Part shown: positions 1 to 64,000 of the stretch, piece by piece | How positions within the stretch are numbered: position 1 is the stretch's first letter | Layout: each line of letters starts with the position of its first letter | Assembly (NCBI GenBank): GCA_003586115.2 | Contig: QVOM02000021.1 | Span: 10,306,248-10,370,247, forward strand | Length of the DNA: 64,000 nucleotides | Direction: 5' to 3' | Origin: Salvator merianae | Lineage: Eukaryota > Chordata > Lepidosauria > Squamata > Teiidae | Made by a program: the position numbers and the translations under genes | The notes under the pieces: generated by a model | Seen by the model: only the letters and a program-made list of their open reading frames with translations | What the model was told of the DNA's origin: nothing | The model's database searches: none

Positions 1-447
1 GCATCAGCAGCAACCAACAAAAATTCAAAGAAATCACTAGTCCTTAAGTAATCCCACAGGCCTTAAATAGTAACACTGAATTTATAGCATGTCACATACA
101 GCTGAAAATAATTTTTAATGTTTAATATTAATTATCTATGCATATCAAGCCAGTGACATACTTGAGAATAATTCTTAAAAGTTGCCAGCAGATCCATTTT
201 AAGCACAGCTGTATTCCCTATATCTGTCAATTAAAATTTGGGTAAGCCGTTATCAGGTGACTAATGTTTATCTCTTTGTTCTTCTGTTTTCAGAAACAGC
301 TTCGATGCTTTAGCAGAAAGCAGAAAACCCAATTTTTCTTCAATAATTGCATTATTGAGCCAACACTTTACAACAATGGGTTGAAACAGCTTTTAAAATA
401 TTATCACATGCCCTTTCTAAAAATAGCCTGTTTATGCATGTACTCAC
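1..447 (-). other. ERBIN intron downstream of exon c20 (partial)
   Basis: AT-rich intronic sequence starting with the GTGAGT donor of c20. I see no exon matching the expected PDZ-proximal part of ERBIN and no recognisable repeat. Confidence 0.7.
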
Positions 448-591
448 ACGAATAATGTGAACATCAGAACTTCTTCCGTCTGCAACACTCAAGGCAACAT
501 TACCCTGGCTGCCATGCAGGTCCCTAGAGCTGCCATAGTGAAAACTGCTAACTGGAGCATAATTGGAATTAAAGGACCTAGACAGCATGCT
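448..591 (-). CDS. ERBIN: ERBIN cassette exon c20, residues 1205-1252
   Basis: 144 nt, phase 0 at both ends; acceptor CAG after a pyrimidine tract, donor GTGAGT. It encodes [20 protein letters not shown] then [20 protein letters not shown] and SSDVHIIR. This matches a 48-residue insert that I recall in longer mammalian ERBIN isoforms and that other isoforms omit. It lies between the basic end of c19 and the PDZ-proximal exons, which are outside the window. Its symmetric length means inclusion or skipping preserves the frame. Confidence 0.85.
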
Positions 592-3500
592 CTGAATAAA
601 GAGGGGACAGATAACAGAGATTAGTGCAGCATGCAAAAACCACAGGACATGTTATACACAGAGTCAGTGTAGACGCATACATGGCATATCATGCAAAAAT
701 CGTGCACCCAAAGGGTCAACACTCTGAAGGATTTTTTTTTTTTAAAAAAAATCTCAGTGATGTCCATGTGATCGTTTGTACAAAAACAAAGCATGCATCC
801 TGACATAATAATTACAACTTATATAAAAACCTTAAAAATGTGCATCTGGCTAAGAAAAACACAATGCACTATATTTTAACAACAGTCAACATAGCCTATG
901 GATGACTATGCTGACAAAAGGAAGAGTGGATGACTGAAGTACACTTTTCTGGAAGCATTTAATGAGTAGACGCAGAGGAAATACATTTTTCAGTTTCTAC
1001 AGGCCTTCATGAAATTAAGATAGATTTTAACACATTGCGTCAATTTTCAAAGACTGAAGTAATTTTTTAAAGTCTTAAGTTTTTAATGCAATATGAGTTT
1101 TGTCACGACCGAAATTTCTAATGCATATTTTTAATTATTCTTACGTTAACTTAAGATGTCATCATTTATTTTTGAAAGAAATACACATAACCAGCAAACA
1201 CAACTACTCTGTGATTTTTGCAGCTAGCTGATGAAAAGACAATCAGAAATGATGTTGTGAATATATTTATACAAAAAGAGTCCTTAGAAGTAACTAGATA
1301 TTAAGAAAATACATTAATAATTTTGTTCTATTTTCCTCCTTCCCAATATTTTCAAGGTAGCTAACATTAATGAACTAGCAGGGCAATCTTGACCTGACAG
1401 TTGCAGTCTTCTACCCCAGAAGACCTATAGTGCCATAATGACCTGGCCACTGAAGTATATTTCTGATTAGCCGCTGCCCCACTTGACAGCCCTGGCCCAA
1501 ACTGGGTTTGAATGGACAAACAGCTAACTGCCCTTTCCACACTTTATTCTGCATTCAAGACCTAAGAGCCATGGAATCAAAACCACCAATAATCTGCAGC
1601 TATAGCCTTTTTTTCCTGCCAGAACAGTGGTGAGTATCCATCAATGACAAATAAGATCTGCATAATTTGATACACAGACACCTTGACAGCTAGGGGAACT
1701 GGAGGTTAGGACTATACAGAAAAACAATAAAACTAGAAAACCAAATTTGTGACCTGAAATAACTGGTTGTTTCTGGATTTTTTAGAGGCAGCCTTCTGAT
1801 GAGAATGCAGATGGCATTTCAGTATGGCAGAAAGCTATCCTTTCTACCTTCGTACATGCCATAAAGATGACATATCGTCTCCCAACATGTGGGATGGCTG
1901 CACATCCCAGCTCCAGATAGGCTGTCTCCTGCTCCAGTAGCCAAAAGGGGCAACGTAACCTCAGAGTGGGATAAACCAATCTGAAGTTACCTGTTCTGGT
2001 AGAGTTGGTACTGAGTGTCCACTATGTTGCCCAAGTACTGACTGAATACAGGATTCCAGTACTGGGTTCACTCTGATCTTCTGGTGTCCTGGCTGGAAAA
2101 TTAGGGATCTGTGGGCAGTGTTTTGCCAGCAGAAAGTTTTCAGGAGCTGCAAAGGGTTGCTCAGAACCTCAGTGTTTGTCTTTGGCCTTTCCACAAACTG
2201 GCAACAGTTTTCTGCTGTACACAGACTATCCTCACTAGGACCCCACAACGATGCAGCATATAAGTGTCAGCCCCCCTGCCCCCCAAAATATATTTAGTTT
2301 GCATTATGGAGCAGGAAGTAACACATGAATCATAATAAACATGTAGATGATAACAAGCACCATCAAGCTCCCTGCCAATTGTCACCATGCAGGTTATAAA
2401 GCAACCATCTTGCCTGTTGGGAATGGATCAGGCAGTGCTCCAGAAAGTGTCAACTGGAGTCCAATTTCATGTGAATCTTGTCCTGAAAGTGCCTTAGAAA
2501 TTTATCACAGCAAGCTTCTGAAGATGGCAACAGCCCTTTAAACAGCTGGAACATCTCTGCTTGACGGCCACTTGAGGATGCAATGGAGGCAGAGAAGTAC
2601 GTTTCACTACTGCTGCCGCCACATGCTAGGCATGATAATTATGCTCTTACAAGTGTTCAGTCAGATTCACAATGAGATTTTCTCCTCTTGTGCTCTAGTC
2701 ATTGGTCCACCTGCTTCATCGCTTGCAGCTCACTGCTATACCTAGGTGCTTTGTATACTCAGTCATTTGCCTGGAATACTCAGCCAGGTTTGTTTTTAAA
2801 TGTTCAAGAAGACAAAACAGTTTTAGAATTTAAATTATACTGCAACCAGAAAAGAAATGAGAAGACTTGCCCCTTTTAATATAAATCCCGACATTCAAGA
2901 TCGGTGAATTATTGCTGAAACAATTAGGATACGAAAGTATATATCCTTCCCTATCTCATGGCTAAGGGTATGTTTAGGTTTATAGCATTAATATATATTT
3001 TCAGGGATTTGTATAAGAAGCTAACTGTGTAAGCTGAGTTTGAGCACTTTGGCCTAAATTTTTAATAGCTTTTCTACAAGTTTAAAACCTGGAATTTATT
3101 AAGCCTCTTGTGACCTCTACCAAATTCACTCTCAACAGGAACTTGTTTAAAATAACCATAGATAAAATGCAATGAATGTATTTGAATGATAAAAGATAAC
3201 CATGCCTACAATTCTGCTGAAAAATAAAATATCTGTAGCAGTCCAATAATCTGAGAAAATGAACTCTTTTGCATATTACCACTGCATGTAACAAAATGAC
3301 TGATTCCTGCTAAGGTGTTAGCTTAGCAGCTGACCAATATATACTTTATTATTTTAATTATGGTGTCTGAGAAGCCACATGTAGGCCCAATTCCCACATA
3401 CTGCTGACAGTGTGACTGCTATCAAAACATTGTCTGAAAATGACAATTTCCCATATTTGCCTGCATGATTAAAATCAACTTGAACATATGTAGGCATTGT

Positions 3501-6500
3501 TTTATATGAATGGCTTCAAATGCATCAGAACAATGACTGAATGATATGATAAAAGGCCTTAGGGTAATGCTATCTCCCCTTCTTTTGATGTCACTGAGGG
3601 AAGATTTCACGTGAGAACATTTTAACTAATTTTGGTTTGCTATGTTCAAGCCAAGGTAAACGAATTTTAAACTATGACAAGTATAAAATCTTAACTAGTG
3701 TTAATCTCTATTTCCATAGCAACAAAATGCAGCTTGTTGAAAAGGGAAGCAAATGAACAAATCTGTTCTTTATAGCACACTGGAGAAGAGGGAAGCATGT
3801 AAGCTTAAGAATTATTCTGCACTATTAAAATACAGATCAAGACCTCAGAATTCTTTCCAACTAAAGACACAAAATTGCAAATATTCATACTCTAAGCTGA
3901 CCATATAACTATTGACACATAAATCTGAATTTCCAAAGACATCACTCTACTCATAAAACATTCAAAAACAACTACTGAACGGCACATGCAATATATGATC
4001 ACTATCACAACATTCTACACACAGTTTTTTCTATCAGCCTTGTGCTTAAGCACTTGTCCAATAACCTGAGGCATTAATGAAATGCACATAAGCAAGCAGG
4101 CAAATTGGTTTTATTCTGGCACACAGTGTTTCAATCTTTTCTCTTTGCTTATCATAGGAATAAGAAGTTTCCAGCTTAACACTGTGCAGAGAATTGAAGC
4201 TGGTTGCCAGAGGAGAACCAGAAGTCATTCTTCTCTGCCACCTCCCAGCAGAATACTCAATTATTTTGCAGGTTAACGGTTTTTGTGGGTGTATAGGTGG
4301 CTAATCTGTAGCCCAGTGGAAATATACAGTCCACTAAAGCAGGTCCCCAGGTACTCCCCAAAATACATACTGCTCTCATTATTTCTTAGCATCACGTATT
4401 TATCTACCTTTTGACCTGTTTTTTTTAATTGTGGGAGATTACATCATGATCGAATGATCCTTCATGGTCACCTTCATCTTCACCCTCCCAAAATACCTCT
4501 CATTCACCACACTCATGGCATTGCTTTAGTATTCTCTTGGTATGTGTCCATTTCACTGTCCTTGATATCTATCCATCAAAGGTCTGACCAAAGGGCAATC
4601 ACCCATAACTTACACAGCTGTTTTGCTTATCAGTTTACTGTCTTCAGGGGTAACCACCAGATGGCACTGATAAGCTTAAAATACGTCATAATAAATTAAA
4701 CAGATTAAACATTAACAAGGGGAAAAGCTATGCCAATACTGATGCCAAATATTTTAACTTCTATGTATCTCTCAAACTCGCACACACAAACATACTGTAT
4801 GTGTGTTTGTGTGTATATACATGGGCATGAAACACATGCACAAACTATTAGATCATCAAAGGACATCCAGATTCTTTGTACAGCTCTGCCTGTCAAACCT
4901 GAACAGACAAGGCAGAAAGGAAGAGGAAGTACAGCAACTGGTGAACCACATTTTATCTCACCAAGCTGCCCTTTGATCTGTATCAGCCACATCACACCAC
5001 ACCCATTTCTTTCAGCTGTCCTTGGTTGTCTATCTAAAATATGCCTCTTGGTATATACTTGCTCATTCAAATTAATGGTGGTGAATACAAATATACAAGG
5101 ACAAATGGCAGAATGTTCATTTTTTTTAAAGCTAGGAATAATTTAAGCACTTTCTTCAGCTCACTAATTGGTTTCTTATTTTCACAGTCACTAATAAAAA
5201 ACCTAGCCGTTGCTAAGGTAATCTTGGAGCTTTTGTCAGAAAATAGATATTTTGCGTATACAGTGGTAGACTCTTGACAAACTGCTAAATAAAATTTGTA
5301 AACAAGATGTACATATTCCTTCTGCCTACTAACTCTTGATTTGTTGAAAACTAAATTCCCTTAGATCTGTCCTTCAACACTTGTGAAAATTAGGCTTTAA
5401 TCTTGCCTTGGTGAAAGCAATTTGGTATTTACCAAGATTTAGGTTATTTAAATAAGAAGCCACCAGAAGAGGATTGCTGTAACTAACCACTGTCTAAATT
5501 TAGCAACAAGCAGAATAAATTAACCCTGGCTATAAGCTCCTGGAAGAAAATATCAAATAATCTTTGTCTAATAAAGAAAAATTCTAAATTGTAGCTCTTC
5601 TGGTATACACCAATAAACCAATTTGGCAAAGCTTGTGAATTGGAAATTTAACTATTGGGTTTAAGTATTACCCAAGGGCTCAAGTAATATCCTACATGTT
5701 CCCTTACATATATAATTTTACATGCTTATAACGGCCAGCCAAGCTTTGGATGGGTATGATGAAAACTGATTAGGTAGCTCATTTTCAGGTAAAAGCATTC
5801 TCAGTTTCTTTTAATGTAGGTCAACAAAGGCCTCCATCCCAAGGTATGTGAACAACGCAATGCACAGATATAGCACAAATGCATTTCCAGCCAGAGAGTA
5901 GCATCTGTTAAATGAACACATTAAAGCATTCTGAATCCCAAATACATATCGCTAAACAAGAGAAACACACAATGGAGCACTTTTGCACATGCAAACCTAC
6001 TCAACTATTATGTTTAGCAGGCAAGGTCCTACAGGTAAGTCCAGATACCCTCAGCAAATCTGTGGTGACAGCTTAGGGGAAGGTCTTTTCTGTGGTGGGC
6101 TCCCAGTTGCACAACAGTCTCGCTTGTGATCCAGTCAATAACATTATATACCTTCTTATTCCCCTTTAAGATTTACTTTTTTGTAAAGACCCTTGCCCTT
6201 CTAATGTCCCTCCTTCCTTCTGCTGAGCTATATTTTTAAATGCATTTATTGGTTTTTAAATTAGTCAATTTGTTTTAATTGTTGCTAATCTGCTAACTTT
6301 TAAAAACAATGTTAACTGCTTTAAAATCTTCAGGTCAAGTGCAGGATATAAATTAAAAATAAAAAAACCCTAAGAATTCTACATCCATAAGCAGTCTTAC
6401 ACTAATAGAACAACCTTGGGTCAGACTCCATTGCGAGAGTAAGCATACCTCTGTTCTACACAGTTTACCTCATCATTTTTTTTCTGTTGATTTGTTCTGA

Positions 6501-9500
6501 TATCATTTTCAATCCATTAACAGCCAGTAACTAAACAAAGGCCCTTTCTGCACGCTAGTGCAGACTATGGTAGGCCCTGGGCAAGACCTTTCATAGTTTG
6601 CACTAGCATATGGATGGCAGGTCCCTATTCTGAGATATAATCTACAATAAGGCCAAGTGCAGAAAGGGCCAAAGTGAAAGCTGTATATGATTATTTCTAA
6701 AGTTACTTTAGTATCTGGTAGCTGCCATCGGAATCAAACAGTTCTTTTTTTATCAAGTGTTATAAATTCAATGCAAGTGAAATACCCTTCACTCTATCAT
6801 GGCCATTAACTTCACAGACTCTCTGCATGTCTAAAAATAAGCCATTTACTCTACAACCTCTCTGTTCCAACACTGTCCATTTTATATAAAAGTTAGAACG
6901 AATATAACCATTTCTATGTGAGCATGATATAGTGGTCTTGGACTGTAATAAAAATTATAATGTTCGTGTGAAGTAGGATTTCAGGACATCCAGTTGAGGA
7001 GAAACGTATATAGCTCATTTCTGCATGTGGACTTATAAAAGGAACGTAGTTCTATTTACGTTGCTCCAGTGGAGCTTGCCAGTGTTAGATCTTGTTTTCA
7101 CTTGCTTACATCAATCCCAATTTGAGCAGGTAAAAAGAGAATTGCATTCCAGTTACTGCTCTGCTTTCACTGGAACAGAATAAATAAAAGCACATAACTA
7201 GCTGATAGCACGCATAGTTGCTGTGGTACCTTACATTAAGCAGACTTTCTAGATCAAAAGGGAAGAGGAAAATGAAAGAATTTATGCAAATCGTCACTAC
7301 AAAAGCTACTGATAGAAATCAACAATGCATATGCTGCTTGACCTGGCTGAAAATACTATACAATTTAATTTAAAAAAAACACTAAAAGCTATTTTCAGCA
7401 ATACATAAAAAACAACTACAGCAAAAATATAACAGTAATAGAGATAATTAAAAGGTAGCAATAATACTAGATAACTATAAATAAATGTAAAAAAAAGCTT
7501 TTAAATACCAAAAAATTAGCCTTCAGTACTTAGCTTATTTCGGAGAAAAATACTCGCAAGTCACATTGTAGTAGGTTGTAGTATAACCAGTAGGGGCCTT
7601 TTCTATAGATTTTAGTGAAAAAGCAGGTTTATTAAAGGAGGTGCTTTTTGAGACAAGTATCACACAGGCACTGATTTATATTTCCTGGAGGGGCACACTG
7701 GTAGTTTTCTCATGGCTGTAGTCTCTCCCATAATAAAACCAACCTCTTGAGAGGCATCATGGTGCTGATGTATCAAATTACCAGCCTCTCTTTAGGAATA
7801 TGAGATAGGACCACTACTATGAATCCAACATTAACAAAGAAACAGCCAGGTCACACTAGCAATATATAAGCAATGTATAAAATCTTAGGCCTTTTCTGCA
7901 TGGACCCTTAATGTGGATTAAGAGTCCAAGTAGTTCAAATCCAGGTCTCCAGATCCGCACGTTTCTATGGGTCTAGGAGGAGCTATTCCCTGCTGGTACG
8001 CCTCCATCTGCTTTCGATGGAGCCTGATCCAGATTAAGGAGGCCTTAATCTGGATCCCTGGCAGGCCCATTTAATCACCTCCTGTGTTTGGGACAACTGT
8101 GGGGCACATTTCAGCGGTACACCATAGTGCGTTGCTGATATGCACTCCCCCAAAGGCCACAAGGCTAGGAACTTTTGTTTCTAGTCCTCAGAGGTGTCGG
8201 GGTACAGCCACAAAGCTTGGATCAGTTTTGAGGCTGCAGCACGGGCTGACCTTTTCATGTTTGGGATCAGTAGGTTTGGCTATTCCAGATCCACTGATCC
8301 CAGCCAACTGCAGGCAAGTGCAGAAAAGGCCTTATATTCAAGCATGCTGAAGCACATCCCCTTTTCACTTAGGTTTCACATTTGTTCTATCTTTCAACAA
8401 ACAACCTTCCTGGATATTTTAAGAGATCACTGTTTAAAAAAAATAATATTTAGGCATGATGTCATATAGTCATATGTATTCTAGTTTTCAAAGTTTACTA
8501 TCATATCTGTAGATCATGCTTCATTCAGAACGTTAGGCTTTTACAGACTGAATCAGGAACAGCATGGGAAAATAAAGGATATGAGTAAAACTGGTTACCT
8601 TTTCTAATTTTTTGGCTTCAATATGGCGCAGCACCTGTTCTCTCCAATCATGGGGGACTTTACTTTTTCCTGGAGGATCGAGCAGAGAGTGTTCAGAGCT
8701 AACTCTTGAGTTTGTTCTTTTAGAAGGACTAGTCCTTGAGTAATTGAAATCACTAACTGACATAGTTCTCTCCGGTATCTCATTTGCTGAAGGTCGAGCA
8801 CTCTGAGGTCGTGATACATTTGGCCCATCAACACTGTAGGTTCTTGCTGAAAGTGGTCTCTGTGGCCCTGACATTACCGGGGGAACTCTTCCCATTGAGT
8901 GCAAATCCCTGTATGTTAAATAATCTCCTTCAGAAACATGAGGACGCCGAAGAGGTCCAGAATCACCAACATTCATGGAAGCAGTGGAAGAGACGCTACT
9001 CTGCCGCTGAAGAGTGTTTCGGGATGCTCCGGGAACAAGTCTTTCATTTGGTGAAACAGCCCACATTTCAATTTGCCTGCCACTTGGTCTTGTATGCATA
9101 TTATATGCAGCACTAGCTCTAACATTGTTATGGTTAGAGAAATTCATGTTTGCTGAGTGCTTCACAGAACTGCAAGTCTCTGTGGTATCTGATCTTTGCA
9201 AACGCTGAGGAGGCAAGCAGTTTTGCTCAACCAAGGAGTTTTGTTTTTGGGGCCACAAGGATTCTTTGGCTGCCATACTGCTGCTATATTGGATATTATA
9301 CTGGGGAGTGCTGAATGGTTGTGAAGTAGTTGCTCCTTGCCCTCTCACCACATTAGTATTTTCAGGATTATGATTTGAATCAAATTTGAACCCTGTTTTG
9401 GTACCTACTAAATCAGATGATGACGAACACCCAGCAAATACTTGTAACGGTTGGTCATAGAGGAGAGTAGCTGATTTGCTCCGGACTATGTTTTTTCCAT

Positions 9501-12500
9501 CTGGAACCATAACTGTTGGTTTAACCACTGGATTTGGCTGCTGGGATCCATTGTCATTAATAATATCATAAATTTTCAGAGCACCTGTGTCCATGTTAGT
9601 TATGCTATGAGATTTTATAACTGGCCCACTTCGTTGCGGTGATAAGTCTTCAGTGCTCTTCGAAAGACACATTTCTGAAGAAGAATCTGTGTCAATTGTC
9701 ACACTTCTCTTCAACTCCATTTTACCTTCAGAATGAAGCACTTCTGAAGAATGTCCGTTTATATTATTTACGGCAGACAAGTTGGAATACTTATTTCCAT
9801 TTTCTAAGGGTTCATTTTCTTTGATATTATTGTTTAAAATACCCTCCAGAGTTGACAATTCCTTTGTTTTTATTTGTTCTACCACATTTGACTGCACTCC
9901 TCCTTCATCCACCTTGCAAATATTCATATTAATTTGATGAAATGTGTGAGACTCATCAGTACTGGTGTTTAGCTCAACTCCTCTCTCTATCAGAGCTAAT
10001 CTCTCTTCAATGTTTAATCTGAATTCATTGAAATTTGAAATTTTATCTTGGGCATCCAACTTTTCTTCTGCTACAACATCTACTTCACTTCCATTTTGTA
10101 AAAGACTATTAGAATTTTCATCTTCTTGCCTGCAAGCAAAAAAACTGTTTAAAATTAAACAGTTTTCCTATAGTATTGTTCCTATAGTATTAAAGAGTTT
10201 ACTGATTACTTTTTACAACACCGAAATCAAAGGATGTCATGAATTGCAAAACAGAGCAATCTATCCTCTTGTCAAGACCTACAGAAGAGCAAGTGACATC
10301 ATGGCTAGAGTGACATGAAGAAGAAGAACTTGGTTTTTATACCCCGCTTTTCTCGGCAAAAGCTGACTCAAAGCAGCTTACAAGGTTATTTTTTGCCCAA
10401 AGGCTTACATCTGTCTATCTTCCGCATCACACAATGTGATGCTCCCAATTTATCTACTTGCAATTACTTGCTTTTGAACAGCTAGGTTGGCTGGAGCTAG
10501 AGGCCAGTAGAGGGCGCTCATCCCCTCTACACAGCAGACAGGGGCCTTGAACTCCGATCCTCCTATTGAAAGATCAGTGCCTTAGCCTTCTGCGCCACTG
10601 TGCCATGTTAGAACCTAGGGGTCTCTTAGTTCAAATCCTTACTGAGCCATGAAATATCACTAGGTCATTTGGGACCAGTCACAACCTTTTGCCTTAACCT
10701 AGCACAGAAGGTTGTTAGGATAAAATGGAGGGAAGGAGAATGGGGTGCACCAAATAGGGCTCTTTTGACAAAGGAGAGAATATAAAATGCTAATACAGTA
10801 GAGTCTCAATTATCCGTCCTTCGGTAATCCGACACTCTGGATTATCCGATGTCGCGGCTGCTTGGGGGCGTGGCTGTAGGCATTTCTGCACCCCAGACAC
10901 GCCCCCAAGCGCGGCAGCGGCGAGCAGGCATTTGCCGCAAGTTCCCTCTTTTGGGCCGACAGAAGCTCCGTTGCATCGAAGCTTCACACAGCCTTAAAGA
11001 GGGAACTTGCAGACCAATCGGAAACGTCAGAAAAATCAAGGTGAAGGGAAAGACCTTCACCTTGAATGTTCTGACGTTTCCGATCCCTCTCTCACCCTCC
11101 TAGTCTGTCAGTTGCGCGCGTGACTGCCAGACTGGGGGGGGGGAGGGAGGGATCGGAAACGGAGAAAAATCAAGGCTAAGGGAAGACCTTTGCCGCGAAG
11201 GTCTTCCCTTCGCCTTGATTTTTCTCCATTTCCAATCCCTCCCTCTCCCCCCCTAGTCTGGCAGTCGCACGGAATGAGACCCTCCGGATTATCTGACGGT
11301 CTCGGCTATCCGACCATCAGCCAGCCCGTTTACGTCGGATAGTCGAGACTCTACTGTACCCTGTAATTTTTTTTAATGCAACAAATAAATAAGTCCTGCC
11401 CAAACCTGGAGGACTGTGTTCATTGGAACTGTTTGATCAGGGATGATATGCCTCTAAAGGCCAGTGACTGAGGTACAGTGAGCAAGCTGTTGTGCTCACA
11501 CTGTGGTTGTGGCTTTCCATATATAACCAGTTGACTATTGTAAGAATAGGCTGCTGGATTAGACATAATCAATATAGGTAGGCTCACAAACAGGTTCAAA
11601 CACTAGTTTGTAGCATATGCAAAGAAGATGGGGTCTTGAGGATCTACATTTCATGAACATTGAGAGATGTTGAGCAGGTGAGCATTAACAGGGTAGATCT
11701 ATCTTCTTTGATCTCCTTACTTCCCATGCTTTCTCTTTTAATGACATCACCATCTGAGCTGTGGCCATTTTCACATGTTCCTCTAACCCTTACCAAGCCT
11801 GAACATGGCAGAAATAATGTTTTTCTGCCCCCCCTTCAGGCTTGGTAGGGTCAGAGAAAGCCTAAGAATGGCAGGACTGTTATGGCCCATGCAGTGACAT
11901 CACTGTAAGGCTCGCACCTGCCCCCTCCCAGCTGCAAAAGTAACTGGGGAAAAAAATCAAAGGGTTGGTGCTGTGGTACAGGCTTGGGGAATTACCTACA
12001 CATGTGGTGGACTTGCCCCTTAGTACAAACTTTTTGGAAAGTAGTGCTGAAATAGAAACTATACTTTGTGTCTCTATAGCTTGGACACCAGACCTGTGTA
12101 TACTGCGGAACTACAGAGCTACCCTTCTATCAAATCAACACTAAGACTCTTAGACTTTATGCTTTTAGCTGCTAAACAAGTGATGGGAACAAAATGGAAA
12201 TGTACTTTGCCATGTACTCTCTCAAGCTGGTATGTGTCTCTCTGGACAATAGTAAGATGGGACTGTATCAATACCCAGTTCCATAAGCTCCAGGGACAAA
12301 CTGATGGGTTATCCTTCTACAGAACCTGGCAAAAGTTCCTAACTTATGCACCATCATCCTTGGACTTTACCCCAGCAAAATATCATCCTCTGTTGCTGTT
12401 TTTTGATATACGTGTTCACGTATTTAAACAATAAAATTTATATATATATAAAAAGAACAACAGAGACAGGCAAATTTGACCTTTAATCTGTGTCACACTC

Positions 12501-15235
12501 ATCTGCCCCACACCTTCCCCTTGTTAGTGTAGAAGGCTTGGCTAGCAAGGTCTGGATCCCAGCCCTCTTTGGCAGGTTCTCCTGCTACAAACTAGCGTAT
12601 GAACTTGTTTGCCCACATACCATTCAAAATGTCATTGAGTAAAACAACACAGAAACTGAATCTGAAAAGAATTTCTATCCCAAATAAGCATTTGTTCTGG
12701 TTTTTTTCTCAAACCTGATTTTGGAAGTGATAGCCATGTTAGTTTCTTTTTCTGGAGAACACAGCGACACTTCACGACTACTATCGGTATTGAGAGAAAC
12801 GGAATCAGACATTCGAGAAGGAGAGGAACAATTGCTGTTGTTCTGATTGCTGTTCTGGGTGGGGTCATCTGACAACGAATCCACATCTTTGTTGCCATCT
12901 AAAAGGATGTAAATTTCATTTATGCATAGAGTTAGCTCATAGGAACAAACAACCTACAAATAATTTCATTACTGTTTTGGAAAATGATCTCTTATGAAAC
13001 TCAGCATTTCAGATCTAAGCAATTTCACCTAACATTTATTTTCTACTGATTAAAAGCTCAGTGTTGCCTACTGCTTAAATTAATCAAAATCTACCAAAGC
13101 TAGCCTTCCTGTTTTTCAAGACAGATGCATAACTATGGGAAATGCATTCCCTCTCTATGGTGGCACTGTAACTGTTTTAGCTTATTTATTGTATCTGTTT
13201 CTATAGTGATTTTATTGTAACCTACCCTGAGACCTTCAGGTATAGGGTGAAATAAAAACATAAAGCAATATAATAATATGCAGTAATATCATTAAGGAGA
13301 GATTTTTAAAAGGCAGGGGAAGTTAGTAAAGCCACAACTATAAACTGAAATTAGAATCCAAATGACTTTTACTCTGTGAAGGTTCAAACACAGATTTACA
13401 TTATAAATAACTGTTTCTCTTACGGCATCAATTCTGGAGAACTATTACAGACTTTAAGAGGTCTGTCCACTTGCTCTAACTGTGAAACTGACAAAGTATA
13501 TTCTGATCAAATAAAGACTACTTTCGCACTGTTTGGTACAAACTCGTGTTACATGCTGAAGCTGAAAAAATTACTCCACTATTTTCATACATTTAGTTGA
13601 TTATATAACTAGATGTTTATTTTTAATTTAAAGAATATTTCATCGGTGTATTCCTTATTAGCAATATGTTATATTTATTCCTATTGTGCAGATTTGTTCT
13701 TGTTGAAAAACGTTTCCAAAGCTGTTCTTTCAAATTGCAAACACTTTAAAGAAATAGAGTTGACTAGAATGCACATTTTATACCTGTTACTCAAGCACTA
13801 ATCAACATGATATGCAAAAATATGATCAAATAATTTAAATAGCATGACTACAAAGTACTGCAGCATAACAATTTCTATGAGGGGCACTAAAATGCATTAA
13901 TTGTTTTAACTACAAGTAAATTATGAACATTTATGAACATAAAAATCAAGAGAAGCTTTCATCATTTGGGAAGACTGTTGAAATCTACCTTTTTTGCTAC
14001 TGCCAAGTGCTACTACTTTTGGTTGGTTAATGGATGTTTCTATGAGGGGTGGTCTCATTTCAGCTATTTTCATTTCTTCATCAGAGGACAGTTCTTCTGA
14101 TTCCTACCAAAGGATGCAGACATAATACGATTATCAAAGTTTGCCAAAAATCAGTATAATCTGTCTAAACAATACCTTATGCACACCTAAGCATTTTTGC
14201 AAGTACCATGCACACTGAACATCTTCATTAGAATTCTTCACATCACACTGAAGCTATTCCTGAAGGAAATGGTTTATTGTCCAACTGTAATAAAAAAAAT
14301 CTGGACTTCAAAACAATATGGTATCTTCAGAATTTTCAGCTGTGCTTTTAGCTACAAATGCTGTTCTCATCATATTTGTAGCCCCTTAAGTGACAGGGGA
14401 AGTGCATTAAAAATACAATACCTCAAGAGTGTCTTCATGATTGGTAATTGGTTTTGTGTCCTCAGAGGTTTTAACTTGAGCACTCATCTGAAAGTTTTCA
14501 ATCTTGTTTTCAGCTTCTGGATCACTAGGCTTCTGTAAACAGTTCCCCATCACAATATGCTCTTCATCTTCCATTTTGTTCTTTGCTGGAGCAGTGTCTA
14601 AGGTCTATGGCAGATTTAAGCATGTTAACTAGTATGTACTGTGAAAATGACACTTATTTAGGAAAAGTTGTTCAGTAAAAATAGGCAACAAACAGTGTTG
14701 AGAACTTGAAGTTGTAATACAGTTGTCTCTCCTTACATGTGATTTCTTAGTGCTGTATATGGTTTCAGCTATGCACAAGAAACTGAACTAATCCTTTGGT
14801 CAGGAGTTTCTCTTGTACATAGTTGGGTTATCAAAGCAGTCTGGTCAGACAGCCACCCTCACTGTATGCAAAGAATGGCAACGGAATTCTGGAATATGAT
14901 TCTCTTTAACCCTCAGTTTTTCATTAAAGTCAACTGGTCCTTATATACTGTTTCACTATACACGCCCATTTTGTATGACCCAAACTATAGCATATAAGGA
15001 AAGGACAACTGTATTTTAACGTGAACAAGTATAATCCCTTCACCCTCCGCTTCTTGCCTTTCCTCTCAATTTTGACTGTATAAAATATACCTTTTATATT
15101 TTGTAACAGCATAGTACTGATTAAAAATATATTCAGAATTCAAAGGTTCTTCCCACTATTGAAAAGCAAAATAAAAATAACTGCTATATTCAGAATTCTT
15201 GCAATAATATTGCCATCTAGCTGTTTTTGTTTTTG

Positions 15236-15286
<51 letters not shown>

Positions 15287-18200
15287 TACCCTGCCTTTTT
15301 TTCAAGCTGTTCAGAGAAGATCTGGCTAAAATGCCTAAACTTCTGCAGAGTCTGGTGGAGTGTTTATTTGCTAAACACATCCCAGGATATGATTTTTTTT
15401 CTAGCTTCCAAAACTATGCTGAAACTAAGGTAGAATGATTCAATACATTTCTGTGGGAAAATAAATTATTTTTCCTTCTTTTTTGTTAAAATTGAAGCCA
15501 AAATTCATTCAGCCTCTTGATTCTTTACTTTTGTTCCTCCTTTGTTTCCTTCCTTTTTTTTCCTGAATTTTGCATAGATTTGAAAGATAGCAGAGTATCT
15601 ATTGATTACTAAATCAACTGACAACAACAGTCAACACCAAAAAATCTGTTTACCTTCACCCCAATGTACCATTCTGAGTGAGCCAAAATGGAAAAAATAA
15701 TTCATGAAATGCAGAGGGTATTGCTCTATTAAATTCTTTATGGGTATATATAAGGTTTGCATAGAACAAATTTTATTTATTTATTTAAGACCTTTTTATA
15801 CCACATTCCATCTTTTAAAATCTCAAAGAGGTTTACAAAACATTAAAACATTAGTAGAGTATTTAACAAAAAAATAAAAAAAAAATAATATGGTACGTTC
15901 ACACTGAAAAGAGATATACAGGCTTACCTTTATACCTACATCCTTCACAGAACCGTGCTGGCTTTCTTGCTTCGTTTCTTTAGTAGCATCTTCTGGGTTT
16001 TCTTCATCTTTTAATCGGTGTACTATTGTTTGAACTGTTTTGACCATATTCTTCAGCTCATCAGGATATGGTGTAGGATACCGCTTCAAATTACCCTCCT
16101 AAGTGAGAGCAAATAATTTTTAGAAACTACATAGGAAATAAAATATGTAACATCACTCTGATCAAATCCGCACTGGGAGAAAAAGGAACATTCTGGGTCT
16201 GTTCACACTTTCAAGCTTAGAATGGTAGACTGCTATCATTCTAAGCTGGAACAGACCCCCCCAGCACAGTGGTCATCCACACTGCAAGGGCTGGGACAGT
16301 CTGGAACCAGGTTTCCAGCACTTACAGTGCGAATGCTGGCCTGCTACCCATGACAGCAGCTGTGAAAACATCTGGCCACTGCCATGGCAACTGGGGACAC
16401 AGAACGCAACTGTGCAGCCATGCTGCACTGTGTGACTGTGTAGTCGTTGCTGTGCTGTGCTGCGGCCTGCAGTGTTCACATATGGAAGTAAGTGTGAACA
16501 CTGCTGACTGGAAGCAGTACAGCTGCTCCTGGTACAGCACAACCTCACATTAAGCATTTTTACACAGTAAGTTTTTAATACTACATGTGTTACAAATTGT
16601 GACCATCCTTTTTTTTGTCGTCACCCCCCCCCTTTTTTTTTTGGTATTGCCTGATTTGGTGTCTTCTGAGGATACATTTCAAGGTGGATTGGGGCTGATG
16701 AGGACAACTGCCAGAAGGGCACCTGATCTGGGAATGATCTTTCTTTTAGAAAAAGTATGGAAGGAAGCAGAAGACCTGGAGAAGGTGGCAATTAAAGAAT
16801 GGAGGAAGCTGAAGAGTTAAAAGCACAAGTACAGAGCAGGCAGCTTGCTTGCCAAAAGGCAATCTGTGAGCTGCTGCATTTAATTCTTCAACTTCCTCCA
16901 TGCTTTAATTGTCATCTCCTCTACCCCTACCTGCTTCTTCCTGCTCTGTTCCTGAGATCACTCCCAAGGCTGCTGCCCCTTCTGAACATTATTCTGCTCC
17001 TTCCCCCCCCCCATCCTTGGAAGGATCAAGCTGCTCTTGGGAAGGGTACTCTAACTCCCGGATTCCCATTTATTTAAATTGCTCTCATTACACATATCCA
17101 CAAAATGTACACGTGTTCAAGAACCTAACTCTGGTGTAGTATGAAGTTTTCCTATAATCTTTATTTCAGATTTCTGGACAGTTTTTCCCCTCCAGCAAAA
17201 GTGTTCAAAGAGATGATCAAAACCTACAAATAAAAACAATTATCTACAATAATTACTGCTGGAACAAAAGCTATATAGCACAAGGCAGCTCAGTAATGTT
17301 CACAAATAAACATCTCCCAGACAAGCACTGGACATGACATACCAGCTTAATTTCAGCAAAGGGGCTGTATCATAGGCCTTCAAACCTCGTCCTTGAAGTG
17401 CATGTGTTTTATTTTACCTGAAAGTTATAATGCCCAAGAGTTTTGCAAAAAATTGAAAGGTCATGTAATAGAACTTGAGAGAAGAATACTATGGGATTAC
17501 CTACTTTAACAAGAGATTCTATTCAAACCAGATAGTGTTTCAAGTACAAAGGGTGAAACGTATCAAGTAGATCATGAAGAATAAAGTAATTACATACCCT
17601 AGGTGGTGCCTCTCTTTCATCTTTATCTTCATCACATTCAAAAGCCACCTGAGCACGCTGTTTCCTCTGCTCCTCCCACAGCGAAGGGTTGAAACTTTCA
17701 TTATCAGATATGAACATAACTAAAGAAAGGGAAAATTGATTCCTAAGCAAATAAGCCATCATACATAATGGATAACTTTTCTTATTAATGTCCTTTTTTC
17801 TTTTTGAAACCAGGCTCTATGCATTATGAATAGGACATGGAGGTGCCAATTTAAAAGTTGAAATATTAGATGGTCCATTTTGATTGCTATCCTTTGTAAA
17901 CAAAGCAGTAGACTGTAACTTATAAACACGGTAGGTTTCAAAAAAAGACATATAAATTCTTCTACAAATCAACTATTCTGAAAATATACTGGAAAAATAT
18001 GCTGAAAGAATAATTCTACTGTTATCAAGCTGCATATAAACATGCCAAAAGGGTTTTTTAATATCAGTTAAGATGGTTTTTCAAATAAAAATATTCCTAT
18101 TCTACCTATAAAACAAAATAAATTTTATTTTTATTTAATTGAAATATACTGTACTTAATGTGCCTAACTGCAGAATCCTGTAAAAAGGAGTTATCATTGA

Positions 18201-21200
18201 ACACATTACACTAACATTTTCACATTTGCTCTTTAACAGACGCAAATTTGCAGTACCACTACTGGCCAAATCAGATTCAAATCAGGATTGTTTACTCTGA
18301 CCAGACCAATCCCTCATTAAGGCATGCCACCACTGCAGTGGCTACACAACAGCGAGTGTGAGCAAAGGATAGACAAGGCCACTTGATGTGGTACCGCTGG
18401 AAAATGGGATCTGCAGCACTCATATAGATCTCTCTGTGTACTATACGCATCTTCCAACCATGGCATAATTGAGGTTTGGGTTACTTTACTCAGTTACTTT
18501 GATCCATCAGGTATGAACATTTAGGCCATTTCTGCACTTACATCCCTTGGAGTGGTTTAACTAGCCCATTCCAGCCTGTCCCGCTCTAAACACAGCAGGT
18601 GCCCTGTATTGCAAGGGCTAGGATGCCACTGTCCAGGACCAATACCAGCAGCAACGAGGAGGCACCTTGTCTGTTCCACTACACATGAAGCGTACTTCCA
18701 TTACAAGCGCCAGCTGGCCTACACTGCCAAGTCCCTAAGGCTAGTACGTCGCGTGTGGAGCACAGGCACGGAGCTGAACAGAACTGTCTCCACTGCCTTG
18801 CCAGTGTCTAACTGCCATCTTTGAAGATAGCATGCCCACCTTCATGCTAAGATTCTGAAAGTAATCTTCAGAGGAGATGCACAGACTGTGAAAGATGAGG
18901 TGGTAATGGTGATGCAAGGACACCATGACACTTCACCAAGTCTACAATCCCCAATCTCATTATTCCAGACCAGGTGCAGAACCACTGACGCCTGGTCTGA
19001 ACAGACAGTGCTAGTATACTGCAGACCTTTTCAAATGGGTCTACCAGTGATCCAGACTGAGGAGCCCTCAGGACCAAAATGGTGCTAGTCCCAAGCAGAT
19101 GAAGCATACTAGGGAGCAACTTGTTCCAGTACAGCAGGCAAGTCAGAAACTGTATTCTTGTGTTTGGGAGTGAAGGGGGATTGATGAAGCAAAGCAAAAA
19201 TAAGAAGTGGAAAGGAGCAAAATCAGAAATAAAACAACTTCTCTGGCAGTTTGCATTTCACATCAGGATTTCAAGTTGTATTAATAATTTTTTAATGAAG
19301 AATGATCAGAGCAACTGTACCTCCTGAGCTTTTCAAACAGATCTATAGTCATCAGTACCAAGACTATGACTTGATCTACTTACAGAATCTTGTAGGTATT
19401 TATAGAAGTTTGCAAGTGACTTAATTTCTTATTTATGTGGGCATTCTGGATGATTCTATGAAACTGCTATTTTGCATCCAAGCCATACCATTCAATCACT
19501 GTTTATCCAATGACTAGCCACGCCTAGGTACTCCTACTGTAGGATTATCAGCAGCACATTCGTAGCAATATCATATGCTTGCAAGAATTGGGCCACCTCC
19601 AGCTGTTGCTGGAATAAAGTGCTTCCAGAATTATCACTTGTTGCTCAGACAGTGGATGGCATGATGTGTACTTGCAGGTATTTCCTGATGAGAAATACTT
19701 GAAAGTGCACAATTGCTGCCCTGCACACATGCGCAGCCACCTTTTTTGGCTGGGTTTCACCCCACAAATGGGCAGTGGCCATTCCCAAGATGGCCAATTG
19801 GGCAAGCAGACGTCCAGACAGCTGAGTGTTTTCGCTTTTTATGTAAAACCTAGGTTGGGAGTTGATTTTCCTGCAATAACGTTATTGCGAGGTATCATCT
19901 CAGTATCTCAAGGCTATGTTGGGATTGCCAAGGACAAGCATGGCAATCCTAATATAGCCCAGGATAATCCTGGTTTTCACACCCTGTCTGCAAGCAGCCT
20001 TGATCTTGGCAGCTGATCTATAATTCTAAAGACTCTTTCAGAAAACCTGCCCTAACTGGCTAAAAGAATTCTGGGAAAGGCTTCTTTAGAACTGGAATGT
20101 TCAAATTCCCAAAACAGACCATTAATACATTAATAATGTATTTTAATATACATTATTTTATTATCATTCCCTTTTTAAAGAATAGAATAAGATAAAATTC
20201 CTACCATCTTCAGATCTTGGTTGCTGAGGAAACATATAATTTGTAAGTACAGTTTTCTGTGTTTCTGGGTCAACTTCTTTTTGAAGTGGAATGAGTGGTT
20301 TAGACTGAGAATGCAACAACAAAAAAAGAAAACAATATTAAGAATGTGCACACAGAATACATAAACACAAGGAAAATAGTTTACGTTCAATTTAAAATTT
20401 ATGTATCCGGACAGGAAATACTGAAATGCTGATTACTTGATGAATTTTGCTGAGCAACCCTACCAGCTGAACACAAACAAAAGCGGATATCTTAAAAGCA
20501 TATGGGGGAGTATTATGCAATGGCTGAATAGAAGAGGCTTTTCAGTCTAAATTTTTTGGAATGGACTGCTGTGCCCAAACAACTTCTGATAGACTCTTTT
20601 CTAAATAATTTAGAAGAGGAAAACATTCCTGGGATATGAATTTATATGCAGATGAATTCCACATTGCATTAAATAGAAAGGAAATAATCCCATGCACCCA
20701 CAGAATTTCATTTGAAGTGCTTGCTGCATTACTTCCTAATGCAAGGTAAATTATGATTTGGTTTATAAATGGTTTGCCTCTTTAGTGTCAGGAAGCATAC
20801 CCATATACAGCAAGCTTCTTTCCAGTAATAAGCTCACTTAGTTCTATCCCATAACTTACTACAGTCAAAGTCAAGGTAGAGGAAATAATGCACACACAAT
20901 ACATTTTATATATCTGAAAAACTAGCTTTTTCAAACAGACAGCCGCCATCATTATTATCACACATTATGTTCAATACACTTATAACAATCTGTGTATCCT
21001 TCAGCCATCAGTATCTTTGGAGACAATAAAAACTTCAGCAAGTTAAAAGCCAAGATGATATTTGACCCCAAAATTTATTTCTGTATGTTTCCATATTCAA
21101 TCCTTTAAAATAAAAAAAAAACTTCTGAACATCTAATTATGATTTTTTTCAAAAAAAAATACCTCTTACCTGATTATCCGATAACCACATGGCAGTGAGC

Positions 21201-23362
21201 TGCTGAAGTTTTGTAAAGCTGAAGGGCAAATATTTCAGCCTGCAAATAAAACACATGAGTATTACTTTTACCTAAAACAGGCCATAGACAAGGTAACATA
21301 GAAAAACTATACATTGGCATTATGGTCCTTTCTGCATCTGATTTTATCCCGGAATAAGGACCTGCCATCCACATACTGGTACAGACTATGGCAGGACCTG
21401 CCCAGGGCCTGGCATGGTCTGCACTAGCATGTGGATGGCAGTTCTCTATTGCAGAATAAAATGCTAAGTTTCTCAAGCAATTTTAGGAACTGTTGTCTAT
21501 GAAGCTTTGTTTACTTAACTAATCATTTACAGGGTATGAATTTTTTTAGAAATCAGATTCAGAATTTTTGGTAGATGTGAACTAATGTAACTGAGATCAT
21601 ACTAACATGTACTGTATATGAACATGCTTTATACATGGCATTGGTTACAGTATTAACAACTTTGGCTTTTCTTCAAATAGCACAGGTCAGCTGAGTTTCC
21701 CCAGGGATGGAAGCCCAGCAAAAATGACATTAACAGGTATTTCTGAGAAAAGAAAAAAATGTTAGCAAGCATTTCCTAACAGAAAGAACAAGTTCAAATA
21801 ATGACTGTCACAGTGCGTGCTTTTAGTGCCATCCAGCACCAGCAAAAAATGTCCACTGGTGTTTTTTGCAAAGCCTCACACTTATGCTGGGCTTCTGTTG
21901 CTAAGGAAGCCCAAATGATCTGTGGATATGGGGCTGAGAGCCGGGTCCCCTTCCAAAGCCCTAGAATTGGCTATTTAACAACAGATTTCCAGGTCTTTTG
22001 AAGCCTTTGCTTCAGTTAATGGACTTCTACTTCTGACCCAGGTATCCTACCTTACTTCGCATTTGCTACTCTTCATGAAAAACACAGACTACAAATCCCG
22101 TAAGTCCTGGCCAGCGCCAACTTGAAAAAAGCTGCTTTAGAACAAAATGATATGGGCAGATATTTTAATTTCTCAGTTTCTTCTTTAAATATTACTGGCA
22201 GGAGAATAATACAATAATTTAGTTAGCCATAAGTGCTTTAAAAAGACACAGAGTTGGCGACTTCGATCTTTTGATTTTATAACTGTTTGTGGATCATTAT
22301 TTTTAAATATTGCTTAGACCTGCAGAATAACTTCAGACATGCCAGTGTGATTTTAAAAAAATGTGGTGTGCTCTTCCTGCCTGCCTGCCATATATTCAGA
22401 GGTCACAGGGTGGGTCACAATCAAACCAGTATAAAACACAATTCCCAGGCAGTTTACCATGTTTATCAGCTACGCTGCTGATAAAATCCAAAGTTAACTG
22501 TAGATACACATAATGAGTTATAATACTATCACAATCCTAATCTATACCTGTTGCTGAGAAAACTATTTCTCAGCATCTTGAAAAAACATAACTCTCTGTA
22601 TTTGCATAATTATGTAATGTGCTCCACTGCCAAGCCATTAATTCTGTTTCACTCAAGAATATCGCCTACATGGCAACATGCAGAATTTTAAAACGGGAAC
22701 GACTAAACCACAGTAACAGAAAGTATCACTGTGACAAAATCTGAAGCAAATAGCAGCAAGCAACTACTCGCTTCCTCTTATCAGATACCACTGTATAAAC
22801 AATGTTTGCAGAACGAACAGCCAAAAATGTTTCAACAAAAGTCTTAACATCACTCTGTCTTGTTCAGATGACTGAACTACAGTTGCTATGACCCCTCACA
22901 ACTGGCTAGATAAGGTGGAGATTTAAGTCTAAAAGCATTTGAAGAACAGTACATTAGGGGATCCAGGTCATTAGAAATACGTGCAAGAATCACTTATCAG
23001 TTTCAGAAGAAATCGCTCCTAAATCCAACTACTTCTCATCTTGTCAACACAACTATAACCTCTGCCTCTACACATCTATCCCAACATTAAGCTCTTTCAA
23101 AGGCAACTCTACCATTAGGTGAACAACGGAAGATTCAACACTAGCTGGCATACCAGACCAGCAAGCCAACCAGGAGCCTCCCTTTCGCACACACCAGTGT
23201 TTGAATTAAAAAGTCATAAAGAACACATCTGTCTTCAAATGAAAGAACATGTGGGAACGGAAGAGCAGTATTCCAGGGACTGATACCTGGGAGGGGGTTT
23301 GCAGGCAGCCAACCAATCATTATTCAAACCAAAGAAATGGGTCCAGAGAACGGGAAAAGGGA

Positions 23363-23426
<64 letters not shown>

Positions 23427-26400
23427 AAACGGGACTGAAAAGAATACAAGTATCTGGTTTTAAAAAACAAGGTGAAGATTTGAAGGTTTGAATATCTGGC
23501 TTTTGGGAGAGGTGAAAAAAAGCCAGAAACTCACACTGGAAAAGGGGATTAGTAGTAGTGCGGCGGGGCTCATGGGCAGCCAACCAACTGCTGAAGTAAT
23601 TCCAAGAAACATATCCAGAGCAATGGGAAAGGGAATGAGGTACAAGAGTATAAAGAAGGCAGCATTAGGGTGCTTCTTTTCAAGGGACATGTGGCAGGAA
23701 GGTGCAGAGGTGTAAACAGGAAGTTAAAGGTGGAAAACAGGAAGAGTTTCCATTTGATCTCTTTGTGGCTATAGCCATAATTTCCAGTGAGATAGGTGTT
23801 CACAGAATTTTGTTTCTGGCAAAACCAGTAGTAAATCTGGATACCAACTCCCTATTTGGGATGAATAACGTGAAGGATTTGATCCAATATGTTTTATATT
23901 GCAAACTGAATATTACACCTACAGCCAAATTCCTTATTCCACTGGTAGTATAGTCACAATCATGTGATCTGTATCTTGCCGGCAAATATACATAGTTATA
24001 AAGCAAGTGGTACTGCTTGATTTTGTAGCAAGGAAGGATCAATAATGGTAAGAAGTACTATTAATTTTAAAGGGAATGAACTTATGAATTTTTAATGTAT
24101 TTCAGCTTGCTAGAACCTATGGTTACAGATAAAGAATTATGATAGCTATAAATGGACTACAAAACAAGTGAGCAAACACTATTCTACATTTACATTCTTC
24201 TCCTCTTATCCTACTAGCATCGAACTGTAGATCAAACTTGTAAGATGCACAGGAGAGCAATGGGGACAGTGCTTCTCCCACAGAATCAATAATCAAATTT
24301 GTATCACTCAGATGAAACAAAAGATACTTTTATTGCAAAAAAAAATTATAATTAGATACCATGATTTATTACAGCTTTATCACGGTCTTACTCCAAGATC
24401 TCAGAATGGTAATGTATTTCTCTTTTATTTACTTTATTCTCATAACAAGCCTGTGTGAGAGGACAGTTTGAGTCACTTTAATTCATGAAAGATCTGCCAT
24501 TCTACAGCATACTCATATAAAAATGCAAATAACAAACCTATTGTCACTTAGATTGATGACTTTTAATTTCTGCATATCACCCATTTCCTCTGGGAGGAAC
24601 TCCAGCTTATTAGAATGCAAGAAAAGAACAGTTACATACTTCCAGTTTCCAATCTGAAAATGAATGAATGAACAAACAGGTTTTATTACTTTACAGTTCA
24701 CATTATTTGCTGAACACAACTGCCTTGGTATGCAAAGGCAAAGATACACCTACCACCAATATTGAGAATCTTTTAAATAAGATAACATGAACAATTCAAT
24801 GCATGGAATTGCATTATGCTAAAAAAAAAAAGGCAAAAAAATTTACTTGGTATTTTCTTATATGCAGACATCATCACTACAGTTATACAGCTTGCTTCAT
24901 CCCACAACTGTGGATACATTAAATGCTTGCTCACGCTAAACTGAATCATTTTTGCTCAAAGCATCATCATCATCATCATCATCATCATTATTATTATTAT
25001 TATTCTCAGCAAAATGCATTTTAATGGCAAAGTCGTCAGGCTAGTGACATCAAGTTTCACAAGTCTCCATCATATTTACTGTTTCACCTCCATGACTGTA
25101 GAATGGGACTTCAGGAATTCATTCTGCCCACTATATTTTAGCAACTGCTTCAAATGTATAGAAGTAAAAATATACCAAAAATTCATGTGGACTTACTGTT
25201 TCTTATATTCCTAAACTTCTATAACAAGGAGAAAATTAGATCTATGAATGAGACTGTACCTCTGGTGGCAACTGTGTTAAAAAGTTATGATCTGCAGCAA
25301 AAGTCCTCATATTGGAAAGCTGGCCTATAGATGAAGGCAAAGCTTCAATCTCATTGAAGCTACAATCTAGTTCTTCAACTGACGTTAACCTGAAGTGAAG
25401 TAGAATAAAGTTAAATTTTTAAAACCTTTTTCTATCACATTTCCACTTCAAAGACAGACTAACAATAATGATAGACTATATCAGTCTTAAATGCATCAGA
25501 GATAGAATAGCCTTCCCATCTCCTTCAAAATAAGAATACAAAAAATGACCTTCTAGTCCACTAATCTGTTCTCACAGTGGCCAATACATTAAATGTAGAA
25601 GCCCCAAAATAGGACATAACCACAATTTATGCTAACAGTTATATAGATAGGCACCGGGGCTAGTAGCTATTGATGCCCTTGTCTTCCGTGAATCTGTCCA
25701 AATCCTTTTTGAAAGCATTCAAGCTGTTTACCATCTAAGCTACATGAAGCATAACAAAATGAGGTAAGTTCTACAGATAGGCTGGAGCACGGACCACAAA
25801 ATCAATCAATCAATTAATCAATCAAATACTATGTCTATATGGCATTTCATCAAAGCATCATGACCTTATAAGTCACTGTGAAAGAAAACAACAAAGCAAA
25901 GTAATACTTACCCTCCTATAGAGTCTGGCAAATACATTAACTGATTTTCATCAATTTTAAGGATTGTTAATTTTTTCAGGGAACCTGTTATAAAGCAAAT
26001 CCTTTATTAAAATAACGTCCTGTTTAAAAACTAACTGGACGTTTTAGCAAGGACTAATAGGAGCAAGCATGGAAAGCAGATAGTTCTTTCCCTCTACCTG
26101 TTTCACTTCAATCTACAAAGCAAACAAAAGAACTATACTTTCCACTGGTAAATTGCTGACTGTCTCTACTGATGAAGGGTTCTCTGACTATCTCTCCACA
26201 TGGGCATTGAGGCCCTTCAAGGGAAAGCAATATCCCCCCAGATCATCATCTTTGATTTTACACAGTTATCACCATAACTGTAGATAGGTGAGAAGCTTAA
26301 GTGACAAGAGCATTTTAGACCTAACAACCAATCTTCACTGTGTTCTTTACTCCCCAACATCAATACCCCAAACTCTGGGAAGCCCCTAAAAAAGAGGGAT

Positions 26401-29400
26401 TCCTAATATTATACAGAACCACAAATATGGAATAATCTGAAAACTGCAAGTCATAAAAAGTTCCTACAGTTCTGTAAAATGTTTATAGTTAACACTGAAC
26501 AATACACACCAATAGACTCTGGCAGCTGCTGCAGTGAATTGCTAGATAACAGCAGGTCTTGTAAACTTTCACATCCTGAAATGCCGTCCTCAAGCGTTTC
26601 AATATTGTTTTTGGAAACATCCAAGTACGCCAAGTGTTTCAAACTGCCCATAAACTGGTAATATACACAGAAAAAATAAAAACATTAAATTATGCACTGA
26701 CATAATTCACCATTTCCAATCACATCTTGTATTAACTAGCATGCATGTTGTCAAAATTCAAATCTGAGAACATTTTCCAGCTGAAGATGCTGACTTTTGA
26801 ACTGTAAACAATTCAGTTGATGTAGACACATTTCTCTTGCATGAGTTCAGGTATGATGATATGGCACTATTTCACTTTTCTGTTTCACAATTACCAATGC
26901 CTCTGAATGTATTTTATGTAGAATTAAGTATATTACATGAAATTTTCATGCTTCCATATTTTTCATCAAACACTTATTTTCATATGAACAGTTACGTTTT
27001 GAGTGTATTAAAGATGCAATTTCAACTATCTAACAACATATTCTATAGCAGTAAGGAGTGAAAACAAACCAACATAAAATTTGTTTAAAGACACTGTTAT
27101 CTTGTAAACTGTACTAAATAGGTTGAATATAAAGAATTTAAAGAATCGTATATACATACCCCTGGAATAAGAGTTAGTCTGTTACCGTCCATCCAAAATT
27201 CTTTTAACCCACTTAATTGTTCAAGTACTTCAGGCTGTTAAATAAATTTTTAACACAGATAATTTTAAATTGTATTACAGATTTATATTACCAGAAATAT
27301 ATGAATATAACCCAGCTATGGCTGTCCATCAAAGAAATGCACACAGTTGCTAACATGAATTTTCTCATTCCTTGCAGTCATCCAAAATTCTACATTGGAG
27401 AATTTGGGTTTTTTTCTGAAGCAGAAGAGGATGCTATATTGAAAAGAGGTATGGTATATGGAATGCTTGTGCAGGGTTTACACATACCCTCTGTTATGTT
27501 TTGTGAATTCTTTACTTTTTTCAACTCTTATTAAATTTGTGCGATCTTTACCTAGGATGATCAAATAGAAAGAAGAACAGGGTTTCACAGGGTTATGGTG
27601 ATAATAACAATAGGATGGAGAGACAGCCATCTGCACTGTCATCAAAAAAGCTGTACACTTTAGAATAGATTTTCTTGTGTAGACACACACTAGCCATACA
27701 CTCTCATATTTGCATACGTGAACAGAGTTACTGGCACGCGAAAAAAATTAGACATGGAAACTTTTTTTTGTAATTAAACATATTAACAAATACACTTTGC
27801 GTGTCACACAAAAGCCACACTAATGGGAAATGAAAACTCATGAAACGGTTAACATTTTTAAGAAATTAAAGCAATAAGATTCAGGCAACAGTTGTTCTAT
27901 TAAGTCAGCACTAAGCTGATTTTTCTATTTGACACTGATTAAAATTAAAGATAAAGAGCTTTTAGGAAATCTATGTTACGTAGCAAGAACTCACCACTTC
28001 TGTGAATTCATTACTTCCCAGGTCCAGTCTTTCCAGCTGGGTCAGTCGGTTCATGGTTCTACAGAAGGAAAAGATTAATAAGGAATTAGGTTTAAGGGGG
28101 AAAAAAAACACCAGTTACATTCAATCTTCTTGTGCTTATTATTAGTTAGGCATGTCTCTAAATCTGACATAGTTGACTGGCAAGTCATATATTCACAGTT
28201 AAACAATCATAAATCATTCATACTAAAAAAAAACAAGCTAGAATTCAGCTATAGTAGAGTCTCGACTATCCGACATAAACGGGCGGGCTGATAGTCGGAT
28301 AGCCGAAACCATCGGATAATCCGGAGGGTCTAAGAAAAGCCTTGTTTTGGGGCCTGGAGGTACTCGCCCTGCTCGCTGCCACCGCCGCCGCCACGCTTGG
28401 GGGCGTGTTTTGGGGCGAGGTTTCACTCGCCCTTCTCTCCTTGCCCGTCGCGGCCGCCATGTTTGGGGGCGTGTCTACAGCCACGCCCCCAAGCAGCCGC
28501 GACATCGGATAATCCAGAATGCCGGATGGCTGAAGGACGGATAATCGAGACTCTACTGTATTATCAAATTTAATTAAAAACATGTTATTATCTCCCAGCT
28601 CATTCCAAAACCTATTCCTTCCTCTTCATGTTCTGCCTTGAATTTCATTTTTTCAACTCGTGAGAAACTACCACCATGAATTCTGAATATGAATTTTGCA
28701 GTTATATTTCATTTTCTTTTTACACTGTACTATGTATTAACATAGATCCTACTATGTATTAACAAAGACCTATCTCCACTTTCAAGGAAAACTATCTCTA
28801 CCATCTTCCTATTTGAAGATTACAAACTGAAGTAAATCCCATTGAAATCAATGAGATTTTTTAATGACTAGACTAATGCTTCTTCAATCATTCATATCCC
28901 ATTTTTATGATTTCTGCCATATTTTGAACAACCAGAATTATTTAAATTTAGAATTGTTTTACTTAAACAAATGTAAAAAATGATTTGGTTCCCATGGTAT
29001 TAAAATAATATCAAATACTCTGACATTTTAGATAACAACCTAGAAGATGGCTTTAACCAGTAGTATGTTTACCTAACTTTGGGGAACATTATAGGTTAGA
29101 TATTACAGGAAGTAGTGGTCCCCAGTTTTACCAACTTAGTAATTATTTACTGGATTTATGCAGCCTGTCAACAACTGAAGTTACAAAACTAATTAAAAAT
29201 TAATTAAATTTTATTTTAAAAATATATAAAATACTGTACATACAATAAACCACTAACAATTTAAAGTTATGCGCCTGTCTATTATCTAAAATGTCAAGAT
29301 TAATTTTAAAAAAGATCTTCACCTGATGCCAAAAGAATGTAGAATGATGGCATCAGATGAACCCTCTAGGAAAGCTGCTACAAATTCTGGGACAGAAGGC

Positions 29401-32400
29401 TTTGATTTGAAAACTCCCCTTGATCATCCTGTCCTGTCCTGCACTAAAAAAAACTCCAAAACAAACCTATATTCTTTCTCCATGTAAATGATTTCTCACA
29501 TATATAGCAGGCCAGAGAACAGATACATCCCTGCTGCTGCTACAGAATGATAACTACTTTAGCAAGCCCTTTTTCCAAATCGCCATGACCAGCCACCCAG
29601 CACCCCAAAGCTAAAGTCTGCTCTTGTTTTAGAAAAGACTACTGTAGCTACTTGACAGATTCATTTGACTATCAAACTAATTACTCCATGCAAAACTTGC
29701 AATACTTTGCACAAGTACCTTGAGCACAAGCAATTGGATCCAAAGCAAAATGATGACTCATCACTAATAACATATTGGTTAAAATTTGAGCTTACAAAAA
29801 TGGAACAGATGAGCACCAGGCAACCAATTGCACAAAAGGACATTTTATTGAAAGGAATTATCATTTATAGCCATTGTGCTAACTTCATGCACATGTTGTT
29901 TCAAATGATAACAACTGAATGGCTTAAGTATTCATGCATTTTAATAATTGTTATTTCCTAATTAAGCTATAGGCTAAGTATGTAAGTAGTGTCTGACTTC
30001 TTATTTGAAATAAACTGATTACTTTTAACAATTCTTCTACACAGGCTGAAAAAAATTTAAAAGATCATACCCTAGATCCAAATAAAAGGATACTAGTTAG
30101 GACTAAATAACACTGATGATTGACGTTTATTTTAGGCACAATCATCTCCTGCTGCTAGAAATCAGGGTTATGAAAGGTAATTTCTGCTAATTCCTCTTGT
30201 GCATCCCTTCTAGGGTGCATCCAGATGGAGAGAAGAAAATGCAAGATCTTATTTAGATCCCAAAGTTGCATCTTGCTGTCCCTGCCAGACAGCAGGGCAA
30301 AATCCCAGGACAAGTCTGGGCCTTCACCATTCTGAGATACTCCTGGGAAACTTCTGATGACAAAACACCCACAACTGCACAAGTACCCGCACCCACACTT
30401 ATGCAGTGAGTATTTTGATCCAGGTTTCGGTAAGTTATATTGCTATGCATGAAAACCTGAGTTCAGAGTTCTTTTTTCGGACATAGTGATATCCTGGGAT
30501 TTTGCTCTATATCCCAGGAGTGTATTGGGATTGTCACAGATAACATGCCACAATCCCAGTATGGCGCTGGGATACTCTTGGGTTTTAGAAACTGTCTGGA
30601 TACAGATCTTGCAGGCTATTTGGGAAGCAACCTGTGCAGGATAAGCAGCAACTACTTCTCCTACATCCACCAACGGGAGTATCCTGTGTTCTTGGCACAA
30701 TATCTTTGTACCTAAGCTAGTAAATTTAGTAGAAAACATTGACATTTTTCATAATTATAATTCATCTCATTAACAGAATAATCAACACTTTACCTTACAA
30801 TATCAAATATGTGCAAACCTAATTAAGCATGACTTTGCACAATTTATACAACCCGAATGCAGCTATATTAAAATCAAAGAAGTAAATGCTCATTTAACAC
30901 CCACACCTATTCTATAAACAAATTTGTGTGCCCTCTTTCTCACTTATAATACACAATATTCAGCATGGAACCCTCCAGGTTTTATAGACTTCAACTGCCA
31001 TCATTCACGATCCCTGCAGCTGATGAGATGTGTAGCCAAAACATATGGAAGACATTGTGTGGGCAATCCTCTCCCCTAATTTTTCCTATTTTGGGAAGTT
31101 TCAGGCTAGCCTAAATGAGGAAGTCATGTAGATGACCATAGTAAAAAAAAAAATTCCTCAAAAGCTTCCTTGAAGTAGGTTAAGATTTTCTAAACTCATT
31201 TTTACAGACTGTAAATCTAGAAAGCTTGACAGGGCTTGAGGACAACATTCTATCCTTCTCTTCAACGCCTTCCCCTCTTACCTTCAGCTGATCAAAGAAA
31301 AATCAGCTGAAAGATGAGAAGAAGGCAAGGCAGCTTAGAAAAAGAATTGGGAAAATGCTATTAGGAGGAACGACTGCAGCATAAACTGCCCCGATCTTAT
31401 TCATCTTCTGGCCCTGGGTGAACATTTCTTGCTGAGGGAATGTGATAGTGAACTACATTTATTCCCCCAGCACATGTTGTTTTTACATTCAGTGTAATGG
31501 TTTGGGGACAACTCCAGAAAAAGGCTTACTGGAACTCCACCAGAATGTGCTTCAAAGTCACCTCAATTTTCCTACTCCACCATAGCTGCTAGGGAGTGCC
31601 AGTGTTGAGCCTTTATCCTGGAAGTCCATTATAAGGGAAAGTAGCACCAAGGAACAGAAAAAAAAGGCACTGACAAATATTTCTATGTCTATACTAGATG
31701 ACACTAAAAGCAGATGTCAAAGAAGACAGGACCCAACAATCTCACCAACCTTTTATGCTTGCTGGCCCTTTTTTTTTCTTTTCCTCATTATTACTTTTGC
31801 TTTTAATAGACTTCCGTGATGAAAGCCTGGCATATTAGCAGTATTTGGGAAAGGAGACAAACCCTTTGCAAACCCCAATAGCTACTTTCCTGTGTGATTT
31901 AGAATAGCAAATTTAGCCATTCAGCAGTGAGATCCTAAAACAAAGGGGAAAAAACTTTTTAATAGGATTTCACTTTGTGAGGAAACATCGCTTCTAATGA
32001 CTATTCAGCTAGGCTTTATTGTCTTTTTTATGTAGCATAAATTTCTTCTTTGTTAATATAGTTTAACCAGCGGCGGTCCATCCCTTTAAAAGTGGGTGTT
32101 CGCTCCTGCCCCATCGCCGTTCGCGGGGCCACTGAGCCTCCGTAGTGACGCAGGAAACAATCATACAATTCTCATGCGTAACTGTTATCTTTATTATCTT
32201 TCGGTTATGTTCAAACTTAAGTAGAGCTAAGTGAGACTTTTGAAACAAAAGGAATGCCAAAAAAGTTAAAGTTCAACAGAACAATGTTTTTCTGTGAACT
32301 CTTTGTTGAAATGTGAGCTTTAAGGCTCTAATTTCATCCTTATTTTTCTTTTGCCTGAAACTGGAATTCTCTTCTATTGTTCTCACAGCTTATTCCAAAG

Positions 32401-35400
32401 AATCCTATCTACTGTATGTTCTTTGGCTAAGGTCATTCAGCTAAAGGTAAACACAATTCCCTGTGAGAGATCAATTTTCGTGTGGTGTTTAGATGCTGCC
32501 AGTTGCAAAAGCGAAGGGAGCATGCAGACAGGCAGAAAAGACACATTTTTCCTTGTCCTATCTCCATATAAACTCCCTCCTCCCCAATCATAGTGCCAAA
32601 TGAACTAGCGTCCACAAGCAGTTGCTATAAAAATAGTTGATGTGAGTGATTTAGAAGATTACCAGTTTTCCAAAATTGCTTACTTAAATACAGCCATGCA
32701 TACAACGTCTTCCTTAAAAGGAATAATGTAATCAACAGAATAAATATTGGTAAAATGAGCTACGAATTTGAAAAACAAAGTAGAAAAATTTAAATGCATA
32801 GAGCTATGACTACTGGAAAAATGATCTAAATTACAAACAGGTTGTTTCACTATAAAAACAATAACCAGTTTTACGTGTTCATCTTTACCCAGCATTTTAT
32901 AACGGAAATCTGAGCAGCATTGTGTGTTCCACTTTCCTAGACATAGATCCTCAGGCAATTCAGTGCAGCAGCTGCCTCACTAGCAGCTGAAAAAAAATAT
33001 TCACAGCAAGCTTTAAAAACTGTAGTCATGGCCACTTTTTTGACTCCGTACATGGAGATATATATGTGTGTATATAATATATAAAGAAACGTGTAAAACA
33101 TTTAAAAAGGCAGTAGTAGTCACCATCATGACTTTTTCACCCGCAGCGTAGAGAATCACTGAATATGAATTGTTTTAATCCTTGAAACAAGAAGAATAAA
33201 TAATAAAATTTAAAAGCTGCTATAAAAACAGGCTATTGAATACTGAATGCTAATTCTGATTATAATCTCAGTAAGGTTTCAAAGAAATCATTTGAACCAA
33301 AATAATCTCAAATATCACTACAGTTACTTACTTTGGCAACATTTTTAACTGGTTTTCTCTAAGCTCCAAAATCTGAAGTTTAGTTAATCTGTAAAATAAA
33401 TACAAAACACTGCCATTAAAATGTCACACTCATTCATATTTGAAGTAAATAAAAGTCCTTATGAAGTTGTCACAGTAGTTCATATATGATTTACAAACGT
33501 AGAATGTGTAAATGCAGCCTCTTCATTCTTATTATTTCTAAAGGACAGTGATTGAAAATAATCTCATACTTCTCTAATCTGTAGATTTTTCTCCTAGTTT
33601 TCAGGAGACTGGAATTCTAAAATCAAATATGAATGAACTTTGATATTATTAAAATATAAACAATATCAAGTAGATATATAACTACTTATTTGAAAGTCAC
33701 ATAATAGGATTTTTTTCTTCATTTCCCTCTCAAAAACTAAGATTCAAGAGCATATTAATTGAACATCTACTTCTTTTCACCTACTAAGCAAGATTAGTCG
33801 TCTTTTTGCTTCTTGAATGCAACATTAAACTTTTCAAATGCTCAAGTTCAAAATGTCTCTTATCCTCTAGCATCTTTGTTTTTCTACAGTACATCTTCAA
33901 AATATATATGCCTGCTTCTATAAGCATGATGACCTGGACTCAGTCAGACACAACAGCTAAAGCACAATAGCACCAAACAAGCCTTAATCTTGGATATTTT
34001 ATCTTTGGTTTATAATATGCACAAATCAAACTAATATGGTGTGCTTTTGCAGCAATATTCAAATTGTGATATATAGCAAGTCATGATATAATGCTATGGT
34101 TTGGTTCCCACAAACTACTGCGCAGTAAAAAAGAACACTATGCACAGAATTGCCACCTGTCTAAGGTGGTGGTAAGGGCAAAGGTGGAGCCCAATCCACC
34201 AGTCAGTGTTGCCTCATAGTAGAAACCAAGAGTGCAATCAGATACGTTTAATGATATGCCCTCTGGGTGAACTTGAGGCTATAACCACAGACATATTTTC
34301 CCTGCATCACCTTACCCTGTCTTGAAGTCTGAGTATGCGTTCCCCTTCCTCATTCAGGGTTTCATAACACCAAAGGCATTTCTTTGTTTTATTTGGATTG
34401 GGCAGGAAGCTACATAAGCATGGAGATGGAAAATGTAGCCAACCACAATACGGGAACAGTTGCTATGGGTGAATGACCAATCATGGCCATGGAAAGCTAG
34501 GCAGATGAGAGACTAATCAGCAAGGAGTGATCATTGTCAAGGAAGGCATTGCCACACTCGGAGGCAAACAAAGACTCCAATATGAAAAAAAATGAGATAA
34601 GCTTTTGGGCATTCAATTAGTTAACTGTTTGAATTGCATTTTTTGGTGCATTTCCAGAAGGAATGCTTTTTCTTAAAGGTGTGACTGAAAAAGCCCTGTC
34701 TTATTGTACATCAGGTCTACCAATGCAAGCCAAATTCATCTCAGAGGGAAAGTTTTTCAAGATTGCATTAAATGAGGTCATATTATGTCATCCATGCAAG
34801 AGTTGCAAAATTTTTGTTATCAGTAGCTATAACAGTAAATAGACTAAATATGTACTGGTGTTGTATATGTCAAGAAATACTTTATTCTTACCCAGCTATT
34901 TGTGAAAAGAAGGAGGAATGAACTCCAAGAACCTGACATGCCACTGTTACAATCTTTTGATTAGTTCTCAGAAGCAATAACTCATAACTATGAAGAAATG
35001 GGTAATAGTTCTTGTATCATTTTGAAACCAGAGTCTCACAATTTGTATTATAGTTTGCATAGACATTAGACACAGAAAGCAATAAAGTAATTCCTCCATA
35101 TTTGGAGGTTATGAATGAGACCTCCAAATGACAAGGGAGCAGCGGTCTCATTATTCATGACCTATGAGCACAGAGGGATTACTGTCATGATAAGAAATCT
35201 TATTTTTCTTGCATGGTTTTTAATCCTCTTAAACATCCTCCTATGCAGTTTTACTCTCTGGGTATTTGCTTGTAAATAATTTGATCTCAGAAACCAGTTG
35301 TCAAACTTACCTGCCAAAATTGGCTGGTAAGAACTCAAGAAAAGCATCATTCAGATATAGCTGTGTTAGATTAAGCAACTGTGAAAATCCATCTGGAAGC

Positions 35401-38400
35401 CTACAAAAATTTAAACACACAAATTAGCAAATGTGCTTCATCTGAACACACATCTCAGATTTGTTTAAGCATCAATTATACAACGCACATTACCAGTTAA
35501 AGACTCATGGCATCAGAAGCACTTACTTTGAAATTGGGTTTACACTGGCTTCAACAATTGCCAAAACTTTACAGTTTTTAATGTTTTCTGGAAATTCCTG
35601 AATGCCTGTAAACGCAGATCACAAAAAGCAATTTTATATTCAGAATATTACATAATAATACAGTTTTAAACAGATTATATTATTATCTATGTGTCACATG
35701 CAAAATGGCTGCCCTAAAAATACCAGCTACAGGTGTTAGCTTAGTTCGCTTGTATTTCAATGACGTTTTGAGATCTCTGAAACAAGGTCTTTGGCAGCTT
35801 TAGACAGAGATGCCTACATGCAGGATTCCTTTCAACTATGATAAGATACAGAATGTGCATTTTTGTGCATTTTATGCATTTATATAACCTGCGCCCCACT
35901 ATGCAATCAAAATAGTATGTGATTGTTTTGGTTTTTAGCTTATCAGAAAATCGTTTTATTTACTTTACAAAATTAAGAGCTACTTCACTTCAATTGTGTG
36001 TTACGCCTTGAAGTGTGCAGCAGTTATCTAGTGAAATCTCGGCAGCCAATGCTGTTATTGAATTAAATATTTAGACCTTCGAATCCAAAGCTTCAATATA
36101 TTTCTTACTAAAGGATCCCATAATGGTATACAAACCTATGCTCTTGATCTTACAATTTTTAAAAAGTAACACAAGAGGAAAAGAGGATTGGGAGCAAAAA
36201 CAGGAAAAAAAAATCTCTGACAGGGGGATAGAGGAACCTCACAGTCCTACACTCTCTCTGTCTCCTGCAATCCGGCAGAAAACCTTCTTAGAATTCAGCT
36301 AAGGGAAACAACTGATGACAATGGTCTGGGGAGACAGATAGGGGCATGCTAGAGTCTCAGCCAGTTTCCCTTCCACAGCTTGATGGAATTTTATTTTATT
36401 TTCTTTTAAAAAATAAAATATATACCTAAAATTACAGCATAAAATCTTAAACCCCTCTATCTAAGGAAAACAAATGTTATCTATATGTTGTCAATATCCA
36501 AAACACCTTTCCCTTCAAATAGTCATGGATCCTCATCACACAAAACCCAGATCTCTGCAAAAATTTAAAATAGTACATGAAATCTTCACTTTTTCTTGAA
36601 AAGTTTCCTATGCCTTAAACCCTGCATATTATGCAATCTATTTGTCAAATGCTCCAACAGGCAATTTCAATCAATCAACCATGGTTCTAATGTTGGATTA
36701 TTAGATTGGTTTTACTTTTGAGGCTGTACATAACCTAACTGTCACAAGTATTAACCTAATCATATACTTGTTTTGAATATTCTTATTCCCACCCTCAAGC
36801 ACTGATAAACTAATAAATAATAAAATAATAAAAGCTGCATAGCGACTTCTGCAAAATAATAGAAATTATATAAATGGTCTTACTTGTACAATATATGTAG
36901 ACTGGAAAAAGCTTTATTTTCATTGAATCTGTGTTGCCTTTTCTTTAAACTCAGAGAACTTATTATTTTGCTTTAGAATAAAACTACTGGGCAAAGATCA
37001 AGCATCTTAACTATTGTGAGGCAGCAGACAAATTAATATGCATTGTCTACAAATAAAGAAATAAAGAAAATGGGGGGGGAGTTTAAATAGTGCAAGAAAA
37101 TAGTGCTAGACCTCTGAGACACTATTTGTCTGCTTATCACACTGAAGTTAATGATAATTAATATGAAATCTATCCTTCTCATACTACTTGCAAACAAAAT
37201 TGCAGAAACATTAATCAGAGGCAATGAACTATTTATTCAACAGAAACTGTCTTAGGAGATAAAACACCTAATTTGCCTTTCACAAAAGTAATGAGGATTG
37301 ACTGAAGAGTAAAAACAATATAAATTTGAATGCAATCTTGTTTAGTTCACTGCTGTTAATGTGAATGAATAGCTTGACACAAGCTATCATTCTTTCGAAA
37401 CACTACAAAAGATGTTCATTCAAACACAGTATGCAACTGACAGCAATTCACTGAACTGCTAGAAGAAATTCTCTTTAGTTCAGTGGTAGAGCAAATGCTA
37501 CGCACCTAGAAATGTCCAAGGTTCAATCCTCGGCAACCCCATGAAGAAGGCAAATTTAAAATGTTGTCCTCAAGAATACATAAAAGTATGGATACATAAA
37601 AGTATTTTCAGGGGTTCAGCTCGAGAGCATCCTTACTTTATTTCTTAAATTTAGTGATTTTCAAAAAAAAGCCTAGCCATTATGTAATCATACAAGTTCT
37701 TTAAGTTAATCTTTATGATATTATGTTTTCTACTATTTTAGAAATGTATGAGCATTTCAACAGGGGAAGCTGGTCCATTAGTACCCAGCAGGTATCATCC
37801 TTCCAGTAGTACTGATCCTCCCATCCCATCCTAACCTTCAAGACTCTTCCCCCCATGCATCAAAGCCTGCACAATAGAGATTTAAAACATTATGCATGTG
37901 GCTTCTTTGGTATAAATCTGTGATCTCAATTGTGATTGGCCAGTCCTTTTTATATGTTCAGTTTGGCTGCTAGTTTCTTTCTTACCTCATTTTAAGCCAC
38001 CAGCACAGTTCAGTTAGAGAACTGCAACCTTACTATGTCTCATCTTGGTTTGGTCTGGAGCCTCATTGGCAACAGCTTGATATACGTTTTCAAATTCTGC
38101 TTCTTAGTTTTACTGCCTTTTTATATTTGCTTACTTTTGTTAAGAATTAGCAAAAAGAGAAGAAGAGGGAGGAAGGAAGGAAGGAAGGAAGGAAGGAAGG
38201 AAGGAAGGAAGGAAGGAAGGAAGGAAGGAATTCTGTATTATTATAATATCTGCAGATCTGCCTATATTTTTCCTCAAAAACTAAAGTAAAGAAGTTTTGG
38301 AACTCTGCAAAGGCTGAGAATTTGGAAGTCTGATTTATATCAGGCAGTTTCAAAAGCTGAATGCACAATAAATTCTACAGGGTCTGAGCTGCCTACCAAG

Positions 38401-41400
38401 AAAATATGGTATGGCTCCATTTAGGCTGGATATTTTTTAAGCAGACTGATCTTTCGTTGAAACTTGGGAAACACATAACAGGTATGTACAAGATCAGCCA
38501 ACAATAAAACAACACAGAAGCAAGTCCCATAGTACTCAAAATGGTGGTTACTCCCAAATGAAATTAGGCCCTTTTCATACAAGATTAGGGAGGCCCCTTC
38601 CACTCTTAGCATGCTCAATCTGCACAGGACAGTACATAGAGTGGGACACTGTGCCACATTTAATAGGGCTTTGAGTTTTGCTCTGACATGAAACAAACCC
38701 CAAAAGCCATTTCATGCACAACCCTGTGAAATTTCCAAATTTCTCATAAACACCAGGCAGAATATGATCCAAATGCTATCATTCTCATTTCTATTGTGTA
38801 ACAGATATGCATGGTATAACTTTCTTTGTTTGGCATTTATTCTATAAAAGTTGTAAAACTAGCAAGAAAGTAAATGCTAGAAAGGAACAGTAAAATTCCC
38901 TTGCCCAAAGAACTGGGTACTTTAATATAGGAGCTCTGTAATAGGAATGAAAGTCTTTTTGTCCAAAAGCAGGCAAAAAGCAGCAATATTCTATAAGAAT
39001 TCAGTGATCCATGAAGCACAGCAACCCCTAAGCTGTTCTTCTTCCATGGTACATCTTTACATTTTTATTATACCAAGCTTTTTCCTCTTCTGTACCAAAT
39101 ATTTTATTTAAAGAATGCATTTTATGTCTGTCCTTTACTCATGTTGTATCTGGCTGCAATTTAATCAAATGTCTTGCTTTTATATTGTGCTATTATTTTA
39201 AACAGCTGTGAGCCATCCTGAATATTATAATTTACAACACTTATATCCCATCTTTCCTCCAAACAAGTCAAGTTTACAATACTACTATTCTTCATTTCAT
39301 TTTAACTTGACTATAGACTTGTCAGCCAAGAAACTTTCTGCACTCCTAACATGATTTGCATCATGGGACAGTTTCCTGGAATGGAATTAGTAAATCTGTA
39401 TTCTTTTTTGGACTGATGAATAAAATGTCGACAAAAAGTATTCAGAGATATTTGATTATACATTCTGGCCCTTATTCCCCTAATTAGATTAATGTAGAAT
39501 GATTTTCATGCTGTGATTTAAAACATCAAGTCATAACAATTCCTGTGCAATGAAAACACATGGCATAATAAAGGCCTAAAAAACAAGCGCAAGGCACATT
39601 ATTTCCTTGGGTACATTGCCATTTTTACAAAAAGAAGAATGAAGATCTAGGGTGTCATCTTTGTTTTTGGGCTTCCTTGTTTGTTTGTTTTTAAATCTGA
39701 GGGTAGATTAGACACAAAAAACAGCAGTTGTCATTTATCCTTGCATTCTGGGAGTACCACGCTGTGGCCCATCAGGTGTACACTACAGTTCCCAAGGTGT
39801 ATACACACAGAGATTTGTCATACACAGGTGATTTGTCATTCTGCTGAACTTTCCCTGTAGTTCCAGGCTTTGATCTGGCACAAAAAGCAAGCACTCTTGT
39901 GCCAAGTCAAAGCTGGTTTGCCACACTGCAGAGAGATCACAGCTAAGTGGCATATAGTTGTTCAGCCTCTACACACCTGTCATGGGCCCTGTGTTTTGGT
40001 CATACCTGGCAGGCCACATATTCAGCATCCCTGCAGGGCAGATACTAGAAACAAGATTATTTATTGCATTGCGTGATTCTAAGGCCAAGATAGGACAGGG
40101 AATAAATCTAAGGGTTTTGAAGGAATTATACCTTTTTTGGACCTGTGTTCTATTTTTTTTCTTCTTTTTTTAAAAATGTTACTTATTTCTTTTTCATTTT
40201 TTAAATTAATACTTTACTGAATTTAAGAGAAAATAAAAAGATAATATGACAACAATATAGTACTTAAAAGTTTTGTGAGTTTAGTTAAAACATACCCTCT
40301 TCTCCTTTCCCCACCCTTTTTCTGTCCTACCCAGTCTGGTGGTGAGATTCCTAAGTATTACATTACATTACTCTTTCTCAGTAACAATAAAATAAGAATA
40401 TTCTATATATTAATTTGTTACTCTCTGTCCAAGCTACTCAAATAAGGATGTCATTGACTTTATGTGGGATTGGACGCTAATATCTGATATAGGTATTCAC
40501 AGTTTCCAGATTGGTTTCCATATAAATGGTGCTCCATTTTGTGTTGCAAGCTGGTTGCATGCTAAAATGTACTCTTGGACCATCAGGTCCCATATTATCT
40601 CTTGCTTAGTAAGATTTAAAGCATATCTCCAATTTCTGTCTATCAATAGTACTGCTGCCTATAAATAAATAATGTAACCGTAATTGTGCATATCTGGTCA
40701 TTTTTAGTGATTTAAATCATGCAACATAAATAGTTCCGTACATCAAATGTAATATTTATTTCTTGGTGAATTATTAGCCAGTAGCTTTGGACTCTAGGAC
40801 ATTGCCACAACATGCGATAATAGGAGAGTTTTATCTGATATCCTCTCCAACAGTTAACTTCTGTAGTTCTTATTATCTTAGCAATTTGAAAAACTGTCCT
40901 GTACTACCTGTAAGGACTTTAGTGAAAGTTTCTTTGATTTTGGGAGTAGAATGCCAGCTTTGTTTAATGTCTGCTACTTCACGCTAAGATCTGTCTGGAA
41001 TCTGCTTCTCCAACTCCATTTCCTATAACGCTTTCAAATGTAAAGTTGTTTTTTTGTCTTCTAGCATTACCTTATAAAATTTTGCAGTTATCCCTTTTAT
41101 AGAAGACACAGATTTGTACACAGATTTGTACACAGGTTCAAACTGTGTTAAAGGTCTTGATAATATATCTTTTAAGTGCTGGCCCTGTAAGGTTTTTTTC
41201 ATAGATGTAAATACCTGTTTTAGTATCTTTAGCTTAGGCTGGTGATTAAAGTCATACTGGTCATGAAGCATTTGGATCCTTTACCCACAAAGACTTTCTG
41301 TTACTTAGTGGTATGATGCTTCACAAAGGCTCATATAAATTCATTTGTAACAGAGAGGATGTGGTGGGGAGCAGTTTGGTTTATCATTTCTGCCATATCC

Positions 41401-44400
41401 TAACTTGCTTCTTAAGTATTGTATGCAGATTAATTTTGAAAGTGTTTATTAGTGGAACATTATAATGTTGGATGTAGGTCAAGTTGGATAGATCTCCATT
41501 TCTTGGTGAATCATTAGCCAATCAGGGTCCTATGACCATGGAGTGTTTGTGCAATTCTAAAGGCTTCAAAGGAAATAGATAGATTAGGGATGCCCCAGCC
41601 ACTTGGTGCTAATTTTTTTGTGTTATTCCTGTGTTCTAAAACTCAGAAAAGAACATAGCAGAGCAGTGGTGAAAGAATGTATAGAGAATTATACATTCTC
41701 TATACATTTTAAACTGGGAAAGGTTACTTAAAATAAGTATTTACTCAAGCATTTATTCAAGGTGCCTGGTTGGGTCAGAATATCCAGCTCTTATGAACAA
41801 AATTTCCATATCCCTTCTCATAAAAAGAAAAAAAAAGTTCAACTTTGGAAAGAAGTTTGATATCTTAGAAGGTTCCAGAAATTTTACATCTCTAAGCAAC
41901 ACACAATTACTGTTAATAAAACTAATTAAATTGCGGCTTTTTATCCTGATATGAACCCCAAACATTTAGTAGCGTACCCATGTATTAAAACAAATCAATA
42001 TATATTTAAGCAGTCTTCAGGTTCTTGTGTCTGACAGGAGAGGATGAGAGCGATTAAGAATAGAAATGTTTCACACTGTATTATCAAAAAGCCTATTCAT
42101 AACTTTTCTTAAGATGGGCAGCAATAGGACACAGAAAGATTCAGTACTGGGAAGTAGATGTATAGGCTGCTATAAAGACCAAGAAAGGAAGGAAGGAAGG
42201 AAGGAAGGAAGGAAGGAAGGAAGGAAGGAAGGAAGGAAATATCTCCTATTTTTGGAAAAGCTAAATCTAGCTGTTACTTAGTTACAATGCTAGTTCATAC
42301 TGCTTCTGAGAGGAGAAATAAAAAAGAAACAAAACTGTATCAAATACTAGTAAAGCTTCATGAACTTTTATTAGCTCAACTGACATTTAAAAAATTATGC
42401 TACAATCAGAAGCCCTTTAATAATGGTGCAAAGCATACAAGATCAAGCAACCAAGAAAATCACAGAAATAGAAAAAAATGCAGAAATCCAAACAATCTTT
42501 TATTTCTAGCTCCCAAAAATTCCTCAATAATAAAATAAGTAATCACAGCCGAAATAGTTTCATGCAGATTTGTAATACTGCATATTGCCTATAACTCTTT
42601 AACACATAAATCATACTCAAAAATCTATGTGGACCAAAGAGAATGTAGTAATGACCAAAGCAAAATTCCTATCATAGATACAAAAGAGTTTATATTACAA
42701 GCTCATACAGGATTTCTGTCTATCAGATGATCTGATGGGCATGGACCCATATGAATTTCAACCTATGACAGTCTACTATAACTAAACTCTAAACTGTATG
42801 CCCATTTCTTCAACTGATATCAAATAGTCTCTGTACTATATTATGCAAGGTTTATGGAGAAAAGATGCCCTTGGTATCTATGATACCAAGAAGATAGCAA
42901 GAAAGAGAAGGAAAAGCAGCTCTAAGAAATCTTTGCAAGTTTCTCTATGGCCCAAGTCAATGAAATAATGTGCTTAAATTCAACAATCCTGTGCTATAAC
43001 CTTAATATGCTGCACCCAGGCACTATGTAAATGAAACACAATTTCCATACACCTTGGAGCTCTACAAATCAAGAATTAGGCTTCATCCACATGTATCTCC
43101 ATTCAGGGCTAGACAGAGCCACTGTGAAAATGAGCCTGTGAAACAGCTGCAAAAGACTGGAACAGACCAAAAGGTCGAGCTGTATATGCTGTATATGCCT
43201 CCAAATTCCATGGCAATGAGACAACCAGATACCAGTTGACCCTATGGGGACTATTAGGGCACAATCAAGGTGGCTTCTTCTACTTTGATATTTAGGTTGT
43301 CCTGATAGTTGCTGGGGCATTGCATCTGGAAAGTAGGCATTTACCCACCCTGACCCCCTGGGAAAGCTTTCACCTTTCCAAGTAGACTTTGATAATTGCC
43401 AGTGATGAGAAAAGCTGTTGCTAGCTGGACCCAGCAACCAATGTTATAAACCACAGGGATACAAAATAATTATCTGTACTTCTAAAATGAAGTACAGACA
43501 TTCAGCATACAAACATACAAATTATTTCCTTTAACCGAAGCTTCCAAAATCAACATTCACAGAGGGAGAAGTTCAATTAGAGTGTGCCAGAAAAAGAAAG
43601 GGCCAAGGTACACTGACAAGTTTGGGCCTCAAGTTTATTTTCACAGAACAATTAAACATTTAATACTGTACACTGATACAGCCTTGCCCTTTGATGCTTT
43701 CCACTATTGGAAAGAAAAAAATGCTTACCATTCTTGCTCACATCCAGTTCCCTGAGGTTAATGAGATTTGCAATGGATGCAGGCAATGTTGTTAGGTCAT
43801 TATCCGGCAAACTCAACTTGTGCAGAGACTGACAGTTAAAAAGTTGCTATTGAGTAAAGACAAAAATAAACATTTTTTTAAAAAGTGCAAATGCGGTGAA
43901 AAAAATTGCTAAGTATTCACAATAATCTGCAAGAATGCATTTCATGTATAGTTGCTTCGATTACTTATAAGACAAAAATATAGAGAAATTTTGTAAAGTT
44001 GTATAAAAAGCACAGGGTACATTGTAAATCATGTACTGTTACCGAATGATTAGTAAAACCACAGGCCTGTCCCTTCAAAGTGATAATGTTTTATAGCCAG
44101 ATTGGTCTTGTCAATAATTTTATAAGAGATTTTATAACATATGCATCACAAAAAGAACCATGGCACAGTCCTGATTTTCATTCTGCAAAAATTAAAATTA
44201 AATAAACACAATAAAAGACAATTTTCTTCAAACTGGTACTAACCCAATATTTCGGATTAAAGCTCTTCTCAACTCCAGCTAAAATAACCTAAGGTAAGCA
44301 ATAATGTCTGGTGAAGCCATATGGAAAAATCTGGTAGAAATGCATGATGCTTCTATATAAACACTCTCAGCATATATGCTTCAAACTAAATATAGGAATT

Positions 44401-46342
44401 TTTGAACGCTGTTCCCCACATGGAGCAATGCAGCAGCAAGAAGACAGATATAGGTAAGGAGTATACAGGGAATATCGCTGGAAGCCAGAAACAAAAAGGA
44501 TCATGAAAACCTAAGTAACTGTGCTGAAGATGCATTTTACACAGACTCCAGAGAATGAAAGGTAATCTGCCAAAAGCCAAGTTTCATCTTTCAGTGTCTT
44601 ATGCAGCACCTGCAGTTTAGTGATCTAAAGCAACAGACAGTGTATAGCTGAAGGTATCCCACCTGACTGCAGTAAGCTACAGTTAATATTAAACGGTGCA
44701 TGAATACTGAGCTCCCATTAGGAGGCAATTAACTAAGCCTTTGTTGCCATGATTCTGATAACTATGATAAGGATTATTCAGTAAGAGAGATCATGTGATA
44801 TAGTGGTGAAAGTCTGGACAGAAAGGGGAATGGAAATCTCTACTGGAGACATGGGGTCCTTTAACTTGTCCCACCTTGCAAAATGATTCTGCGAACAATG
44901 TAATAAATAACAGCAATCATTACTATAGGTATTTGTGATGTGTATGTTTAAATATGGACATAAAATAGAGCCAATAACTTCATGAGGTAATAAATATTCT
45001 TAGATATTATGATCTTACATTATGGATGACTCTCAATCATAAAAACAATCCAGTATAGTTACCACAGTTGGCACAAACAATTTTTGCAATTTTGTAGTAA
45101 CAAAGTTCTCATAATGTTATATCCTAAGCTGCTTAAAACTATCATTAAGTAGTCTGGGGCTGGTCATGGAATTTACCAGACTTATCACACCAGCTTGAGT
45201 CCTGGTGAAAGCGTTACATCTGCACCTATATTCACCACATCTATACATCAATGCTGCTTGTTATACATTAACTTGCTTTGTATCTGTATATGCATAACTC
45301 ATTGTCAAAGATACAGAACAGAATGAAGGAAAGTTCATATAAGAGTAAGGTTAGTGGAAGGCAAACTAATATCCATTTGATCTCTTAACTACAGTTGCGA
45401 GGGGAGTGGATTTGCTGAGAGTTTGGGAACAGCAGTGAAATTTATCACCTAATATAATGAGCTACCCTTTTAGTAATGGCTGCTGTTGGTGACCCAATCA
45501 CCAGTAGCACTTCCAAAAGCACCCTGCTATCCCAGGACATTGTGGAGAGAGAAAAAATTCAGAACTGGAAAAAAAAAAAAAGATGACTGATAGTAGGATC
45601 TGTCATTCTTCTTCCCACCTTATCTCATGTGTAGAGTAATACTATATTCAGAGTACTTAGTAGAGATAAAGGAGGAAATGGCAGCCATATTACTGAGATG
45701 GAATTGCTTCTGTACCTGCAGCAGTGGCAAATACAGTTTTGGCAGGGAAGGTAAGCCATTATCCTAGTGGTCACTCTCACTACCTCCTAAAATCCAGAAC
45801 AATAGCTATCAGATTTTCTTTTTATGAGTGATGACACCCCTAAACAGTGGTGTTAGAAATTTATTACTAGCACAAGATCTTATATTTTATAATAGCGGCA
45901 TAGAACATTAATTATTAGATAAAAAACAGAAGATCAGGCACTTATCCTTCTATATAGTCTCTCTCTCTCAAAGACACATACACAATATTAAAACATTACC
46001 AGCTGTAGCTGCTTCCGCAGCATCACTCAGGATCTGGAGTTTTACCTGTCAAAATCAGTTGTTGGAGCAGATCAACAAATTGCAACAAATAATTCAGTAA
46101 GGCATTCCAGTTGCTTGTTGCCAAATGCTCTGACTGTGACATACCTTTGGAAGCTCCTCAATTTGATTAGCGTCTAGGTACAGCTCTTCCAATGTCTTTT
46201 CAAAAGTAAAGATCTCCTTAGGGACCTGCTCCAGGCTGCAGTGAGAGTAATCAAGTGCAGTGACAGTTTCTTCTTCTCCACGTAAACAGCGGCATGGCAC
46301 TAACCGCACAAATAAGTTCCGCTTTGTGGTCATTTTCAGGCA
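448..46342 (-). CDS. ERBIN: ERBIN (LAP2) gene, coding exons c1-c20, 3' part outside window
   Basis: Twenty exons joined on the minus strand give one uninterrupted frame of 1252 codons that closely follows mammalian ERBIN, a LAP-family scaffold. ERBIN sits on the basolateral membrane of epithelia and at neuromuscular and desmosomal junctions, and binds ERBB2, SMADs and p120-type catenins. Visible order: palmitoylation-type N terminus (Cys14, Cys16), leucine-rich repeats about residues 24-402, acidic linker to about 690, then a long Ser/Pro-rich region to 1204 and a 48-residue cassette. The C-terminal PDZ domain known in the family is not in the window; it must be encoded below position 1. Every internal exon has AG/GT borders, and each exon length agrees with the codon count of its translation. 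Exon numbers c1-c20 count coding exons only; at least one upstream non-coding exon is expected. Identification rests on protein similarity recalled from memory, not a database search. Confidence 0.96.
6540..6670. mobile_element. Short Harbinger-like MITE with 14-bp terminal inverted repeats
   Basis: 131 bp bounded by perfect inverted GGCCCTTTCTGCAC / GTGCAGAAAGGGCC. AAA lies on both sides, compatible with a 3-bp target duplication. The interior contains a smaller imperfect palindrome (GTGCAGACTATG...CATAGTTTGCAC). It has no coding capacity. The same interior recurs at 21324-21464, and the terminal motif recurs at 7888-8331. The superfamily call rests on the 3-bp duplication and is inference. 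Confidence 0.65.
7888..8331. mobile_element. Harbinger-like non-autonomous element with TTA target duplication
   Basis: 444 bp starting GGCCTTTTCTGCAT and ending GTGCAGAAAAGGCC, flanked on both sides by TTA (7885-7887 and 8332-8334). The TTA duplication is typical of PIF/Harbinger transposons. It contains internal inverted segments (AATGTGGATTAAG...CTTAATCTGGAT) and no transposase. The open frames at 8084-8469 lie inside or across this element and are not genes. Confidence 0.7.
8599..10129 (-). CDS. ERBIN: ERBIN large coding exon c19, residues 694-1204
   Basis: 1531 nt with acceptor CAG and donor GTAACC; 510 codons plus one base. This single exon encodes the long low-complexity middle of ERBIN. 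Strongly conserved islands are [16 protein letters not shown] (about residues 910-925), [19 protein letters not shown] (from about 1123), [19 protein letters not shown] (from about 1147) and the basic [17 protein letters not shown] at the end. In mammals the latter half contributes to SMAD binding and carries phosphoserines. The first quarter (residues 694-830) is more diverged. The frame continues past the donor into the intron (VTSFTH...), which is read-through. Confidence 0.96.
10318..10606 (-). mobile_element. tRNA-derived SINE, minus orientation
   Basis: Read on the minus strand it starts with a tRNA-like head. The A-box-like AGTGGCGCAGAAGG lies at 10586-10599 and a B-box-like GGAGTTCAAGG at about 10544-10556. 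The body includes the phrase complementary to TATACCCCGCTTTTCTC and CAAAGCAGCTTACAA, common in reptile SINEs, and the tail is a short GAA-type repeat at the left end. The head is tRNA-like but cannot be a working tRNA because no cloverleaf is kept. Confidence 0.7.
10796..11356. mobile_element. Tigger-like (Tc1/mariner) non-autonomous element, copy 1
   Basis: 561 bp flanked by TA on both sides (10794-10795, 11357-11358). Ends are CAGTAGAGTCTCAATTATCC and the inverse of CAGTAGAGTCTCGACTATCC. Subterminal repeats of the TTATCCGA type are present at both ends. The interior is CpG-rich and made of nested palindromes, such as GAAGGTCTTCCCTT against AAGGGAAGACCTT around 11179-11211. No transposase frame. 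The segment 10928-11275 is homologous, in inverted orientation, to the core of the hAT-like element at 48832-49412. Confidence 0.8.
11960..12440 (+). mobile_element. L1-like LINE, ORF2 C-terminal remnant
   Basis: Conceptual translation gives [17 protein letters not shown], then later [14 protein letters not shown] and [16 protein letters not shown] and [11 protein letters not shown]. These are the order and spacing of the cysteine/tryptophan region at the C terminus of L1-type ORF2 proteins. Frameshifts separate the blocks. It ends in an AATAAA-containing, A/T-rich tail near 12430-12455, as expected for a LINE 3' end. Orientation is opposite to ERBIN. Confidence 0.7.
12715..12898 (-). CDS. 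ERBIN: ERBIN coding exon c18, residues 633-693
   Basis: 184 nt with acceptor TAG and donor GTTTGA. It encodes the Asn/Ser-rich segment [20 protein letters not shown] followed by [20 protein letters not shown], with split codons at both ends. Likely disordered, with many Ser/Thr that could be phosphorylated; the mammalian counterpart is nearly identical around the Asn/Ser run. Confidence 0.94.
12899..13988 (-). other. ERBIN intron c17-c18 (1.1 kb)
   Basis: AT-rich. The stretch 13175-13262 (TTTATTGTATC...CCTACCCTGAGACCTTCAGGTATAGGGTG...AATAAAAA) resembles the 3' tail shared by many reptile SINE/LINE copies. Nothing else recognised. Confidence 0.6.
13989..14103 (-). CDS. ERBIN: ERBIN coding exon c17, residues 595-632
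   Basis: 115 nt with acceptor TAG and donor GTAGAT. It encodes [20 protein letters not shown] then [18 protein letters not shown], an acidic Ser-rich stretch and a proline-containing motif that closely match mammalian ERBIN. Ends with one base of Asp633. Confidence 0.94.
14104..14421 (-). other. ERBIN intron c16-c17 (318 bp)
   Basis: Short AT-rich intron; no repeat or RNA gene recognised. The plus-strand open frame across it (14197-14538) reads antisense through exon c16 and is a shadow. Confidence 0.7.
14422..14604 (-). CDS. ERBIN: ERBIN coding exon c16, residues 534-594 (divergent)
   Basis: 183 nt, phase 0 at both ends, acceptor TAG, donor GTATTG (poor match after GT). The translated acidic linker runs [20 protein letters not shown] to TNHEDTLE. 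It aligns only loosely with the matching mammalian linker, so this is the least conserved coding exon in the window. The assignment relies on position, open frame, phase and scattered identities such as VMGN/QK.PS/PEAE. Confidence 0.85.
14720..15011. mobile_element. Tc1/mariner-like MITE with TA target site
   Basis: 292 bp flanked by TA (14718-14719 and 15012-15013). The left end is CAGTTGTCTCTCCTTACATG and the inverted right end CAGTTGTCCTTTCCTTATAT, about 80% identical. No coding capacity. The ends are unlike those of the Tigger-like copies at 10796 and 28252, so this is a different family. Confidence 0.65.
15240..15287. repeat. (TA)n(CA)n microsatellite
   Basis: A run of about 15 TA units directly followed by about 8 CA units, with a T-rich run before it. 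A compound dinucleotide repeat, likely length-polymorphic. Confidence 0.95.
15928..16098 (-). CDS. ERBIN: ERBIN coding exon c15, residues 477-533
   Basis: 171 nt, phase 0 at both ends; acceptor TAG, donor GTAAGC. It begins [20 protein letters not shown] and continues with a helix-prone stretch ([13 protein letters not shown]), then a divergent Lys/Glu/Gln-rich tail ending KDVGIK. The first half is strongly conserved, the second half is not. Confidence 0.94.
16099..17597 (-). other. ERBIN intron c14-c15 (1.5 kb)
   Basis: The right part (17000-17597) is ordinary AT-rich intron. The left part (16193-16560) is GC-richer with inverted repeats and is listed separately. A poly-C/poly-T run lies near 16624-16643. 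Confidence 0.65.
16193..16560. repeat. Hairpin-containing, GC-rich putative DNA-transposon remnant
   Basis: A strong hairpin occupies 16195-16258: GGTCTGTTC pairs with GAACAGACC and AGCTTAGAATG with CATTCTAAGCT. A second inverted pair, GTGTTCACA...TGTGAACAC, lies at about 16472-16502. Overlapping open frames on both strands at 16269-16557 come from this symmetry. Ends and target duplication are not resolved, so the class is unknown. Confidence 0.45.
17598..17719 (-). CDS. ERBIN: ERBIN coding exon c14, residues 436-476
   Basis: 122 nt with acceptor TAG and donor GTATGT. It encodes [20 protein letters not shown] and [20 protein letters not shown], an acidic, highly conserved ERBIN segment; phase 0 at its end. 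Confidence 0.95.
17720..20204 (-). other. ERBIN intron c13-c14 (2.5 kb)
   Basis: AT-rich on the left (17720-18290). From 18534 the sequence TTAGGCCATTTCTGCACTTA resembles the left end of the Harbinger-like family, but I found no matching right end, so it is probably truncated. A palindromic segment at 19840-19985 is listed separately. No gene seen. Confidence 0.6.
19840..19985. repeat. Palindromic repeat, member of a three-copy family in this window
   Basis: An inner hairpin TGTTGGGATTGCCA...TGGCAATCCTAATA lies at about 19917-19958, bordered by AAACCTAGG and CCTGGTTTT. Related segments occur at 30475-30600 and 49671-49770, each with a GGGATTG/CAATCCC-type inner arm. Probably a MITE; ends not resolved. 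Confidence 0.45.
20205..20304 (-). CDS. ERBIN: ERBIN coding exon c13, residues 403-435
   Basis: 100 nt with acceptor CAG and donor GTAGGA. It encodes the region just after the LRR array ([20 protein letters not shown] and [13 protein letters not shown]) and one base of Val436. This is the LAP-specific segment that follows the repeats in ERBIN, Scribble-type and Densin-type proteins. Confidence 0.94.
20305..21169 (-). other. ERBIN intron c12-c13 (865 bp)
   Basis: AT-rich with short A runs (21109-21121, 21152-21160). No repeat family or gene recognised. Confidence 0.65.
21170..21239 (-). CDS. ERBIN: ERBIN coding exon c12, residues 379-402 (last LRR)
   Basis: 70 nt with acceptor CAG and donor GTAAGA. 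It encodes [20 protein letters not shown] then DNQ, the final leucine-rich repeat, and ends in phase 0. A partial Harbinger-like MITE lies about 85 bp upstream in the preceding intron. Confidence 0.94.
21324..21464. mobile_element. Partial Harbinger-like MITE, relative of 6540-6670
   Basis: The left end GGTCCTTTCTGCAT resembles the 6540 element. The interior is an imperfect palindrome: CTGCCATCCACATACTGG...GCTAGTGCAGACC equivalents, with CTAGCATGTGGATGGCAG on the other arm, shared with 6540-6670. The outermost right inverted repeat is missing or decayed. Confidence 0.5.
23360..23429. repeat. (GAAA)n microsatellite
   Basis: About 17 uninterrupted GAAA units on the plus strand, so the ERBIN pre-mRNA carries (UUUC)n. 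Confidence 0.97.
24538..24653 (-). CDS. ERBIN: ERBIN coding exon c11, residues 341-378 (LRR)
   Basis: 116 nt with acceptor CAG and an unusual donor GTTTGT. It encodes [20 protein letters not shown] followed by [18 protein letters not shown] and two bases of Arg379. Near-identical to the mammalian LRR segment. Confidence 0.95.
24962..25004. repeat. (ATC)n(ATT)n microsatellite
   Basis: About nine ATC units grading into about six ATT units. Confidence 0.95.
25260..25389 (-). CDS. ERBIN: ERBIN coding exon c10, residues 297-340 (LRR)
   Basis: 130 nt with acceptor CAG and donor GTACAG, a weaker-than-average donor. It encodes two LRR units ([20 protein letters not shown] and [17 protein letters not shown]) and ends in phase 0. 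Confidence 0.95.
25548..25765 (-). mobile_element. CR1 (L3-like) LINE fragment, minus orientation
   Basis: Phrases complementary to a CR1-type 3' region are readable: CTAGTCCACTAATCTGTTCTCACAGTGGCCAA, then GCTAGTAGCTATTGATGCCCTTGTCTTCCGTGAATCTGTCCAA. The same order of blocks appears at 47890-48125 and, inverted, at 51215-51440. It lies within the c9-c10 intron, in the same direction as ERBIN. Confidence 0.7.
25912..25984 (-). CDS. ERBIN: ERBIN coding exon c9, residues 273-296 (LRR)
   Basis: 73 nt with acceptor CAG and donor GTAAGT. It encodes [20 protein letters not shown] then SIG, one full LRR; split Gly codons at both ends join it to c8 and c10. Confidence 0.94.
26510..26654 (-). CDS. ERBIN: ERBIN coding exon c8, residues 225-272 (LRR)
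   Basis: 145 nt with acceptor CAG and donor GTGTGT. It encodes two LRRs including [19 protein letters not shown] and [18 protein letters not shown], plus one base of Gly273. Small substitutions relative to mammals (for example ETLEDG where mammals have a slightly different acidic stretch) are at non-consensus LRR positions. Confidence 0.95.
27160..27234 (-). CDS. ERBIN: ERBIN coding exon c7, residues 200-224 (LRR)
   Basis: 75 nt, phase 0 at both ends. Acceptor CAG after a pyrimidine/A tract, donor GTATGT. It encodes [20 protein letters not shown] then TLIPG, one LRR unit. Because the exon is symmetric and codes exactly 25 residues, skipping would delete one repeat without a frameshift. Confidence 0.94.
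27995..28058 (-). CDS. ERBIN: ERBIN coding exon c6, residues 178-199 (LRR)
   Basis: 64 nt with acceptor TAG and donor GTGAGT. It encodes [18 protein letters not shown] then TEV, ending in phase 0. A Tigger-like transposon (28252-28558) inserted about 190 bp from its acceptor. Confidence 0.94.
28252..28558. mobile_element. Tigger-like (Tc1/mariner) non-autonomous element, copy 2
   Basis: 307 bp flanked by TA (28250-28251, 28559-28560). The inverted ends match copy 1 at 10796-11356, and the element sits in the opposite orientation to it. The outer ~80 bp are shared (CGACATAAACGGGC, GGATTATCCGATGTCGCGGCTGCTTGGGGGCGTGGC), but the interior is a different CpG-rich cargo of CCACGC/GCGTGG-type motifs. 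The first base of the left end is C-to-T changed. No transposase. Confidence 0.8.
30475..30600. repeat. Palindromic repeat related to 19840-19985 and 49671-49770
   Basis: ATATCCTGGGATTTTGCT...TGTATTGGGATTGT pairs with CCACAATCCCAGTATGG...GGGATACTCTTGGG. Unresolved MITE-type remnant. Confidence 0.45.
30975..31060. repeat. Fragment of a dispersed reptile repeat
   Basis: CCAGGTTTTATAGACTTCAACTGCCATCATTCACGATCCC...ATGTGTAGCCAAAACATATGGAAG resembles the frequent reptile motif in which an 'acaactcccatcatccc' block and an 'agtccaaaacatctgga' block flank a centre. Only a decayed piece is present; family not assigned. Confidence 0.4.
32068..32150. other. Short CpG-dense patch in an AT-rich intron
   Basis: CAGCGGCGGTCC, TTCGCTCC, CATCGCCGTTCGCGGGGCC and CCGTAGTGACGC occur within about 85 bp, while the surrounding kilobases are nearly free of CG. 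Too short for a CpG island. It could be a young GC-rich transposon fragment or a small regulatory patch. Confidence 0.4.
33332..33388 (-). CDS. ERBIN: ERBIN coding exon c5, residues 159-177 (LRR)
   Basis: 57 nt, the smallest exon found and too short to stand out as an open frame. Acceptor CAG, donor GTAAGT. It encodes [18 protein letters not shown], a single canonical LRR, with split codons at both ends that join to c4 and c6. Confidence 0.94.
33389..35310 (-). other. ERBIN intron c4-c5 (1.9 kb)
   Basis: AT-rich intron with no repeat, RNA gene or coding segment that I recognise. Confidence 0.6.
35311..35400 (-). CDS. ERBIN: ERBIN coding exon c4, residues 129-158 (LRR)
   Basis: 90 nt with acceptor TAG and donor GTAAGT. 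It contains the repeat [20 protein letters not shown] and ends FG plus two bases of Arg159. The intron to c3 is only 126 bp, the shortest in the window. Confidence 0.95.
35527..35605 (-). CDS. ERBIN: ERBIN coding exon c3, residues 103-128 (LRR)
   Basis: 79 nt with acceptor CAG and donor GTAAGT. It encodes [20 protein letters not shown] and onward to NPIS, plus two bases of Lys129. It continues the LRR array. The translated length (25 full codons plus split codons at both ends) fits the phases of c2 and c4. Confidence 0.95.
37470..37540 (+). mobile_element. tRNA-derived SINE head (degenerate)
   Basis: TAGTTCAGTGGTAGAGCA (37476-37493) matches a Pol III A box and GGTTCAATCC (37520-37529) a B box, at tRNA-like spacing. 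The sequence between, and the lack of a 3' acceptor stem partner, argue against a functional tRNA. The wording resembles the tRNA-derived head of common squamate SINEs; the body is not preserved. Confidence 0.6.
38168..38230. repeat. (GGAA)n microsatellite
   Basis: About 15 perfect GGAA units on the plus strand; (UUCC)n in ERBIN pre-mRNA. Confidence 0.97.
40190..41600 (-). mobile_element. L1-like LINE, ORF2 C-terminal remnant, minus orientation
   Basis: Minus-strand translation contains [18 protein letters not shown] and [20 protein letters not shown], the pattern seen in L1-type ORF2 upstream of its C-terminal cysteine/tryptophan region. Further on it gives a degenerate [15 protein letters not shown] and [19 protein letters not shown]. 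Many stops and frameshifts separate the blocks. The phrase TTTCTTGGTGAAT(T/C)ATTAGCCA occurs twice (about 40759 and 41499), suggesting an internal duplication or two overlapping copies. Boundaries are approximate. Confidence 0.6.
42182..42239. repeat. (AAGG)n microsatellite
   Basis: About 13 perfect AAGG units on the plus strand. Confidence 0.97.
43729..43846 (-). CDS. ERBIN: ERBIN coding exon c2, residues 64-102 (LRR)
   Basis: 118 nt between acceptor TAG and donor GTAAGC. It encodes 39 codons plus one base of Gly103. Two leucine-rich repeat units are readable ([20 protein letters not shown], then [12 protein letters not shown]). The residues are essentially those of the mammalian protein, as expected for the LAP-family LRR domain. 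Confidence 0.95.
43847..46144 (-). other. ERBIN intron c1-c2 (2.3 kb)
   Basis: AT-rich intron. A run of A (45571-45582) and a CT run near 45957-45968 are the only simple features. No gene or repeat family recognised. Confidence 0.65.
46145..46342 (-). CDS. ERBIN: ERBIN coding exon c1: 9-nt 5'UTR, start codon, residues 1-63
   Basis: The acceptor AG is at 46343-46344. Nine untranslated bases precede the ATG at 46331-46333, which has A at -3, a favourable Kozak context. The donor GTATGT follows codon 63. The protein begins [19 protein letters not shown]; Cys14 and Cys16 match the two cysteines known to be palmitoylated in mammalian ERBIN and needed for membrane targeting. The first leucine-rich repeat ([16 protein letters not shown]) starts near residue 28. 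The open frame extends 22 codons upstream of this ATG, but that part lies in the intron beyond the acceptor, so the shorter start is chosen. The exon ends in phase 0. Confidence 0.95.
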
Positions 46343-47889
46343 CTTTAAAGGAAAGATAAGAAAACAGCTCCTGCAAAATGTTGTCATGTACTTTATCATA
46401 CCAATTATAATAAATTTATCTACAATAAAGAGTGAATGTCCATTGTATACATGAATAGCTTATTTAAGTTTGTATTTGTAAATCTTCATACAGCTTTATG
46501 TTTTGAACAGAAACAAGAGTTATAACAGCCCACTTCAGCTGTATGTATCTTGGCCTACCACTGTTCATTTCCTTCCATTTTATCCGTCCTCTGTTTTCAG
46601 TGCACCACAATTCAGCATTCTTTGGCTATTTAAGTGTAGCATCCTATGTAATCTTAAACAAAATTAAGATTCAAACAAGTCAAAATCTTTAACCAAAGTT
46701 TGCAGCTAGTGCATGATTCACTGCTCTGTTCTTATGAGCCTGCCATTCTCAGTTCAGACACTGCGAACCTATTATTAACCCAGGAAATGTGCCTGGATGC
46801 TCCAAAAAATCTACAGCAATGTATATATCAGTTAGTAAGACATGTCTATCTAAACTGTTGTCTTGAACTTTAGTGTTTTTAATCCCTAAACTGGTTAGAA
46901 TTTTTTCTCATCTCCTGCAGGAAAGTAGTACTGTTTTATTTCAGAAGCTACAGCAGCTTTGAAATGGACTCCTTTTAATAACTTTGGATGTAGTTCATCA
47001 ACATGTAAATCACATCATGCCAACATTGTGAAACTGTGGTAGCAAACTAATTTATTTTGAAGCACTGGAAAATACATACTGAAATGGGGCTGAGAATATC
47101 TTAACTGCTGGCAACCAAGAAAAAAACATGGCATTAAATACTAACGAGATGGTGTCTTAGCTTCATTTGGTCAGATCTGTTTGATTTTTTTTTCATCTGC
47201 TTATATGGCTGAATTCATTTTATTATCCCTTTATACTAAGGACAATGGGCAAAGGCTATCTTCAACCAGGCTGCCAACTGACTTGCAAGACATATTAAAA
47301 TTTATTTCTAAACAGAGAGAAATCACTTGAAGTTTTAACCTCTGAACTCAGACCAAGACAGGAGCCCTTTGACTCTATGGAAGGTGCTCTATAAAGTGCA
47401 GACAAAGAAACTTGTTTCAAATTTCAGACAAGCAGCACCATTCAGTCATTAGAGAATGTTTTCAAAAGGCAAGCAGAAGAAATGCAGCATTTTTATTCTA
47501 TGGGAAGCATTTTTGTAGTAGAAAGAGACACACAACATGTCAATACAATCAGACACAGTATTTCTTACACACTTTCGAAATGTTTCCCATTTATTATCTG
47601 ACAGTTCTCTTTAAAGCAGAACAACTCATATCCAATCTCAGTATCTTCTGAAAAAGGTTCACCCATTTTATACATTACTGCAACCTTTCAGGCTAGGCTT
47701 CCACGGTACCTGTCATATCATCATGAAAAGTTCTAAGTAGTGCCCAAAGATTTGATGTCAAGTTTCTAACAACTTGCAGCAATCTCATTTTTCCAGGAAT
47801 AAGAATATCATCCCATCCAACTATGTTCTTACTACAAGATATTAATGGGTGTAAGAATGCAAGAAATCCCCCTCACTGGATTGGGGAAG

Positions 47890-48125
47890 TGGCTCATCTA
47901 TTCCAGTACCCTGCTGTCATTGTGGACAAATAGTTGCCTATGGAAGCAGGATATGAGTGCAACAACTTGTTCTGGTCACTTTTTCCAGCAGCTTGCTATA
48001 CTAACCAGCAGCTGGCTGTACTAACTCCTACAGCAGACATCAAGGCTAGTAGCCACTGACAAACATGTCTTCCATAGATCGTCCAAATCTTACAGCAGCA
48101 GATTCCACAGTTTACCTAAGCACTA
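47890..48125 (-). mobile_element. CR1 (L3-like) LINE fragment, minus orientation
   Basis: Shares with 25548-25765 the ordered blocks CATCTATTCCAGTACCCTG...CATTGTGGACAAATAGTTGCCTATGG and ATCAAGGCTAGTAGCCACTGA, followed by GCAGCAGATTCCACAGTTTA. No readable frame remains. Confidence 0.65.
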
Positions 48126-48831
48126 TGCTATTTTCATTTTACATGTCCTGATTTTTCTATATTATCTATGTTCACACATAAACCAAACCAAAAGAATTTG
48201 CAAGTGTTAATGACCAGTTGAGCTTTCATAGCAACAAACTCTCAACTGACATAAAAATGAGTGATTCCTTACAAAATTAACCACTGGAAACTGTTTCCTG
48301 CTGGTACTAGATGGGACTAAAAATAGTTTTGATCTGAAGCAACTTGATGGCCCAAACCCATTCAAATCAGCTAGCTGGTTCCAGTAAAAGCTACAATGGT
48401 GCCCATTTCCTATCCTATCTAGCATCAGTAAGAAATGCTTGTCAGTACTGGAATTTCTTTAACATAAATTCCTCATTTTTACTGCAGCTGAGATTCTGTC
48501 ATTATGAAGGCTCGGATAACAATCAGGATATGAAAGGGAAGCTGAACCTTCTGCACACACCTAGATCAGTGCTTAAAGAAACCAAAACAAACCAAAGGAA
48601 GCTCTAGAAGTCAAAAAGATGCAGGGATGCTCTGTGCCTTTCTTTATATGCTGTTGCTAGGAACCTCCAAGCCATGATAAGTTAACTGGAATGCTCAGTT
48701 TAGGAAGTGAATATACAGGTGAGAACCAATGGGATGTAATTATTAGTCGTTACAAGCTCTACAGGAAAGAAAGGGTAGGGCAGATTGGAGGAAGTATTAC
48801 CCTGGATATAAAAGACAATATTGAATCACAC

Positions 48832-49412
48832 TAGGGATGTGCACGAAGGCACTTTTCCCTTTTCGCTTCGCAGCGCTGCGAAACTCCTAGGCTTCGTTTT
48901 CGCTTGAAAACCAGGGGCACTGCCTGTCACAGAGGCAGCACTTCACGATTGGCGAAGGTCTTCCCTTCGCATTGATTTGTCTCCGTTTCCGATCGCTCTC
49001 TCATTCCCCCTAGTCTGTCACTCGCACGCGCGCACTGACAGACTAGGGGGAATGAGAGAGCGATCGGAAATGTCAGAAAAATCAATGCAAAGGGAAGACC
49101 TTCGCCGATCGCTAAAGTTAAGTGCTGCCTATCACAGAGGCAGCACTTAACTTTAGCGATCGATTTTTCTGACGTTTCCGATCGTCAAGTTCCCTCTTTA
49201 AGGCTGTGAAGAATCCGGCTTCGATGCTACGGAGCTTCTACGGCCAAAAAGAGGGAGCCTGCGGCAAATGGCAAGGGTCTCGAAGGACAGCGAAAGTCGC
49301 CGGGACCTTCGCCATTCGCTACCCCCTTTTACCTTCGTATTTCGTGCGAAGATGGCGGAAATGCCATTTTCGCACGAAATTCGAAAGGCACGAAGCTTCA
49401 TGCACATCCCTA
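48832..49412. mobile_element. hAT-like non-autonomous foldback element with 8-bp target duplication
   Basis: 581 bp. The left end TAGGGATGTGCACGAAG and inverted right end TAGGGATGTGCATGAAG are flanked by a perfect 8-bp direct repeat AATCACAC (48824-48831 and 49413-49420), the hAT signature. The interior is almost entirely hairpins. One covers about 48953-49106, with GATCGCTCTCTCATTCCCCC and its inverse around 48991-49062. A second is CGCTAAAGTTAAGTGCTGCC and its inverse (49110-49161). A third is TTCGTGCGAA/TTCGCACGAA (49341-49379). Near-perfect arms suggest recent insertion. Open frames at 49198-49597 lie in it and are not genes. Confidence 0.85.
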
Positions 49413-49670
49413 AATCACACTACTTTAAGATCCCTAACAAGGCAGAGCCTTCTATGGAATCACTGCTAGTAGCAAAATCAAGTCACAAAAGTAGTTTAAT
49501 AGCAGATGTACTATTACACATATCTAAATCAAGATGCTCAAGGAGACCACTGTCTCCTCCCCAGCACTGCCTTTCAGCATATCTACACAGTACATGACAT
49601 ACACAACCTTCATATCAGGCAGGCAAATCACCATGCAATTGCCATCAGACATCCAAGTGAGCCTCTAGTC

Positions 49671-49770
49671 ATGATGTAAAACCCAAGATTATTCCAGTAC
49701 TATATTGGGAATGATATACATATCTGTTGCATTCCCAGTATAGTCCTGGGTTACTTTCTTGAAAACCCGT
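49671..49770. repeat. Palindromic repeat related to 19840-19985 and 30475-30600
   Basis: AAACCCAAGATTATTCCAGTACTATATTGGGAAT pairs imperfectly with ATTCCCAGTATAGTCCTGGGTT. Likely a MITE remnant. Confidence 0.5.
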
Positions 49771-51214
49771 AATATCTCTATAATGAAAAATCCACCAATG
49801 ATGCCAGGTTTCCTGTAACAGCGCTTCTTACCTCAATGTCTGGTGAGCTCCTTTTGCGTTTGGAGCTACCAGAAATCAGCCAAATGTGTGAAAACAATAA
49901 AAGAAAGTGGATGAGTGATTGCCTGGTTTCGAAACCTTCTTGACAGATATTGGAATGTCCCTCACATCTGGGGGGGTGTGTGTGCAGCAAGTGGCAATAG
50001 AACCTGCACTGCCTCTTGCAGTCTGGAGGCAGCCCAAGCATAGAGTGGAGGTACTTGCTATATTCCTCATTTAATTGTTCCAACCATTTAAGTGCTTTTG
50101 TCTGCCTTCCAATACATCCTTTGTATACTGTCTGCGCTGGAACTTGAATATGTTAGGCATCAAGACTATTAGAGAGAATGGGAAACAGTCACTTGCAAAC
50201 TGCTCTGCTACTGAGAATGTCTTTTACTTGATTGCATACTTAGTCAATGCCAAGGCTTAATGAATTATAACTGCATCCCTTGCAGGTGTGAATTCTGCAC
50301 AAGTTTCTACTGTGCGATTCCAATTTATAGTCTTCAATGCTGTTCTGCCTACCAACTGCATTAAACAAATTCCTGTATAAATTAACGTTGCAGTTCTAAG
50401 CAGATCTTATGACATCAACAGAGGCTAAACCTTCTTCGTTTAAAGAACTAAGAAGTGGCAATATTACTGCCTCATTGCTAGAGTCAGTTTTCTCATGTTG
50501 GCCTCTCAGCTGACCATGTAGTTTTCCAGACTGATCCAAAATGACCTTATCTCTGACTCTGTGTTCAACAAAAGTATCCCTACATTTATGCATAACTTGT
50601 TTTGATCCTCCTAAATCTTCTATCACACTAGGGCATGGTAAGAATCATTTGACATTTGTGTCAACTGCAATTCTAAATGAGACCATTTGTTCCCCCCTTT
50701 TCCATCAGTATTTTTGTTCTCAGATTGTGTCATATTTCCATGGCATTATAAAGTCCCTAAGTACCACATTTCCTAGAGGAAAACTACTTCAAGAGTTTCA
50801 ATAACCTCTTTGCCTCCTCATTTGTCTCCTTATCGGCCTGCATAGCATCTTATTCCTTCTCCTGTCTTAAGTGGGCTGGGGGTGTGTGTCTTTTAGACAA
50901 TCCCTTTACATCAGAGTAATGTTTCCCCTGTGCCTATAAAATTTTCCCATGGAGACATTTGCTTTATGCTTTAGTGCTGTTAATTCTTCTTCTGGCTAAA
51001 CTGCACTCCCACTCTCACGACTTCTATTGTTTAGGCAAAGAGTCACTGCTTTAATTAAAGGTATTAGTAATGGACTAGTTGTAGGCCCTTGAGCACTGTG
51101 TATTTCACAAGCAGCACATTACTATACCAGAACAATGGTATATCAAAACATTCTCCCTTTTGTTTTCCTGAGAAAAAAGCAGTTGCATGTTAAATATGAG
51201 CACAACCATTTACC

Positions 51215-51440
51215 ATAATTTCTGCCATAAAAGACCCAGTTTTTCCCTCCAAGTGCCCTATGGAATTTACTACCAGAAGAGATGATGACAGCAATCAGCC
51301 TGGATAGATTTAAGAATGGATTGGACTGATTCATGGAGGTCAGGTGTATCAATGGCTACTAGAATGGATCCCTAGTTACTGACTCCAGGGAGGAGAGACA
51401 GGCAAAATGCCTCTAAAGGCCATTTGCAGGGAGTCAAGAG
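51215..51440 (+). mobile_element. CR1 (L3-like) LINE 3' fragment, plus orientation
   Basis: CCCTATGGAATTTACTACCAGAAGAGATG...GATAGATTTAAGAATGG...GATTCATGGAGGTCAGGTGTATCAATGGCTACTAG...ATGCCTCTAAAGGCC is the sense version of the blocks seen inverted at 25548-25765 and 47890-48125. Decayed, no open frame. Confidence 0.65.
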
Positions 51441-53702
51441 CAGGTGAAGATTTTGCATTTATATTCTGCTTGAGAATTCCCAGAAGCAATTGGTGGGCCA
51501 CTGTGTGAGACTCCTGTTACGTTCTTCGAAGATTGCCCTATGTCTTTTACTTTAAAGGGTAAAAGTTCTGCTTCATTCCTTACTGTTTTCAAGAAGTGAA
51601 CTACAGGTTGCTCCTATTGTTTTCCTCACCCTCTGCAAGGACGAGCAGCTCCCTGCCAGTTTCAGATTACAAGGTTTTGAGCATTCTTTTTAACTCTTTT
51701 AACTCTAAAGGACAGCTGAGGTTTCAGCTTTGTGCATTTGCAATACCTTTCACTCAATAAACAGCACTGATGAGGAATACATTTTAAGGTTCACATCAGT
51801 CTCCCTTAATCATGAATTCAGCCTTCAGTGAGAAAGCAATGCAGGCAGGGGGTAATTCTATTTCTGCTGTCTGGCAGCAATCTACAGACTATGTCAGCAA
51901 GCAAGACAGATGTCCTTCATTGAAAACAAAGGATGGTAGCCTGATTCTAACCTCTGATACCTGCAAATGAGGAAGCTTCATTTAGTCACTGATATCTGCA
52001 AATTGCTGATGAGGTGTATTGACAGCCATAATCATAATGGAGTAGGCTGCTGAAAGGTTAACAGCAACAATCCTCAGTGGAAGGCTCAAAGTCAAAATTT
52101 TGCAGTATTGTTATGAAGGCAACCAGATTTTTTTTACAAAACTCAACTTGAGGTCCCTCATAAGATGCTGAATGACAAAGCTTTTAGGCTGGGGCAGCTC
52201 AAGCACAAGTGACACCTCATGTTGCTATACTACTTCATCACTGACATCAGCTGCTGTCCAATCAAGACTTAAGAACAATGACTGCCTTTATGGCACTGAT
52301 GAGGACAAAAGTTAGTGGCACTGCAGAATCTGCATCAATGTTTTCACAGGTGGGTCATGGACAGCAAGAGAGGATGTATCAACTACAAATCCATACTTAA
52401 GATACCCACAGTTGCACCTATACAATTATAAGGTTTAAAATTTCTTTTTCCTAAATAGTGCTTGCTAAATTATAGGTGTGTCTTATGCATCTTTTACAGT
52501 GCAAAATATGGTAAGTGTTTACAATAATATACCAGCTACAATAACCTCCATGAGTCTTTCCTTTCAAGTTAGAAAGCAACTAATCACCTTCAGAATGTTG
52601 CTACAATCAATGCAACACTGTCACATTTTTCTATTCTCTCCTTCCTTCTCTGCTTCCGCTATCAGAGCAACACTGTTCCATTTTAAGAGTTGACATAATC
52701 CATACTTTTCCAACTATAGCATTCCATCACTGACATGAATAACTACAATGATGGATTTTATTTGCATTTGATTATAAAAATACTTTTATTACAGTTTAAG
52801 CACCTAGAAAAAAATCTTGAAGGTAAACCAGAGTTAGAATGCTGTGTATTTATTCCACCTTTTGCTTTCTTGTGGCAGACCACAACCCAATTTCAACTAC
52901 CCTGAATTTCACTTCTTTTTTTTCTGGACAATACAGTTCTCCATTAAAGAAGATTAAAAAAAGTTTTTCAGTATAAAACTGGACCTCCTTTACCATTATC
53001 TGACTGCAAAGAAGAAACAGTTATTTGCACTGAAGTCCCTAAAACAGCTACAAAAAGGAAGCAGGAAGGTCCTCTATGTGAACAGCTGTCAATACAGCTC
53101 TGACCTGCTTCACTAGCTCAAAGAACAATGAAAAAAGGCCACAGTTTTTCCTCCAGAACTTTCCTTCAAAAACAGCAAGATACATTTATCTCTTTAAATG
53201 AAAACTGAAAGGTCTTGGACCACTTCTGACTCTGGCACTATACAGTATACATCCTTCCATTTGTAATCCTGGCAATTTGATGGCAGTTTGAAGTGAATTT
53301 TATATAAATATCATGACATTCCAAGATACAAGCCTCAGAAGCATGCATTTGTGACTGTATAGTTCAATTTATTGAGCTCAGTTTTTTGAGACATTCAATA
53401 GCTGAAGTTGCTTTGGTAGCATTAAATTTTAAAATATGCAAGTTCTTCAGGTCTGTGTGAGTTTAAGAGAGGCTGACCCAGTGCATCCAGTAAACACCAT
53501 AATGAAAAGAATGTTAAGAAACTAAGAATGTCCCTTCTAGATAGACGCATTGGTAATTTTTAGCCAAACCACTCAAACTCCTCAGCCTGCAATTTTTTGA
53601 TACAGGCATAAGGATGCAGGAAAGAGAGGAAGTCTTGGTTTTTAAAAGAAAATCATCACTGGTGTTGAATATTTATTATCTGGGACAATGACATAGTAAG
53701 AT

Positions 53703-53922
53703 GGCCCAGTTACACTTAAGTTTTAATCCAGCTTCAGTCCACTTTTGGACTGAAAGAACACAACAGCAAAGTGACTAACCATTTTTTTCTTCAACATTAT
53801 CTAATCCAAAGATGGATCTTCTCAATTAGATAATGCTGAAAGAAAACATCTTACTTCACTGATGTGTTCTCTCAGTCTGAAAGTGGATCAAAGCTGGATT
53901 AAAACTTAGGTGTGACTGGGCC
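53703..53922. mobile_element. Near-perfect palindromic MITE (two ~110-nt arms)
   Basis: The left arm GGCCCAGTTACACTTAAG...TTTTAATCCAGCTTC is mirrored by the inverted right arm GGCCCAGTCACACCTAAG...TTTTAATCCAGCTTT. Further matched blocks run to the centre (CATTATCTAAT, AAGATGGATC/GAGAAGATCC). No coding potential. Target-site duplication not clear (AGTAAGAT against CAGAGATT), so the superfamily is open. Confidence 0.75.
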
Positions 53923-54500
53923 CAGAGATTCTGCGGCATAACTGAGGGTATATTATTAAAAGAAGCTATGCTGTAAAAATTTTCAGTAACAAAAGGAAAC
54001 AGTTACATTCTGGAATGTATTTCTAAATAGCTGATAGGTGCCTTTAAAGCGTGCATATTAAAAAAAATCCCAATATTATACTTGGTATCTAAATCATTAC
54101 AATAAAAAGTAATTTTAAAAATCAGTACGACTGAAACATTTTCAATAATTCAACCTGATTTAAAAAAAAAAATTACACTTACCACTGGGTTACTTTTTTC
54201 TCCCTGCTACGTCTTCCCTGAGCTTTCGAAGCCAACATCCTATGACAGAGTAAATGATAATCTTGGTCAAAACTGTGAATAGTACAACATTTTGTTTTAT
54301 CTCTACATAATCAGAGAAATATGCGAACTGAAATAATACAAAAAAATAACAAATAAAATACACTATACTCCATATTATCTCAACAATGCCATTTTGGAAA
54401 AATCGGCTGAACACCTAGCAATGCACTCCTAACCCTACCCATTCACAATTAAGCATCACTGGGCTCACTAGTTGTTATTCTCAGAAAAGCAAAAGCAGTA

Positions 54501-55914
54501 CAGTAAGTCCCCAGTGTATGTGTTTTCCATTTGCACATTTTTAATAGATTGCAATTTACCAATTGAGACCTTGTATCAGTTTATGCATTATTGGTTTTGT
54601 TTTAACATGTTTATCATCGCTAAGAAGACAGGCCAGAGGTGAAGGCTGCAGCATGCATTTCCCTATCCATCTTTTGGTGGGTGAGGAAGGTGCATGGCAT
54701 GGCTGTTCTTTAAAAAATAAGTTCTGAGTGTGGTTTAGTGAGTTTTGACTGGTTTTGATAGTTTTGATTAAGTCTTGAGTGGGTTTGAATGAGTTTGGGG
54801 TGCCTTTGAGTGTGGACGATGTGTGTAGAGTAGATTAGCCCACTGATTGTGAGTTTTGAGAGCTTTCTGAGAGGTTTTGCTGAGTTTTGAGTGGTTTTCT
54901 GTCATTTTGAGTGTTTCTGTCTCTGTGTTGTAGTATATTTAGACTGTAGTATATTTAGTGATTGAGTGACTGGATTTCTGAATGACTGCAGAGTGCCTCT
55001 GACTTTCTCTGCTTCTGCATGTGCAGAGTGCTTCTGTATGCGCATGCACACAAGCACCCTTTTTGGTGCACGATTTGGTGTGTGCAGACTACCCCTGCTA
55101 AAACACAGCTTTTTGCTGCAGAGTCTTTTTTCACATTGGGAAGGATGGTTCCTGTGCTCCCTTCTCTGTATGCTGTCCTTGGCTGTGAAAACAAGCTAGA
55201 GTGGAGTCACCTTCTCTGCTGCCAAAAGACTTCCTGATTTCTTGGTTTTCAGAGTTTTCCAGCCACCCTGTGTAAGAAAACAACAAAGATAGCAGACAAG
55301 TCTTTTTCTACCAGGTTTTGGCACTGAACTACTCTCCAGAGTTTGTGGGCAGTGAGTAAGCATCTTGTTTTTGAAATCCGTGGGTTCAGCACTGCAGAAT
55401 GTGAGAAAATGCTATTCTGAATGAGGGAAGGAAGCATTCTGTGTAGGATCAGTGTGCTCAGCAATGCAGAATGTGAAATAATGTTGTCTGGAGTAGGAAA
55501 CTGCCATTCCATGTGGCATCAGCGGGTTCAACACTGAAGACTGTGAAAAGGATCTTGTTAGTCTTCTTGTGTTTTCTGCACTGCAGTCTGTAAAAAGATT
55601 GCCTGGGTGGTAGAGATTTCAGACATGACTTTTGTGTGTTCTAACATGGGTCTTTTGCCATGCCCTTTTGACAGCAGGTTCCTTTCCTCCACTGACTTGC
55701 ATTGGGAACCTCTCCCAATTCAAGTTAATGGAATTTTGAACAAGTTCAGTCCAATATTTTCGAACCAGTGCAATACAATATTTTATACATCAAATTTTAT
55801 CTTTCTTCTTCTAGCCCCCAGATTTACACTGAAGTCTGTTACTTGATTTAGATGGTTTAATACAAAGCAACGAGTTGCTGGAATGAAACTCTAGTGTAAA
55901 TTGGGGACTCACTA
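54501..55914. mobile_element. Mariner/Tigger-like 1.4-kb non-autonomous element
   Basis: TA lies on both sides (54499-54500, 55915-55916). The left end is CAGTAAGTCCCCAGTGTA and the inverted right end TAGTGAGTCCCCAATTTA. The inverted repeat is short (about 13 bp) and diverged. The interior includes degenerate GAGTTTTGAG-type runs (54720-54920) and about four ~70-bp tandem units (55380-55600). No transposase-like frame survives. Boundaries are supported by the TA and the CCCC-containing ends only. Confidence 0.5.
55380..55600. repeat. Degenerate ~70-bp tandem repeat
   Basis: The motif TCAGCACTGCAGAATGTGA at 55386 recurs in changed form at 55458, 55528 and 55575 (spacings about 72, 70 and 47). 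It lies inside the 54501-55914 element. Confidence 0.6.
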
Positions 55915-56702
55915 TACTAATTATTTAATCATTTTAATTTTGAAAAAAAAGAGAATTAGGAAATCTGGTAAATCCATTTACAATCTTCTTAACAGTTATA
56001 AAATCTCCTTTCTAAGACTTTGAAGATATGCACTTTAGAACTGGAATAAAAACTTAAAAAAATTAAATGGCTAGTACATGAAATTAATAATAGACTTAAA
56101 TAAAACAAGTATCATCTAATTCAATCCAAAGCGCAGTCTCCTCAACACAGTTCAAGGCACACCATTATCACAATTTCAACAGTAAGCACATTTTTAAACA
56201 CACATACAGTGGCTTTTTATATCAGTAAACAGGTGGTTTACATTAAACTGAAAATGATGACATTACACAATTGATTTATCACATGACTTATATATGTACA
56301 TATGTAATCAAAAGATCAATTTCTAAAGCTGTTGAAACATATGGTAGTAGCACTTTTAGTCCTTCCTCTGCTTTTTTTCACACATGAATGTTTTCCAAGA
56401 AAGTCATGGTAATTTGTATTCTGATCTTTTCAAAGAGTATAATAAAATGTGATAATTTGTGTGCAGTACTAATGCACACAACAGTCTGTACAGTGTGTAG
56501 TGTATTTACAATTTCATCTTACATGGAAATGAAGTTCAGCTTCTTTTAATAATTACAACTAGTCAATTGTTCCCATGGTACTTTGTATCATTTGCCCAAG
56601 TAGTTGTTCTTTTTGTGGAAATTTCATGGGTCACAGTAGCAAAGGATGTTAAAAACTGTTTTACACATTATCATACTCAAATTTAAAATTGTTCACCTAT
56701 AA

Positions 56703-56860
56703 TTTAATCATAGAATCACTGAGTTAGAAGGGACCTCCAGGGTCATCGAGTCCAAGCCCCCTGCTCAATGCAGGATTCACTAAACCATCCCAAACAGATA
56801 TCTGTCTAGTCTCTCCTTGAAGACCTCCGGTGAAAGAGAGCTCACCAGCAAACGTCTTGC
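56703..56860 (-). mobile_element. CR1 LINE 3' end, minus orientation
   Basis: The inverse complement reads GAGGTCTTCAAGGAGAGACT...GGGATGGTTTAGTGAATCCTGCATTGAGCAGGGGG...GACTCGATGACCCTGGAGGTCCC...GATTCTATGATT. This matches the 3' end of the CR1 copy at 60168-61061 almost word for word. Truncated at its 5' side. Confidence 0.9.
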
Positions 56861-57914
56861 TGGTGTTAAGATAAACTTGTTGTTGAAGGATGCTTTCCTC
56901 AGACAAAAAAGGCTAGCTGTTACACAAATTCTGAATGTGTCACATATTAGGTAACATAAACAAATTCTGCATACTGTCATTTACTGTTTGCTATGTCCTG
57001 ACAGGCAAAGAGGGGACTGGACACTGCTCTCCCTAACAAGTTGTGCTGACAACCTGCATATCTCAACACATTCTTGAGACCATCAGCTTCTCTTAATGTA
57101 ACTAACCAAAGAATTCTGTCACTTTGGAGGAAGCTGCTTTGGGGACGAAGTGAAGGAAAGAAGACAGTAAAGGCAATGAGAGAAAAAAAATGGCACCAGT
57201 TACACTGTAACAGGTTGTTTTCTAGAACTTCTGTTTTGCTTGTTTCCTTTTTGAGCTATGTCATTTGCACTAAACAACTGTGAATTTTTATCATCTTATT
57301 ATAGAAATGGCTATTTTGATAGAAATTTAGATTTTATTCCTCACACATACAGGATTATGCTGGGTCTGGATATTGCTTTGCTTGTTTTATTTTATGGCTT
57401 TTTCATTCTGTTATTCATGCATGACTTATAAGATGTTGCAAACCATCCAGAGACCTTTCTGCAATAGGATGTCGAAATGTAAAAATGAAATTAAAATTAA
57501 AAGTGCATGTATTCCTAATGCCCAGAAATGTGTGCAGATATCAACAAACATTAAGAAGGAACATGAGATTTCCATGATTCATTCATTGATCAAAGTGTGA
57601 ATGAGGATATTTGAAGCATGTGGGGGATTCCCGTGTCTTACAATGCCCTGGACATGAAGAAAGAAGCAGGGAACTTGATATGCTCCACTGAAATACTTCT
57701 GTATGAAGAGAAAAACAGCAGTCTACCATGGCAGTACAATACAACAGCACAATTTTACAAAAACTAAAATTCCTCCGATTAAAACTCTCTAAAAATTTCA
57801 GGGCATATCACCCCCATGAGCCATGCACAACAGGTACAACAGTCCAGCTGCTTCTTCTTAAAATGTACCATTATATGCCTGGAATAAAATATAGTTCTTC
57901 ACCTGAATTTTAAA

Positions 57915-58245
57915 AGATTTAGAAACACCATCAGCCGAGAGTGTCCCTGGAAAAACAGTTCCACAATCAAAGAGCCATCACTGAGAAAGCCTGATCCCTG
58001 GTTACCATCATCCACTCAATACCATGATCCAAAGCCATGTGGAAGTTTTAAAGGTCAACACCCAGCGCTTGGAACTGAGCCCATAACTGTATTGGAAAAC
58101 AGTGCAGGTGGGCAAGACCCAGTGTTATACATCCTCTGTAAGGCAGTCTCAGGTTGAGAACATGACAGAAATCCAGATGAAAAACTTCCAAGCACAGCTG
58201 CCAGGCTGCCTTTGTCCAGGTAAGGCTGTAGCCACAGCTGATGAA
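57915..58245. repeat. Dispersed reptile repeat fragment, family unnamed
   Basis: Phrases such as AGAAAGCCTGATCCCTGG, AAAGCCATGTGGAAGTTTTAAAGGTCAACACCCAGCGCTTGGAACTGAGCCC and TATTGGAAAACAGTGCAGGTGG are of a type I recognise as recurrent in reptile genomes, but I cannot name the family. No open frame. Confidence 0.45.
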
Positions 58246-59014
58246 AAGTACTACATTCATCTGAATGCCAATTTTTAAGCTCCTTTAAGGCTTGAAAGAG
58301 GTCACTCTAGGCTAATGCAATACATCTTCCAGCTTCTTCTAATAAACAAAAAAAGGATTTTAACACTTTTCAGTGTGGTTAGTGGACCTGCTATTTTCAT
58401 TACATTAACTTTGTACCTAATTACAACCTAACTTTTGAAACTTGTCCCAGCCCATCCTCAAAGCACCCCTGAAAGTAATATAATTAGATGCATACCTCCA
58501 CAGAATAAAGTCTATTGAAACCTTTCAGTCAAAAAGAAAAAAAAGTAAGCTTGGTAGTAAGATTAATGGGCTAATTCTATTATAGATAGATGATCTGCAA
58601 TAATACCATTAAGAGATCAAAATAAGTTAATCTGGTGTCACAAACAGGGACCACATGGTATATATTCTCAGTATCTGGTAGCATAATGCAAGAGTAAGCT
58701 AGAGAATATTTTATGCAAGCGACATAGACTCACCAAGCAGTTCTAATCCACTCTACATGAACATGGGAGGGAGATCTGATGAATGAAATTCCCAACCCAA
58801 TTCCTAGCTGAGTTTTTGGGACAGAGCTGCTGACCATGGTCTGCAGTAGCAGCTTCTTAATTTCTAAAGACCTATAGTACTAGTTTCTGGCCTTCCTAAG
58901 CAAAATGCATGCAAGCTTGAAGGGAAAAGCAGCTACACTGGGTAGTGGTAGAAGCCACTGGTTTTCTTTAAGCTTAGAAGGTTAGCAGAGCATGACAGGA
59001 CTGAAAATTTTAAA

Positions 59015-59041
59015 ACAACAACAACAACAACAACAACAAAA
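59015..59041. repeat. (AAC)n microsatellite
   Basis: About eight AAC units ending in a short A run. Confidence 0.95.
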
Positions 59042-59113
59042 AGGACATCATCATCAGCCTTGAGATTTTACCTAGCAGTTCCCCTTGGTCTGAGAAATCT
59101 GATTGTATAAAAG

Positions 59114-59311
59114 CGTGGTTCCCAACATGGGGCACAGACCACACAGGGGGGCAATTTGAAAATGAGTTATTATTCAAGTTAATGGCCTTTTAGGCTTCCT
59201 CCACGTAAATAGGAGTTCACTTTTTGAATGGTAAGAATTATATGTCACGGGGCGGGGGGAGCATCAGGATTTTAGAGATGCATGGCCAAAAAAAAGGTTG
59301 GAAACCACGGG
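59114..59311. mobile_element. hAT-like MITE with 8-bp target duplication TATAAAAG
   Basis: 198 bp starting CGTGGTTCCCAAC and ending GTTGGAAACCACGGG, flanked by perfect TATAAAAG direct repeats (59106-59113, 59312-59319). The (C)(A)GTGGTTCCCAAC end is typical of widespread reptile and mammalian hAT MITEs. No coding capacity. Confidence 0.85.
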
Positions 59312-60167
59312 TATAAAAGAAATTACTAACATGTGTTACTCTCCTCCTATTGGCTCTGACAGCAAAGTGACAGAAAGACAATTGAAGAGGAAAAGATGGC
59401 TGAGTTGCTGTACAGAATGTCACCAGAAGAGCTGACTTTCTCTCTTGAGAAGGATGTTGCTGAGGTCACTAGGCCTCACTCTAAGAAAACAAAAAAAGTA
59501 TTTTTTGTACCAACAGTGAAGAAACTCCCTTTGATAACTAAATGGGCCTTTGAACTTTCTCTGCATTCTGGTCACAGAAAGATTCCAGTAGCTGCAAAGA
59601 GCCACTTCAGTATCACAGCCATTTGGACTCAGTTAAGTTCTCCCACCTGTATGCTAGATGATGCCTTAATCTTCTATGATGACTGACAGGGTTTGGAATA
59701 GCCTCCTTCTGAAGATACACCAGGTACCTGGGTAAAACATACCTCTTCACTCAGGTCTTTGATGCTTAGCTTCAAATAAAGAACGGAGGCATATCAGAAA
59801 GCATGACCTATTTTTTGTTTAGAGGCAACTGGAATCAGCATTATTAGACACGAGCTCAAAGACAGCCTCTCAGTAATTACATTTTTAAATATGTAAGGCA
59901 GTGAAAAGGTTACAAACTACGGGAACCATACTCTATAGTCAGAAATACTTTAAAAGTACTCTAGGACTTAGCCCTAGCATTAAAAACTGACCCTTAGCGC
60001 TGAAAATACATGGTGAATTAAATTCAAGTAAACTCAAACAGAGAGTGCCCATGTTGTTTTAAAAAGAAGAGGGTAGAAAAGATGGGCAGAAGATGGAAGA
60101 AGTGAAAAATTATGTGTACCTCGGTTGCCTGCAAAGAGGGCAGAGTCAGGTTACTGATTAAATAACG

Positions 60168-61061
60168 CTGATCAAATTTGCAGACGACACAAAGCTAGGA
60201 GGGGTTGCTAACACTAGGGAGGAGAAGGAGAGGATTCAAAAGGATTTGGACAAGCTTGAACAGTGGGCTGAAACTAACAGAATGACATTTAACAGGGAGA
60301 AATGCAAAGTTTTACATCTGGGTAAGAAAAATGACAATATCCAATACAGAATGGGGGGAATCTCGCTGAGCAGCGGCACATGTGAAAAGGATCTGGGTGT
60401 ACTAGTAGACCATAGATTAAACATGAGTCAACAGTGTGATGCAGCTGCAAAAAAGGCAAATACCATCCTGGGCTGTATCAAGAAGAGTATAGAGTCTAGA
60501 TCACGGGAAGTAATTGTCCCACTTTACTCTTCCTTGGTCAGACCTCATCTGGAGTATTGTGTCCAGTTCTGGGCACCCCAGTTTAAAAAAGACATTGACA
60601 AACTGGAACAAGTTCAGAGAAGGGCGACCAAAATGGTGAGTGGTCTGCAAACCATGTCCTACGAGGAACGGTTAAAAGACCTAGGAATGTTTAGCCTGCA
60701 GAAGAGAAGACTGAGAGGAGACATGATAGCTGTTTTCAAGTATCTGAAGGGCTGTCACAGTGCAGAAGGATTGGCCCTATTCTCAGTTGCGCAAGAAGGA
60801 AGGACTAGAAACAATGGGATGAAACTTCAAGGGAGTAGATACAGGCTAGATATTAGGAAAAACTTCCTGACCGTAAGGGCAATCAGTCACTGGAACAGGT
60901 TGCCACAGGAGGTGGTGGGCTCTCCTTCGCTGGAGGTCTTCAAGGAGAGGCTGGACAGTTATCTGTCTGGGATGCTTTAGTGAATCCTGCATTGAGCAGG
61001 GGGTTGGACTCGATGACCCTAGAGGTCCCTTCCAACTCTATGATTCTATGATTCTATGATT
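60168..61061 (+). mobile_element. CR1 LINE 3' part with intact reverse-transcriptase C-terminal frame
   Basis: An uninterrupted frame of 270 codons runs from 60168 to the stop at 60978-60980. It begins LIKFADDTKLGG, which includes the FADD form of the reverse-transcriptase active-site motif (60177-60188), so this is the C-terminal half of the polymerase and the thumb/tail region (EKCKVLHLGKKN, EKDLGVLVDHRLNMSQQCD, LVRPHLEYCVQFWAP, LEQVQRRATKM, FNLR-like end HWNRLPQEVV). The 3' UTR ends in GATTCTATGATTCTATGATTCTATGATT, the CR1 terminal octamer array. It is 5'-truncated, as usual for CR1. The clean frame suggests a young insertion. The endonuclease and the front of the polymerase are absent, so it is not autonomous. 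Confidence 0.95.
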
Positions 61062-62898
61062 AATTTTTTCTTTAGAAAATGAATTTAAGCTCTACACTGC
61101 TGGACATAAATTTCATTCTAACTGTAAGAGATGAAGAAGACTACACTTACCTATGGCAAAAGCACTTTGTACATACTTCAAGACATTCTTTAATCTATAT
61201 TTCCTTAAGAACACTATGTCATGGATCCAACAATTGATCATCAGCTCACTTGCTGTACCTTCACCTTAATATACAACCCATACTCCATTTATACTGCTTG
61301 CTTTAATACCGTAGAAACATCTGCTTTCATGAGCTTCTCTCTCAAGTTGTGGTGCATTTGAATCTGCATTTTACATAGGATCAGCACAATTTCTAACATA
61401 TGTTCTTCTTGTAAGTTATGGAAGTTATTACATGTCATTATTTAAGTAATATATTCAACGTAAATTGTTACCAAAACTCAAGGCCACAGTACAGTAGTAG
61501 ATATGTGCAGTGGCTTGGTTCAGCCCCAAACCACTGCAATTTTTTGTTCTTGGGTTACCAAAGCATGGATCATCATGGCCAAGTCGTCCCTATTTAGGAA
61601 AGGCCAATGGAGTTAATATACCATTCATCCCACTGCCCAACAGCTTCCTTGTTTGAGCTAGTGGAGGTCATTTCAAATGTGGTGTTGAGATAGCTTCATG
61701 GTTGTTCTGGAAGCCATGAAGTCCTTAACTAACCTGTTACAGTCACCTTCAGTATGGAGACTGAAGCCTCCTATCACCATCATACAAGGAGTTTCCAACC
61801 ACTTCTGAAATCACCAGGCAAGTTCCCAAACAAGAGTTTAATCTAAACTTTGGTTACCAACATTGCTTCTTACACAGGCTAATGGCCCAACACAGGTGGA
61901 AAGGTATCAGCCTCATAATCCTGATCCCTCTCCATACCTTATCCTTTGTGACTCAGTGCTGGAAGAGAACAGAGCCAACCACAGGGAATGTAAGAGATCT
62001 CCAGGTGGTAATCTCTGCTAAAAATGTAAATGATACAGTCCCCCACCTCCCACAACAGACTCCAAACTATTCCCGAACAGGCCCCTAAGACACAATTCCC
62101 TTCAGCTGCTGCCCATGGCAACTGCCTTGTCTCTCTGCTGCCTGCTCTCAACTCAACAGTTCAGATGCTGCAACTTGAAGCCTAGCTGCAGCTCTAGCCC
62201 CATTCTACAGGAATGGTTGGGTCTTAGCAGCCCCAAAACACCTAAGGTGGTTCACAACAAAATATGGATGGAATCTGTCTGAATAAGAGCTCCTACTCTA
62301 TCTACATAAGTTCTCTGTAAATTATCATTTTTCTCTTTCCTATCTGTAGCTTGTTGCTACATCTGAACTAGTCAAATCACTAATCTTAAGTGAGTTTGCA
62401 TATTATGATTTACAGAAATAATTAACTTCAAACTACAGTTTGCCCAATTGGAAATTTTGGCAATATCCTGGTAGAAGGGATTAAGAAGAAGAAATGAGAA
62501 AGAAAAATCAACAGTACATTTCCAGTCCTCCAAACAATAGTTTGGAAAATTATCTTAATTCTGACATTTCTTCTAAATGAAATAGTCAAGGAGTTCACCA
62601 AGGCTTCAATAAATACTTCAAGTTTTACACTTCTCAACTCATTTACATTTGTGTACAACCACTCAAAGAAACTGAGCCCAAGGCTATTGCTTTACGTTGC
62701 AGAACTAATTTATTACTTTCAAAAACAGGCAGCATTCTTTTAGCTCACCCTGGTTCTCAAACCGACAGCTTTATTTTACATGCTTCTCCAGTTTATCTGC
62801 CTGCTAACAGCCCAATTATACTTGACAGATTATTACATAACCAATTTAAGTTTTAAAATGATCTTACACTTTATGCAACAGCAGTTGCTTCTAGAAAG

Positions 62899-62982
62899 CC
62901 AAAATACTGATCAGACTCCAGGATCCTCAAAGTAGACATGCTTTCTGGCATAACAACTTTTGGTGTCTGATCAGTATTTTGG
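62899..62982. repeat. Perfect 18-bp inverted repeat with 48-bp loop
   Basis: CCAAAATACTGATCAGAC at 62899-62916 is the exact inverse of GTCTGATCAGTATTTTGG at 62965-62982. The loop contains a further short inverted pair, AGCATG-type. No target duplication recognised; could be a MITE remnant or a stem-loop locus. Confidence 0.7.
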
Positions 62983-62987
62983 TCTGA

Positions 62988-63090
62988 TTTATTTATTTAT
63001 TTGTTTGTTTGTTTGTATTTCTATCCCACCCTATACCAAAGGTCTCAGGGCAGGTCACAATAAAATCACGATAAAAGCAGATAAAATAGA
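62988..63090. repeat. (TTTA)n(TTTG)n followed by a SINE/LINE-type tail
   Basis: TTTATTTATTTATTTG...TTTGTATTTCTATCCCACCCTATACCAAAGGTCTCAGGGCAGGTCACAATAAAATCAC is the pattern shared by many reptile SINE/LINE 3' regions. Similar tails are at 13175-13262, 15773-15850, 22385-22445 and 39225-39290. Confidence 0.55.
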
Positions 63091-64000
63091 TCGGCTAAAT
63101 CAGTGACAATGCCTATAGCAGGAACTGCTCTTGCATAAAATGCAAGATCCTTTATGGAGCCAATTACTGTCACTGTTTTAAACCTGCTCCCACGCTTGCT
63201 GCCGTATCAACTATATTCCAAGCTCAATTATTTTTAATATGCATACTTCCCAAATCTGCACAAGTTATTTTCTTCTATTTTCTTACATTGTTTTCATTAG
63301 TCCATTTGTTTTCCAAATGTGATTATACTTTATTGTTTTTTTGTTAAAGTACACCAGACTCACTGCAGCCTATCCCCACTGCAGGAATCATACTATACAA
63401 AGCAGTGTTTTTTCTCTCTCTGTACAATCAGTTCATGGATAAAGGGCCATCATGCACAACTGATGAGTAGAAGGATAATGTGCATACCAGGGACTGCATG
63501 AGTAAGTGTGCAGTGTGAGGCACTCACACACTTGATTACAAACCCAATCAGAATTTATTCTGGGCAAATGGTTATCACTGACTTGAAGTACTAAAAAAAT
63601 TAACCCTCCTCCTGTTTGGAATTTCTAACACTCTTAGCCAATGATCTGAGCTTTTCACATGTGACCATAGCTCTTCCTCCTCTCTCCCCTGAAGAAATTG
63701 GTAAAGTAGCCATTTTGTTTTAAGCTTTTGGTGGCAACAGCTGGTGATATATCCTCTCAAGATAAAATCCCTTTAAAGAAAAAGCATGACTGGCTTAGCT
63801 CCTTTTTTTCCTTTCTATTTCGTTTTTGATGGTGACCGTTTCATGTTTTTCTTGGGGCACTTGGGCTCATCTGGATTCTGCCCATGGCATGTGAAGCAGG
63901 CAGTGGCAGCCACTCAGGAAAGTGGGGCATAAAGGTGCTCACAGAACCACCGCTGCCATCAGCAGCGCACCTCGGCTTTTATCCATGATCATGGCTGTAG

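What the first reader, a model, noticed from the sequence alone, without database searches (positions are those of the whole stretch)
10928..11275. A ~330-bp palindromic core is shared between a Tigger-like and a hAT-like element
The element at 10796-11356 has TA target sites and CAGTAGAGTCTC ends (Tc1/mariner type). The element at 48832-49412 has an 8-bp duplication and TAGGGATGTGCA ends (hAT type). Yet 10928-11275, read inverted, is collinear with about 48946-49270. Shared blocks in the same order: GGTCTTCCCTT..CCTTGATTT, TCTCCGTTTCCGATC, the CTAGTCTG hairpin with its CGCGCG-type loop, GATTTTTCTGACGTTTCCGAT, and an ~80-bp block from CAAGTTCCCTCTTTAAGGCTGTG to GCGGCAAATG. The hAT copy has an extra 55-bp palindrome in the middle. 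Transposons of different superfamilies are not expected to share internal sequence. Capture or exchange of a hairpin cassette, or nested insertion followed by re-mobilisation, is the inference.
Basis: partly seen in the sequence, partly recalled or inferred. Interest (0 to 1): 0.78.

Follow-up and report, generated by a model that had tools for sequence, protein, structure and literature searches.

The report
Tigger MITE built from hAT pieces
A family of short jumping-gene elements of one kind (Tigger) carries hairpin-rich interiors taken, apparently more than once, from unrelated short elements of another kind (hAT), and several of the resulting hybrids have themselves spread in this animal genome.

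Summary
Element A (10796-11356, Tigger-type, TA target sites) and element B (48832-49412, hAT-type, 8-bp duplication) share a collinear, inverted, palindrome-rich core. In the source genome the core sits behind constant junctions in many copies of both families, with TA sites for one and 8-bp duplications for the other. It is not a free cassette: 12 of 12 hAT copies fetched by their left end carry it, whereas close Tigger relatives lack it (window 28252-28558; L100, L112, L114). Of 32 Tigger copies examined among the 40 best left-end hits, 8 carry the core with its first hairpin, 12 other parts of the same array entered at different points, 6 a second array also found in a sister hAT family, 2 only a short hAT subterminal piece, and 4 no detected hAT DNA. 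No hAT ends were found inside core-bearing Tigger copies, so simple nesting is unlikely; five of eight left-junction classes overlap by 3-8 nt. Best reading: a Tigger MITE lineage repeatedly copied pieces of hAT MITE interiors by template switching, and Tigger-type transposition multiplied the chimeras. New variant of a known kind.

The parts
10796..11356 (+). Element A: Tigger-type (Tc1/mariner superfamily by its ends) non-autonomous element, 561 bp
   Evidence: inverted ends 10794-10816 / 11336-11358; TA on both sides; same structure in many genome copies
10794..10795 (.). TA target site, left
   Evidence: sequence; TA/TA (L008)
11357..11358 (.). TA target site, right
   Evidence: sequence; (L008)
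10929..11279 (+). hAT-derived core inside A; left junction GAGCAGG|CATTTGCC, right junction GGAATGAGA/CCCTCC with AGA (11277-11279) common to both parents
10937..11010 (+). H1 hairpin of the core in A (two 37-nt arms, 78% complementary)
11017..11084 (+). first Y palindrome in A (31-nt arms, 94%)
11117..11271 (+). large palindrome in A (77-nt arms, 90%): X half, Y, X half; its right end is a truncated X
48832..49412 (-). Element B: hAT-type non-autonomous element, 581 bp, of a subfamily that also includes L133
   Evidence: ends, 8-bp duplication read, L133
48824..48831 (.). AATCACAC target duplication, left
   Evidence: sequence
49413..49420 (.). AATCACAC target duplication, right
   Evidence: sequence
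48951..49270 (-). core of B, collinear with A in inverted orientation
49106..49162 (.). palindrome special to the B subfamily (25-nt arms, 100%)
   Evidence: also in L133
28252..28558 (-). Tigger-type relative of A without the core; positions 1-87 and 482-560 of A match it at 92% each

Best explanation
The core is the interior of a hAT MITE family: one hairpin followed by alternating palindromes. A Tigger MITE lineage acquired pieces of such interiors by copying them during DNA repair or stalled replication (template switching at short homologies), on several occasions and from at least two sister hAT families. Each chimera that kept both Tigger ends stayed a substrate for a Tigger-type transposase and multiplied at TA sites. 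Shown here: shared sequence, junctions, target sites, empty relatives, hAT as the family in which the core is general in the sample, and several different Tigger interiors. Inferred: the template-switch mechanism, the number of separate events, and the transposase.
For: Direction: 12 of 12 hAT copies fetched by the left end (of 40 scored hits) carry H1 directly after it, while Tigger relatives lack it (window 28252-28558; L100, L112, L114). Of the first 53 of 144 exact matches of a 20-nt core word, 45 are hAT-flanked, 7 Tigger-flanked, 1 odd. hAT ends and H1 are 1.7-2.4 times as diverged between copies as those of core-bearing Tigger copies. Junctions: of 18 extracted core-bearing Tigger copies (two near-duplicate pairs among them), all 18 have the right junction GAATGAGAC, 14 the exact left junction and 4 the same with one substitution. 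Right junction: hAT GAATG-AGA-GAGCG, empty Tigger TTCTT-AGA-CCCTCC, chimera GAATG-AGA-CCCTCC. Mobilised: of 40 core loci, 18 have Tigger ends with TA/TA, 14 hAT ends with identical 8-bp duplications, 3 hAT ends with one mismatch, 5 no complete pair. Recurrence: among 32 Tigger copies with A-like left ends, 8 H1-bearing core, 12 other X/Y parts, 6 second array, 2 only a 28-29-nt hAT subterminal piece, 4 none detected. The second array is 84-88% identical over 222-237 columns between Tigger L136, L137, L138, L142 and hAT-ended L140, L141 (best three matches each). Painting with 10-mers gives overlaps at left junctions of 8 nt (L098, L101, L104, L108, L120), 6 (L119), 4 (L107, L109) and 3 (L116, L118).
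Against: Three of eight left-junction classes show no overlap or a gap: the H1 type, L099 and L102; within the AAACA class L118 overlaps by 3 nt but L103 and L105 have a 3-nt gap. A tree of 139-198-nt core pieces is star-like, its bootstrap had not settled, the Tigger label needs 4 changes by parsimony, and a single Tigger clade is merely not rejected (p-AU 0.751). Different Tigger interiors could come from fewer captures plus later deletion or recombination with empty copies. 10-mer painting has a background: one shuffled hAT set covers 1164 of 10470 bases against 3319 observed. The lower Tigger divergence is biased, since the 40 loci were the best matches to A's core. The hAT left-end query ran up to the core boundary, which may favour copies with an intact boundary; the right-end search did not complete. 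One core-free hAT-type element with similar end words was met (L018:2594-2924); by eye its interior is of another family. In the second-array comparison L117 matches the second hAT family at only 74-79%, and L111 and L115 were assigned from their sequence, not aligned. No transposase gene was sought.
Confidence: 0.82

Rival explanations
1. One capture only: a single ancestral Tigger element took in a long hAT array, and all other interiors are later deletions, expansions and recombinations with empty Tigger copies.
For: Core copies in Tigger are compatible with one clade; both families vary the number of Y-X units, so the array rearranges readily; L101 and L104 share the right junction of the H1 type although their left junction differs.
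Against: The 18 H1-type copies lack the Tigger stretch GGGCAAGGAGAGAAGGGCGAG (up to 4 mismatches) that L098, L101, L104, L108 and L120 keep, and keep the GCGAGCAGG end that those five lack (up to 1 mismatch), so neither derives from the other by deletion alone. Six of 32 copies carry a second array found also in another hAT family. L107 and L109 carry only hAT subterminal DNA, in the other orientation.
Confidence: 0.25
2. The traffic ran the other way: the palindrome array arose in Tigger and was captured by hAT.
For: The array occurs in both, and Tigger interiors are more varied in layout.
Against: Core present in the 12 of 12 hAT copies sampled by their left end but absent from Tigger relatives; the sister hAT family has related ends and a related array; L107 and L109 carry a hAT subterminal piece; the H1-type Tigger copies end in a truncated X palindrome that is whole in hAT.
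Confidence: 0.06
3. Nested insertion: a hAT element jumped into Tigger and its ends were lost later.
For: Would also give hAT DNA inside Tigger.
Against: No hAT end word (up to 2 mismatches) in the 18 core-bearing copies; among 26 further Tigger copies one such match, in L107, which by eye is Tigger's own TAGGCATGTCCA. The same junctions recur, so any loss would have preceded the spread.
Confidence: 0.07
4. The core is a third, independent mobile element that entered both families.
For: It is a compact, palindromic unit.
Against: Of 53 exact core-word places examined, 52 lie in Tigger or hAT flanks and one is odd; it ends at different points in the two families.
Confidence: 0.05

Closest known systems
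MER6 / MER6A (PMC6887750; abstract and section 2.4 read)
   Same: A Tc1/mariner MITE whose interior comes from an unrelated transposable element and which then spread as a chimera.
   Different: There the interior is a V-SINE body; here it is the interior of hAT DNA-transposon MITEs, with several different pieces and at least two hAT source families within one Tigger family.
Pack-TIRs and the fork-stalling/template-switching/transposition model (PMC8277862; abstract, outline and passages seen)
   Same: TIR transposons that capture sequence by gap filling or template switching with short microhomology (median 2 bp there), multicopy ones spreading by transposition.
   Different: The passages seen speak of non-TE fillers; here the filler is another transposon's palindrome array.
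Galileo foldback-like elements (PMC4168063; passages seen)
   Same: DNA transposons restructured by tandem-repeat expansion and recruitment of internal sequence; template switching in gap repair is discussed.
   Different: Restructuring within one family (P superfamily), not between superfamilies.

Membership tests
Tigger/pogo group of Tc1/mariner (element A) | TA target-site duplication | tested here: met
   TA/TA in the 18 of 40 core loci that have complete Tigger ends
Tigger/pogo group of Tc1/mariner (element A) | terminal inverted repeats of Tigger type (CAGTAGAGTCTC...; the type is recalled, from no call) | tested here: inconclusive
   23-nt inverted ends, 91%; no reference Tigger sequence was compared
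Tigger/pogo group of Tc1/mariner (element A) | mobilised by a pogo-type DDE transposase | not tested
   no transposase search was made; genome search was mostly unavailable
hAT superfamily (element B) | 8-bp target-site duplication | tested here: met
   B: AATCACAC; of 40 core loci 14 identical, 3 with one mismatch
hAT superfamily (element B) | short terminal inverted repeats (TAGGGATGTGCA, hAT-like by recall) | tested here: inconclusive
   17-nt inverted ends, 94%; no reference hAT sequence was compared
hAT superfamily (element B) | mobilised by a hAT transposase | not tested
   none sought
MITE | short and present in many copies | tested here: met
   elements 278-715 bp (Tigger) and 555-1295 bp (hAT); 820 and 3103 first-look candidates by the ends, 40 scored each
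MITE | no coding capacity | tested here: inconclusive
   no stop-to-stop frame of 110 aa or more lies wholly inside A or B; frames overlapping B and the empty Tigger copy run past them; genome copies not tested
Pack-TIR | TIR transposon with captured sequence and microhomology at breakpoints | tested here: met
   three of eight left-junction classes without overlap
Pack-TIR | captured sequence is not itself transposon DNA | tested here: not met
   filler is hAT MITE interior

The most novel reading that the evidence does not exclude
Palindrome arrays of hAT MITEs act as a recurrent donor pool from which a Tigger MITE family renews its interior: hairpins stall repair or replication and drive template switches, the arrays expand and shrink in both families, and carrying such an array helps a non-autonomous element to transpose or persist, so that successful interiors pass between superfamilies independently of the ends.
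Probability: 0.2. Interest if true: 0.75.

Novelty: new variant of a known kind. Interest (0 to 1): 0.6.

Why it matters
Families of non-autonomous transposons are usually named and dated by ends and interior together. Here the two have separate histories: interiors pass across superfamilies. That affects repeat annotation (a core match does not tell the family), gives a system of many junctions in which template switching between transposons can be measured, and lets one ask whether hairpin-rich interiors help MITEs to multiply.

Tried and rejected
A scan of viral contigs with a 17-nt core word gave 7 matches, taken as chance and not followed. Literature: eight searches of a limited full-text library listed no paper that by title or abstract describes interiors shared between Tigger and hAT MITEs; only three papers were opened. 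Nested insertion and a free cassette were considered and rejected (see rivals). The tree of core pieces was too star-like to count events. Divergence was used only as a comparison between families. Only part was fetched: 26 of 34 further left-end Tigger hits, 12 of 40 hAT left-end hits (chosen among those not already held), and 8 second-array places chosen by me, not at random.

Full report
OBSERVATION. Element A (10796-11356) and element B (48832-49412) share a palindrome-rich core in inverted orientation: 85% over 114 columns and 84% over 136 columns within the window, the whole alignment 229/326 with gaps. The local score is 204 against at most 31 in 500 dinucleotide shuffles. A has Tigger-type ends with TA target sites; B has hAT-type ends with the 8-bp duplication AATCACAC. 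The family names rest on the target sites measured here and on recall for the end sequences. The window also holds a Tigger-type relative of A without the core at 28252-28558.

CONTEXT IN THE GENOME. The window lies in a 2.05-Gb genome of 1816 contigs. A search with the core gave 3177 first-look candidates, of which 40 were scored. In 40 core loci from that list (L008-L047), 18 have Tigger ends with TA/TA, 14 hAT ends with identical 8-bp duplications, 3 hAT ends with one mismatch, and 5 (L013, L032, L034, L037, L047) no complete pair. L016/L017, L019/L021 and L044/L045 are near-duplicate pairs. An exact 20-nt core word occurs 144 times, its reversed control 0 times. Of the first 53 listed places, 50 were classified by flank: 44 hAT (43 by flank, L061 by its ends), 5 Tigger, 1 odd (L077, an inverted neighbour of L076, which the looser rule counts as hAT). 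In 30 of the 44 hAT-flanked places complete ends with at most 2 mismatches in the duplication were found, in 14 not. The 3 others were already held (L020 hAT; L037 and L047 Tigger).

ANATOMY. The core is a hairpin (H1) followed by alternating palindromes Y and X. hAT copies have one to three Y-X units before a last Y (555-611, 737-773, 913-923 bp); Tigger copies have none to two such units, then Y and half an X (408-414, 543-567, 710-715 bp). B belongs to a subfamily with an extra palindrome, seen again in L133.

JUNCTIONS. Of 18 extracted core-bearing Tigger copies, 14 have exactly GAGCAGG|CATTTGC on the left, 4 (L014, L016, L017, L041) the same with one substitution, and 18 of 18 have GAATGAGAC on the right. 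The empty Tigger reads TTCTTAGACCCTCC there and the hAT core reads GGGGGAATGAGAGAGCG in many of the copies shown, so AGA is common to both, and the second arm of the last X is missing in Tigger. The left junction has no overlap. No hAT end word lies in these 18 copies at up to 2 mismatches.

DIRECTION. A search with the hAT left end gave 3103 candidates, 40 scored. I fetched 12 of those 40, chosen among places not already held; 12 of 12 carry H1 right after the end, though L128 and L135 are shortened further in. The query ran up to the core boundary, a possible bias. hAT copies differ more from each other than core-bearing Tigger copies: mean pairwise K2P 0.146 and 0.098 at the two hAT ends (17 copies) against 0.060 and 0.057 for Tigger (16 copies); 0.085 against 0.046 in H1. 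These loci were the best matches to A's core, which favours low Tigger divergence. In the H1-Y part, Tigger-hAT identity averages 91% with a maximum of 98.7%; L035 matches L022 at 96% over its bases 137-326. The best reading is that the core is hAT DNA and Tigger the recipient.

RECURRENCE. The Tigger left end (87 bp of A) gave 820 candidates, 40 scored. I examined 32 of these 40: A, five known loci, and 26 fetched. Interiors: core with H1 8 (A, L013, L014, L018, L032, L043, L110, L121); other X/Y parts 12 (L098, L099, L101-L105, L108, L116, L118-L120; L102 and L116 only short parts); second array 6 (L106, L111, L113, L115, L117, L123); a 28-29-nt hAT subterminal piece 2 (L107, L109); none detected 4 (L100, L112, L114, L122). 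The sample is biased towards A-like left ends, and 10 of the 26 were read only for their first 400 bases or so. The best hAT matches of the X/Y-only copies are 79-90% identical. Eight left-junction classes can be told apart by eye, with overlaps from 10-mer painting: GGCGAGTGA class 8 nt (five copies), L119 6, L107/L109 4, L116 3, AAACA class 3 in L118 but a 3-nt gap in L103 and L105, and none for the H1 type, L099 and L102. The painting has background (one shuffled hAT set covers 1164 of 10470 bases, observed 3319).

SECOND ARRAY. A search with the second array (L117) gave 2785 candidates, 40 scored. Of 8 places that I chose, 4 have both Tigger ends and TA/TA (L136, L137, L138, L142), 1 has one Tigger end (L139), and 3 have hAT ends (L140 and L141 with one mismatch in the duplication, L143 with none). 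Array identity between those 4 Tigger copies and L140 or L141 is 84-88% over 222-237 columns. Of the six second-array copies among the 32, four were compared: L123 85% over 230-234 columns, L113 89-92% and L106 86-88% over 90-98 columns, L117 74-79% over 220-237; L111 and L115 were not. Ends plus adjoining array of this second hAT family match the first at 68-73% in long gapped alignments, so an array of this kind probably belongs to the hAT lineage.

MECHANISM. Best reading: during repair of a break or a stalled fork in a Tigger copy, synthesis switched to a hAT copy at short shared words, copied part of its interior and switched back; elements keeping both Tigger ends could then be moved by a Tigger-type transposase. 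The sequence facts are shown; the mechanism, the number of events and the transposase are inferred. The literature offers the parts: composite MER6 (PMC6887750, abstract and section 2.4), gap filling and template switching in Pack-TIRs (PMC8277862, abstract and passages), restructuring of Galileo (PMC4168063, passages).

LIMITS. One genome, unnamed; no orthologous loci; genome search answered five times; small samples of large families; no transposase sought; a tree of short core pieces cannot count events.

Noticed in passing
window 8533-10167 (-) and 46094-46459 (-): A 544-codon stop-to-stop frame and a leucine-rich-repeat exon; the LRR exon matches SHOC-2 and other LRR chains. By recall they look like ERBIN, so A and B could lie in introns or flanks of one gene.
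   Followed up: partly
window 60162-60980 (+): 272-codon frame resembling the 3' part of a CR1-type LINE reverse transcriptase (by recall).
   Followed up: no
L018:2594-2924: Another 331-bp hAT-type element with an identical 8-bp duplication TTCTTAAT and similar end words but without the core.
   Followed up: no
L076/L077 (G000:C79:17031384-17031595): Two core starts facing each other within about 210 bp, one with a non-hAT-looking flank; possibly an inverted rearrangement.
   Followed up: no
window 56706-56847 and 60913-61053; 13162-13268 and 63009-63113; 6554-6644 and 21340-21466: Other repeat pairs within the window (90%, 81%, 78-82% identity), families not identified.
   Followed up: no
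L140 (G000:C134:7528700-7530300): hAT-ended element of 1295 bp with a long run of second-array units, suggesting array expansion.
   Followed up: partly
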